Positions 1 through 64,000 of a DNA stretch of 64,000 nt are shown in pieces (position 1 is the stretch's first letter; every line of letters begins with the position of its first letter). The position numbers and the translations under genes are program-made. The stretch comes from Sipunculus nudus (taxonomy: Eukaryota > Annelida > Sipuncula > Golfingiida > Sipunculidae): contig CM049311.1 in the NCBI GenBank assembly GCA_026874595.1, positions 32,135,176 through 32,199,175 of the forward strand. Direction: 5' to 3'. The notes under the pieces were generated by a model that worked only from the letters and a program-made list of their open reading frames with translations, was not told where the DNA came from and ran no database searches.

Positions 1-357
1 GGAGGATTTTGTCCATATTAGCGAGTTATCCTGTTAAGAGGAGTTTTGCATATTGCTTCAAATCGTCATTGAATGTTTCTGATATCCTATGTTTTTATTA
101 AATGTACGCCTAATTTAAAGAGGCTACATAAATTCGATTTCAATCATTTTCAAAATAGGTTAAATATGCACTTGCAATTTATAAACTATAAGTATTTAAA
201 AAGAAGAAAGACAAATATACATATTGACATTGCACTTACTGTAATAAGACCCTTCGAATAATACAAAAATAATTGCTTTTATAAAGGAGAATGTCTCATA
301 ATATCCGTCAATTAAGGCTAAAGCATTATGAAACAGACCTCCCGCCGGAGACTTTAC

Positions 358-1096
358 CTGGCACGTGTAGCATGGTGGAGCCCGCTCCGTGATACCACCG
401 AGGAAGTTCAGGGCTCATGGTTACCAGCAGCACATATATCATCAGCGCGAACAACCCGGCCAGCAGCATGTAGTAAATAAGATAAAACAGGCCGATCTTA
501 CCTACAAAACAGTCAATCAAACCATCAACAACATGCTCATCTTATGACTGATATGATAAAACACAGAGGCTTACTAATTATGCAATCTAATATCTATAGC
601 ACATGTTCTCCATTATAAAGACTATATTATAAATTTACTTATAGAAAATAAAAAATCCCATGCATATGTCATAGTATCAATCCAACGTAAATTACGTTTT
701 ACACTATACCAAAAATAAATAAATAAATAAATAAAAAATGCATGCTGGGTTTTATATTACCCAGAAAATGCATTATGAATACAAACGTTGACCTTAGTTA
801 ATGATTAATTTCACTACAATTATAAAAATGCAGCAGACCTCTTTAAACTGCTTTTTGGTGACATCATTCTCAAATTAAAGCAACCTTATCTATTTACACC
901 TATACGTTAATTAAGTTCGTGATAGCTTAGGAATATTTATTTCAGGCAAGTCATTGTTACCCCAGCTTCCCCTATCCCTGCCACAAAACTGCCGAGTAGT
1001 AGGATCCCACATGGCGTCCTTTATCCGACTCCCCATCCTCTTGGGTTTGGCGGGCTCCCCCGGCTCTGTCACCTCATATTTCCCTCTTCGGCTCAT
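358..1096 (-). CDS. Na+/K+-ATPase subunit beta, 5' part (two coding exons; 3' end off window)
   Basis: Type II membrane glycoprotein that partners the alpha subunit of the sodium pump (or a related P-type ATPase) and is needed for its folding and delivery to the plasma membrane. Two minus-strand exons are seen. The first is 961-1104, with ATG at 1096-1094; its acceptor AG lies just upstream after a pyrimidine-rich run, so a noncoding first exon is expected further right. The second is 358-501. They join in phase 1 to read FCGRDRGSW then GKIGLFYLIYY, the family signature at the start of the single membrane segment (about residues 46-72), followed by ELPRWYHGAG and HVPG, where the family has NPGLGF. 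The donors are G/GTAACA and CAG/GTAAAG. The cytoplasmic N-tail is basic. The ectodomain, with its disulfides and glycosylation sites, lies beyond position 1. The family call is firm; the paralogue is not resolved. Confidence 0.88.
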
Positions 1097-1811
1097 GTCC
1101 ACTGCTAAAATAATAGAAAAAAAATAACAGTACTCATGCAGACAGAGAGATCTACCTCATATACATCAGAAGGGATACATTTTTTGTAGTACTAAGCAAA
1201 TGCAATACTCAGTTGTATGATGAGACAAAAAAAAATGTTTGGGTATGTGGGTTGGTAGACCACGAAGTGAACCTCCATTTGTTGTGAGATAAATGTCAGA
1301 TAAAAAAAAAACTTCCATTACATAATAGTGTAATAATACTATGATTTCGTATATTCCCAGGAAACATGTGGGTTTACCAATTGTTTAAGATAACCTCATA
1401 CAATACATCTATAAGATATCGAAACAGAGAATAGTGTCTATTGCCGACGGCATATTGACCGTTCTTCCGGTGGGTTCGGTCCGCGGGACTTCGGCCGGGA
1501 TTGTGAGGGTCGGTTTTTCATAGACGGGATTTACTTGCATATAGTGTTTTGATAGAGAGCGCTACGATAGACCCTTCGCGAAATAATTTGTCTCTCTTCA
1601 TGATTTATGGGGAAAATGGCCCGCTTAAGACACATTTTGCATCGTTCCCGACAGTAAAAGACCATAACGAGCATTTCCAAGACATGGCAACAGCTGTGCG
1701 ATTGAATGTCGCTGCCGTCAATTATAATATAGGTTCCTACGAAAAATAAGAATCAAAAGTACAGGTACATCCTTACGGAAGCGTATTTCTGCCACCATCA
1801 GGTTATTTATT

Positions 1812-1992
1812 TCGTACGTACGACATACTATCTCGTACGTACGACATATTATCTCGTATGTACGACATACTATCTCGTACGTATGACACACTATCACGTA
1901 CGTACGACATACTTTCTCGTACGTGCGACATATTATCTCGTGCGAACGACATATTATCTCGTACGTACGCAATATTATCTCGTACGTACGAC
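1812..1992. repeat. Left subterminal tandem array, about 21-bp unit with CGTACGTACG core
   Basis: About nine imperfect copies of a roughly 21-bp unit, TCTCGTACGTACGACATAT, follow one another. The core CGTACGTACG is self-complementary. Both strands stay open through the array because the period is a multiple of three; those reading frames are artefacts of repetition. Confidence 0.9.
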
Positions 1993-4051
1993 ATAATAAA
2001 TCTTACGGATATGATTCATAGACTAGACAACATGCCAACAGATATATGTATAAGCATTATGTATATGTTAAATAATGTATGTTTTCACATTAACTATATA
2101 TACAACATCTCCACCTCCTTGCAAACCGCTGGACCACCGTTGAAACAACACACACACTCACATATATCTATTTATTTATAGTATATATTTAAATGCTATT
2201 CGATTCACTTTTTTTGTGTGTCCAGGTTTCTGTAATATTTCAAACAAGCAAAATATACATCAAATCGTTGTCTGACAGTCATATACAGAACTCTCATTTT
2301 AAGACAGGTGAATAAATAATGTTAGCAGTATATGATGCTATATAATAGTGAGCCTGTCATAATGTTAGTAAGAAACAATTCTTGCCATTGCCAAACTGAA
2401 ACTATTTTTTGGAGAAAGAAGGATTAATACAAGAGGTATACAGCTCCCAAATAGCCTGATTATAGGTTTCTAATATTCTGAACTGATCTTTCTTAAAACT
2501 AGATTTATACATAACGCATCGTGTAGTTGATATTTTAAACTATTTAAAGCATATACAGCCATTGCTATGATTGGTGGGAAGCTGAACAGACAACAGTACA
2601 TTAAATGGGATACGTATATTTTTATTAACTAAATTATAAAAAAATATTGAAAACTATCACTCATGGACGTGCGATTAATCTGTGACAGAAGAATACGAAA
2701 TTCTAAAATAAGTCTGATCCTCATATGTCAGGCTGAAGTGGTGGTAAAATCTACACCTCAGATTTGTCTCATTTGCGGATTGGTATAAGATCTTGTATGT
2801 GGTACATGTACGTGTAACTCGCCCTTCTGTAGACGGCATGAAGTTCAAGCACTTAAATTCGTTTCATAATATACAGAGTTGGGTCCAAAAGTAATTGTAA
2901 TTAAAGTAATTGTAATTACAATTACTTTTTCAAGTAACTGTACTTGTATTAAATCGATCACTTTTTGAAATCATGAAAATTAATTGTACTTGTAATCGAT
3001 TACTTTTGAAAAGTAATTGTTTGAACAATTACTTTTCAATTACTTCAAGTTCTGTTGTTATATTTGACTCAGGAATAATACCATCAAATTCTCCATGTTA
3101 TTGAAACATAACTCTCTGCCAACATGTAGTGCTGAACAGCTCACATTGAGTTCAATTGGTTGTTGGTGAGACTACGAACTTTGAAGAGCTATTATAAAAA
3201 CAGATCTGCTCATGGATCTGCTCTTACTGCTATGCAGTGAAGCATTTTTAACCTGCTAATCTGAATAATCAAACATGGATAAAGACACCCGGTCTGTGGT
3301 GTGAGACCATTTCACCAGACACACAGCTACTGGTCAGTCGTCTCTCAAGGCCATGTGCTAGCACTATCACACACTCTACAGCTTCTCGAAGTCTGCAACA
3401 TCAAACTTGCTCATATATTTGGAGGTAAGCTTTCACAATTTATGTCTTTCATATTCACTGAGGGGCTTCGTTGGTAGCTTATTATTTGGAAGAGAAATAT
3501 AGCAGCGTTTTTACCGCCATTGTATTGATCGGTTTTCTGAAATGCATAAATGGTGTATACTTTCGAAATAACAAATGTATAGTGGCATGGACTAGGGCAC
3601 TATATATGTAATTGCATTATTGAATTGAACTGGTAGCATTAAGGTATTATATCATTCTAATTTATTATGTATGGTATATATCAGGGATAGGGTAAAATGT
3701 GAGTGATATACAATTACAGCATTTAATGTGATGGTACTGTTATTGTTAAAGATAAAAAAAATCGTTTATAGTTTCATATAGTCTTAATTAGTGATTCCCC
3801 AATGCACAGGGTTGCTCATCATGCAGCCAAACTTTACTCTGTTATTATGAGGCTCAGTTTAATGGGCAAAAATGAGGTAATAGTAGTAAGTGAGAGTAAT
3901 ACACTATTACAGCTTTTTAAAGTTATTGACATAAACCAAAATATATTAGCTGAAATAATCAGGGCCTCCGAGAGGATTCTTTTAAGGCGCTACATAAACG
4001 TTGCCGGGCCCCTGCCCCCTCCAAGCACTATTTTTATTATTATTAATATTA

Positions 4052-4059
4052 TTATATAT

Positions 4060-4126
<67 letters not shown>
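4052..4126. repeat. (TA)n microsatellite
   Basis: About 75 bp of TA dinucleotides with one interruption. Poly-C tracts follow at about 4156 and 4847. Confidence 0.97.
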
Positions 4127-4130
<4 letters not shown>

Positions 4131-5293
4131 TTCACCAGGCCGGGGCCACCTTTGACCCCCCCCCCCCCCCCAACCTGGAAGCGATCAGTCTGGATTAAAA
4201 GCAGTATAGCCCTTAAAAACAAATTAAACATATTCCATATTTTATGTATTTAGGTCCAACTTCCCCACAAAACTTTGGCCGGCCCGAGCCTTTGAACGGT
4301 CCCGCATGATTAAAGTCATACAAAAAGATACACACAAACCAAAAAAAGTTGTCAATTAAAGTAATTTTTAGACTGATAAATCCTTTGGCCTCCCAAGGCC
4401 ACCTCACATCCCCCTGATTGAAACCATGTAACATACAACCAAATGAAATATACATAGTCCCCGGGCCCATGCAATACAACTTCTTGGTGGCCCGGGCCCA
4501 ACAGACCTCCCTGATTCAAAACGTATAAGTTATTGCAAAAAAGAAATTCTTCCTTATTTTCAGTTACAAGCTTTTTATTGGGCAATATATTAACTATAGG
4601 GTCCCCTTTAACAACTGGTCCCACTTTATATATACACGTTAAAAATATAATGTTCATGCATTGCATAGGGTCCTTTGAAAATCCTGGTCGGCCGGGCCCT
4701 TTCTTTGCATTCCGGAATCCGGATTAAGAACAATATGTCACTTAAATAAATAATTTAGATAAGTCTTTTTATGCCTTCTTTGAAATTTTTCGTCAGCCAG
4801 GCCCCTTTTCGGTTCACGGGGCCCCGGTACGATGTACCGGCTGACCCCCCCCCCCCCCCCCCCCCCCCTCGGAGGCCCTGGAAATAATAATCGCAACAGA
4901 AGGCAAAGTTATATTTAGAGTAAAACATGTACACTTATTTTCCGTTCCCTGTTAGGTCATTAAGCATTTAAGCAAATATTGCTTAACAGGCATTGTTCTG
5001 TTCCAGTGATCGCCTATATGATGTACCGATTGTTAAGGCAAGTCATTATAAAAATGATTACCGTTGGTGCAAATTGCATGAGAGTACTCGAACACAGTTT
5101 TCAGCTCAAGCTATCTAATTAACTCTATCTGGCTCTTGATGACTAAAACATCCATAAATATAGGGATAGATAGAGATAGTATATTATTATTTTGACACGT
5201 ACATCATATATTATAACTTCACAACAATGAACCCATATTTTTTTTTTACAAAAGAGGGAAGAGAGAAATATTTTATTTAACTTAAAGTAATTC

Positions 5294-5297
<4 letters not shown>

Positions 5298-5378
<81 letters not shown>

Positions 5379-5379
5379 A
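5298..5379. repeat. (TA)n-(CA)n microsatellite
   Basis: A run of TA with one AAA interruption passes into a short CA run. Confidence 0.97.
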
Positions 5380-5660
5380 CATATAATTTGTTTTTGTCAG
5401 AAGACTTGTGTTTGTATATTATTAATTATCCAGGCTTTGATGGATTTTTTCCACAACACTCAATATAACTACTTAACACTTTGACAATAAATTATATTGC
5501 TCGAGTTCATTCTAGACAGTGTTGAGAATGGAGAGTCATATTTACATAAAAGTCATTTAAACAGTCATATTTTTAGGATAGTTGTTAATTTAGATGACCA
5601 TTCAATCGTTTGATAATTAATGCTTAATTTTAATAACTTGAAAATACCCTTGCTACGCTA

Positions 5661-6150
5661 TTTAACAGATAGTATTGTAATGTAATATTTTTGTAATAAT
5701 TAAGTGATTTAAAAAATGTCCCATTCCAAATTATTTTGTTATTAAGTTAAGTAATATAGAAATAAATGTCACTTAAAGGAATAGGTGAGAAACTGTGTCG
5801 ATAGTAAATTAGAAATAGCAATAGCAATATAATAACAGTGAAACTAACAGTAATATTTATATAACAAATATAACCACTATTACTGTACTAAACGAACAGT
5901 AATATTTATATAACAAATATAACCACTATTTTACAGATAGTATTGTAATGTAATATTTTTGTAATAATTAAGTAAATTAAAAAAATTCCCATTACAAATT
6001 ATTTTGTTATTAAGTTAAGTAATATAGAAATAAATGTCACTTAAAGGAATAGATGAGAAACTGTGTCGATAGTAAATTAGAAATACCAATAGCAATATAA
6101 TACAATATTTAACAGTGAAACTAACAGTAATATTTATATAACAAATTGAA
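5661..6150. repeat. Direct tandem duplication, period about 268 bp
   Basis: A block of about 215 bp beginning ACAGATAGTATTGTAATG at 5665 recurs at 5933 with few changes. A smaller echo of AACAGTAATATTTATATAAC is seen three times in the same stretch. It lies inside the hAT-like element and is noncoding. Confidence 0.85.
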
Positions 6151-6626
6151 CTAAACCCAACCCTGATGAGTATGTTCACATATTTTTTTTCAGACTAAAC
6201 ATCCAGGAATCAGCATGGGCTGCAGGGAACCATCTACACTGAACAAATATGTAAAACTGTGTAATGCTCAAATTGTATAGAAAGCATTCACCACTGTATG
6301 ATACTTTTTTTTATCAGATTTTGATATGTTTGTTTATTGGAAATAAACAATGTAATACAAAGTTTTTTGTTGTAACTATCACAATGTAAATACCTTGAAA
6401 GCACAGAGGTAATTGTAAACGTAATTTCAATTACTTTAAAAGGTATTTGTAATTGTAATCGATTACATTTTTGAAAATGCAATAGTAATTGTAATCGATT
6501 ATATTTAAAAGTAATTGTATTTGTAATCGATTATTTTGAAAGTATTTGGACGCAACCCTGTTGCTTATACATATATCAGTTGGCCTGTTGTGTATTCTGT
6601 GAATCAGGTGCGTAAGATTGATTATG

Positions 6627-6758
6627 TCGTACGTACGAGAAAATATGTCGTACGTACGAGATACTATGTCGTACCTACGAGAAAGTATGTCGTACGTACG
6701 AGATAATATGTCGACGGGACTCGTACGTACGAGATACTATGTCGTACGTACGAGATAA
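6627..6758. repeat. Right subterminal tandem array, inverted copy of the CGTACG repeat
   Basis: Six copies of ATGTCGTACGTACGAGATA form the reverse complement of the 1812-1992 unit. One copy is broken by GACGGGACT near 6713. The mirror placement at both ends supports a shared role as subterminal repeats of the 1774-6803 element. Confidence 0.88.
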
Positions 6759-6809
6759 ATAATTTGTTTTTCTTTTACCAGGTAGCAGCAATACGCTTCC
6801 GTACATCCT

Positions 6810-9800
6810 ATATATAATGTTCGAGGATTCTACAAAGTCTTAAACTAAGATTGTCGTGCAATGTTTATCTGCTTAAAATTAGCAGGGCAAAGGATATTTA
6901 CTCTTCTTCACAAGTCTAATTGCAGGTTTGTAAAGACTTAATTTAAAAGGTTAATTTATTATAAATATTTACAGAGAAGAATTTTAATGGTGAAACAACT
7001 AAAGTACATTAAGCCTTATTTTGCTATGAAAAGTTTAATTAGTTAAATTTTGAGGGGGGAAATGGTTATATAGTTATATAGGATACAAGTTTACTGGGCC
7101 TTTTTTTCAACAAGGGAAATTTACACCTACCTCACACAATATTTAAGAGACGGAATTATTTTAAAATATGGGAAATCAGTTTATATAGTCCAATATATCA
7201 CCTTCATTTTCGGCGAAGAATACTCACGAGCTAAACAGCCTAAGTTTACAACTGCTGATTCTATAACGTCATGCAACATTTAAAAAAAAAAATGTGACCA
7301 GCTATGTAGATCTACAACAACAGGTGGCTGCTCAATCGAGGTGACCTGTCGGGTTACTGAGAAGAGTCTAAAACTGCAAAAGCAGTGACACAAAAATGAA
7401 GATTTATTTCTTGTCCAATTAGGTTGTCACTTGCATGTCCAGCTATCTAGGAAATTATTGAAAAAAAAAAAATAAACACTTTTGAGAAAATTATGTCAAG
7501 GTGGTCACAGGTTGGTGGAACATGGTTTCCAAGACATGCTTTAAAAGATAACCATAGATCTATACAAGTACTGATAAGGTAGACCTGGAATCGATTCAAT
7601 TGTCGATTCTTAACCTTCGGCTTCGATTCCATTTTCGATTCAGTTATTCCTTAAATGGTAAATTTCAGAAGTTTTTTTTTTAAATAAAGGTAAAATAAAA
7701 AGGCTAATATTTTACCAAATTTAAGAAAAGTAATAGGAAAAATATAGCTCTCAGTCTCATTCTGTTTCACGCCAATTTTGTTTCAATACGATTACGTGTG
7801 GAGCAGTCCATCGGCGAACGTTTAAACTAGATCTGTAGGAGGAACACACGATAAAATTGTGTACTCGGTCATATTTACAGCACGCAGAAGGCTTTTTGGT
7901 GGTAATTGCAAAATTTGTACATTAATTGAAATGAATTAATATTAATATTGGATGCAATATTGACAATGACAATATGTTACACCCCAAATTTTACCAACAT
8001 TTCTGAAGGTTCATTTTTAACACCAGTCTGTGTGTACCGTGCGATGTGTTAGGAGAAAGACAGAGCGCCATGCCCAAAGTACGCTAAACTGAGCAGAAAA
8101 CTAGCTGTGCTGTGGGAATTTTTACTTTTGTTACTGTTACTGTTAGTGTTAGGCATAGTCCCTAGACTAAGTCCTCACCGCCTCAGTTCACCGTTCCGCG
8201 ATCACATGATCAAAGAGAGGACACGTCTCACGGTCTAGATTAATGTAACATATTTCTAGAACATTTCGCTGAAGTTTTACAGCGTAATGTAAAATATTTT
8301 GAAAAAGGTCATGTATATATAATATGTTGTACATTTAATAACCTTACCTGGCCGTTGATTTAGGAAGAATTTACACTTGCTGTCAAGATACACCAAGCAG
8401 AATACGCGAAAGCGCCTAGCCTCGTTGCTGATTGGGGATCTTACCGTAAATTAATGCTTTCTCTCCAGAGAACAGCAGGGCTACACTTCTCACAGAGTAC
8501 TTCTTTACCCTATTTTTTTAACGTGTATTTAGCTGCCAAAATATATTGTAATGAATGCAGGAAGTATCAGCCTATACCAGCCTGGAGGTGAGTAACAGTT
8601 CAAATACATTTAACCAAACTGCATTTTCCGCGGTTAAATACGAAGTCATACGAAAATATCCGAATTTCCAAATTAGCGCGCCATCTGACGGACAGATTTT
8701 CTTTTAATATACATCGATCATCCCGGTAGAGTGCAGCACCAAGCGGACCCGGGGGGGGGGGGGGGGGGCTATTTTTAGTAAAACAAAAACCAACAAACCA
8801 TGGTATTATTCTATAGAAAACAGAATGGAATCAAACGGTTGCGTGGATTAGAGCCCCTCGTACTCTAGTGAAGGTGGGGAGGGAACTTCATATTACACTT
8901 TGGAAAATGAATTCAGTTTGCCAGGTTAAAAGAAATAACGGAATATCAGATCGTATGTGGTTAATATTTTATTCAAAAATAATTACCGGTGTAATAAAAT
9001 ATTTCTTGGGGGGGGGGGGGGGGTACTTTGAACATATGCAATGTTGTATTTAATGTTCAATAATTCGTCTGGGTAGACTATAGGTTGCACTTAACATCTT
9101 TTTATACATATAAAAAGACAAAATCACTTAAACTGTTCTTCAGACAACCTCAAGAAACTTTGAAATAATGCATTTGTTTATCGACTTTTAAATAATCCAA
9201 AAACTACAGAGAAAAACAGCATGTACACTTATAAACACCTGGCAGCTATTGCCTCTGTGAATGGAATGTATTTGGAGGATGACTTCTATGACAGGTGCCA
9301 AAACATGTAGACTTCAAGCATTTAAAAAATAAATAACAAATAAAACATTCCTGGATATGAACAAATTGAGATTTTAAAACATAATACAGTTTACTAACCA
9401 ATTCAATGTTTATTTTCGAACAAATCAATGTTGAGCATTTTAACTACATATTCAACAGTTAGTAACCAAATATCAAACATTTGCAGGGCTTAATGTGAAC
9501 AAATCTTATTTAATAAAATTTAAAACAATACAAAATTCAGTTATCAAAATATTAAAGGCTCCCGAATATGAGAACCTTGTGTTTTTAAAACATATATAGT
9601 CTATTACAGCTCACAAGCTACACAATATAAAATCTAGTTAATATTATTAATAGTGGTTTATAGTCAGATCCACCAAGAAGTGCATGTTTATTTTTATTTT
9701 TACACAAAATCAGTAAATTTAGAAAATAATAACACTTTAACGTAAATTAAACGGGTACTGAATCAGTTATTTAAAAGGAACAACACACCGTACATATTAT

Positions 9801-10200
9801 GAGTAATACGTCTGATTTAGGCCTTATATCAGAGAAATCAGTTTACTTTTTCACAAAATAGTTTACCGATCTGAAGGTTTAGAACACAATGAATGTGACA
9901 GGGTGGGTTAACACGAGTATCAGCTGGGGTAACATTGTGGTTCAGCGACCCTCCTCCGTATATATGTTCAAAGCCCCCTCCCCAGTTTACACTTTTTCTT
10001 TGCAGGCGCGGTCGCACGAGTGTATCGTTGCCCAATGCATAAACGTGTGCTGCAATATGTTCCATGTTTAAACATGTGTGTCTGGGTGTCACTGCTTGCT
10101 CAAGCATATGTATGTAAAACACACAGAGGGCCAGCTTATTCTGCAGAAAGCTTCAGCCCACACCTAATGTAAACTTTTGATGTTCAAATACAAGTGTTCC
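6810..10200. other. No gene recognised; AT-rich with poly-G tracts
   Basis: Short open frames only, with no family signature or convincing exon between splice signals. G homopolymers lie near 8752-8768 and 9008-9022. Confidence 0.6.
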
Positions 10201-10222
10201 TCCATACACTGGGAAGAGTTCG

Positions 10223-10560
10223 CATCTTAAATGTAGCTTTAAAGAAAGCAAAATCACCCCGTCCAGTATGTCGTCTTTACAGCTCTAACGTGCAGGGCAG
10301 TTATCATTCATGAGAATTCTAGGATTGATTGCCACGCCGAACATCTTTTTTGTATATTCTGTGCAAGGGCGTAGGGTAGGGGAGGGGGGGTGCGGTTGGT
10401 GCGTCTTAAATGAAGCTATAAAGAAAGCAAAATCACCCCGTCCAGTATGTCGTCTTTACAGCTCTAACGTGCAGGGCAGTTATCATTCATGAGAATTGTA
10501 GGATTGATTCCCACGCCGAACATCTTTTTTTGTATATTCTGTGCAAGGGCGTAGGGTAGG
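10223..10560. repeat. Direct duplication, period about 179 bp
   Basis: The segment starting near 10223 (CATCTTAAATG...AAATCACCCC at 10251-10260) is repeated from about 10403 (AAATCACCCC at 10430-10439). Each copy ends in GTGCAAGGGCGTAGGGTAGG followed by a G- or C-rich tract. It looks like a recent tandem duplication of a repeat end, not a gene. Confidence 0.85.
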
Positions 10561-10872
10561 GGGTGCGATGGGTGCGTCCGCACCCCCCCCCCCCCCCGGC
10601 TCCAAGGACGATCACCATGCAAGACGATATGTACTATACACCAAATTTAAGAGATGCATGTTCTTTACATATACTTTTGTTTGCGAGACAATATTTTATA
10701 CTTTTCCACTAATAAGTTTAAAACAAAAAAAAATTATAGAATCCAGAAGTCCATTCGAGAAAAAGGTTAAACTTTGTCGGCTGCCCAGTGTTCATATTTT
10801 TCTGTTTACAGGCCTATCTATATATACTGTTGTATGCATCGCTATTAAATTCACATTGCCCTTGTCAGTAAA

Positions 10873-10888
10873 TACACACACACACACT

Positions 10889-10947
<59 letters not shown>
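10873..10947. repeat. (CA)n-(TA)n microsatellite
   Basis: A CA run followed by TA, in unassigned sequence. Confidence 0.97.
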
Positions 10948-10949
<2 letters not shown>

Positions 10950-13061
10950 TCTGTAGTTTCACCAAACTAATCGGCGCCTTTCATATGTTTACACAGGTGC
11001 ATTTTTCCAGATGTTTGGGGTCGAATTGTGGTCGAATTAGGCTTTAGAATCACAGGTTTATAATTAAGACAATATTTCTAAGTTGCTTTCATTGTATATA
11101 TATATATTGTTCAGTATTTTTTTGCCCACCAAACCCCTTAATAACAATATAGCCTACTGTTTATATGATCGAGGGTGCAATTAAGCTTGAAATTTATTAA
11201 TTTTTAAATATTAAACTCGGAGGAACCAGCATGCCAATTTTTGGTTATTTACAGATATAATTAAATCGATAAAACTTAAAAGGATATGAACTTTCATGAC
11301 AAGTGGAAGCAGGACCGAAGGGCAACATATTTTAAACACGCATACAAGTTTGGTCCCCTTAGAATATTAAGTTTCGATATGCACGTCATTTTTTTCAGGC
11401 AGAGGTCCAGGTATATATAATGTTAAAGGTAGGGTTCAACAATCGAGCAGAAAACACCACTTGCTTGAGGACAAGTGAAAAATAAAATCTTTATAAATAC
11501 CTCACATAAAACCGGAGGTCCTTAAAATTTAGTTTGCTATTTATTCATTGATATTCTAGCTAATTTAATTACCCATTCACCAGGTATTCTGATTCGTGTG
11601 AAATCGTCTCATGAAATCCAATCATTGGAATATCCAAATTGTTATTAGATGCATGAGAAATCCAAATCATTGTGTGGTGATTGTATGCCATCGTCGGTAA
11701 ATAATAATAAAATCAATGAAAACCCTTTTTTCTTTTATAATCAAAATATAATATCACAATGGATTCAAAGGCAAAAATTATATTATTATATTGAAATTTT
11801 AGAAATAATGCGGGCGAGACCCATTCATTTTATTAAACAAGGGCATGTCGTATTAAAAAGTTGCTACTTTTAATATCGGTGAAGCAGGTCAATTTTCCGA
11901 CTCCCTCTTTACATCTATATATGAAGGAAACTGATGGAATAAAGCTGTTCCTTTATAAACACAATAAAGCATACTTGAGTATATATAAAGTAATATACTA
12001 TAATATAATATATTATATTATATATAGTCCTATATATGTATATTCATTTGTGTGCATGTTGCAAAAAACGGCCTTGGTTAATAGTCCGAATATGTGCTCA
12101 AACGCACCACCCCGTGCCAGGACCACGCTACGCCCCTGCTGTGGTTAGTTAATGTCCGAATAGGTGAAATGAATGTGGATACATTGTGGTAAAATGAGAA
12201 TTTATAAGAAAAAGAGACACTTCATATTTCCATATTCCAAAAGGTTGACCTGATTCAAAAATCAGTATTCTGAATACGCTAAAGAATTAGGCCTATATAT
12301 ATATATTGTGGTTCCCTTTTGACCAAGATTAGTAATTTTGTGACCAGAATAATTTACCTTCTATCATTCTAAGGCTATTTGTGCAACATGATGTTTAGCG
12401 TTGGTTAGAAGTCTGTATTTGACGAAATGTACTGATAAAACTATGCTAAGTTAGTGCTAACGCTTCTTTAGCGTTTTCAAAGTAGCCCATTGCAGCGCAG
12501 GTGTTCAAAGTAGGTACGGGTCGGGAGTAAAAACTGTGTCTAATTAAATTGAAAGTTTAAGTCAAGTGTTATGTTATTTCAAACAATGGGAAATAACTTT
12601 TATCCTGCATATGATTCAACATGAAACCATCATATACATAAGAACATGCAAACAAAAATTTGCAATATTGTCAAAATCACATAATGACAGACACAATCTT
12701 GACTCCAGGTGTAAGATTAATTTATTCTCATAGTAAATGTTTTAACCTGTCATATTTGAAATTAATTGTATGTTTAAACACTCCAATAAAATATTTACCC
12801 TTTAAATATTTAAAAAAAAATAAATGAAAAATATAGTCTCTCCGTTCCAAGTGGGTACAATACAAAAACGTCCGTTTTACCAGCCATGAATATATGTTCT
12901 ATGTAAATATAATTTTCTTTTCCCGTTTATACACACACATATACATATATACATACAATTTAAAGGCCAAGCACTCACATCCCTGGTTTGCCTGGCAGAA
13001 TCTACCCTGTTTACTCCCTGAAGACATCTGGTAATTAGCCACACCTCATTATTATCTAATA
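10948..13061. other. No gene recognised
   Basis: AT-rich sequence without supportable exons. It directly precedes the first recognisable block of the expansin pseudogene, and copies of expansin exons encoding the signal peptide were not found in it. Confidence 0.55.
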
Positions 13062-13155
13062 AGTGATAATGGTGGAAACGCCTGCTGCCTGAACAGACCC
13101 CAGCCCGCCATCAGGGACAGCCCATTGTTCAACGGTACAGTCACTTTTAACTCTC

Positions 13156-13542
13156 GCCGGCTTCTGTGGTTTAGGGGTAGAGCACAACGACTCAAAGCCG
13201 GGAGGTTGTGAGTTTAAATCTCAGCTAAGTACCGGTGATATTTTCACGGTCGCCCTCAATCAGGTTGAGCACTCTGCCCTCTTTATAGGAAGCCGTGTAT
13301 CACACGCGTGCGTCTTTGGGTGGTTCCCCGGTGTTATGACCGAGCAATGGGGCTGATTACACACCCGGACCTGCAGGTGAGGTAGACACTTGGCCTGGGT
13401 GACACGATGATATAAAATGAAATGACAGGAAACGAGTGCTACCGTCTTGTCACGTAGTCCCAAACCGATATGGAACCCTGCAGATGTACAGATAAGTCAG
13501 TATAAAAAAGTATGCACCCGAAAATATGTTAAATAAAAATAT
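13156..13542 (+). mobile_element. tRNA-derived SINE inserted in the pseudogene exon
   Basis: The head resembles a tRNA: an A-box-like TGGTTTAGGGGTAGAGCA is followed about 40 bp later by a B-box-like stretch, GTGAGTTTAAATCTC. The body then includes GGTGTTATGACCGAGCAATG and TTGGCCTGGGTGACAC. Both flanks continue the expansin exon, which gives the boundaries directly. A second family member lies on the minus strand at about 39470-40413. It is probably Pol III-transcribed when young; this copy has no open frame. Confidence 0.82.
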
Positions 13543-14767
13543 CCCCAGAATAAGCCACCTCCTTCAACTGTGGCATATACTACAGGGTAAGCCCAGCCGA
13601 AATTAGCAAAACGCAACAATTAGGAAGTTGTGTATAGGAAAATCTGAACAATGTACATGTAACCATGATGGAGGGATTGAGTTAACCATGAGTGAAAAGC
13701 TGGAAGATTTTAAAACTTGTATAGCTCATATTTAGATTATTCTGTGAGAATTTAGATCGCTTTTAAGAGTAAAAATAGTCGAATATAGACAAAAACAGAT
13801 GCAAAGATATGTCCATATAACTAAATAATATCTCCAACTACATTAAACAGGTTGTTGGATAAGGAAAAGGCAATTAACAGCATTTCTCCAGTCATTGGAG
13901 ATTTCTCCGTCCATGCATGGAATCATCATCTGTCCTGAGCGTCAGGAAGGTAATTCAAATACAATTTCAGCTGACGTAAAAATATGGGTGTAAACCACTT
14001 ATATAATCATCTTTTTAAATAGGGTTATTTGAGATTTTTCAATAGCTAATGCACCCCAACCAGATCGAAAAAATTGTTTGTATGTAACTTTGATTTCGCC
14101 AAGGGAGGTGACGGTGTTTGGGACATCGGCATCCTGCCCGTTAGAGCCCTGTTTGTGATCTGAAGATCAAGCACAAATACAAGGGAACCAACCCTTACTA
14201 AATCAAGATCCTGCAATCAAAAGCGAGACGAAAGACAATATAGTTAAAAATAATAACTTTATCAATGCACAGCTGTTTAATGTGTAGGTTTTACGTCGAA
14301 AATTGCCAGTACAGAACTGCACGATAAATAATAAGTGTTTTAAATATCAACTTTATTGCTCACATCACAAAGATATGAAATAATAGATTATCTTTACACC
14401 AATGAGGGGATAACTGTGCATTTATGAGAGAAAAAAAAACTATCATACCATGATGCATTCTTTACACATCATAATCGGTCACAGGAAATTAACGGGATTT
14501 GTTTCGGGGCTTTACTTGAAAACATGCGATACGCTGATTTATAATACGTAATCTTTTGATCTTACTTTTTAATATTACTTTTTACGTCTTTTTTTTCTTC
14601 TTAGTAAATGCTCTCGTTACATTGAATTTCACCAGACACTGTGCCTCATTTCTCTTCCCACTTGCCTATCAACCGCTTTTAGATTTATGAGAACGCAGCC
14701 TGGCAGGAGGCTAACCGCTCCATGGGCAACTAGCTGTACATGCACAAGAGCCTACCCATCTCTAGCC

Positions 14768-15354
14768 GCGACAGCCCGACTGAGTACGCACTGATATTTG
14801 GGCTGGTTAGTCTACTTGAGTCGTGATACAAGCAATATGGAGCAATGCATTGAAGTGGTCTTCAAAAATGTTGCATTCATATTGTTGTAAACAGCCCATA
14901 ATCTTAACAGCTACGTATGATGAATTAACACAAGAGAATACATGTGAACACACAACCCAAAATGAAACACCGTCTTTATGGTAACGAGTCATTTCCCGTA
15001 TCGCCTACCAGTTGGCTGCATCCAGTAACCCGTGCGTACCATGCTTGTATTCACGAGGTCAGAAATTCATCAAACATGCGGAGGGTTTACCAATATGTTG
15101 AGTTAAAACTAACTTTTAATGCTCATGTTTAGTGTTGTTAAAAAGTATACTAAAAAGCCTAACGATTAGTTTGGTTAATGTCAGTTGAAAGTGTATCTAT
15201 AGCTGCAGGCCATGAGGTGTTGTCAGAAATTACGAAAATGTTTGCATCCTCATTGAGCTTTAAAGTGCATTCCTAACTGAAGGATGTTATGGCACTCAGA
15301 CAGCCAATGAGCTGGTCGTAGACTCTCTGATGTCTGGTGGCCGGAATGGTGCTA
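14768..15354. mobile_element. Unclassified insertion with 14-bp direct repeats
   Basis: It splits the penultimate exon of the expansin pseudogene. ACCCATCTCTAGCC at 14754-14767 and ACCCATCTCCAGCC at 15355-15368 match the exon sequence once in the intact gene, so they read as a target-site duplication. A 14-bp duplication fits insertion by target-primed reverse transcription. No coding sequence was recognised inside. Confidence 0.6.
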
Positions 15355-15611
15355 ACCCATCTCCAGCCCTCTCAACATCCGCTACGGAAGTACTGTCAAT
15401 GTGCTCGAGGACACTGTCGTAAAGCGTAAGCTTAACTATGTATGTATTCATTTTATTTGTCATTTTCTTCATTATAAGCCACCCATAAGTTTGTTTCCTG
15501 TTTATCATATCATCTCTGAACAAATGAATTTACGAATGTTTGGTTCCGAGCAGGTACAGATTAGACACCAAATAAGTCTTTTTACTTCTAAATGTTTATT
15601 GCAGCAAAAAT

Positions 15612-15612
15612 A

Positions 15613-15674
<62 letters not shown>
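15612..15674. repeat. (TA)n microsatellite
   Basis: About 63 bp of TA repeats just downstream of the expansin pseudogene. Confidence 0.97.
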
Positions 15675-16267
15675 TCCTACCATTGTTTCCATTATTTAAG
15701 ATCTAATTCAAAAACTTTTAAGTAAAAGTGCGTTTCTGTCCGGAATCCCACTGTATCTTGAGTTCGTCAACGCTCATTTTCTCAAGGTACAAGACACCAG
15801 GGAAGCTCGGTATAAGATGCCTGTTGGAATGAGTATATAGCAAAACTCATATTGATGACGGTAGTCGCTATAAATGTTGGCAACACATATTGCAAAATGT
15901 ACCAGACTATGCGATAGTGTACTTCAGCAGCAGGTCAGCGTTGACAACGTCAAATTTGTATATCAAAAAACGTGCAAGCAAGTGCGACATTTGACCCAGA
16001 CAAGGAGCAAGATAGCAGAAAAGATCAATGGGGAACTGTCTGTCTTTACGAGCTACTGGCTCAGATGACATTATATTTTCGAATGGGTAGCCCTGTATTC
16101 AAATTTTATTTATACAAGGGACATAGTGTTTGAAATTTAGAAAATTAAGAAAATGCAGCTTTGTCAGCAGGAAGTACTTTTTTATAAATATTCAGAAAAA
16201 TGACAGAAGCCTTATCTATCATACTTCAAACTAAAGTGCAGGGATATAGTTTTACATATTATTAAAT

Positions 16268-16271
<4 letters not shown>

Positions 16272-16317
<46 letters not shown>

Positions 16318-16362
16318 CGGGAAAGAGAGAGAGAAAAAAGAGAGAGAGAGAGACAGACAGAC
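16272..16362. repeat. (GA)n microsatellite with G-run
   Basis: A purine-rich run of GA repeats broken by GGGGGGGGGG, ending in GACAGACAGAC. It lies downstream of the CBM2 gene on its transcribed side. Confidence 0.97.
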
Positions 16363-16710
16363 AAATATAGTGACATGCATAATGAGAAAATTACGAAAGC
16401 AGCAATTTACTGTGCAAGGATATATCTTGACATACTTGACATCATTAATAAGAATTAAAAAAAGCACACGTTTTAAATGATGGAATTCCGGGGATCATGC
16501 ACTCTCATTATACCGCTCCAGTTTGGGTCCGGAAGAAACCAATTTAATTTACAGGCAGCTACATCGACAGAGCTCTTGCAGAATCAAATAATCATTTTAA
16601 CGTTTGGGAGGAGCCCAACGTTATATCAGAGACACTCATGATCACACAAAGGATATATTTCCGTGCATTTTCTATACACGAACATGTACCTTGCTTTCAT
16701 TCAGAACAAT

Positions 16711-16716
16711 TTTATT
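16711..16716 (-). terminator. AATAAA polyadenylation signal of the CBM2 gene
   Basis: Reads AATAAA on the minus strand, beginning one base after the TAG stop codon. The 3' UTR is therefore extremely short or the signal overlaps its start. Confidence 0.75.
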
Positions 16717-16717
16717 T

Positions 16718-18263
16718 CTACATGCTGAGGGCATGACAAGTGCCCTTATCAAGGCCCACCAAAGCAGGAATGACAGCACCGCCATCGGATACCCCGGATT
16801 CTGCACCAGATGGCGGGGTGTCAGGCATATCCAGTTCGTGACAGATACCATCGTAAGAGACTGGGCCGTGGCCGGTTTCCTCTGGTACTGTGTCGTCACA
16901 TTTGGCAGTGGCAAATCCTGTTGGTCTTTCCATTCCAGAGAAGGTACCTTGGAAGTTGATGTTTATGTGAGCTCCTGCATTATAATGCCAGCCCATTCTG
17001 ATATCAAAGGAGGTACCTGTGTCTCCAGATAGATTTTCGGAACCATATGGCTGTTGGAATAAATAAAAAAAACTGACATCTGCATCTACTTGTGGTAGCT
17101 CTCTTTGACCATTAATGAAATGGCACTGGCGTAACATTTAGCACAAGACTATTAAGATTAAAATGCTATTTACTTTTTTGCGGAAGATATATCAAAATCT
17201 CATTAAACATCAATTACATTTATCGACAGGTGCATACCGAAAATGTTTACACAGAAAAAGCATTTACTTATCCCAATAAAAAAGGAGCAGTGCACGTTAT
17301 TCTAGCAGTCAGTACCTTCAAACAATAAGTTTTATACAGTACCACTTTAATAAAATAAAAATAACCGAGACAATGTGTATGTAAACCCTCACCGTAAAGT
17401 CGACGATTTCCTTGCACAGTGTCAGAGTGACGATGGCCTTGTCAGGGCAGTCTGGCGCCTGAAGGTTGAACCGACCTTCAAACCTGTTCTTGTTGTTACC
17501 GATACCCCAGGAGTGGTACACGTCCACGGAACTATCCAGCTGTTGACAACTTCCAAATCCACCAATTACACCATTAGCATTGGCCCCGGATTCTCCGCCA
17601 GTTGTTGCACTTGGCTCAACACATTTCTCCACAAAGGTTCCTGTTGGCCTGCCTCCTGTGGTCTGTCCCTGGATCTTGTAAGTCTTGGTGGATGTACCGG
17701 GGTTCCACTTGAGTTTCAAAACATATACTGTGTCTCCTTCCATCTTGTTAACCACATCCAAATCCCATTCCTGTATTACATAATGAATGAAATGACCTGT
17801 CCTCTTTAACTATTGTTGCGCTAAATTAATGAAACTAAGTATTTTGGAATAATAAGAACATCAAAATATCACTGTTAATTACATAAATGAAAAAGTTTAT
17901 AAAAGAAAATCAAATATTAAGAGCCATCCTTAGAGACTCACAGCATTACAATATGTTACCTTTTTATCACCCAGTGTTAAATCAGAACATTGTGAGTGGT
18001 TACCTTGTGACAGAAATACAAATGATATTTCTAAATCTCGGTATTGCTACAGCAGAGAAGGTCAGACCTACCTGGAAATTGGTGACAGCCCGGTCAAATG
18101 TAAGAATTGAGCGGTAGTTTTCCCAGTCACAATCGAACGACAAATCAATGTTGCCTTCGAATGTGGTCTGTTCATTTGACCCCCAACTGGTGAAGACATC
18201 GACATTTTTCTCGGCAGCTCCAGTAACAGCCAGAACAGCAAAGAACAGTGTTGCAGGTATCAT
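16718..18263 (-). CDS. Secreted protein with two CBM2-like cellulose-binding domains
   Basis: Three minus-strand exons, 18072-18263, 17393-17770 and 16718-17050, join in phase 0 to give 300 residues. Residues 1-17 form a signal peptide (MIPATLFFAVLAVTGAA). Domain A (about 20-103) shows VDVFTSWG, FEGNIDL, W47, LTFDRAV, EWDLDVV, KWNPG and YKIQGQ. This is the order of aromatic strands seen in family 2 carbohydrate-binding modules, including those on molluscan GH9 cellulases. Domain B (about 145-230) repeats the pattern (VDVYHSWG, FEGRFNL, VTLTLCK, MGWHYNAG, INFQGTF) with a tryptophan missing where A has W66. A Gly/Ser/Thr linker and a Cys-containing tail follow each domain. No catalytic domain is present. 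The donors are CAG/GTAGGT and ACG/GTGAGG. The start is fixed by an acceptor immediately before A-ATG. Its role, binding or loosening cellulose or chitin in the gut lumen, is inferred. Confidence 0.85.
17771..18071 (-). other. Intron 1 of the CBM2 coding region
   Basis: Bounded by CAG/GTAGGT and TAATACAG/GAATGG. Its removal joins TNFQ to EWDLDVV inside domain A. Confidence 0.8.
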
Positions 18264-19098
18264 TCTGAAACTAAAAGAAACCACGTGTCTTATTATGTAA
18301 GGTTGAAACGCCATAGACACTGTGCGACTTTCACTTTGAAATAAGAAAACAATATGGGTGATGGATATGCATATTAAAACACTCTGTTGCCTGAGAAACA
18401 TTCCAGGACGTAAGCCAGGGAATGCACGAATCAAAGCCAAAAGAAATATGTATCCAGTTTCATCCGATCGTTAGTTGCATCGCATTTCAGTTTTTTTTTT
18501 TGTGTCTGCCGCTACAAAAGCAGCTACAATGTGTTGACAAAAGCATGTATGGAAGGCGGTGGGAAATTTGAATCTGAGTTTCTCTAATACTACTTAATCA
18601 CGACTCTTCCCGTTGCCCATCTCATGATAGTAATAGATCCTTTGTACAAAAATATATTCATGTGATAATGGACAAATAATCAGTGTGCTGATTTGAAAGG
18701 ATCAGTCGCACGGAGTATTATTCAACAGGTACGAGAAAAAATAAACCCAAAATTAGATGGATGAAACTGTAGCACCAAATGTAAATGAGAAGGGAGCAGT
18801 AACAAACTGTAAACACTAAGCTTGTGAATTATCTATTCCCATGTATTCCGATTCTATCTCTGCAACAGCCCGCTGAAGATGATTTTCGAGAGGAAACACG
18901 ACCTAAGTAGACTTAAGGATATGGCGAATCTATATTTACACATCTGGAAATATGCATTTTCAACATCACATTTATCCTACCCTTAAGCCAAGAAAGTATA
19001 ATGTTACTGCAAGTTAATGATTAATCACGATAAAACGTCAGATAAAATATAAGAGGAGGAAGAGATTGCTGAGGAATTACGGAATACGAATACGTTAC

Positions 19099-19175
19099 CT
19101 CTCACAGGTACCTGGTCTTCTCGGATGAACCTTGAGGGGTGCCCGGGCTTCCCTTTCATAGAGTTCTACTGAAGC
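19099..19175 (-). other. Putative noncoding first exon of the CBM2 gene
   Basis: The CBM2 start codon is preceded by an acceptor (TTTCAG/AATG at 18264), so a noncoding exon must lie upstream. On the minus strand a donor GAGAG/GTAACG falls at 19099/19098, and a TATA-like ATATTTATTG sits near 19193-19202. The right boundary is a guess. Confidence 0.35.
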
Positions 19176-19179
19176 CCTC

Positions 19180-19709
19180 CGAAAAGTCCAGTCAATAAAT
19201 ATCATGTGGTCGATAGTGAGCAGATGAATTCCGGGCCCAACACCTGTTCGTCTGATTGCTAGTTAATAATTATAAATCTATTCAATTATCACGTTCTGAT
19301 ATACGTCATTAAGTGCCCATCTATGTGTAGACAATTGAAAACGTGTCAGCCACTCACAGTCAAGCATATGGCTGTCTTTGATTATTACAGGTGAATCAGG
19401 GCAAGTTCTTATTATAACTTATTCGCAGTAACAAAAAGGTGCGGTTATTGCACGTCTCAATAAATAGAGTGTGATCTGTGTTTAATATACATGAAGCTAA
19501 ACATGTTTAATTGGAAACACGGGCCAGTGGTCCATGACACTCAGTAGCTCTGTATTTAATATATTAGTAATTATTAAATGAGTGCCTGCGTCGTTGTTTA
19601 ATCAGATGATAGAGAGAGTTAGGTTTGACACGTAAGACCACCTGGACAAACATGGCCGGGAAAGGACTGTCGAGTGTATATAAGGCAGTTCCGACTGAAG
19701 GTTGACATC
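19180..19709. promoter_or_regulatory. Candidate divergent promoter between the CBM2 and expansin genes
   Basis: About 0.5 kb separates the probable start sites of two oppositely oriented genes for secreted wall-active proteins. Head-to-head placement makes shared enhancers plausible. Individual factor sites cannot be named with confidence. Confidence 0.4.
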
Positions 19710-19714
19710 AGTCC
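19677..19714 (+). promoter_or_regulatory. TATA box and initiator of the expansin gene
   Basis: TATATAAG at 19677-19684 lies 33 to 26 bp upstream of the A in an initiator-like TCAGTCC (19708-19714), textbook spacing. A short 5' leader exon then runs to the donor GAG/GTAGGT at 19735. The intron ends at CATTCAG (19946), 13 bp before the ATG. Confidence 0.75.
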
Positions 19715-19959
19715 AGTTCTTCTGATCCGAGCGAGGTAGGTGGAGAGAGAGAGAGCATGAACATGAAGCATTTAACTTTCACTGTATAGTTATAGTTATG
19801 ATTCTGAGTGTGGACAATTTTAGTAGATTTTACAAGATAAATAAAGTTCTTGTGTATGCTCATCGAGGTCAGCAGTGACTTTGAGTTCTAAGACCACAAA
19901 TTATAATAAACAGGTATTTCATGTTCTCTCGTTTTCTGTCATTCAGATTATCCTTCAAG

Positions 19960-21945
19960 ATGCTGAGCGCTATTTGTTTGACATTGCTGGTGGGGGTCGC
20001 CCTTGGTGACAATTCTAAACGTGTTTGTACGGTCTTTGGCACCTCGATGCACGGTCATGTAAGTAATATTCATGAAGTTCATTGAGTTAAGGAAATACTA
20101 AAAATTCGACATTCTTAACCTTTTAGGCTTATTTTGATATACAGCTATCATTATATCATTAAATATACTGATATCATTCCCGTTTTCTGATTTATGTTGT
20201 ATAATGTGAAGAATAAAACTGTTAGCCTTACCTGCATAGTTAATGGCAAACATTTCTTAAGACATGAATCTGCAAAAAACAAAATCGTATAACTTTTGTA
20301 CATTCCATACAAGGGTACGTACTACGGTGAGGGTGCTGATAGTGGTAACGCCTGCGGCCTGAACAGACCCCAGCCCGCCATCAGGGACAGCCCCGTGTTC
20401 AACGGTACAGTCGCCATCAACTCTCCAGACTACGCCGCCTCCTTTGGGTGTGGAATGTGTTACAGGGTAGGAAAAGGAAGTTAAATACATGGCATCTTAA
20501 AATGTCAATTCTGTCCTCCTAAATGCAGCATTTCCCCGATAAATGATGTTTACACTTAGGACCAGTAAATTAGATTACAGGACATTTTTATGAGACTATG
20601 CAGTTAACTTCTCACTCAGAATTTTTACATACCAAAAATGATACCATAACTTTTGCTCATTTACATTCATAAACAGTTTACCTGCTTACATTTACCCACG
20701 CAATAACGTAATGACCGAGTGATCTGTAGATCCTGTTTCCTTTTTACAGGTCGTCGGAAAAGGAAAGGGTAACGGTATCTCCCCAATCATGGGAGACTTC
20801 TACGTTTACGGAAACAACATTTGTCCCGAGTGCCAGGAAGGTAATGCTTACATCTCATCTAACGTGATCACTTATAACATTTAAGATTCGGGTTTTAATC
20901 TTTGTAATTCTGTATTGTATTAACTTCAAAGGAGCAAAATGATTCTTGAAAACTAAAAATCAATAAAACATTGTCCGTTATAAATGTATTGTATGATTCA
21001 AATTCCCCCCTTACATTTCTTGTTTGCAGGTAGCCTTGACTTCGCCAAGGGAGGTGACGGTGTTTGGGATATTGACATTCAGCCGGTACAGTGCCCTGTC
21101 GGTGATCTGAAGATTAAGTACAAATACGAGGGAACCAACCCTTATTATATCAAGATCCAGACCAGAAACGAGCGGTAAGAGGCCTAACATTTCCCTTTAT
21201 CATTTCTATAATGTTGTCAGTTATAGAATTACTCGCCAGATAGCATGAAACTGCACCATGACATGTGCATTGCGCGTGTCAGTCATGTCCACTATTTTGG
21301 ACTAATGAGGGCGCCGTTTTTTTTAGATTTAAGACATACACAATTAATGCCCCGTTATTGATATTCCAGGCTTTTTTCCCCATTTATCATTTGAAGTACA
21401 CCAAAATATATTCTTTTCCTATTGGTTTAATTAACACGAATATTTATTTGGTCATTTATCGTCGACAGATCTCGGTAGTGTAAGTTTAAGTATAGAACCA
21501 TATGTTTGCTGGTAAATTTTTTGTGTAATGTTAAATATAAAAAATCATATGAAAAGATTTTACTTATATCCCTATTCTTCCACAGCGTGCCCATCAACCG
21601 TTTCCAGATTTATGAGAACGGAGCCTGGCAGAAGGCTGACCGCTCCATGGGCTACTGGCTGTACATGCCCAAGAGCCCACCTATCTCAAGCCCTCTCAAG
21701 GTCCGCTACGGCAGTTCTGTCAACGGCCAGGTACTCGAGGACACTGTCGAAATGCGTAAGTATAGATGTGTCTTTGTCAACTTTCATGCGATCATATCAA
21801 TACAACACATGTTTATTTTTCAAGTTCGTTTGACATCGCGTAAGTAATTGGAAACCTATTTTTTTTTATTCCAGTACCTGCTGGAGAGACTGATGGAACT
21901 GGTGTCCAGTTTACCAAGGACGATGGCCTACCATCTGCCGAATAA
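19960..21945 (+). CDS. Secreted expansin-like protein (double-psi beta-barrel plus expansin C-domain)
   Basis: Expansins loosen cellulose networks without hydrolysis. Six coding exons (19960-20058, 20314-20466, 20750-20840, 21030-21174, 21586-21755, 21875-21945) join cleanly into 242 residues; all introns are GT-AG, in phases 0, 0, 1, 2, 1. Residues 1-16 are a signal peptide. Residues about 34-137 form the barrel domain, with GTYYGEG, ACGL, CGMCYRV, ICPEC and GSLDFA. Residues about 140-235 match the C-domain, with QTRNERVPINRF, a YENGAW motif, LKVRYG, VLEDTVEM and a final VQF. Compared with bacterial EXLX1 as I know it, T35 and D118 stand where Thr12 and the essential Asp82 lie, Asp71 is replaced by N107, and the aromatic platform is Y153-Y154 with Y186 or W187. 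Six mature cysteines lie in or near the barrel, plus C23. A decayed copy lies 6 kb upstream. An old transfer from a microbe is likely, given family distribution. Confidence 0.93.
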
Positions 21946-21985
21946 TCCTTCACTCAAATATTAATTTAGTGCCTCCTATTCAATG

Positions 21986-21991
21986 AATAAA
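21986..21991 (+). terminator. AATAAA polyadenylation signal of the expansin gene
   Basis: AATAAA 40 bp after the TAA stop, with a further AATAAATAAAA about 6 bp downstream. This gives a 3' UTR of roughly 60-80 bp. Confidence 0.8.
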
Positions 21992-22009
21992 GAAAAATAA
22001 ATAAAATTG

Positions 22010-24869
22010 ACTGTATTCTATTTTCAATCTTTTCTGCGCGCACACGAGAGATGTTAGGTCGTATGTTGACCACCTTTTTTCTAACCTGAGGAGGTATCTA
22101 TCAGGAGGTGGAGGATTACTGTGGGCAGAAGGTATCTTCCCTCGAGAATATTCTGTTAACGTATGTTTCGCAAAACTGTTTCTCTTAATTGTAAAAGATT
22201 TATGTAGCATTAACCTTGACCAATGCCATAAAGTACCTGTGTTTCACTATTTCAGGTTTATTTATATACTTTTCTCTGATCATCCATTGAAAATTTGAAA
22301 GACTTTTTGTTTATTAACATTTTAGGGTCCTGTGGACTCTTTATAAGAAACCACAAGAATAGTGAATTCCGAGTTTCTTATTTGCTTTAATAGACTGGGT
22401 CTGACTAACACAAGAAGGTTACGAATGAAGCGTCAAAGTTTCTCTACCTTTAATGTTTTATTCTATACATTCTTGTACATAAGAGTCAACATACCCATAT
22501 GAAAATCAGAAATAAGTCAAGATTGATATACGAGTATGATGATGTTGGGTCGACTGATTCTTGATCTTGGGTGTCATTTCATCTTTTTAGAATTGCAAAA
22601 TATACGTAGTCGCATTACAAATTGCTCTCAATCAATATACTTTTTAAGGATCTATTCGTACAGGCTACTTTAAATCTCACATCATAAAATGAAAAGGCAT
22701 TCCAGCTAAGAAGCTTTATTCTGATCAGCAGCTTTTCATGGGCTAAAACATATATCAGTTTTCCTAATATTTTACTACAATCTATGCATATCAAGTTATC
22801 CCCTTTACTATGGTGAACGAAGGAGTCACCTAAATAATATCCTATCAATTAATTTTGTTTAATTTCAATACAACCAGATACAAGTGATTGTAAACATGAT
22901 ATATATCAAATCTCATGGTATGTAATTATACATTATGTAAATATTCATTAAAATGTAAAATAAAGAAATTCAACTTCAAGACTGTGTAATTAGTTACATT
23001 CAAAGGACTTCAATATTCTGTCAAATAACCGACTATAATCAGATCAACAAAACGCCCAAAACAGAGTTATCAACTGTGAGTCTTTGATACATATATATAT
23101 ATGACAAGTATTATTGTAACACAATATAAAAGAAAGCAGAAAGCAATCACATGTTCTGTAGAATGATCGGACTTGGATAAACAGTAGTCAACAATGTTTT
23201 TTATTATATGCTGAGTTTGAGCCTGCAGGTGGCAGCATCAAAGTTGGAGACCATAAGTGCTAAATAACAAAGTTTTTTTTCTACACTAAGGAAACAAAAC
23301 GCCAAAGAATTATCAGTGATCAAGCGGAACAGCTGTAAATCTTAATTCTGAAAGTGCCTACAGACATTCTACTGCTCTTCCGGATATTTGACAAGATATA
23401 ATGATCTCCTGGTAGTTTCTCTATTAGGTGTTAACGCCTGTAAATTATCTTGGAATCCAATAAATGATTCTCGTTTTGGTGGTAGGCCAACTGTTGTTTT
23501 GGAAGAACAGATAGTAGGTTGTCATTAGTAAAAAGAAATAATGCCATGGCTTTTGAACACTTGAGAATGCGTTTGTGATTCTGCAACTAGATCAATGGTA
23601 ATGGGACCAACGAAGTCGTCAAACGCTCTATGTCGCTCGTTTGTTGGTGATAATAATCGTATCCTATCAGGTTCTTCCCTTTCTGCTCTGTGTCACGCAG
23701 GCGTCCGAGATCTCCTCTCGTGTAACCGATGCTTTGTATAGCAAACTTTTTGCTGATTTTACGAACACCAGGGTGCACACAGAAGCAAGAACTGTAATCA
23801 CACCAATAAGTTCGCCATATTGCGTCGTGCACCTATCTCCAAATTTTGAACATGCGGATATATACCGCTCTCTAATAGCACCGTTTCCGACACAGGGCAA
23901 AGATCAGGTGTCACATGTTTGGTGTTTGAAGCTGGATTCCGAATACGACACCACGCTCCCATTGTATCACATTTCTTGAATATATCCATACAAGGATACA
24001 TAGAATGCACAGGCTGTGTTTAAGTCTTGATCGAAAGTTTGCAAAATAACGCTAGTCATCTGGAAGAGTTGTAAAACTTTATCCCACAACATGACCGTAA
24101 TTCCTGTTTTCAACTTCGTCATGGCTGGAAGTGGTCTCAAGTCGCGGGGCCCATTAAAGCGCCGGGCCCGTAGCATTTGCTACTGTTGCTACTATGTTAA
24201 TCCGGCACTGACAGGGAGGATGGTAGACTCATAACAACTCCCTCCCCTCTTCCGGAAACGTCGTTTATATCACACTCGTTATTCACATTCATCATCACTC
24301 ATTCAATCATTCAGAGCCTTGTTTCAAATTATATTAAAAGTTGATATCGCCTAATATTTTTCAGTGAAGTTCAGTGACTTAAACTGGAATGTCGGAATAT
24401 TAGTTGAGATAATTTAAAAATTAAAATTTTTTTAGAAAAATTAATAAAGTGTTTGCGGAGGTATGCGCTCTGTGAGTGCTTAATAATTTTTAGACGGCCC
24501 GGGGATTGGTTCTTTTTTTTTTATCAAATTTAAACAGAGCTTGCATTTCGATATTGGTATAATAGGTATATGTTCTCGCAACAGTAAGACAGAATTGACA
24601 AAAAGTATGCACTTTAATTTCTTTTTCTATGAATTTCTCATCCATTATGAAGTGGCGTGCACATTGAATGTTATTGGGAAGTTGTTTGTCTTTCCTTCTG
24701 TAAGTTTGCTCCTTTTTGCCTTCTGTTTATGTTTCGGCATAAAAAGGGTTTTATATCGATGGTCATCTTCTTTAATGAAATTGCATGTAAAGATTAAATT
24801 CAGGTGAGATTTGATTGTTGCATGATCTAAAGAGTGGTGTGGATGCAGATGAATTTTGTGTTTTTAGAC
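22010..24869. other. No gene recognised
   Basis: AT-rich sequence. Minus-strand frames at 23370-24176 have some amino-acid content that looks protein-like, including a hydrophobic run, but shift frame repeatedly and match no family I know. They are not annotated as a gene. Confidence 0.5.
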
Positions 24870-25082
24870 CAGGCGAGGATTCAGGATTTTTTGCAGGGAG
24901 GGGTCAACGGATGTCATGCATAAAAATTATCTAAAAAAATGTCGTTGGTTGAGAGCAGAGGGGGGTCACGACCCTCAAACCCCCCGTCATGCATAAGATT
25001 TGTCTAAAAAGGTCATTGGTTGAGAGCAGGGGGTCTCGACCAGCCCCCCCCCCCCCCCCCCCTCCATCTGGATCCGTGCCTG
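24870..25082. mobile_element. MITE-like element, GGATCC-terminus family, copy 1 (degenerate)
   Basis: The left end CAGGCGAGGATTCAGGAT and right end CTGGATCCGTGCCTG are inverted versions of the copy 3 termini. An internal segment of about 90 bp (TTGGTTGAGAGCAG..) is duplicated, and a C-tract lies near 25046-25062. Confidence 0.6.
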
Positions 25083-25240
25083 TAGTAGACATCTGTCTTT
25101 CCTGATGGAATCGACACAGGCCAATGCTAACAACAATGCACTGATGGCAGCTAGTCAGTTGATGCTGACACGGGTTGCCATAAGTTGTACCCTTTCGTCA
25201 ACTTATAGGTTATTACAGGCACTACTAATAGCTTGAAGAG

Positions 25241-25428
25241 CAGAAGCGGGTCCAGGGGGTCCGGACACATCCCTTTTTCATCCGCTGAAGCTTTTTTAAG
25301 GGTTTCAGACATAATTTTACGGCCTGGACCCTCATTTCCGGACCTGGTGATCTTTTTGTAGGGTTTTCATTAGTCCTCTTTGGTTGGACCCCCCCCCCCC
25401 TTTTTCCTAAATTCTGGATCCGCCCCTG
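25241..25428. mobile_element. MITE-like element, GGATCC-terminus family, copy 2
   Basis: Starts CAGAAGCGGGTCCAGG and ends TGGATCCGCCCCTG. The flanks AAGAG (left) and AAGAC (right) suggest a 5-bp target duplication. It has a C-tract near 25390 and is in the opposite orientation to the copy at 42479. Confidence 0.75.
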
Positions 25429-26165
25429 AAGACCAACCCACTAATATCCCTATAACACAATTAAGTGCAGGGGGCACTGAGCAAATCAGAACATTTTCCA
25501 ATAATTAGATTCTAAAGGCCTTTAATTACACCGGAGTGTTTCAATCAAACTAATATGTGTATTTCAGAAGTGAGAGAAGTGTGTTCCTGGTTTTATTAAC
25601 AAGTGGGCTGCTGCTATAGGTCCAGACCCGCGCTATGAGCCTCGCACTGACACTGCCGGACACATCTATATGGGAGCCATTTCTCAGGCACTGAATATCG
25701 GACCTACGAGAACATATGCTATCGTTCCGGCATTAAGTTATAAATATAAATAATATTTAATTTTAATTTTAACACTTTATGCAGGAATTACTAAAACTTG
25801 GAGAATACGCATATATATATAGATCCGGAGAATTGCCAATTAAATTACCAAAGGATTTTCCTAAAATGTGACAGAAGTGAACTGCTTGATTTTAATTGAC
25901 CATGACCTAAGCAAGTTTTAAATATATGTACTCACAGATTAATGTTTAAACAAAAGACCAATATAAGTATATATGTTCATTGTTTATATGTTTGAGATGA
26001 TTTCCATATCTGATTTTTAATGAAAATATAATTATCATAGGCCTACTCGATGTTAAACATGTTAAGAAATTAATGAAAACTGATAAATATGATTTCTGGT
26101 TGCATGTAGGTCTATAATTTTAAAGTTTGTCTATAAATTGAATTGAGTATTACTCATAATTCTGA

Positions 26166-26500
26166 TGTCTGTACCCAGACGGCATGCATACATCGGCCCG
26201 ACAGGGGCCCAATGTGTACAGTTTCATCGGCCCCATGTGCCAAACCCACATGGGGCCCCTCAGTTTTTGCACCCGGGCCCCCATGTGGGCGCGATGTGGG
26301 TCCCGTGTGGGCAAACATGTGGGTCCTCTGTGGGTAAGACGTGGGGCCAATTTTATTTCATACTGGAAAGTTGACCTTCGGGTTGCACGTGGGTCCCATA
26401 TGGGCAAACACACTGGCCCATAATAGGTAGAATGTGCATGGGGCCAATATTATTAAGGGTTTGGTCCACGGGCCCCATGGGGGGGGGGGGGGGCTCATAT
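26166..26500. repeat. GC-rich degenerate repeat with CCCACATGGGG/GTGGGTCC motifs, copy A
   Basis: A cluster of short imperfect palindromes and direct repeats (CCCACATGGGGCCC, GTGGGTCCC, ATGTGGGC), sharply GC-rich against an AT-rich background. It begins TACCCAGACGGCATGCATAC, which matches in reverse the right end of the 30745-30855 copy. Several frames stay open on both strands as a by-product. Confidence 0.7.
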
Positions 26501-27875
26501 GGGTAAAAAGGTTGTTTCAATGTAATGTTTCTCCTTATTATTATTATTTGATTAATCAATATTTTATCGATCAACAGTTTACACTACCACTAAATTGTCT
26601 TTCTCTGTATGGTTTTATATATAGAGGTATTAAAACCAATCATGAATGGTGTTTCTTGGCATTGGCAAATCCACACAACAAATCCACAATTTTAAAAAAG
26701 ATTTATTAAAAAAAACACACATGGTTAAATAATACCTATTCACCACAGCCAATATCCTCCGCCCTTTAAAAACTAATAGTTATGAGTTCCCAAAACGCTC
26801 GTACACATATTGACTTTCATGCCCGTTGTATTTTTTACAAGACAATAATGATGGCACAAAGGACGCATGTCACATTGACTCTTGTCATCAACTGGAATAG
26901 CTGTTCTCTGTTGAATATTGACCTATCACAGTCATAGTGAACTTTCTGGCCATATTTTGGATTATTTGTCTCACAGAAATTAAGTGCCAGGTAAGACAAT
27001 TTTTTTTTTCACTTGGTAGTCGGAGGAATGACTCCTGCAACCTAGTGGCTCCTTTGTATAAAAATATATCCCGGAAAACATGTCGACATGGGTACTGGTA
27101 CAGACTACACGTGTTTATTTGATAGAGGCCTGTCAAATTATCCAAATTTTGCTTTTGTCAGATGATTGACGCTTTACAATGCTTATGGTCACCTGATTGG
27201 TTGCTCGTTAGTCCAATGCTTATGATTATTCATTGAATGAATATGCAATTACGGTCACATAGAGTTCATGAATTAAGCCATCTAGCTGTGAGCGTCTTCC
27301 TCCTCCTCCTCCCTTGTCACTCCTTGTCCCCCGTTAGCTCCTTGCTTTAATCTCGCCTGTCTCCCGCCTTTCCTGTCACGCGCATTCCTTAACCACTTCT
27401 TCATTGTATCTTCAACTTCGGATTTTGTGGCCCCCCTTTGGGTCTTTCGCACAGCAGCTGTCAAAAAATATTTATTTTTTGTATGGGATGGTTCAATAAT
27501 ATATTTTTAAAATGTGACATATTGAGAAACTGTAACATTTCAAACACAGTATATATTCAGTAATTCTTTTTTACTTACTTATTTAAGATTAATTTGGAGT
27601 TTCATATGAATCATATTTATACAGATAAATAAAACTCATTTTATTTTAATTATATATATTTTAAATATGTATTTTGGCAAAAAAACATATTTATTAAACG
27701 TTTCATATTTAAACATATCTATATATGGCTAGGTTATTTTATATTTATATAATGCCCCTGCATGTTCAATACTGAAACAAATCGTATATTTTTATTATTA
27801 ATAAAATCATTTAATGTGATGCATATATGATAATACATGATTCAGATTATTTTTCATATGGACATTCTCCGCATA

Positions 27876-27939
<64 letters not shown>

Positions 27940-28062
27940 GTGTGTGTGTGTTGATATGCGTGTTCTTCTATTCATATTTAACCATTTAAAGTTTATCTAA
28001 TGTTCAAAACACAATGAAGGCTGCATGCATGCTTGCAAAATGAACCTTGCTGATTAATAAAG
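26501..28062. other. No gene recognised
   Basis: AT-rich sequence with no supportable exon; it includes the start of a (TA)n run. Confidence 0.5.
27879..27951. repeat. (TA)n-(TG)n microsatellite
   Basis: A TA run of about 60 bp ending in TGTGTGTGTG. Confidence 0.97.
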
Positions 28063-28426
28063 CTGTGTTTCCATGTATCCGCAAATCTCGTACGTCTCGT
28101 ACGCAAAATATCGCAACCCTCTTTTTAAGATGAACTGTTTCCATGCATACATTTTAACGTGCTCCGCATGCGAATCCGCCAAAACAGACCGCATCGATGG
28201 GAAAAATGCCTACATTTCCCTACAGTGCCCCGGCGCTAGGTGAGACGAGACATATTGACCTTCTTCCTGGCTGTCGTCCTTGCAGTTTCAAAAGAGGCAC
28301 GCGATAGCAAGGGTATTCGAAAAAAAACGTATAAGTACTTATGGAAACATTTTTTGCGGACTGTGCACTATGGAACGTACGTACGTCTTTTGCGGATCCG
28401 ATTTTTGCGGATACATGGAAACACAG
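28063..28426. mobile_element. MITE with about 22-bp terminal inverted repeats
   Basis: The left end CTGTGTTTCCATGTATCCGC is exactly mirrored by GCGGATACATGGAAACACAG at the right end. The interior (about 320 bp) has further GCGGAT and CGTACG motifs and no coding sequence. No target duplication is certain. CTGTGTTTCCA ends are reminiscent of PIF/Harbinger-type MITEs; that assignment is tentative. Confidence 0.82.
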
Positions 28427-28984
28427 CAGTTTTACTTTTCGGTTTGATTGAATACACCGCTTAGCACATTCGGTTAATAGTGATTTGATTTTTTCTGCAA
28501 TTGTGGATTCTTTGCAATCACGAAGAATATTATTGTAGTGAAGGCAATACACTGTATAACAGTGAATAATGAATATTTGACAGATCCTGTGTGAGTTATA
28601 CGAGTCTCCTATAGGTCTAAAATAATGTCATAGAATCAAATCTTACAAATACATTTGTACGATGCATGATTGAATATATTATAAAGTGATTCTTGTGTTC
28701 TTAGTAATTAAAGGCCTATATCAATCTTGTGGGACAGACACTTGCATGGGCAATCTTGTTTATTATATAGGCTTTTTATATGAAAAGTAGATTTTTTATA
28801 TTGCATGTTATATTGATTTTATTTAAAGAAGCGTGCTAAATGAAGTTTCACAAATGGTGTGGGGTGTGTAGGAAATAAGCGAGGCTTTTTATGTCTTGCA
28901 TGAATAAATCTATATAAATGCATAAGAGAATTCCCCGTTCTTCCATTTTGAGATATATAGTTTGAGCTAGGGTGCTGATATTTT

Positions 28985-30010
28985 TTTAAAGAAATAATAC
29001 ATCTTTGAGTGAATATTCAGGGGACCAATATTCAGTTGAATAAGATGACACCCTTTTCATACATGGTATGATTAATGCTGCGTTTACCGGGAACCCGCGC
29101 GGTATGTGGCAAGAGGCACTCGGTAAAATGGAATTCTCATGAATAGGAGAATTGGATCCGCATATACCGCGCGCGGTAAAGCACCCAATGGCTATGGTTA
29201 CCATATATATTTATATATACATGTTTATGTAATCTACGGATGCAGTGCGATTATGCGGGTTTTTACATCATCGGGCCTATATCTCAGTGTTTATCGCCCG
29301 CCCGATAAATGCTCCACGCGAATCTATACCGCATTACGCATATACCGCGTTCTGCTGCCGTAATCCCAATACCGACCGGTAAACGCCTCTTTTTACATAT
29401 CGCACCTAAACATGGAATATGTATCTATGAGTTGCATGAATATGGATAGAACTTGGGTTTAATGTGTGACAATTTTCCTGATTTGATGTGCTATTTATTA
29501 CCATATAGTAGAAAGATATATTATCCGGTTTGGTGTACGAAAATAAAATATTTTATGATGACTGGTCAAAACAGACTTTGTTCACAAGTGAAACATTCTG
29601 TACAACAACAAAAATCCCTTTTCCTCCGTTTTGCGGTCTCGTAGACACGTATTTAAGTTTGGGAGTTTAAATGTTGGGTAAGGATATATCACTCTAAGTA
29701 CATTCTGGGTACCAAATTGTAATGATTTTATACCTTGGGTAAAAGATAAATTTGGGGAAATTCTTTTTTTTTTTTTAAGTCCATAAATGTCCTAGGAGGC
29801 TAATTTTTTAGAAATAATGCATCTTTGAGTGATTATACATATGATACTGTACAAAAAATGACGTGAGTAAAATAAAAAAAAACTTAATTTTCATAATTTA
29901 ATTGACATGTTTTGTACATGTGGCACCTAACAAAAGAATATATATCAGTTTCATAATATGGGTAGAACTGGGGTTTTAGAAATAACAATTATTTTATATT
30001 TGATGTATTT
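28985..30010. repeat. Diverged direct duplication, one copy holding a MITE
   Basis: TACATCTTTGAGTGAATAT (about 29000) and GCATCTTTGAGTGATTAT (about 29818), then GCACCTAA..ATATGGATAGAACTTGGG (about 29402-29457) and GCACCTAA..ATATGGGTAGAACTGGGG (about 29922-29974), occur in the same order. The first copy is longer because it contains the element at 29080-29386. Confidence 0.55.
29080..29386. mobile_element. MITE with GCGTTTACCGG termini
   Basis: GCGTTTACCGG at 29080-29090 is inverted as CCGGTAAACGC at 29376-29386 (coordinates within one or two bases). The interior is rich in CCGCGCGG and ATACCGC motifs, with self-complementary GC-rich segments around 29095-29180 and 29285-29350. Confidence 0.7.
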
Positions 30011-30529
30011 GATTTGCCTGGTATGCACTTTATAATGCCATCATGTAAAAGGACTTCAGTTGACCAACTGACGTAATTAGGTCACCTGGTGCAGAGAGTA
30101 ATCACATTCACGACCAGCATTTTATCTTATAAGCTGAAGGCTTTTTTTGTTGTTGTTTGCGCGAACTTGGGATCTAAGAAACTGTCTTAGTGAAATTGCA
30201 TAAGTTATCTTTAAGTGTGACCTGTTGTCTCATAAATATATGTGTGTGTTGTTAGATAGTTAAATCCTTTTAATCTAAATAAAGTTTGTTTGAAAATGCT
30301 CATTACATACACAATTGAATCATGTAGGTACAGGGTAAAAAAGGAGAACAAAAATATGGACTTTCCAGAAATATGCATGCTTGAAATCTAAAACTCTATT
30401 TTAACAATGTTTGATGAGCTTGATGAGCTCATTCTATAAAGAAAAGACAGTTTGACCACTTTCACATAGATAATGGGACATAAAGATAGAACACAAGTGT
30501 ACATATAGAAGTGTACATAACACTCATGG

Positions 30530-30855
30530 GACCAGCGTAGGGCCGATGTGGGCTGAAACGGTGGGCCCTGCGTGCCTTTGCCCATACCGGCCCGGCATGG
30601 GCTGCCCCTTCTGATGCCCCATTGACTTTATATAAGGCACTCATTTGATCTTTTCCTTCATAAAAGTCACTCTTGAGATATGGCATTGCCTAGGGGACCA
30701 TCATGTGTACCTTAAAGGACAAGTATTAGTGGCAGGATGGGCAGATGAGAAAGGGGCCAGCGTGGGCCCGATGTGGGCGTACCCATGCCCACATATGCCC
30801 ACATCTGCCCACCTTTTACCCATATGGGGCCGATGTGTACATGTTGTCTGGGTAT
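30530..30855. repeat. GC-rich degenerate repeats, copies B and C
   Basis: Two GC-rich islands (30530-30620 and 30745-30855) with GGGCCGATGTGGGC, TGCCCACATATGCCCACATC and similar palindromic pieces. The right end GATGTGTACATGTTGTCTGG then GTA mirrors the left end of the repeat at 26166, pointing to one element family. Confidence 0.65.
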
Positions 30856-31352
30856 ATGTAGGCCTACTTATAGCTCTTTACTTAATTGCAAATAAGTGCT
30901 AACCGGGAATGGACTAGACCATTAGCTCTGGTGCAATGTGTCCGGGTCCGGACCTCTAGACATTTCGTAACAATTATTCTTATAAATGACAGCTTTTTTG
31001 CCTAAATAGTATAAGAAACAATTAAGTTCCTGTTTTACTATGACTTTAATTTCTGGAGACTCGAACACAATGCGTCTCTGATTTAACCCACACTGAAGTA
31101 ACCATATTATAATTACCTTTAACTATTGTCCCAACATGGTATTATATAATTGGTAAAATATTTTGTACACATATTAACGTAAGCCTAACGATCATACACC
31201 GACAAACACGTACCGACCACAGACCACGGCCAACCATATTTCTGCCGACTCCGAGATATCTGTACAGCGTTCCGGTATTTGGTGAACGTCACGTTTTAGA
31301 GTACGTACGGTACCTGCGATCTTCCGTGGAAGGAGGACCAACTAATTCGAAA

Positions 31353-34300
31353 ATGGAAAACAAACCGATCATAACATGTAAGCAAAGCAGTTTTCATCTA
31401 CGTTTATCTCACCAATGATAACTTTTTAATTTGTAAATTGTAGGGCGCATGATGTTTTGTTATCCGGTGGCAGAGGTAAATAAGGGGGCGGGGCTCATGA
31501 TGGGCATGTTATTCATTCATGATTGACATGACAGTTAGTGAGTTACTGTTCTGTGTTCAGACATCCAGTTGAATCACTGATTCAGGTCCAGGGACACAGT
31601 ATTCAGTTTCAAGCAAGTTTGCAGAAACTGAATCAGTTTTTGACACACGTGTTAATAATAAAAATACCTTAAAATTACCCTTTTTAAATAATAGGTCGTA
31701 TTTTGCTCCCCATGCGTTCCCACTTCATCGACATTTATGACATTGACAATATAGCTTATTTTATCGTAACCAATTATCGTTGCAAGCAAAATGGATACCA
31801 ACCCATCAGGGAGTGGCCAGAGCCAATTTTATTACATTTCATTTTGGGTGACAGATCACTAGCCGGGAAACCCGCATGCACCTACAGAACCCTGTGCCAG
31901 CAGGATGCAGCCTTGCTGCAGTCTTGCAGCGCTGACATATATATAGTAAACAATACAAGCGCTGCAGCCTCTGGCGGGGAGAGTCTATACTATCTAAGTT
32001 TGTACGGATCCGTACAGACCCTCAGACACGTATATGCCTTGTGAAGCGTGAGGACACCAAACAAACCCCACATATTATAATTGTTACAGATGCTTAGACT
32101 CCGTTGGGACCAAAACTTTTGCTGGATGATCAGCATTGATAAAGTATGGGCACTTACTCTGGATGAAGTCAGATATTGCTTCGTCTCCGTCTGGCTGATG
32201 GCGCTTTCCGGTTGGAACAACCAATAGGAAATTAGCATCATTGACAACACGCGATGTATGATGGGAAGGATGCTTATGAAAATATGGTCTATCCTAGTGC
32301 ACGGCACTGGCATTCCTGGGAAAAGCCCCCCTGAATTCATCTTTTGGATAGATTGCCCACCTAAGGCCAAAAAAAAATTAAGGTATGGTTCTCGGGCACT
32401 TTTTTTCAGAAATCAGTGCGGGCGGGCGGTATTTTATTTTTGACCTTTTTTTGAGTGTTTCGATAAAAATTCTATATGATCAGGGAAAAGCATGAAAATA
32501 ACAAATATTTTTGCTAAACAGGTAGATGCACTACATAAAATGTATTATTTATCTTCTTGAAAGATAAAAAGCAAAATAAAAACTTTTGATGCGGGGGGTT
32601 AAAATTGATGCGGGCGGTGCCTGAGAACCATACTTTTTATTTTTTTGGCCTAATTTGCATGGGATTCCTTTTCCGGCAGTGTCCAGTTGGCATGCAACAA
32701 CTGAACCCCGGTAGTTCAAAGGATAAAAAACATTTACTGGCGCACATAAAGGTGATATATCGATTTAATTTGATACATAAAAAGTTTATTTCTATTTATA
32801 AATACAAGATTGTTTCTCTATCGCACAACAAGCAGTGATAATTCATGTTACAGGTCCCTCCATGTACGGCAGGGTGAACTCTCACCACTAGACGGTCGGA
32901 CTCCATATCACAGATAAATGGAGTCCGTACGTGGCGGACTAGATGCAGCCTGGCCTGTCTTTCTGAGCCTGTGGCTTGTTCACACAGGGTGCAGTGTAGG
33001 GTTTTTCCCACATATAATACAAAACAACACAGGAATTTAAGTGTAACATCACCAAATCCTGGCTGAAAGTCTGTCTTAATTTAGAATGATTATCAGGTAT
33101 ATGCCAAAACAGTATACTGCCAGTCAATGCCCAGGATGTTTGCTTTACTAAAGATATATAGGGTTATGGGCTACTCAACTTTGCCAGTGCTTAACTACCT
33201 CCATCTCCTTATATGCGGTGACCCTAGGTACTCCCCAAGTGATATAATTACTGACGAGCCATAGGGTGAGGTCTACACCCTTGACCCGCCAGCTAGATAA
33301 GTGATGATGCCCCCTCTCTGGCCCACTGGCTATGATTTATCATACAAGCATTAATGAGTGAGTCCACTTATAGTGATGGGGCGGGGGTGTATCTATGAAA
33401 AAATATATTTAATATCCTAAAGTGTGTCCAGGGAGCTGTCAGTCAAAACAAAATGTTACAGCATTGGCTCTGCACACTCCTTGCTGGGCTGGTATCCATT
33501 TTGCTGGCAATGGATACATGGCTAAGATATAGTCTTATTTAATAATAGTACCTTAAAATATGAATGAAGGTCCCAACATATGTATACTTATTCAATATCA
33601 GATTAGTATATTATATAATTATACTTTATATTACTATATTTACTTGTTATAGTAATACCATTAATATACATGTAAGTAGACCATGAAGTATCTCTTTGAT
33701 AAATCAGAAAAAATATTTTACATAAAAAGACCAGGATTTGCTGATGGCTCATCTAAAAAACTGTTAATCTGTTTTGATCTATTTGATGTTACTTTAAAAT
33801 CTATGCAAGTTTTGTCAGTCAACATATTTGATTTTAATGTATATATAGGACTGGTGACTAAACTTTACAGCCATCAGCAGTGTTATCATTATATTGAATT
33901 TATTGGTTAGAGTGTTATGACTTATAAATATCATTTCTTTCATTGCTGTTTTTGATTATGTTGTTTTACAAAAGGCCATGGCGACCAGGTGCTGTTTTCC
34001 AAGATGCATTCCTCGCTGGTCCAGGCTTTGCCACGAGAAGCTGTTGAATGGCGAAGGTAAGACTATCCCTACTGTTAATATATAAGCTTAGCAGGAAGTA
34101 TCATTCCTGTTAAGATTAAAAATAAAGCATCCTGACTTTAATATATTTATATGTTAAAAGTATGTTCAATAATAATTGAACAACTGTACTAATCTCTTCT
34201 TACAGTTTAAGACTTCAGCAGTCAAGTAAAATATATATATTGTATATTATGTAAGATGTATATATTCCTTTCGAGAAATTGTTACACCTGTTTTTGTTGC

Positions 34301-37300
34301 ATATTTCATCAACCTTTAAGTATCTCATCCACTCTTTCCAGATGCTAACTGTATTAATGGTTTATGTTGTCTGACAGGTCTTATGGAAGACCAGCCCGAA
34401 GGATCTATGTTGAGGCAAACTTTGTAGCTTACAAAGACAGTGTGTTTCCACCCGAGAATGACTGGACTCTGCTTGCCAGACCATTTTTTCACATCTACTG
34501 GACAGATTGTGTAAGTGCACAGTAAATTTGTACTTGATAGTCTTTATACATGGATTATTAACATTTTATAGACATCAACACATATGTCATTGTAACATAA
34601 TACCAGCTAAATTCCAAGAACATTAAAATAATCAAAAGACTTTTTTAAACTTTTCTCAACTTTTTTTCCAAATCATCAGTAATTGAACCCTAGCTAGATA
34701 TGATTGAAATACACTCCTAAGTGCACCAGTTAAGTGTGAATAGTTCTTTTATTTATCCACTTTAAAGACTTATGCATTCCAAATCTTCATAACTGAGTTT
34801 GAAATCATGAATTTACCAGGTTAGTCTTTTAAAATTCTGGTTTAACTTATCAACTAGATGTGAATAAAAGTGATATAAATCACTGTTGGACATAAATAAT
34901 TTTCCCTGTAAATGAACCTTGCACTCTGATGGTCAGTGCATTATGTGATTATTTGATGTGTAATTTAGTGGATTTTAACTGATACTTTTTTTCACAGTCA
35001 TGTAACCATTTTGTATTCATTATAATGAATCTATATTTTAGAGGAGGTATACAAATGTATATTGATGAAACATTGCTGTGTACTTCAGCATGTGTGTTTA
35101 TATGTCTTTATCTCCACAATTCAATTGTTGGCCATCTTGTTATCATAATGTCTTTGAATACACTGTAAACAATGGCCAAGACCACTGTTTACCCAAATTT
35201 AATGCTCTATTTCTTATATAAAATATGATATTATTCCATAAGAATTCCTTATTTTTTTACATACATAATCTTCTCTTATAATGCAAAATGATAACAATGC
35301 ACTAAAATTTTGTAATTGTGCATTTTAGAGGTTTTTCTCGAATGGTCCATTTTACAATTTTTAATGCAAATTATAAACAAAACTTATATTCAGTAATATA
35401 CAGGTGATGTATACTTTATAAAAATAAGGGTTATATAATGAAAGGTGGTATTGTTTGAGAGTCATTGTGCCTCCTAAGTCAAAATTTTTGGCTCATATTT
35501 TCATCTTCCTCCATAATGTTTTCCATGACATCAATGACGTCGCCAAGAAAACAAGCAATATTTGAGAATTTTTGCTCATTACAAATCAAATTTATTGGTT
35601 TTCACACTCTTTAAGCCTTATTCTTATATAAGTATACATTTCTCCGTATTATAGAATAATAACACTATGGAAATAATGCGTTAAATAGGCTAAAATAGGC
35701 CATTGGAAAAAATCCCTCTAAAATGCACAATTAATTTTAATATATATTAAAGTACATACCTGTAAAAGAGCCTTGAATAAAAAACACCCCCTTAACTACA
35801 CATTGACTATATGTGATATGTATCATTTTTATAGGATATAGACACATACAAGAGTAAAGTGAAGGATGAAATCACTGGTTGGACTGCCTCCCTCAAGGCT
35901 CGTGGAATCACAGACTGGTTTATTGTTCACGTCGTTCAAGATGGAAGCAAAGTCAAAACCAAACTCCTCAGAACCTCTGTGTATGATAAAATTAAGAGTG
36001 ACTTCTGTGGCAAGAGCTCAGAAAAGTAAGTATCAGATTTTTAATTTTCAGTTCTTGTCAAGATATGTGAAATATTTTAATAGTCTGCACAAACACTATG
36101 ACTAAAATGATTATGCTTTCTTTGTTTGTCTCTTGTTTAAGTTATGACAGCATTATAACACAAGTTGGGATAAATATTTTAAAATGTCTTTTGACTCAGG
36201 GGTTGGTTGGTTCACAATGATGAGACAGTTGTAACCAAGATAAAGTGGAGATATTTCGGTATTCTTTTAAACTTTCCATGACCAGCACTTATAGGGGCCC
36301 AGTTACCTATCTGACCTGTATAAACTGAAGGTTATTATAAAAATAGACCAGAAAACGCGGATATCACTTTACACAGGCTGCTTGATTTGTTTATATCAAT
36401 GTGTTTATAATAAGTGGGGGCCCGCCAAAATAAAACAAATTTTTCTAGGGATTCTGGCAATAAGTCAGATAAGCCAGAGCTTTGCAAATGGCGTTTTGCA
36501 ACAGTTGACCTTTCTACCTCCACATATATGCAACCTACCACCTTAGGTTATATGTTTTTCCCGTTTCTCAACATTGCTGTGTTTACAAACATGTTGTTCA
36601 TAAATAAGTTCAAACATCCTTCATGGAGGCATTATAAGAACTTTTCATGACAAGAATAACCCTTAGATCATTAATATACACACAGGGAAGCCAGAAATCA
36701 TTAAAATTCTTTTTCAAAAGGTAGGTGAATGGGCACCTTTAAGAAATTCAGCTTGCTTCTTTGCAATACATTCAGTACATATTGTGATCCATATTTGATT
36801 TGCATAAAATTCTCTGGTGGTACATTTTACAGTTTATCAAGCTTTAAGGCCTATCAAAAGAGGTTAGTTTCTCAGGTACCACTGGCATCAATTTTGACCC
36901 TATGCATCAGATATTTTATTTTTATTTTCAGTAGAAATTTGTACATTTCATGCTCCAGCCAGTTAGACATTTCTTTCAAGAAAATGAAATGATAACTTTG
37001 AACAAATTTTGGTTTTGTTATGGTGTGCTATTACCAGTTTAGCAGAACAATTCTGCTATTATCCTATTTTCCCTTGATCATATGAATGAAAAAAAAATGA
37101 TATCATGAAAAGATAAAAAAGAATAGCAACACTGATTAAAGAAAAAAATGCTTGGGAACCCGGCCTTTTTTTTCAATGCTCAATGGTTATTTGGTTGTGT
37201 ATGTGAACTATGATTTATTCTTAATATTATAGATGTTTCGCCCTGTATGAGCCTTTCAAAAGTGATACAAAAAGTGCTGAGTCATGGTTCGCATTGATCC

Positions 37301-40300
37301 TCCGCCTGCGACAGATGCTGTTAACAGCTTATAATAAAATGCTGGGGCGGTTTGAAGAACACATGAGAACTCAGAGGGAAAACAGAACAGAATCAGGATG
37401 GAACTTCTTTAACTATTTTATACTCCAGGTAAATATATGCAGCCATTCAATTTTTTTTTGTCTGAAGGTATATTTTAATATTTGAAATGATATGATTTCA
37501 AATTTTCAGAATTTGTATTGAAGTGGTATTGGTATGAATGGCATCCTTTGTGTGTGTTTTCTGCAGGGGGTATCACAGAGGATTAGTTTTTAATGAGAAC
37601 TTCAAAACATTAAGTAGCATGACAATTTTTCCAGGTAGTTTCAGAGGATGTGTTTATATATCAATGCACAATTAAAATAAAGGAGACGTGTTATCATAAC
37701 CTAAAATAGTTTTAAAGATGTATGGAATTAAATTTGGATAAAATATTCTAGTCTTATAATATATGATTATATAAAGTGCTTCATGATGAAATAATAAAAA
37801 TCCTCAGTGTATAAAGTAGGATTACTTAAATACTAATTTATCTATCATATCAAGAACGTATTTGTAATTAACCTGTGTCAAGTGAAAGTTATTGTTTCCA
37901 CTCAATTCTGTGTGTGTGTCTGCAAGATACCTGAAGAACCATTTCAAGGATGTAAGTGAAATTTATCATATTATGATATAGGTTTGCATTGTAAATCCAA
38001 GTGTAAATAACCCCAGATTGAGTGTTTTATGGGTTTTTTATAGACCATATATTAACATTATGACATAGCATGTGATGTTATGGACATCCATGGAGTGCAA
38101 GTCATGATGTCCCAGAGAACAATGATGTCACTCCATGTGCTGTTTCCCTGAAAGATGTCAGTAAACCAACGTACATCAATGGGGGGGGGGCATGGTTGTT
38201 GTTTTCTTGTTTATAGTCCGAGACAGCAATACCATGATGTCCATGGTGTTTTTCAAAATATTTTCAATTATAAAGTTCCCAGGTATAACACAGGTTTAAT
38301 TAGCATTTCATGGCACCAACTTTGAACACTATCTTTCACCACAGGGTTTGCGTCCAGATACTGGACACTGTTTCAATAACATGAATTAATCCCCACAGGA
38401 GGAGCTTGCCTTCATGTTTGAGATGCTGGGATTGTTTGAGGATGCCATGGTACAGTATGATGAACTGGATGCCCTCTTTACCCAGTTTGTCCTGAACCAT
38501 GCTGCTGGTGGTAAGTACAACAATAGACCTTGTCCTCCACACTAGCGACATCTGTTGGTGACAGTTGACACTAACAGTTCAGGTCCAGTATGTCAACAGA
38601 AAGGAGACTGTTTGCGCTTTCTCAATTGATGAAAGTTATAGAATTCTGTCTCATTGATAGAGGTTATGTTTATGTTCATGTCTATGGCATGTATCTGCTT
38701 TCATTAAACGAAACCTGCAATGCTGGTTCAGTGTATAACTGCTGCATAAGGAGTTTACAGGTCTTTGGAGACCCCCTTTCTGTTTGAAGTAAGCATCCTC
38801 TGCATGTTCTGGTCATGTGTGATCAACATAAAGTACTGCTCAAAATGAATAATGATTTTGTTTAAAAACAGTATTATGTTGGATTAATGTTACAAAATTA
38901 CATAGGTATCACACTGGTTTCATATCAGTGGATAGCTAGCAAAGGCTTTCATGAACTTCAGATGTGAAGTTTCTGTTTGACATGGATGATTGGACTGGTT
39001 GCAGGGGTGCAGCCAGGACTGGGGGAAGGGGGTGGGCCGAAATATTTGACAAAGGCAGTTGATGCATATATATTATGTGGATACAAGTGACAGGAATTTT
39101 TATAATTTTGTTTTAGAAAATTTAATCATTATAAGTTTGAACAGTTTATAATAAGAGATTCATTGCGACTGGGACTTCTTCATACTTACCACATATTTTT
39201 TTTATCAGTGTCTAAACAGACAATCTTCTGTTGTGGTATCCAAAAGTTAAGTTGCTTGTATAGTTTCAATACTTAGTGAAAGAAGATAAATACAAAATAT
39301 TTGTGGATTATGTTACAGTTGTTAAAAATGAAGGTAAGTGCCTATTTTTGAAGGTTAGTTCATATTTTTTTAAAATAAATTTTTGGTGGAGGTGATTGCC
39401 TCCATTCTTTTCTGCTTACTTAACTAACCTTACCATGTATGTAAATCTGCAAAATTCTGTTTCAGTTTGAGACTGTGACAGGGCAATAGAACATGCTATG
39501 CTTCCCCCTATTTATACCCTAGTGTCACCCAGGCCAAGTAACTAATGTACCTGCAACTCAAGGCCTTGGTGTGTAATCAAACCCATTGCTAGGTCATAAG
39601 GTCATAACACCATGGACCCCCCCCCCCCCCCCCACCCTTTCAAGTTGGCACTTGTGAATGACGCAAGACTATAGGACACAGCCTTCCCCTTGGCACTTGT
39701 GAATGAGGCAAGACTATGGGGGACAGCCTTCTCCTTGGCACTTGTGAATGACACATACTGTTGGGCACAGCCTCCCCCTTGGCATCTGTGAATGATGCAA
39801 GGCTATGGGGCACAGCCTTCCCCTTGGCATCTGTGAATGACACAAGGCTATGGGGCACAGCCTTCCCCTTGGCATCTGTGAATGACGCAAGGCTATGGGG
39901 CACAGCCTTCCCCTTGGCATCTGTGAATGATGCAAGGCTATGGGGCACAGCCTTCCCCTTGGCATCTGTGAATGACGCAAGGCTATGGAGCACAGCCTTC
40001 CCCTTGGCATCTGTGAATGACGCAAGGCTATGGGGCACAGCCTTCCCATTGGCACTTGTAAATGATGCAAGGCTATGGGGCACAGCCTTCCCGTTGGCAC
40101 TTGTAAATGACGCTAGGCTATAGGGCACAGCCTTCCCGATGGCGCTTGTGAATGACACAAGGCTATGAGGCACAGCCTTCCTGTTGGCACTTGTGAATGA
40201 CACAAGGCTATGGGGCACAACCTTCCCAATGGCACTTGTGAATGACGCAAGACTATGGGGCACAGCATTTCCTTTTTACCTGCAATGCACTGACACTGGA

Positions 40301-43300
40301 TATTTGGGAGACTGTTAAAGTTCTCACTACTCCTTAGTTGAGACTCAAACTCACTATCTCCCTGCTTAAAAATAAAATCCTGTGCCCTACCCCTGGACCA
40401 CAGGAGCCAGTTTTACTCAACTGGGTTTAAATAATTTTACCCTTTCCTGCTCATAGGGCCCCCCAGTATTACTTTGCATTGACATCTAGAGCTTTCTCTT
40501 TTGGCTAGATGTTCTCAGGTCACACATATTATCTAAAGATAATTTCTAAAGATTTGTATTAATCTAAAGCAAACCCCCCTCCTCCCTTTGGTAATATTGA
40601 AAATTTGGTCATGGTACATTGAAAACTTAAATAAAATATCATCTGTAATGTAAATATAAATAGTGCCAGTTTTTTTCAGGATTTTAAATTTTATCTTAAC
40701 AGTTATGGGTTCATGTGTTCTGTGATATGTTTTTTTTTTAATTTTTTTTAATACATTATATTACTGAAAAAATCATACAATACACGTCACACATAATTGT
40801 ACACATTCACATCAAATACAATATATACAAAGCACATTGCCTGAATATTATTCCAACTATACTGCATATTTTCAGTCCCTGTAATTTGTACATGCAGTAT
40901 ATACATATATTCTAGTGGTCTATGCAGAATTCATTTACCCCTTGCTTTTTTTATATGTTAAGCATAAGATATGTATAAGTTTGATTTCTCTAGTATTCTA
41001 AAAACTTTGTTGCTGTGTTTGAGAGGTTAATTTTAATGAAAACCATACCATACCCTTGATTACTGCATATTTATGTTAATTTTTCTATCTATCATTATTA
41101 AAAAATGCTTCATGTTCTATAAAAACAATGTTTGAATTCACACTGGCAGTGATTTAGTCATACTTCTGACAAGTGGTGAGGTATATATATTTTTCATTTT
41201 TATGAAATTTTATGAGGGTTAGGAATACCTTCAAGGGGCAGTACATTAAATTTGGAGGTAATCTGGATCATCATAAGTGAGTACTTCAGGTGTTTGTCAG
41301 TATTATGGATGCTTTGTTCTGGAGCAGAACTCTAAACAAAAACAGGAGAGTAAGATCATTATCCCGGGGGGTAGGGGGGGGAGGGTTATTTGTAGGCTGA
41401 AATTCACATCTGGTTTTGTTTGATAATTATTATATATTTTATGTGACATGTAATAAATACTTCACTATTTTTCAAACAGTAAACGCACCATGGCTGACCA
41501 CTATGGCCAAGCTGGGATGTCCCACATGGGATGGTCTGAGTCTGAATCGACCAATCAACATAGAGAAGAGGACGTTGATACAGCAACACAAGGCATCGTT
41601 ACTGGACTTCCGGAATTATTTATTCTCAAGACAGGCCACTTTGCTGTTCTTAATGCATCGACCTTGGGAAGTGTCACAGAGGTCAATCCCCTTTATGCAT
41701 CACTGTATGAAGGAGCTAGCACTGCTGGAGGTATGTTGGTTTTGGTGATTACAGAGGTTGGCTTTTATTCAGACTAATAACTGAAAAGGCCCAGAAAGCC
41801 CTGAATTGGACCAAAAAGCACCAAAAATGCTCCAGTATTCTCACCTATTTCTACTTATTAATTAATGGTCTTAAAGTTAATATTTTGTCAAATTTGGTAC
41901 AATTATTTACGTAATTGTCAAAATAATGTGCAAACTTTCACCACCACCATCAACTGGCACAATCATCATCTAGTGCCTGTATGCCCTGCTGACACATGAT
42001 GGCCACACTACAAACAAAATCCTTGTGAGCCCAATCACAGTTGTCAGTATTTCAGTTATGTTGACAATCTCAGTTTACACATTTTTGCAAGCTGAATTGT
42101 ACAGATTCAATCAAACGTACAAAATAAGACCGTTAGAAAGTAGTAGTAAGTGATAATCCAGGCACATTTTAGTCCTTTTCGTTTATTTGTCCGACCCGTT
42201 GGCTTCATATTCACAAAATTATAGTCTGTTCCACCAACCATGAAACACTGTTTTTTCGCGATCATTTTTAAAAGAATTGAGAACGAACAAAGATTTTTGG
42301 TACAGAGGTAATTCAGTACGCGACCTAATTTTCTGACAGGAAAAATGCCACATACCCAAGATGTATAGCCTGTAATGAACAAAAACTAAAATCCAGGAGA
42401 AACTTGCGGGCTGTTTACGACATTTTGTGCATGGTCAACTGACAAGATTCTGCCCCGCACGCATGTGACGTCATAAGCCAGGGGCGGATCCAGGATTTAG
42501 GAAAAGGGGGGGTCCAACCCAGGAGGACAAATGGAAAACCCTTAACAAAAGGTCCTCAGGTCTGAAAAAGGGGGGGTTCAGGCGGCAAAATTTTGTCTGA
42601 AGCCCTTAAAAAAAATTGTTTCTGATGAAAAAGGGGGGGTCCGGACCCCCTTGACCCCCCCCCCCCCCGGATCCGCTTCTGTAAGCGGTGTTCCATTTTG
42701 CAGGAGATAGAATCCCGCTGTTTGGCGATGTGAGGTGCTCAAACAAAAATTGCAGCTAGCACGTTACTATCATTAATACATGAATGTAGCCCCTGTTATA
42801 TCCAATGAATATACATGAACTATGAATGACACCCCTGCTCTCTCCCTTCGATACGCTGTTTAAGAGTCATAGGAGATTCTTTTAAGTTTAAAAAATCTGA
42901 TACATTTACATCAACAATAACTGCAACATCTCGGCTTAAAAGGTATCGGTATTCGTGCATTACAAAACAACCATGTATCACCTGAATATGCTTATAACAG
43001 TGAAAACATTCAAGTGTTATTTCCACCACCACAACCCATAATTTAAATATCGATGCAAGATTACTATTCTTATGAAATTATCAGTGATTACAAGCAGTGT
43101 TTATAACATTCACAATATTAATGGTTAAAACGGCAAAACTTGGGTACACATGTGTGCCCTATAAATTTTCTCCAGGCTTGTCCCCACGCATCATCACCTT
43201 TTACAGTGTATCACTGGCGGCTCTCTGAGCAGAGGTCACACAGTCCATTCAATCCAACGTCAATTTCAAGCTCTGCAGGCCGGGGGTTAAAATTGTTAAT

Positions 43301-46300
43301 TTTAGTGAACTCTTGTTTTCGTTAATCATAAATAAACAATTCCTCAGTTACAGTCATTTGAATACATTACCCATTCCTGGCTAAGTTAACATAAATGCCT
43401 CTGTCACAAGCACAATATTTGATTAGCCTTGCGTTGGTTTGTTTTGTATGATTTCCATGGAAAAGGAAATTCTGGTGTTGCTAAAGGCCTACTCTGAATT
43501 TATTGGTAATATCATAAACATATATTCATTATCACTTCCTTTTTTAAATATGACGTATGTTTACATTGATTATGTCCACATACCAGTTAAATGTTATTTC
43601 TGAAAACATGATTTTATTTCTGCCTTAATTTAGGCATAACCTACGGGCCAGAATAAACATTATAATTAATGTCTTGCGTGATCCCAACCTTAATATGGGA
43701 TTGTCTGTATCGCACTGCAAGTACCCCCAGAACAGTCAGAAGTTAGGAGAATATTTCGACCAGTTCATTTTAAGTGGGGGTGGCAAGATGCCAGTATATG
43801 GGTAAGGCTACTGAAAATGACCCCAGGCCCTTATAAATTGTCCTCAACCTTTAATTCCAACAGTTTTCAATCCAGCTGGAAAAATCCTACATGATGATAT
43901 GTAATTTTGTATGTGGAAAAATTATTTGTTCATCTGCTAAGGCAAAGAATAATAAGGAAAACAGTGATTTTACCTATCACTGGATGTCCCCATTTGAGGG
44001 TATAATGTTTCCATGTGATCTACAGTACAGGTACATATTTAATTTTACTGATCATTTATTTCTAGATATAATAATTAAAGAAACCCATCAGAGTATTTTA
44101 CAGAATTAGTAATTTAGTCAAATTTACACAATTGCCATCGGCATATTATATGAAAAAATGTCCAAAAATAAACATTTTTTTACGAAATCCAATGTTTTCT
44201 TGTGAATTTTGAAATTTTGAAACAAAACACGGTTTCAGCTGGCTAAATTAGTGTGCAAAATGAAATTTTAAACAAAAGCCAAATCTGGAGTGGCTTAACA
44301 TTGAGCCTTTACTGCAGATTGGCTATTGCATATATTTTAATATTTTTATGATACCGTTTTTTGACCTGGGTAGACAAGAGAGTTGATTTAAAGTCTTAAA
44401 AATTATCAAATATATGTCATGTGTTGTGTGGATCCACTTCCATTCTGATCACTGGCTGGGGCCATTTTCAGTGGCCTAGCTGGCCCATATATATACAGGT
44501 TTCACGGACTCATGAACACGTAGATTGGCAAAGAAATTTTCGCAATCTTTTGTGTAAAGGTGACAAGTAAAGTTGCTTTTATTTTTTTTTTACAAATTTG
44601 AACAGATTCACATCGGCTGTAGATATAAAACTTGATACATCCGCCGCATATCTATATATTTATGCAGTTGAACAGCATTAATTAAACTGTGAATTGGTTA
44701 AAATAAAGCCCGGCATCCTCTTTCTGTATAAACCAACGAAACGTGTTTCACCATATCCTGTTCATCAAACTTTACTAGGAGGAAATTTTCCATAAAACAA
44801 TGGGTGAAGATGCATCAACCCAATTTTATACACTGTCACAATGACAGGAAAAGTATTGGCGATGTATAAATGAATGATCAAATGTCATAGGACAATGTTT
44901 CGGGGCTACCTCCATGTCCCTTGCATCCACCCAGCAATTGATCACTCAAGCTGGCAGCACTGACAATGCCATTGAAGCTCAGAGCATAGCTGCCTCTATG
45001 ATGGTTCTGCCAATGACGACGACTACGACGACAGTGCTGGCCTCTTGGAGTAGTTTGTGGCGGCAGCACTGCCGACGACGACAGTCACAGCAAAGCTGCC
45101 TCCCTGGTGGTTCTGCCAATGACGACAACGATGACGACGACAGTGCTGGCCTCTTGGAGTAGTTTGTGGCGGCAGCACTGCCGACGACGACAGTCACAGC
45201 AAAGCTGCCTCCCTGATGGTTCTGCCAATGATAACGACGACGACGACAGTGCTGGCCTCTTGGAGTAGTTTGTGGCGGCAGCACTGCGGACGACGACAGT
45301 CACAGCAAAGCTGCCTCCCTGATGGTTCTGCCAATGACAACGATGACGACAGTGCTGGCCTCTTGGAGTAGTTTGTGGCGGCAGCACTGCCGACGACGAC
45401 AGTCACAGCAAAGCTGCCTCCCTGATGGTTCTGCCAATGACGACGACGACAGTGCTGGCCTCTTGGAGTAGTTTGTGGCGGCAGCACTGCCGACGACGAC
45501 AGTCACAGCAAAGCTGCCTCCCTGATGGTTCTGCCAAAGACGACGATGACAACGACGACAGTGCTGGCCTCTTGGAGAAGTTTGTGGCGGCAGCACTGCC
45601 GACGACGACAGTCACAGCAAAGCTGCCTCCCTGATGGTTCTGCCAATGACGACGACCACGACGACAGTGCTGGCCTCTTGGAGTAGTTTGTGGCGGCATC
45701 ACTGCCGACGACGACAGTCACAGCAAAGCTGTCTCCCTGATGGTTCTGCCAATGACGACGACGACGACGACGACAGTGCTGGCCTCTTGGAGTAGTTTGT
45801 GGCGGCAGCACTGCCGACGACGACAGTCACAGCAAAGCTGCCTCCCTGATGGTTCTGCCAATAAGCTGCCTCCCTGATGGTTCTGCCAATGACGACGACG
45901 ACGACGACGACAGTGCTGGCCTCTTGGAATGGTGTGTGGCGGCAGCACTGCCGACGACGACAGTCACAGCAAAGCTGCCTCCCTGATGGTTCTGCCAATG
46001 ACGACGACGACGACGACGACGACAGTGCTGGCCTCTTGGAGTAGTTTGTGGCGGCAGCACTGCCGACGACCACAGTCACAGCAAAGCTGCCTCCCTGATG
46101 GTTCTGCCAATGACGACGACTACGACGACAGTGCTGGCCTCTTGGAGTAGTTTGTGGCGGCAGCACTGCCGACGACGACAGTCACAGCAAAGCTGCCTCC
46201 CTGATGGTTCTGCCAATGACAACGACGACGACGACAGTGCTGGCCTCTTGGAGTAGGTTGTGGCGGCAGCACTGCGGACGACGACAGTCACAGCAAAGCT

Positions 46301-49300
46301 GCCTCCCTGATGGTTCTGCCAATAAGCTGCCTCCCTGATGGTTCTGCCAATGACGACGACGACGACGACAGTGCTGGCCTCTTGGAGTAGTTTGTGGCGG
46401 CAGCACTGCCGACGACGACAGTCACAGCAAGGCTGCCTCCCTGATGGTTCTGCCAATGACGACGACCACGACGACGACAGTGCTGGCCTCTTGGAGTAGT
46501 TTGTGGCGGCAGCACTGCCGACGACGACAGTCACAGCAAAGCTGCCTCCCTGATGGTTCTGCCAATGACGACGACCACGACGACAGTGCTGGCCTCTTGG
46601 AGTAGTTTGTGGCGGCATCACTGCCGACGACGACAGTCACAGCAAAGCTGTCTCCCTGATGGTTCTGCCAATGACGACGACGACGACGACGACAGTGCTG
46701 GCCTCTTGGAGTAGTTTGTGGCGGCAGCACTGCCGACGACGACAGTCACAGCAAAGCTGCCTCCCTGATGGTTCTGCCAATAAGCTGCCTCCCTGATGGT
46801 TCTGCCAATGACGACGACGACGACGACAGTGCTGGCCTCTTGGAGTAGTTTGTGGCGGCAGCACTGCCGACGACGACAGTCACAGCAAAGCTGCCTCCCT
46901 GATGGTTCTGCCAATGACGACGATGACGACAGTGTTGGCCTCTTGGAGTAGTTTGTGGCAGCAGCACTGCCGAAGACGACAGTCACAGAAAAGCTGTCTC
47001 CCTGATGGTTCTGCCAATGACGACAACGACGACAGTGCTGGCCTCTTGGAGTAGTTTGTGGCGGCAGCACTGCCGACGACGACAGTCACAGCAAAGCTGC
47101 CTCCCTGTGGCTTCTGCCAGTGACAAAGACAACGACAGTGCTGGCCTCTCAGAGTAGTTTGTGGGGCCAGCACTGATGAAGACGACAGTTTGTGGTAGCA
47201 GCACTGATGACTACAACAGTCACAGCAAAGCTCCTTCCCTGTTGCTTCTGCCAATGACGACAATGACAGTGCTGGCCTCTTGGAGTAGTTTGTTGTAGTA
47301 GCACTGCCGACGACAACAGTCAGAGTAAAGCTCCCTCCCTGTAGCTTCTGCCAATGATGATGACAGTGCTTGTTTGTAGGATATGTTTGTGGCAGCAGCA
47401 CTAACACAGATGACAACGACAGCAAAACTGTAGCTTTCTACCTGTCGTGCCCACCAACCACGCTGCCAACAATATTGTCCGCATGGAGTAGTTTATGGAG
47501 GCATCACTGCAAACGAGGAGAGTTGTGGTGGCAGCACTGACTTTGATGACAGTCAGATTGAGTAAAGCTCCCTCCTTGCAGCTTCTGCCAATGACAATGA
47601 CAACGACAGTGCTTGTTACTTTGAGATGTTTGTAATGGCAGCACTAATAAAGACGACGATGACAGAAAGACCTGCGACACTATTGTAGCTTATTAACTGT
47701 CGCACTGGCACATAGTCACTGTGGCAGTATTGTAGCTTATTTATTGTGGCACACTGTCCCAGAGTTAGGATATCTACTGTGGTGTGTACTGTTGTACATT
47801 CTCACTCGGACAGTTTTGTAGCTTATTGATTGTCACACATTGTCACTGCGACAGATTGTAGCTTATTAATTGTCACACATGATCACTGCGACAGTATTGT
47901 AGCTTATTATATGTCACATATAGTCACTGTGACAGTATCATAGCTGTAGTCCCTGCTACAGTATTGTAGCTTATTAATTGTCTCACATTGTCACTGCGAC
48001 ATTATTATAGCTTATTAATTGTCGCATATAGTGACTGCGAAAGTATTGTGGCTTATTAATTTTCGCAAAAAGTCAATGCGACAGTATTGTAGCTTATTAG
48101 TTGATGCACATTGTCACTGTGACAGTATGATAGCTTATTATTTCTTGCATTGAGAAACAGGGATAGTATTATAGCTTATTACTTGTCACGTTTAGTCACT
48201 GTGACAGTATTGTAGTTCATAAATTCTCGCACATTAATTGTCACACGTTATGGCAGAAGTAGGATATTCACTAGGCAATGTGTCACAAACTGTCTCACGT
48301 GTCACTGCGACAGTATTATAGCTTATATAGTCACATATAGTCCCTGCAACAGTATTGTAGCTTATTAATTGTCTCACACTGTCATTGTGACAGTTTTATA
48401 GCTTATTGAATGTCGCATATAGTCCCTGCAACAGTATTGTAGCTTATTAATTCTCGCACATTAATTGTCACACATTATGGCAGAAGTAGGATATTCACTA
48501 GGCAATATGTGTCACAAACTGTCTCACATGTCACTGCGGCAGTATTGTAGCATATTTATTGTCACAAATTGACACTGCAGCAGTATTGTAGCTTATTAAT
48601 TGATGAATATAGTCACTGTGACAGTGCAACAGCTTATTAATTGTTGCATATAGTAACTGCATGTGACAGTATTGTAGCTTATTACTTGTCCCACATTGTC
48701 ACTAAGACAGTATTGTAGTTTATCAGCTGTCACGCATAGTCTCTGCAACATTATTATAGCTTATTAATTGTTGCATGTAGTCACTGTGACAGTATTGTAG
48801 CTCGTTAATTCTCGCACATTAATTAATTGTCACACATTATGGCAGAAGTAGGATATTCACAAGGCAATGTGTCACAAACTGTCTCAAGTGTCACTGAAAC
48901 AGTATTATAGCTTATTAATTGTCACCTATAGTGACTGCAACAGTATTGTGGCTTATTAATTGACGGATAAAGTCACTAGACAGCATTGTAGCTTATTAAT
49001 TGACACACATTGTCACTGTGACAGTATAATACTTATTAATTGTTGCATTTAGTAACTGCGACAGTATAGTAGCTTATCACTCGTCCCATAGTCACTGCGA
49101 CATTATTATAGCCTATTAATTGTCACATTAAGTCACTAGTGTAACAGTATTGTAGCTCATTAATCCTCGCATATTAATTGTCACACATTATGGCAGAAGT
49201 AGAATATTCACTAGGCAATGTGTCACAAACTGTCTCACGTGTCACTGAAACAGTATTGTACCTTATTAACTGTTGCACATGGTCACTGCCACAGTATTGT

Positions 49301-52300
49301 AGCTTATTGATTGTCACACATTGTCACTGCGACAGATTGTAGCTTATTAATTGTCACATATAGTCACTGTGACAGTATTATAGCTATTTGAATGTTGCAT
49401 TGATCCCTGCTACAGTATTTTTAGCTTATTAATTCTCACATTGTCACTGTGGCAGTATTATAGCTTATTAATTGTCGCATATAGTTGCGACACTATTGTG
49501 GCTTATTAATTGTCGGATAAAGTCACTGCGACAGTATTGTAGCTTATCACTCGTCCCATAGTCACCGCGACATTATTATAGCCTATTAATTGTCACATTA
49601 AGTCACTAGTGTAACAGTATTGTAGCTCATTAATTTTCGCACATTAATTGTCACACATTATGGCAGAAGTAGAATATTCACTAGGCAATGTGTCACAAAC
49701 TGTCTCACGTGTCACTGAAACAGTATTGTACATGGCCACTGCCACAGTATTGTAGCTTATTAATTGTCTCACACTGTCAATGGGACAGTATTATAGCTTA
49801 TTAATTGATGCTTATAGTGACAGCGACAGTGTTTCAGCTTATTAATTGTCGCATAAAGTCACTGCGACAGTATTGTAGCTTATCAATTGTCATACATTGT
49901 TACTGTGACAGGATAAAAGCTTATCAATTGTTGCATATAGTAACTGCAACAGGCTTGTAACTAATTAATTGTCGCACATTGTCACTGAGGGAGTTTTTTA
50001 GCATATTAATTGTCGCACATTGTCACTGAGACAGTGTTGTAGCTTATTAATTGTCTCACATTGTCACCGAGACAGTATGATAGCTTATTATTTGTCACAT
50101 ATAGTGACTGCGACAGTATTATAGCTGATTAATTGTCGCCTATAGTCACTGCGACAATATTGTAACTTATTACTTGTCTCATTTTGTCACTGACAGTATT
50201 GTTGCTTATTACTTGTTGCACATAGTCCCTGTGACATTATTATAGCCTATTAATTGTCACATTAAGTCACTAGTGTAACAGTATTGTAGCTCATTAATTT
50301 TCGCACATTAATTGTCACACATTATGGCAGAAGTAGAATATTCACTAGGCAATGTGTCACAAACTGTCTGACGTGTCGACAGCACTGTCGTCGTCGTCGT
50401 CGTCATTGGCAGAACCATCAGGGAGGCAGCTTTGCTGTGACTGTCGTCGTCGGCAGTGCTGCCGCCACAAACTACTCCAAGAGGCCAGCACTGTCGTCGT
50501 CGTCGTCGTCATTGGCAGAACCATCAGGGAGTAAGCTTTGCTGTGACTGTCGTCGTCGGCAGTGCTGCCGCCACAAACTACTCCAAGAGGCCAGCACTGT
50601 CGTCGTCGTCGTCGTCATTGGCAGAACCAAGAGGGAGACAGCTTTGCTGTGACTGTCGTCGTCGGCAGTGCTGCCGCTACAAACTACTCCAAGAAGCCAG
50701 CACTGTCGTCGTCGTCGTCGTCGTCATTGGCAGAACCATCAGGGAGTAAGCTTTGCTGTGACTGTCGTCGTCTGCAGTGCTGCCGCCACAAACTACTCCA
50801 AGAGGCCAGCACTGTCGTCGTTGTCGTCGTCATTGGTAGAACCATCAGGGAGTAAGCTTTGCTGTGACTGTCGTCGTCGGCAGTGCTGCCGCCACAAACT
50901 ACTCCAAGAGGCCAGCACTGTCGTCGTCGTCATTGGGAGAACCATCAGGGAGGCAGCTTTGCTGTGACTGTCGTCGTCGGCGGTGCTGCCGCCACAAACT
51001 ACTCCAAGAGGCCAGCACTGTCGTCGTCATCGTTGTCATTGGCAGAACCATCAGGGAGGCAGCTTATTGGCAGAACCATCAGGGAGGCAGCTTTGCTGTG
51101 ACTGTCGTCGTCGGCAGTGATGCCGCCACAAACTACTCCAAGAGGCCAGCACTGTCGTCGTCGTCGTCGTCGTCATTGGCAGAACCATCAGGGAGTAAGC
51201 TTTGCTGTGACTGTCGTCGTCGGCAGTGCTGCCGCCAGAAACTACTCCAAGAAGCCAGCACTGTCGTCGTCGTCGTCATTGGCAGAACCATCAGGGAGTA
51301 AGCTTTGCTGTGACTGTCGTTGTCGGTAGTGCTGCCGCTACAAACTACTCCAAGAAGCCAGCACTGTCGTCGTCGTAGTCATTGGCAGAACCAACATGGA
51401 GGCAGCTTTGCTGTGACTGTCGTCGTCGGCAGTGCTGCCGCCACAAACTACTCCAAGAGGCCAGCACTGTCGTCGTCGTCGTCATTGGCAGAACCATCAG
51501 GGAGTAAGCTTTGCTGTGACTGTCGTCGTCGGCAGTGCTGCCGCCACAAACTACTCCAAGAAGCCAGCACTGTCGTCGTCATCGTCGTCATTGGCAGAAC
51601 CAACAGGGAGGCAGCTTTGCTGTGACTGTCGTCGTCGGCAGTGCTGCTGCCACAAACTACTCCAAGAGGCCAGCACTGTCGTCGTCGTCGTCATTGGCAG
51701 AACCATCAGGGAGGCAGCTTTGCTGTGCCTGTCGTCGTCGGCAGTGCTGCCGCCACAAACTACTCCAAGAGGCCAGCACTGTCGTCGTCGTGGTCGTCGT
51801 CATTGGCGGAACCATCAGGGAGGCAGCTTTGCTGTGACTGTCGTCGTCGGCAGTGCTGCCGCCATAAACTACTCCAAGAGGCCAGCACTGTCGTCGTCGT
51901 CGTCGTCATTGGCAGGACCAACAGGGAGGCAGCTTTGCTGTGACTGTCGTCGTCGGCAGTGCTGCCGCCACAAACTACTCCCAGAAGCCAGCACTGTCGT
52001 CGTCGTCGTCGTCATTGGCAGAACCATCAGGCAGTAAGCTTTGCTCTGACTGTCGTCGTCGGCAGTGCTGCCGCCACAAACTACTCCAAGAGGCCAGCAC
52101 TGTTGTCGTCATCGTCATTGGCAGAACCATCAGGGAGTAAGCTTTGCTGTGACTGTCGTCGGCAGTGCTGCCGCCACAAACTACTCCAAGAAGCCAGCAC
52201 TGTCGTCGTCGTCGTCGTCATTGGCAGAACCAACAGGGCGGCAGCTTTGCTGTGACTGTCGTCGTCGGCAGTGCTGCCGCCACAAACTACTCCAAGAGGC

Positions 52301-55300
52301 CAGCACTGTTGTCGTCGTCGTCATTGGCAGAACCATCAGGGAGCAAGCTTTGCTGTGACTGTAGTCGTCGGCAGTGCTGCCGCCACAAACTACTCCAAGA
52401 AGCCAGCACTGTCGTCGTCGTCGTCGTCATTGGCAGAACCAACAGGGCGGCAGCTTTGCCGTGACTGTCGTCGTCGGCAGTGCTGCCGCCACAAACTACT
52501 CCAAGAGGCCAGCACTGTCGTCGTCGTCGTCATTGGCAGAACCATCAGGGAGGCAGCTTTGCTGTGCCTGTCGTCGTCGGCAGTGCTGCCGCCACAAACT
52601 ACTCCAAGAGGCCAGCACTGTCGTCGTCGTCGTCATTGGCGGAACCATCAGGGAGGCAGCTTTGCTGTGACTGTCGTCGTCGGCAGTGCTGCCGCCATAA
52701 ACTACTCCAAGAGGCCAGCACTGTTGTCGTCGTCGTCATTGGCAGAACCAACAGGGAGGCAGCTTTGCTGTGACTGTCGTCGTCGGCAGTGCTGCCGCCA
52801 CAAACTACTACAAGAACCCAGCACTGTCGTCGTCGTAGTCATTGGCAAACCAACAGGGAGGCAGCTTTGCTGTGACTGTCGTCGTCGGCAGTGCTGCCGC
52901 CACAAACTACTCCAAGAGGCCAGCACTGTCGTCGTCGTCGTCATTGGCAGAACCATCAGGGAGTAAGCTTTGCTGTGACTGTCGTCGTCGGCAGTGCTGC
53001 CGCCACAAACTACTCCAAGAAGCCAGCACTGTCGTCGTCATCTTCGTCATTGGCAGAACCAACAGGGAGGCAGCTTTGCTGTGACTGTCGTCGTCAGCAG
53101 TGCTGCTGCCACAAACTACTCCAAGAGGCCAGCACTGTCGTCGTCGTCGTCATTGGCAGAACCATCAGGGAGGCAGCTTTGGTGTGCCTGTCGTCGTCGG
53201 CAGTGCTGCCGCCACAAACTACTCCAAGAGGCCAGCACTGTCGTCGTCGTCGTCGTCGTCATTGGCGGAACCATCAGGGAGGCAGCTTTGCTGTGACTGT
53301 CGTCGTCGGCAGTGCTGCCGCCAGAAACTACTCCAAGAGGCCAGCACTGTCGTCGTCGTCGTCGTCGTCATTGGCAGAACCAACAGGGAGGCAGCTTTGC
53401 TGTGACTGTCGTCGTCGGCAGTGCTGCCGCCACAAACTACTCCCAGAAGCCAGCACTGTCGTCGTCGTCGTCGTCATTGGCAGAACCATCAGGCAGTAAG
53501 CTTTGCTCTGACTGTCGTCGTCGGCAGTGCTGCTGCCACAAACTACTCCAAGAGGCCAGCACTGTCGTCGTCGTCGTCGTCGTCATTGGCAGAACCAACA
53601 GGGAGGCAGCTTTGCTGTGACTGTCGTCGTTGGCAGTGCTGCCGCCACAAACTACTCCCAGAAGCCAGCACTGTCGTCGTCGTCATTGGCAGAACCATCA
53701 GGGAGTAAGCTTTGCTCTGACTGTCGTCGTCGGCAGTGCTGCCGCCACAAACTACTCCAAGAGGCCAGCACTGTCGTCATCGTCGTCGTCGTCATTGGCA
53801 GAACCATCAGGGAGTAAGCTTTGCTGTGACTGTCGTCTTCGGCAGTGCTGCCGCCATGAACTACTCCAAGAAGCCAGCACTGTCGTCGTCGTCATTGGCA
53901 GAACCATCAGGGAGTAAGCTTTGCTGTGACTATCGTCGTCGGCAGTGCTGCCGCCATGAACTACTCTAAGAGGCCAGCACTGTCGTCGTCGTCGTCGTCA
54001 TTGGCAGAACCAACAGGGAGGCAGCTTTGCTGTGACTGTCGTCGTTGGCAGTGCTGCCGCCACAAAATACTCCCAGAAGCCAGCACTGTCGTCGTCGTCG
54101 TCGTCATTGGCAGAACCATCAGGGAGGCAGCTTTGCTGTGCCTGTCGTCGTCGGCAGTGCTGCCGCCACAAACTACTCCAAGAGGCCAGCACTGTCGTCG
54201 TCGTCGTCGTCGTCATTAGCGGAACCATCAGGGAGGCAGCTTTGCTGTGACTGTCGTCGTCGGCAGTGCTGCCGCCACAAACTACTCCAAGAGGCCAGCA
54301 CTGTCGTCGTCGTCATTGGCAGAACCATCAGGGAGGCAGCTTTGCTGTGACTGTCGTCGTCGGCGGTGCTGCCGCCACAAACTACTCCAAGAGGCCAGCA
54401 CTGTCGTCGTCATCGTTGTCATTGGCAGAACCATCAGGGAGGCAGCTTATTGGCAGAACCATCAGGGAGGCAGCTTTGCTGTGACTGTCGTCGTCGGCAG
54501 TGATGCCGCCACAAACTACTCCAAGAGGCCAGCACTGTCGTCGTCGTCGTCGTCGTCATTGGCAGAACCATCAGGGAGTAAGCTTTGCTGTGACTGTCGT
54601 CGTCGGCAGTGCTGCCGCCAGAAACTACTCCAAGAAGCCAGCACTGTCGTCGTCGTCGTCATTGGCAGAACCATCAGGGAGTAAGCTTTGCTGTGACTGT
54701 CATTGTCGGTAGTGCTGCTGCCACAAACTACTCCAAGAAGCCAGCACTGTCGTCGTCGTAGTCATTGGCAGAACCAACATGGAGGCAGCTTTGCTGTGAC
54801 TGTCGTCGTCGGCAGTGTTGCCGCCACAAACTACTCCAAGAGGCCAGCACTGTCGTCGTCGTCGTCATTGGCAGAACCATCAGGGAGTAAGCTTTGCTGT
54901 GACTGTCGTCGTCGGCAGTGCTGCCGCCACAAACTACTCCAAGAAGCCAGCACTGTCGTCGTCATCGTCGTCATTGGCAGAACCAACAGGGAGGCAGCTT
55001 TGCTGTGACTGTCGTCGTCGGCAGTGCTGCTGCCACAAACTACTCCAAGAGGCCAGCACTGTCGTCGTCGTCGTCATTGGCAGAACCATCAGGGAGGCAG
55101 CTTTGCTGTGCCTGTCGTCGTCGGCAGTGCTGCCGCCACAAACTACTCCAAGAGGCCAGCACTGTCGTCGTCGTGGTCGTCGTCATTGGCGGAACCATCA
55201 GGGAGGCAGCTTTGCTGTGACTGTCGTCGTCGGCAGTGCTGCCGCCATAAACTACTCCAAGAGGCCAGCACTGTCGTCGTCGTCGTCGTCATTGGCAGGA

Positions 55301-58300
55301 CCAACAGGGAGGCAGCTTTGCTGTGACTGTCGTCGTCGGCAGTGCTGCCGCCACAAACTACTCCCAGAAGCCAGCACTGTCGTCGTCGTCGTCGTCATTG
55401 GCAGAACCAACAGGGCGGCAGCTTTGCTGTGACTGTCGTCGTCGGCAGTGCTGCCGCCACAAACTACTCCAAGAGGCCAGCACTGTTGTCGTCGTCGTCA
55501 TTGGCAGAACCATCAGGGAGCAAGCTTTGCTGTGACTGTAGTCGTTGGCAGTGCTGCCGCCACAAACTACTCCAAGAAGCCAGCACTGTCGTCGTCGTGG
55601 TCGTCATTGGCAGAACCAACAGGGCGGCAGCTTTGCCGTGACTGTCGTCGTCGGCAGTGCTGCCGCCACAAACTACTCCAAGAGGCCAGCACTGTCGTCG
55701 TCGTCGTCATTGGCAGAACCATCAGGGAGGCAGCTTTGCTGTGCCTGTCGTCGTCGGCAGTGCTGCCGCCACAAACTACTCCAAGAGGCCAGCACTGTCG
55801 TCGTCGTCGTCATTGGCGGAACCATCAGGGAGGCAGCTTTGCTGTGACTGTCGTCGTCGGCAGTGCTGCCGCCATAAACTACTCCAAGAGGCCAGCACTG
55901 TCGTCGTCGTCGTCGTCATTGGCAGGACCAACAGGGAGGCAGCTTTGCTGTGACTGTCGTCGTCGGCAGTGCTGCCGCCACAAACTACTCCCAGAAGCCA
56001 GCACTGTCGTCGTCGTCGTCGTCATTGGCAGAACCAACAGGGCGGCAGCTTTGCTGTGACTGTCGTCGTCGGCAGTGCTGCCGCCACAAACTACTCCAAG
56101 AGGCCAGCACTGTTGTCGTCGTCGTCATTGGCAGAACCATCAGGGAGCAAGCTTTGCTGTGACTGTAGTCGTTGGCAGTGCTGCCGCCACAAACTACTCC
56201 AAGAAGCCAGCACTGTCGTCGTCGTGGTCGTCATTGGCAGAACCAACAGGGCGGCAGCTTTGCCGTGACTGTCGTCGTCGGCAGTGCTGCCGCCACAAAC
56301 TACTCCAAGAGGCCAGCACTGTCGTCGTCGTCGTCATTGGCAGAACCATCAGGGAGGCAGCTTTGCTGTGCCTGTCGTCGTCGGCAGTGCTGCCGCCACA
56401 AACTACTCCAAGAGGCCAGCACTGTCGTCGTCGTCGTCATTGGCGGAACCATCAGGGAGGCAGCTTTGCTGTGACTGTCGTCGTCGGCAGTGCTGCCGCC
56501 ATAAACTACTCCAAGAGGCCAGCACTGTTGTCGTCGTCGTCATTGGCAGAACCAACAGGGAGGCAGCTTTGCTGTGACTGTCGTCGTCGGCAGTGCTGCC
56601 GCCATAAACTACTCCAAGAAGCCAGCACTGTCGTTGTCGTCGTCATTGGCAGAACCATCAGGGAGTAAGCTTTGCTGTGACTGTCGTCGTCGGCAGTGCT
56701 GCCGCCACAAACTACTCCAAGAAGCCAGCACTGTCATCGTCGTCGTCGTCATTGGCAGAACCAACAGGGAGGCAGCTTTGCTGTGACTGTCGTCGTCGGC
56801 AGTGCTGCCGCCACAAACTACTACAAGAACCCAGCACTGTCGTCGTCGTAGTCATTGGCAGAACCAACAGGGAGGCAGCTTTGCTGTGACTGTCGTCGTC
56901 GGCAGTGCTGCCGCCACAAACTACTCCAAGAGGCCAGCACTGTCGTCGTCGTCGTCATTGGCAGAACCATCAGGGAGTAAGCTTTGCTGTGACTGTCGTC
57001 ATCGGCAGTGCTGCCGCCACAAACTACTCCAAGAAGCCAGCACTGTCGTCGTCATCGTCGTCATTGGCAGAACCAACAGGGAGGCAGCTTTGCTGTGACT
57101 GTCGTCGTCAGCAGTGCTGCTGCCACAAACTACTCCAAGAGGCCAGCACTGTCGTCGTCGTCGTCATTGGCAGAACCATCAGGGAGGCAGCTTTGGTGTG
57201 CCTGTCGTCGTCGGCAGTGCTGCCGCCACAAACTACTCCAAGAGGCCAGCACTGTCGTCGTCGTCGTCGTCGTCATTGGCGGAACCATCAGGGAGGCAGC
57301 TTTGCTGTGACTGTCGTCGTCGGCAGTGCTGCCGCCATAAACTACTCTAAGAGGCCAGCACTGTCGTCGTCGTCGTCGTCATTGGCAGAACCATCAGGGA
57401 GGCAGCTTTGCTGTGACTGTCGTCGTCGGCAGTGCTGCCGCCACAAACTACTCCCAGAAGCCAGCACTGTCGTCGTCGTCGTCGTCATTGGCAGAACCAT
57501 CAGGCAGTAAGCTTTGTTCTGACTGTCGTCGTCGGCAGTGCTGCCGCCACAAACTACTCCAAGAGGCCAGCACTGTCGTCGTCGTCGTCGTCGTCATTGG
57601 CAGAACCATCAGGGAGGCAGCTTTGCTGTGACTGTCGTCGTCGGCAGTGCTGCCGCCATAAACTACTCCAAGAGGCCAGCACTGTTGTCGTCGTCGTCAT
57701 TGGCAGAACCAACAGGGAGGCAGCTTTGCTGTGACTGTCGTCGTTGGCAGTGCTGCCGCCACAAACTACTCCCAGAAGCCAGCACTGTCGTCGTCGTCGT
57801 CGTCATTGGCAGAACCATCAGGGAGTAAGCTTTGCTCTGACTGTCGTCGTCGGCAGTGCTGCCGCCACAAACTACTCCAAGAGGCCAGCACTGTCGTCAT
57901 TGTCGTCGTCGTCATTGGCAGAACCATCAGGGAGTAAGCTTTGCTGTGACTGTCGTCTTCGGCAGTGCTGCCGCCATAAACTACTCCAAGAAGCCAGCAC
58001 TGTCGTCGTCGTCATTGGCAGAACCATCAGGGAGTAAGCTTTGCTGTGACTATCGTCGTCGGCAGTGCTGCCGCCATGAACTACTCTAAGAGGCCAGCAC
58101 TGTCGTCGTCGTCGTCGTCATTGGCAGAACCAACAGGGAGGCAGCTTTGCTGTGACTGTCGTCGTTGGCAGTGCTGCCGCCACAAACTACTCCCAGAAGC
58201 CAGCACTGTCGTCGTCGTCGTCGTCATTGGCAGAACCATCAGGGAGTAAGCTTTGCTCTGACTGTCGTCGTCGGCAGTGCTGCCGCCACAAACTACTCCA

Positions 58301-61300
58301 AGAGGCCAGCACTGTCGTCGTCGTCGTTGTCATTGGCAGAACCATCAGGGAGGCAGCTTTGCTGTGACTGTCGTCGTCGGCAGTGCTGCCGCCACAAACT
58401 ACTCCAAGAGGCCAGCACTGTCGTCGTCGTTGTCGTCGTCATTGGCAGAACCATCAGGGAGTAAGCTTTGCTGTGACTGTCGTCTTCGGCAGTGCTGCCA
58501 CCATAAACTACTCCAAGAAGCCAGCACTGTCGTCGTCGTCATTGGCAGAACCATCAGGGAGTAAGCTTTGCTGTGACTATCGTCGTCGGCAGTGCTGCCG
58601 CCATGAACTACTCTAAGAGGCCAGCACTGTCGTCGTCGTCATCGTCATTGGCAGAACCAACAGGGAGGCAGCTTTGCTGTGACTGTCGTCGTTGGCAGTG
58701 CTGCCGCCACAAACTACTCCCAGAAGCCAGCACTGTCGTCGTCGTCGTCATTGGCAGAACCATCAGGGAGTAAGCTTTGCTCTGACTGTCGTCGTCGGCA
58801 GTGCTGCCGCCACAAACTACTCCAAGAGGCCAGCACTGTCGTCGTCGTCGTCATTGGCAGAACCATCAGGGAGGCAGCTTTGCTGTGACTGTCGTCGTCA
58901 GCAGTGCTGCCGCCACAAACTACTCCAAGAGGCCAGCACTGTCGTCGTCGTTGTTGTCGTCATTGGCAGAACCATCAGGGAGTAAGCTTTGCTGTGACTG
59001 TTGTCGTCGGCAGTGCTGCCGCCATAAACTACTCCAAGAAGCCAGCACTGTCGTCGTCGTCGTCATTGGCAGAACCATCAGGGAGTAAGCTTTGCTGTGA
59101 CTGTCGTCGTCGGCAGTGCTGCCGCCACAAACTACTCCAAGAAGCCAGCACTGTCGTCGTCGTTGTCATTGGCAGAACCAACAGGGAGGCAGCTTTGCTG
59201 TGACTGTCGTCGTCGGCAGTGCTGCCGCCACAAACTACTCCAAAAGGCCAGCACTGTCGTCGTCGTCGTCATCATTGGCGGAACCATCAGGGAGGCAGCT
59301 TTGCTGTGACTGTCGTCGTCGGCAGTGCTGCCGCCACAAACTACTCCAAGAGGCCAGCACTGTTGTCGTCAACAGTGCATATGCATCCTTAGCATGTAGA
59401 TGCATCCAGGGTAGGCAGATGCATCTGAATGAATGTGCACACTGTGAGTCCTGGATGCATTTGGGGAGTGTGTCTTCAGTTGGTGATCCTCCGTGCCCCT
59501 TGCATCCACAGTGTTAGAAAGGTTTATGGGAAATCAACATATATATGCTACATATAAGGTTGATAGGGACATGGAGGATTCCCCAATGTTTCAGCTTGGC
59601 TAGAACAGATCAATATTTGAAAAAGGGGTTTGACACATTGATATATTATAAATGTACCAGTTCTTTTGAATTTTGTTGATAAACAAATGGAGTATTTATG
59701 ATAAAATCACAATTCATTTCGTGAATTCAGTATTATGACTTTTAAACGGATGGTAGCTTTCATTTTCTTAATTTGCAATCCTTGCTTTGTAACCCACAGT
59801 TTGTGCTGCCATGGAACCATGATGCCTACATCGCCTCCCAATACAGGGTACTGCCCGCGTGTATTACAAGTTGACAAAATATATTAGCTCCTCTTAGAAA
59901 AGGATTCCTGGAAGTGCAAAACACTGTTTTATAGTGGATTTACCTCAGGCTCTGGTAACAATGATGAATAATGTTCTTCAGACACATATGAGACGTGGAT
60001 AAAAATAAGCAATATAAATTGCGTCAGTTTTGGATAATTATGCCTTTTATGTCAGGTGTATAAAATGACAAGTTGGACGACAGGCTACATGAATGAAACT
60101 GCCTGCCTGGCCATGTCCAGGGCTCTGTGCACAATGTTAAAAGATGGGCTGTATACAGTATAAGATATTGGAGCCTAGCTGGGTCTACTGAACATGGTGA
60201 CTGACACCTGCTGACCTCTTCATAGCGTTTATACAAGAAATTCCATGCGACAACCGTGACGTCACAGTTACGTCATTCCATTATGACGGCAAAGATTTCA
60301 CATACAACGCCGTTCAGTTTGGCCAAGTTAGCTATGCACTTCTTACATAAAGTAAACAACACATGATGGAAGTTGTTTTTAATACATTATCACTGACTTC
60401 ATATAAAATTAGGTCGTTTTCTAGGAATTCAGCGTATCGCTAAGGACACAGATTATATATCAAGGTAGAAAAGAAAACGTGAAAAAACAGTGTTTCACGG
60501 TTGGTGGAAAGGACTATAAATATTCAAGGTTTTTTACTTCTTCAGTGTTTCACAAGGGTTTCAGTTTCGCAAGGTACCATACAGTTACATACACATTGTA
60601 TGTAACCATCATCATATCAATTACCTTTGATGTATGCAAAAACTTAACAATTGCACCAGAAGCTAAGGGAATATGGATCAAGTGGAAATTCTTCATTTAG
60701 TAATTGCAAATATACAAAAGTATTGGTATTTTTTAAGTTATCAATCTTTGAATTGCAGGATCCATAAAATGTATGATAATAATATTGACACTACCATCAC
60801 AATACATGTGAGATGCCATTGAGAGTATAGAATAAATTACTGTTCATCTGTGCAGATGTGCTGTCTTATTCACAAAGGTTTTATTTCTGTGACAATAACC
60901 CTTCAATAAAACTGCAATATTAAACCATCTCGAACAGAAGTAAACCTCAATATATTAAGGATGGTCAGACTTGTGCTTTACCATTTCTGTGACAGAGTGG
61001 GGAAAAATTATTTATGGTAGTTGTTTTAAATACTTTTGGACAAATTTAAATTTGTTAAAAATGTTTGTGGTTTAATGTTAGATATTGTATATATGAAACA
61101 ATATTCAAACACTGTAAACCCTCACCCTGATGCGATCTTGGAAGTGAAAAATGAACTACAATTTGATATTTATTTTACCTGTTATTGAAGAGACCTGCCT
61201 CATGTAAAATTTTCAAGTGGATTGTTTTGTAAATTGCGAGTTGCCAGTCCAAATAGACATGTACACATACATGCTACAGACATGCCCAAAGGCAAGAGTG

Positions 61301-63218
61301 CATAATCTTACCTTCCCTTTCAAAGGACATAGATATCATTGAACTGAATGGTAGTACCACTGAGCTAATTACCTTATGCCCATAACCATAATCAAAATAC
61401 TCATAGAATGCACTTGTTGGGTATGAGAACTACTCCTCAAAATATTGAGCCCATATGTTTAAACATGCACTATTTTTAAAAGTGTCCACCTATCTTTTGA
61501 AAAAAAAATTTCTGCCTTCCTTTGTGTATATATTAATGATCTAATGGTAGTTCTGGTTATGAAAAGTTCATATAATGCCTCCGTGATGGATGTATGAACT
61601 TGTTTACAAACAAAATGGTTGTAAACACAACTTTGTTGACAAACGGGAAAACATACATGTAACCTAAGGTGTTAGGTTGCATAAATGTGGAGGTAGAAAG
61701 GTCACTTGTTGCAAAACACCATTTGCAAAGCTCTGGCTTATCTGACTTGCCACCAGATGCCGGTGTTGATTATTATTTTTTTTTTATTATTTTGGTTGGC
61801 CCCCATGTTTTATTAACACGTTGATATAAACAAAACAAGCAGCCTGGATGTGGTGATATCCATGTTTTTCAGTCTATTTTTATAAAAGCTCCAAGGTATT
61901 ACCTTTAGTTTATAAAGGTCAGATAGGTGATAGGGGCCTTTTAAATAAGCAATTCCTGTACATTCTAGTTAACAACGGTGATTGACAGGAGAAAAATGAC
62001 ATACGAGTTCTTTATTTCACCAGGTTAACTTGCCACCAGGGGCGTTATGTTGCTGGGTATTTCTGAACTGCCTGGAGGTACTGGCCACATGTGAGCGGTT
62101 CACGGACTCAGGGCAGATGGAGACGTACTCGCTTCACACGGCCAGTCTGTGGGACTATGCCAGACAAAAGGTAGGTGGTATCAGTGATCTGAGGAATCAA
62201 AAAGTGAAGAAAATAACTCCATGGAAACCCAGCCTCATGATGGCTGGTATACCTTTCAAGAGAGCAGTTACATATATTTTAAAAAAACGTCTGCCATTTC
62301 AATAGGATTAAAATTGTGGCTGTAGGTTTAAATCCACTCAGGCAGGTTAATTTATAATTATTTGGCTTGTAGTTTATTGAATAGAGATGTTCATAGGTTA
62401 TCTAAATATCATAGGATATCGCATTGACTATATTTGTCTGATGTACCTATGGTAAAATGTTTTCATTAAGTTAATCGTTGGGTTGGTTTTTCTGCAAGCA
62501 ACACCACTCAAAAAGTTGTGAATGGATTTAAAAAAAAATTGTGGAAGGTCAGGACAACAGCAAGAGAATAATCCATTAGAATTTGAAAAATTAAAATATG
62601 TTTTGATTCAGGTGAATTTCAACATTGTGAAATAGTTCAAATTGTTTATCCTGGCTATCAGCGGGAGTCATTCACTAGTATTAGGGGCTGCCTTTCTTCT
62701 GGTTTGGCAGAGCTGACCTTTGATGCAGCCATGGAGTATGTAAACCATGATGCAAATTCCTCTAGGCCTGTATTGATATATATCATAAATTTCTCTTACT
62801 TCTTTCTCGTATGGTAAATGCATTTAGGCCTCTGCATTTTTCCTTTATTACAGGAATAAACAGTTTTGACAATTTTGGAGAATGGAATCATTTTGCACCT
62901 CTTCAAAGACAGTCACTTTCCATAGAGTGAATATATTTATTTAACACAAATGTAGATTATATTAAATTGCCATAACATCTCATGGGTTGTGAACTGAATT
63001 TTAGCTGCTAGTATTTGAACAGGAAAGAATTATTAAAGAACTGATGGACTTGGATGCTGGAGAAGAGTAAACTCGTGAGATGTATTATAATGATTGTATT
63101 GGGTATCAGGTGTACAGCCTAGCAGACTCGTACGGTTTGCTGCCGGGTGTAGAACAGACAGAGGACTCCGTGGCCTACCTTGAGGACCTGATTGACACGG
63201 CAGATGTTGGTTATGCAG
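31353..63218 (+). CDS. TRAPPC10: TRAPPC10 (Trs130), 5' part: nine coding exons; continues off window
   Basis: Subunit of the TRAPP II tethering complex, which activates Rab GTPases at the Golgi. Exons: 31353-31377, 33975-34056, 34378-34510, 35835-36025, 37233-37428, 38399-38510, 41480-41730, 62024-62170, 63110-63218. All joins keep frame and give about 415 residues of a protein near 1250 in other animals. The start MENKPIIT matches the vertebrate N-terminus. Other landmarks are GDQVLFSKM, LPREAVEWRRSYGRP, HIYWTDC, FEEHMRTQRE, a WNFFNYFILQEELAF junction, VQYDELDALF, NYLFSRQATL, HRPWEVSQR and VNLPPGALCCWVF. The ATG has a good AAAATGG context. Exon 9 (VYSLADSYGLLPG) is placed with less certainty; its donor is G/GTATCA. 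Intron 7 is 20.3 kb and carries a giant satellite, and intron 6 holds a SINE with a minisatellite. The assembled gene should be intact if splicing tolerates this intron. Confidence 0.93.
36290..36745 (+). repeat. Dispersed repeat (about 450 bp), copy in TRAPPC10 intron 4
   Basis: It matches the reverse complement of 61476-61940 over its length with moderate divergence. Shared blocks include CAAGTCAGATAAGCCAGAGC (here AATAAGTCAG..), TTTGCAAATGG, GACCTTTCTACCTCCACAT, CACCTTAGGTTA and GGAGGCATTAT. No open frame is shared, so it is probably a noncoding transposon fragment. Confidence 0.85.
39470..40413 (-). mobile_element. tRNA-derived SINE (minus strand) carrying an expanded minisatellite
   Basis: Read on the minus strand, it begins TGGCTCCTGTGGTCCAGGGG with the A-box-like region, then GTGAGTTTGAGTCTC as the B-box. 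It ends with GGTGTTATGACC, AGCAATGGGTTTGATTACAC and TTGGCCTGGGTGACAC, matching the SINE at 13156-13542. Between head and tail lies the 45-bp array at 39638-40270. It sits in TRAPPC10 intron 6. Confidence 0.8.
39638..40270. repeat. 45-bp minisatellite, about 14 copies
   Basis: The unit GGCATCTGTGAATGACGCAA..GGCTATGGGGCACAGCC..TTCCCCTT repeats every 45 bp with few changes. Because 45 is a multiple of three, long frames stay open on both strands (207 residues on minus, 120 on plus). They have no start context, signal or homology and lie in an intron, so they are not genes. Confidence 0.95.
42220..42261 (-). repeat. Conserved 41-bp dispersed motif, copy 1
   Basis: On the minus strand it reads GAAAAAACAGTGTTTCATGG then TTGGTGGAACAGACTATAA. 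A plus-strand copy is at 60478-60517. Translated in one frame, both give KKQCF-VGG-DY, so a fragment of an unrecognised coding exon is possible. Confidence 0.6.
42479..42681. mobile_element. MITE-like element, GGATCC-terminus family, copy 3
   Basis: Starts CAGGGGCGGATCCAGGAT and ends CGGATCCGCTTCTG, flanked on both sides by TAAGC, a 5-bp target duplication. It has G- and C-tracts inside and lies in TRAPPC10 intron 7. Confidence 0.8.
42682..44952. other. TRAPPC10 intron 7 sequence, nothing recognised
   Basis: AT-rich intron DNA leading up to the satellite. Short open frames lack any support. Confidence 0.6.
44953..47670 (-). repeat. Satellite left arm: 103-109 bp unit with (GAC)n, about 22-25 copies
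   Basis: The plus strand repeats GTGGCGGCAGCACTGCCG, ACGACGACAGTCACAGCAAAG, a CTGCCTCCCTGATGGTTCTG block, a GAC run of about 2-7 triplets and CAGTGCTGGCCTCTTGGAG. The unit length changes in steps of three with the GAC run. Shortened units with a second CTGCCAATAAGCTGCCTCCC occur near 45860, 46320 and 46780. A block of 919 bp is duplicated (for example 45503-45811 against 46422-46730). Units decay from about 47100 rightward. Frames are open on the minus strand only because of repetition. Confidence 0.95.
47671..50379. repeat. Satellite spacer: 41-bp unit array
   Basis: Diverged copies of a 41-bp unit built on TAGCTTATTAATTGTCACAC and GTCACTGCGACAGTATTG. A longer insert, ATTATGGCAGAAGTAGGATA..TTCACTAGGCAATGTGTCAC, recurs at about 48248, 48473, 48835, 49186, 49663 and 50321, giving a higher-order pattern. 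It is unrelated to the arms except at the blended left junction, and noncoding. Confidence 0.9.
50380..59370 (+). repeat. Satellite right arm: inverted 103-109 bp unit with (GTC)n, about 85 copies
   Basis: It is the reverse complement of the left-arm unit: GTCGTCGGCAGTGCTGCC, GCCACAAACTACTCCAAGAG, GCCAGCACTGTC, (GTC)n, ATTGGCAGAACCATCAGGGA, then GCTTTGCTGTGACTGTC. Spacing alternates among 103, 106 and 109 bp. Multi-unit blocks are duplicated: a 3383-bp offset links 50864-52037 with 54247-55432, and a 627-bp offset links 55342-55953 with 55969-56577. The array starts abruptly at 50380 and ends near 59370. All long frames here arise from repetition, because the unit is 1 mod 3 and cycles through the frames. 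Confidence 0.95.
59371..59620. repeat. Right flank of satellite with inverted match to the left flank
   Basis: GGGACATGGAGG..CCCCAATGTTTC at about 59568-59592 is the inverted counterpart of the sequence at about 44890-44920 just outside the left arm. GATGCATC motifs repeat between 59388 and 59460. The mirror symmetry therefore reaches beyond the satellite units. Confidence 0.5.
60478..60517 (+). repeat. Conserved 41-bp dispersed motif, copy 2
   Basis: TGAAAAAACAGTGTTTCACG then GTTGGTGGAAAGGACTATAA matches the inverted copy at 42220-42261 at all but a few bases. Flanking similarity (AAAATTAGGTCG upstream in both) is weak. Confidence 0.6.
61476..61940 (-). repeat. Dispersed repeat (about 450 bp), copy in TRAPPC10 intron 7
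   Basis: Inverted relative to the copy at 36290-36745. It shares TCAGATAAGCCAGAGCTTTG, GACCTTTCTACCTCCACAT and ATGCCTCC blocks when reverse-complemented. Confidence 0.85.
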
Positions 63219-64000
63219 GTATCAATAATATACAGGTGCAGGAGAGCAGCATCCCGGTGGAGGATGTAGATAGTCAGCTTCCTTGATATAATGTCACTCG
63301 GGGCTGTAACGATACATTATATCACAATATGATGCTGACACAATACTTTACAACATGATGCATGATAGGATACTGTTTTTAATAATAGTGCAGTATAGAT
63401 GGTCTGCCTAAGACTTGCTGGTCTGTCCTTATTTCTCGTGCTCCCACATGTAGCTTACTTAATCATTCCATCAACATGGACAAATGTTATAAGATTCACA
63501 TAGAAAAAAAAAACAACATCAAAGAGGAAAATTATTTAAGAGTAAAACTTGTTTATGAAAGGTCACATTTAGAGCCCTTTGCCTGTAAGTGGTTTTCCTT
63601 TTTCAGAGAATGATAACCAAACTTTCTGTAATAGAATTTTATTCCATACTGTAGATAAGATAATCTCCAAATAATTTTGAATTAGCCAATCAGATGCCTG
63701 TTAAACTCTTTTCTGACCAATGATGTTTCAATTTACAGGCCCTATGACACTCAGAAACTGTTGTTACATGTCTCTTGTAGCTTACAAGCAGTACCTAAAA
63801 TAAAAAATATTGACGACATATTGATATAAAGTGACATCTTACAATATCAGTATGGTATTTCACTTTGTATTGTGATGTAACAATTTGCTGTTACAGCCCT
63901 GAATGTTACAGTCACCAAGGCCAAGGAACATTATATTTACAGCAGATTGTGTACATAGGTACAGGAATGTCTTCACATATATATGGACAAAATATAATTT
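63219..64000. other. TRAPPC10 intron 8/9 region, nothing further recognised
   Basis: AT-rich sequence after the exon 9 donor. The next TRAPPC10 exon is expected beyond the window. Confidence 0.5.

Follow-up and report, generated by a model that had tools for sequence, protein, structure and literature searches.

A divergent gene pair encoding an expansin-like protein and a secreted double-repeat protein, repeated along a Sipunculus nudus chromosome

Expansins loosen cell walls in plants and microbes. When an animal chromosome carries an expansin-like gene head to head with the gene of a second secreted protein, are the two accidental neighbours or do they belong together? We addressed this in Sipunculus nudus, in a 64-kb window (the whole stretch of DNA analysed), for which a preliminary description had proposed an expansin gene paired with a "double CBM2" gene. 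The pair itself is real. As first described, both genes are intact and contain introns. The introns are of GT-AG type in clean splice models, and both proteins begin with hydrophobic N-terminal leaders, read by eye as secreted-type.

16718..18263, minus strand: coding sequence of the double-repeat secreted-protein gene, 3 exons, 300 aa (18263-18072, 17770-17393, 17050-16718)
19960..21945, plus strand: coding sequence of the expansin-like gene, 6 exons, 242 aa (19960-20058, 20314-20466, 20750-20840, 21030-21174, 21586-21755, 21875-21945)
aa 18-114 and aa 143-241 of the 300-aa protein: its two repeats

Spliceosomal introns in both genes, a contig of 88.9 Mb and, ~90 kb away, a second pair whose introns agree with these together rule out bacterial contamination.

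The expansin-like protein

The expansin assignment held up over both domains. The NCBIfam model NF041144 (EXLX1) matches residues 32-232 at E=1.4e-18, covering profile positions 1-193 of 194, though its score of 66.9 bits lies below the family's curated cut-off of 100. Pfam returned no family at E<=1, DPBB_1 and Expansin_C included, in a search that finds both expansin domains in Clavibacter CelA. We therefore term the protein an expansin homologue rather than a certified member of the family. Solved expansin-like chains match at E 3.5e-7 to 7.5e-6, and homology spans the barrel and the C-terminal domain. Moreover, 17 plasmid records match over 98-100% of the query. A maize-type beta-expansin matches at E=0.0062, and the protein is closer to microbial expansins than to this plant form.

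Like the EXLX1-type microbial expansins (BsEXLX1, 2bh0; Clavibacter, 4jcw and 4js7), to whose chains it aligns at E 3.5e-7 to 6.7e-7, the protein has two full-length domains; identity to three expansin sequences is 28-31%. In a four-row alignment D118 is invariant and falls on BsEXLX1 D82, which we take to be the catalytic-site aspartate. The three positions of what are presumably the binding-face aromatics of BsEXLX1 (W125, W126 and Y157) are occupied by Y153, Y154 and Y186, all aromatic but with Tyr for both Trp. The protein further differs from the EXLX1 type in a 9-residue insertion, an acidic tail and its six coding exons.

Recent transfer from the sampled bacteria is not supported: the nearest row lies at a path length of 3.83, in a midpoint-rooted, long-branched tree that sets this animal against 31 bacteria, with plants, fungi and other animals unrepresented. 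Scanning viral contigs with the Clavibacter expansin domain gave no confirmed relatives. Two solved relatives, 9ms4 and 9ms5, are named peptidoglycan-binding, as bacterial expansins have also been described, and the pair might on that account act against microbes as an immune or egg-protecting secretion. The pointer consists of molecule names, and the double-repeat protein shows no sign of a link to peptidoglycan; we regard this reading as very improbable.

The double-repeat protein

Of the "double CBM2" reading, the tandem repeat stands and the CBM2 identity is not confirmed. The two repeats are homologous to each other (92% profile probability, E 6.1e-7), and a phase-0 intron cuts each at the same alignment column. 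Pfam found no family in the whole 300-aa protein, and with four single repeats as queries CBM_2 was absent even at E<=10. NCBIfam and PDB searches gave no match for the repeats; a PDB profile search with the four repeats reached E=0.1 at best, CBM2 being absent among its 9 matches. Profile-profile comparison with CBM2 gave a probability of 0.2% for the intact repeats and 3.5% once four broken-copy rows were added, against 96.0-99.5% in all eight leave-one-out CBM2 controls. A significant profile match had been set beforehand as the test for both proteins: it was found for the expansin and not for CBM2. Given the missing Pfam match and the near-zero profile probability, we reject the visible motifs as proof of CBM2 identity. 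A fold prediction of the middle exon alone was uninformative (pLDDT 31.9), a viral-contig scan with the whole protein yielded no confirmed relatives, and plasmid tblastn with repeat 1 returned a single match at E=7.

These results would fit an expansin that is real beside a left-hand protein unrelated to CBM2, the two lying together by accident and having been copied together since segmental duplications exceed one gene. We consider this unlikely, and several comparisons argue against it. When repeat 1 was aligned with the CBM2 structure 1exg, 0, 4 and 17 of 3000 shuffles did as well under three matrices, yet repeat 2 gave 221, 1695 and 7 under the same matrices, and 1exg had been selected as the best of 32 comparisons. 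An eight-row repeat profile runs in register with CBM2 over 76 columns, equalled by none of 60 column shuffles. In alignments that are themselves below significance, W27, W66 and W86 of repeat 1 and W152, Y192 and W211 of repeat 2 fall on the columns of W17, W54 and W72, presumably the surface aromatics of CBM2. The repeats share with CBM2 (PF00553; 1exg, 3ndy, 2rtt) a length of ~97-99 aa and an in-register W/F-x-N-x/W/WN pattern, and they score weakly with 1exg in pairwise alignment; the structural Trp of the strand "gWtl" is replaced in them. Taken together, the left-hand repeats appear to keep a weak, in-register resemblance to CBM2.

Copies of the pair and the region between the genes

What is new here is that further copies of the pair lie elsewhere on this chromosome, and that the genes are divergent in all four places where both are detectable. 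The partners share their state in each: both are intact in the window and in copy A, where the six-exon expansin structure is repeated, and both are broken in the other two pairs. This speaks against accidental adjacency, although tandem duplication by itself also moves neighbours together. Between the window and copy A, dS is 0.323 and 0.325 for the two genes, with wide bootstrap intervals, and dN/dS is 0.042 for the expansin and 0.203 for the double-repeat gene, indicating purifying selection on both. Equal dS and dN/dS far below 1 rule out chance ORFs. The equality of dS could itself reflect gene conversion. The window also holds a decayed expansin copy that lacks an adjoining double-repeat partner within the window.

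13063..15454, plus strand: decayed expansin copy with stops, found by tblastn and by blastn to the intact gene
18264..19959, no strand: shared region between the start codons, aligning along its length with copy A apart from one large gap
18983..19404: constrained block between the genes and around the double-repeat start site, with a core at 19194-19299
19676-19685, plus strand: TATA-like box of the expansin gene, GTATATAAGG, identical in copy A
19152-19163, minus strand: TATA-like box of the double-repeat gene, CTCTATGAAAGG; copy A has CTGTATAAAAGG
19706..19735, plus strand: predicted first exon of the expansin gene, non-coding and with an approximate start; its donor follows 19735 and the next acceptor precedes 19947
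19099..19127, minus strand: predicted first exon of the double-repeat gene, non-coding and with an approximate start; its donor follows 19099 and the next acceptor precedes 18264

The preliminary description had placed the probable start sites of these divergent genes about 0.5 kb apart. The TATA-like boxes fit this, with a spacing of 513 bp in the window; in copy A it is 912 bp, and the inferred start sites lie less than 1 kb apart. Donor and acceptor motifs of both inferred first exons are present in the window and in copy A. An Rfam search of the 64-kb window gave no matches.

From start codon to start codon, 1197 of 1675 aligned columns are identical between the window and copy A. This 71.5% is the neutral level, as accidental adjacency would have it. 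Against that reading stands the block 18983-19404, chosen post hoc, which has 71 differences in 419 aligned columns (P 3.6e-6 against the dS-derived neutral expectation). A further copy, copy B, retains a recognisable core (92 of 114 columns). Nearer to the expansin gene, promoter identity is 68.4% and not above neutral, and the constrained block may therefore serve the double-repeat gene alone. Recurrent divergence, matching dS, purifying selection and the constrained block together support the view that the two genes belong together, and they give the divergent pair the look of a unit that has been inherited, copied whole and kept by selection.

A possible two-component system on glycan fibres

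Combinations of expansins with carbohydrate-binding modules have precedents. Clavibacter CelA joins GH5, CBM2 and expansin in one protein; there a single polypeptide includes the cellulase, whereas here two divergent genes lack a catalytic domain and the partner's CBM2 status is unproven. Among 31 bacterial expansin loci, one (L037) carries a CBM2-expansin fusion. In the reports consulted, it is chiefly nematodes parasitic on plants that are said to encode expansins among animals (PMC11800479, PMC5093861). The nematode proteins Gr-EXP1 and HaEXPB2 are secreted expansins with CBM2 fused to them, and the carbohydrate-binding domain is required for cellulose binding (PMC5093861). They resemble our pair, by description, in the use of an expansin with a CBM2-type module, and differ in being single fused genes and parasitism effectors. 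The expansin-related EG45 protein of whitefly is likewise a secreted barrel protein encoded by an animal gene, but consists of the barrel only and is of plant origin, whereas both domains are present here (PMC11800479).

The two proteins are most likely co-expressed, co-secreted and non-catalytic, and would act on beta-1,4-glycan fibres. The shared region would co-regulate both genes. The C-terminal domain of the expansin would dock on the fibres and its barrel would loosen non-covalent contacts without hydrolysis, while the double-repeat protein may bind the same fibres and help to hold them open, leaving them within reach of glycoside hydrolases. Such a pair would be the in-trans counterpart of the bacterial and nematode proteins in which CBM2 is fused to an expansin. 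We consider the chances evenly balanced that the locus is, overall, a duplicated and co-regulated two-gene unit in which an expansin and a remotely CBM2-like double repeat act on such fibres.

The nature of the fibre is a further question. Cellulose is our best guess, with food cellulose as the first candidate, and chitin is a serious rival: the same co-regulated pair might act on a structural glycan, chitin or a different one, that belongs to the animal itself or to its prey (cuticle, radula, egg, shell matrix). A chitinase domain (2rtt, ChiC) counts among the CBM2-type structures; loosenin-like proteins are reported to be active towards networks of both cellulose and chitin (PMC9888185), and a sea-anemone transcript annotated Expansin-YoaJ carries an invertebrate chitin-binding domain (PMC6626399). 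The closest relatives of solved structure are nevertheless named cellulose-binding proteins or expansins, and the characterised expansin fusions target plant walls (PMC5093861). On balance we find this rival rather unlikely.

Returning to the two-gene unit acting on beta-1,4-glycan fibres, we put forward, tentatively and as somewhat short of an even chance, an animal-encoded, two-component, non-hydrolytic loosening system. In it an expansin would work with paired fibre-binding modules of a family new to animals, the two genes being kept as one divergently transcribed unit that duplicates, survives and decays together. A clear test is possible, as both the ligand of the partner and the tissue in which the genes are expressed can be measured. 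If true, a selected unit of expansin and partner, present in several copies in a large animal genome, would mean that some animals have their own fibre-loosening machinery besides hydrolases.

Gene models and the expansin homologue

Both gene models are clean, with GT-AG at every internal splice site, and lie on opposite strands, so the pair stands as first described: two intact, intron-bearing, divergent genes. By eye, each protein carries an N-terminal hydrophobic leader.

Features of the pair (window coordinates)
19960-21945, + strand: expansin-like gene, coding; six exons, 242 aa, read from sequence
18263-16718, - strand: double-repeat gene, coding; three exons, 300 aa, read from sequence
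Donor after 19735, acceptor before 19947, + strand: predicted short non-coding first exon, expansin gene; motifs also in second copy
Donor after 19099, acceptor before 18264, - strand: predicted short non-coding first exon, double-repeat gene; motifs also in second copy
19676-19685, + strand: TATA-like box, expansin gene; motif reading
19152-19163, - strand: TATA-like box, double-repeat gene; motif reading

Both genes seem to have non-coding first exons. The predicted TATA-like boxes lie 513 bp apart, in agreement with the roughly 0.5 kb between probable start sites in the preliminary description. Elsewhere in the window, a 106-bp minisatellite of ~85 copies (50380-59370) has a G+C of 0.51-0.58 against ~0.36 in its surroundings; a second, inverted array of the unit lies at 44979-47189, and a 45-bp tandem repeat (13.8 copies, 39645-40266) has more than one frame open.

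Judged by its sequence, the right-hand gene encodes a homologue of expansins, as had been proposed. The NCBIfam model EXLX1 spans residues 32-232 (E=1.4e-18; 66.9 bits, below the curated cut-off of 100), and seven solved sequences are matched at E<=0.01: six named expansin, EXLX1, cellulose-binding or peptidoglycan-binding protein (E 3.5e-7 to 7.5e-6) and a beta-expansin 1a (E 0.0062). Pfam returned no match at E<=1. Moreover, all 17 tblastn matches in plasmid records are from Clavibacter (query coverage 98-100%). In the alignment with BsEXLX1 (2bh0), D118 corresponds to D82, so this aspartate is common to both, whereas the binding-face positions read Tyr, Tyr, Tyr here and Trp, Trp, Tyr in BsEXLX1.

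The titles and abstract beginnings listed in searches of open-access literature yielded neither an expansin in a mollusc genome nor a divergent expansin/CBM pair, which is no proof that either is undescribed. In the text available, a mosquito paper mentions expansin (PMC4786938), CBM2 modules are reported in a land-snail genome study (PMC10295696), and a study seeking cellulose-binding proteins in Aplysia digestive fluid takes up the expansins of plants and microbes, its available part naming no animal one (PMC6226162).

Two repeats and their relation to CBM2

The left-hand protein had been called a double CBM2. The doubling stands: the profile probability of a match between its repeats, at aa 18-114 and 143-241, is 92%, and each is interrupted by a phase-0 intron at the identical alignment column, so an intron-bearing module underwent duplication. 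The CBM2 identity is not proven. Pfam found no CBM_2 in the whole protein or in four single repeats (two of the window, two of copy A, a further copy of the pair), and the intact repeats scored 0.2% against a CBM2 profile in a comparison where known CBM2 controls, left out one at a time, scored 96.0-99.5% (8/8). Adding four rows assembled from broken copies raised this to 3.5% (P 0.012); the enlarged profile is in register with CBM2 across 76 columns, and none of 60 column shuffles did equally well. The top of 32 pairwise comparisons was repeat 1 against the C. fimi CBM2 (1exg), where, for a pair chosen as the best, 0, 4 and 17 of 3000 shuffles were equally good under three matrices; the figures for repeat 2 were 221, 1695 and 7. 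Run against the PDB, the repeat profile retrieved no CBM2 (best E 0.1). Distant CBM2 kinship is the best lead, and is not established.

Copies, conservation and origin

The window lies at 32.135-32.199 Mb on an 88.9-Mb contig of the 1.43-Gb assembly. Among the best-scoring candidates of a genome search were 19 expansin exon matches, 18 of them inside ~115 kb of this contig. The other, a diverged expansin-like stretch on another chromosome (L015 4821-5177; C3:89074820-89075176), is 38% identical and ends directly at an in-frame stop. Copies were located by ORFs read by eye (loci L010-L014), four exact motif searches and tblastn (L016-L025).

Copies of the pair or of one partner
Copy A, ~32.042-32.050 Mb: divergent; expansin and double-repeat gene both intact
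Copy B, 32.054-32.059 Mb: divergent; both genes broken
Copy C, 32.069-32.079 Mb: divergent, ~7.6 kb between; both broken, expansin reduced to exon 1
Copy D, near 32.065 Mb: double-repeat gene only, broken
Window: intact divergent pair and a decayed expansin at 13063-15454

The pair recurs as a unit. Its arrangement is divergent in all four places where both genes are detectable, both partners being intact in two and broken in two; two orphans consist of a single partner. In tblastn, neither the stretch from copy C to the window (L019-L023) nor the 10 kb outside each end (L024, L025) yielded further copies. Amid the broken copies sits an intronless, uninterrupted 508-aa ORF, cytochrome P450-like by eye (L012 4331-5857; C6:32060331-32061857). 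In broken copy C, repeat 2 (L018 9570-9845) reads 'FQAWSADL' where intact copies read 'FTPYGSEN', so that a Trp aligns with CBM2 W54.

Between window and copy A, 235/242 expansin residues are identical (dN 0.014, dS 0.323), as are 259/300 of the double-repeat protein (dN 0.066, dS 0.325). By bootstrap, dS lies within 0.229-0.437 and 0.232-0.420, respectively, and the 97.5% limits of dN/dS, 0.083 and 0.297, indicate purifying selection on both genes. The equal dS fits a single duplication of the entire unit; gene conversion could also produce it. Overall, the intergenic DNA shows neutral identity (71.5% against 73.7% expected from dS). Within it, 18983-19404 reaches 83.1% (P 3.6e-6) and a core at 19194-19299 reaches 87.7% (P 3.4e-4), both P values being optimistic because the blocks were chosen after viewing the conservation profile. 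Over a 114-column core stretch, copy B is 80.7% identical to the window and 88.6% to copy A. The expansin-proximal part shows no excess over neutral (68.4%), and the conserved block may therefore serve the double-repeat gene alone.

In a midpoint-rooted tree of the two animal expansins and 31 bacterial sequences, without plant, fungal or other animal rows, the animal pair shares a branch of 2.82 and the closest bacterial row is at distance 3.83. This argues against recent transfer only as to these 31 bacteria.

Possible function of the pair

In Clavibacter CelA, CBM2 and expansin are fused (Cellulase, CBM_2, DPBB_1, Expansin_C), whereas here the genes are separate. Scanned with a CBM2 profile built for this analysis, 31 bacterial expansin loci gave one fused CBM2 (L037) and one in a separate ORF of an 8.4-kb locus (L035); none was found at the other 29. 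The fused case, from Xylophilus ampelinus (L037 3884-5011), has a C-terminal CBM2, the order opposite to CelA. The nematode proteins Gr-EXP1 and HaEXPB2 are described, in the text available, as CBM2-expansin fusions (PMC5093861), and by analogy the divergent, co-inherited pair could act likewise in trans.

Cellulose would be the first guess for the fibre, and chitin is a serious rival: CBM2-type structures include 2rtt, a chitinase domain, and, in the accessible parts of two papers, chitin too is reported as a target of loosenin-like proteins (PMC9888185) and a sea-anemone transcript annotated Expansin-YoaJ carries a chitin-binding domain (PMC6626399). For the pair itself, the most likely mechanism is that both proteins would be secreted together and that beta-1,4-glycan fibres would be loosened by non-hydrolytic action.
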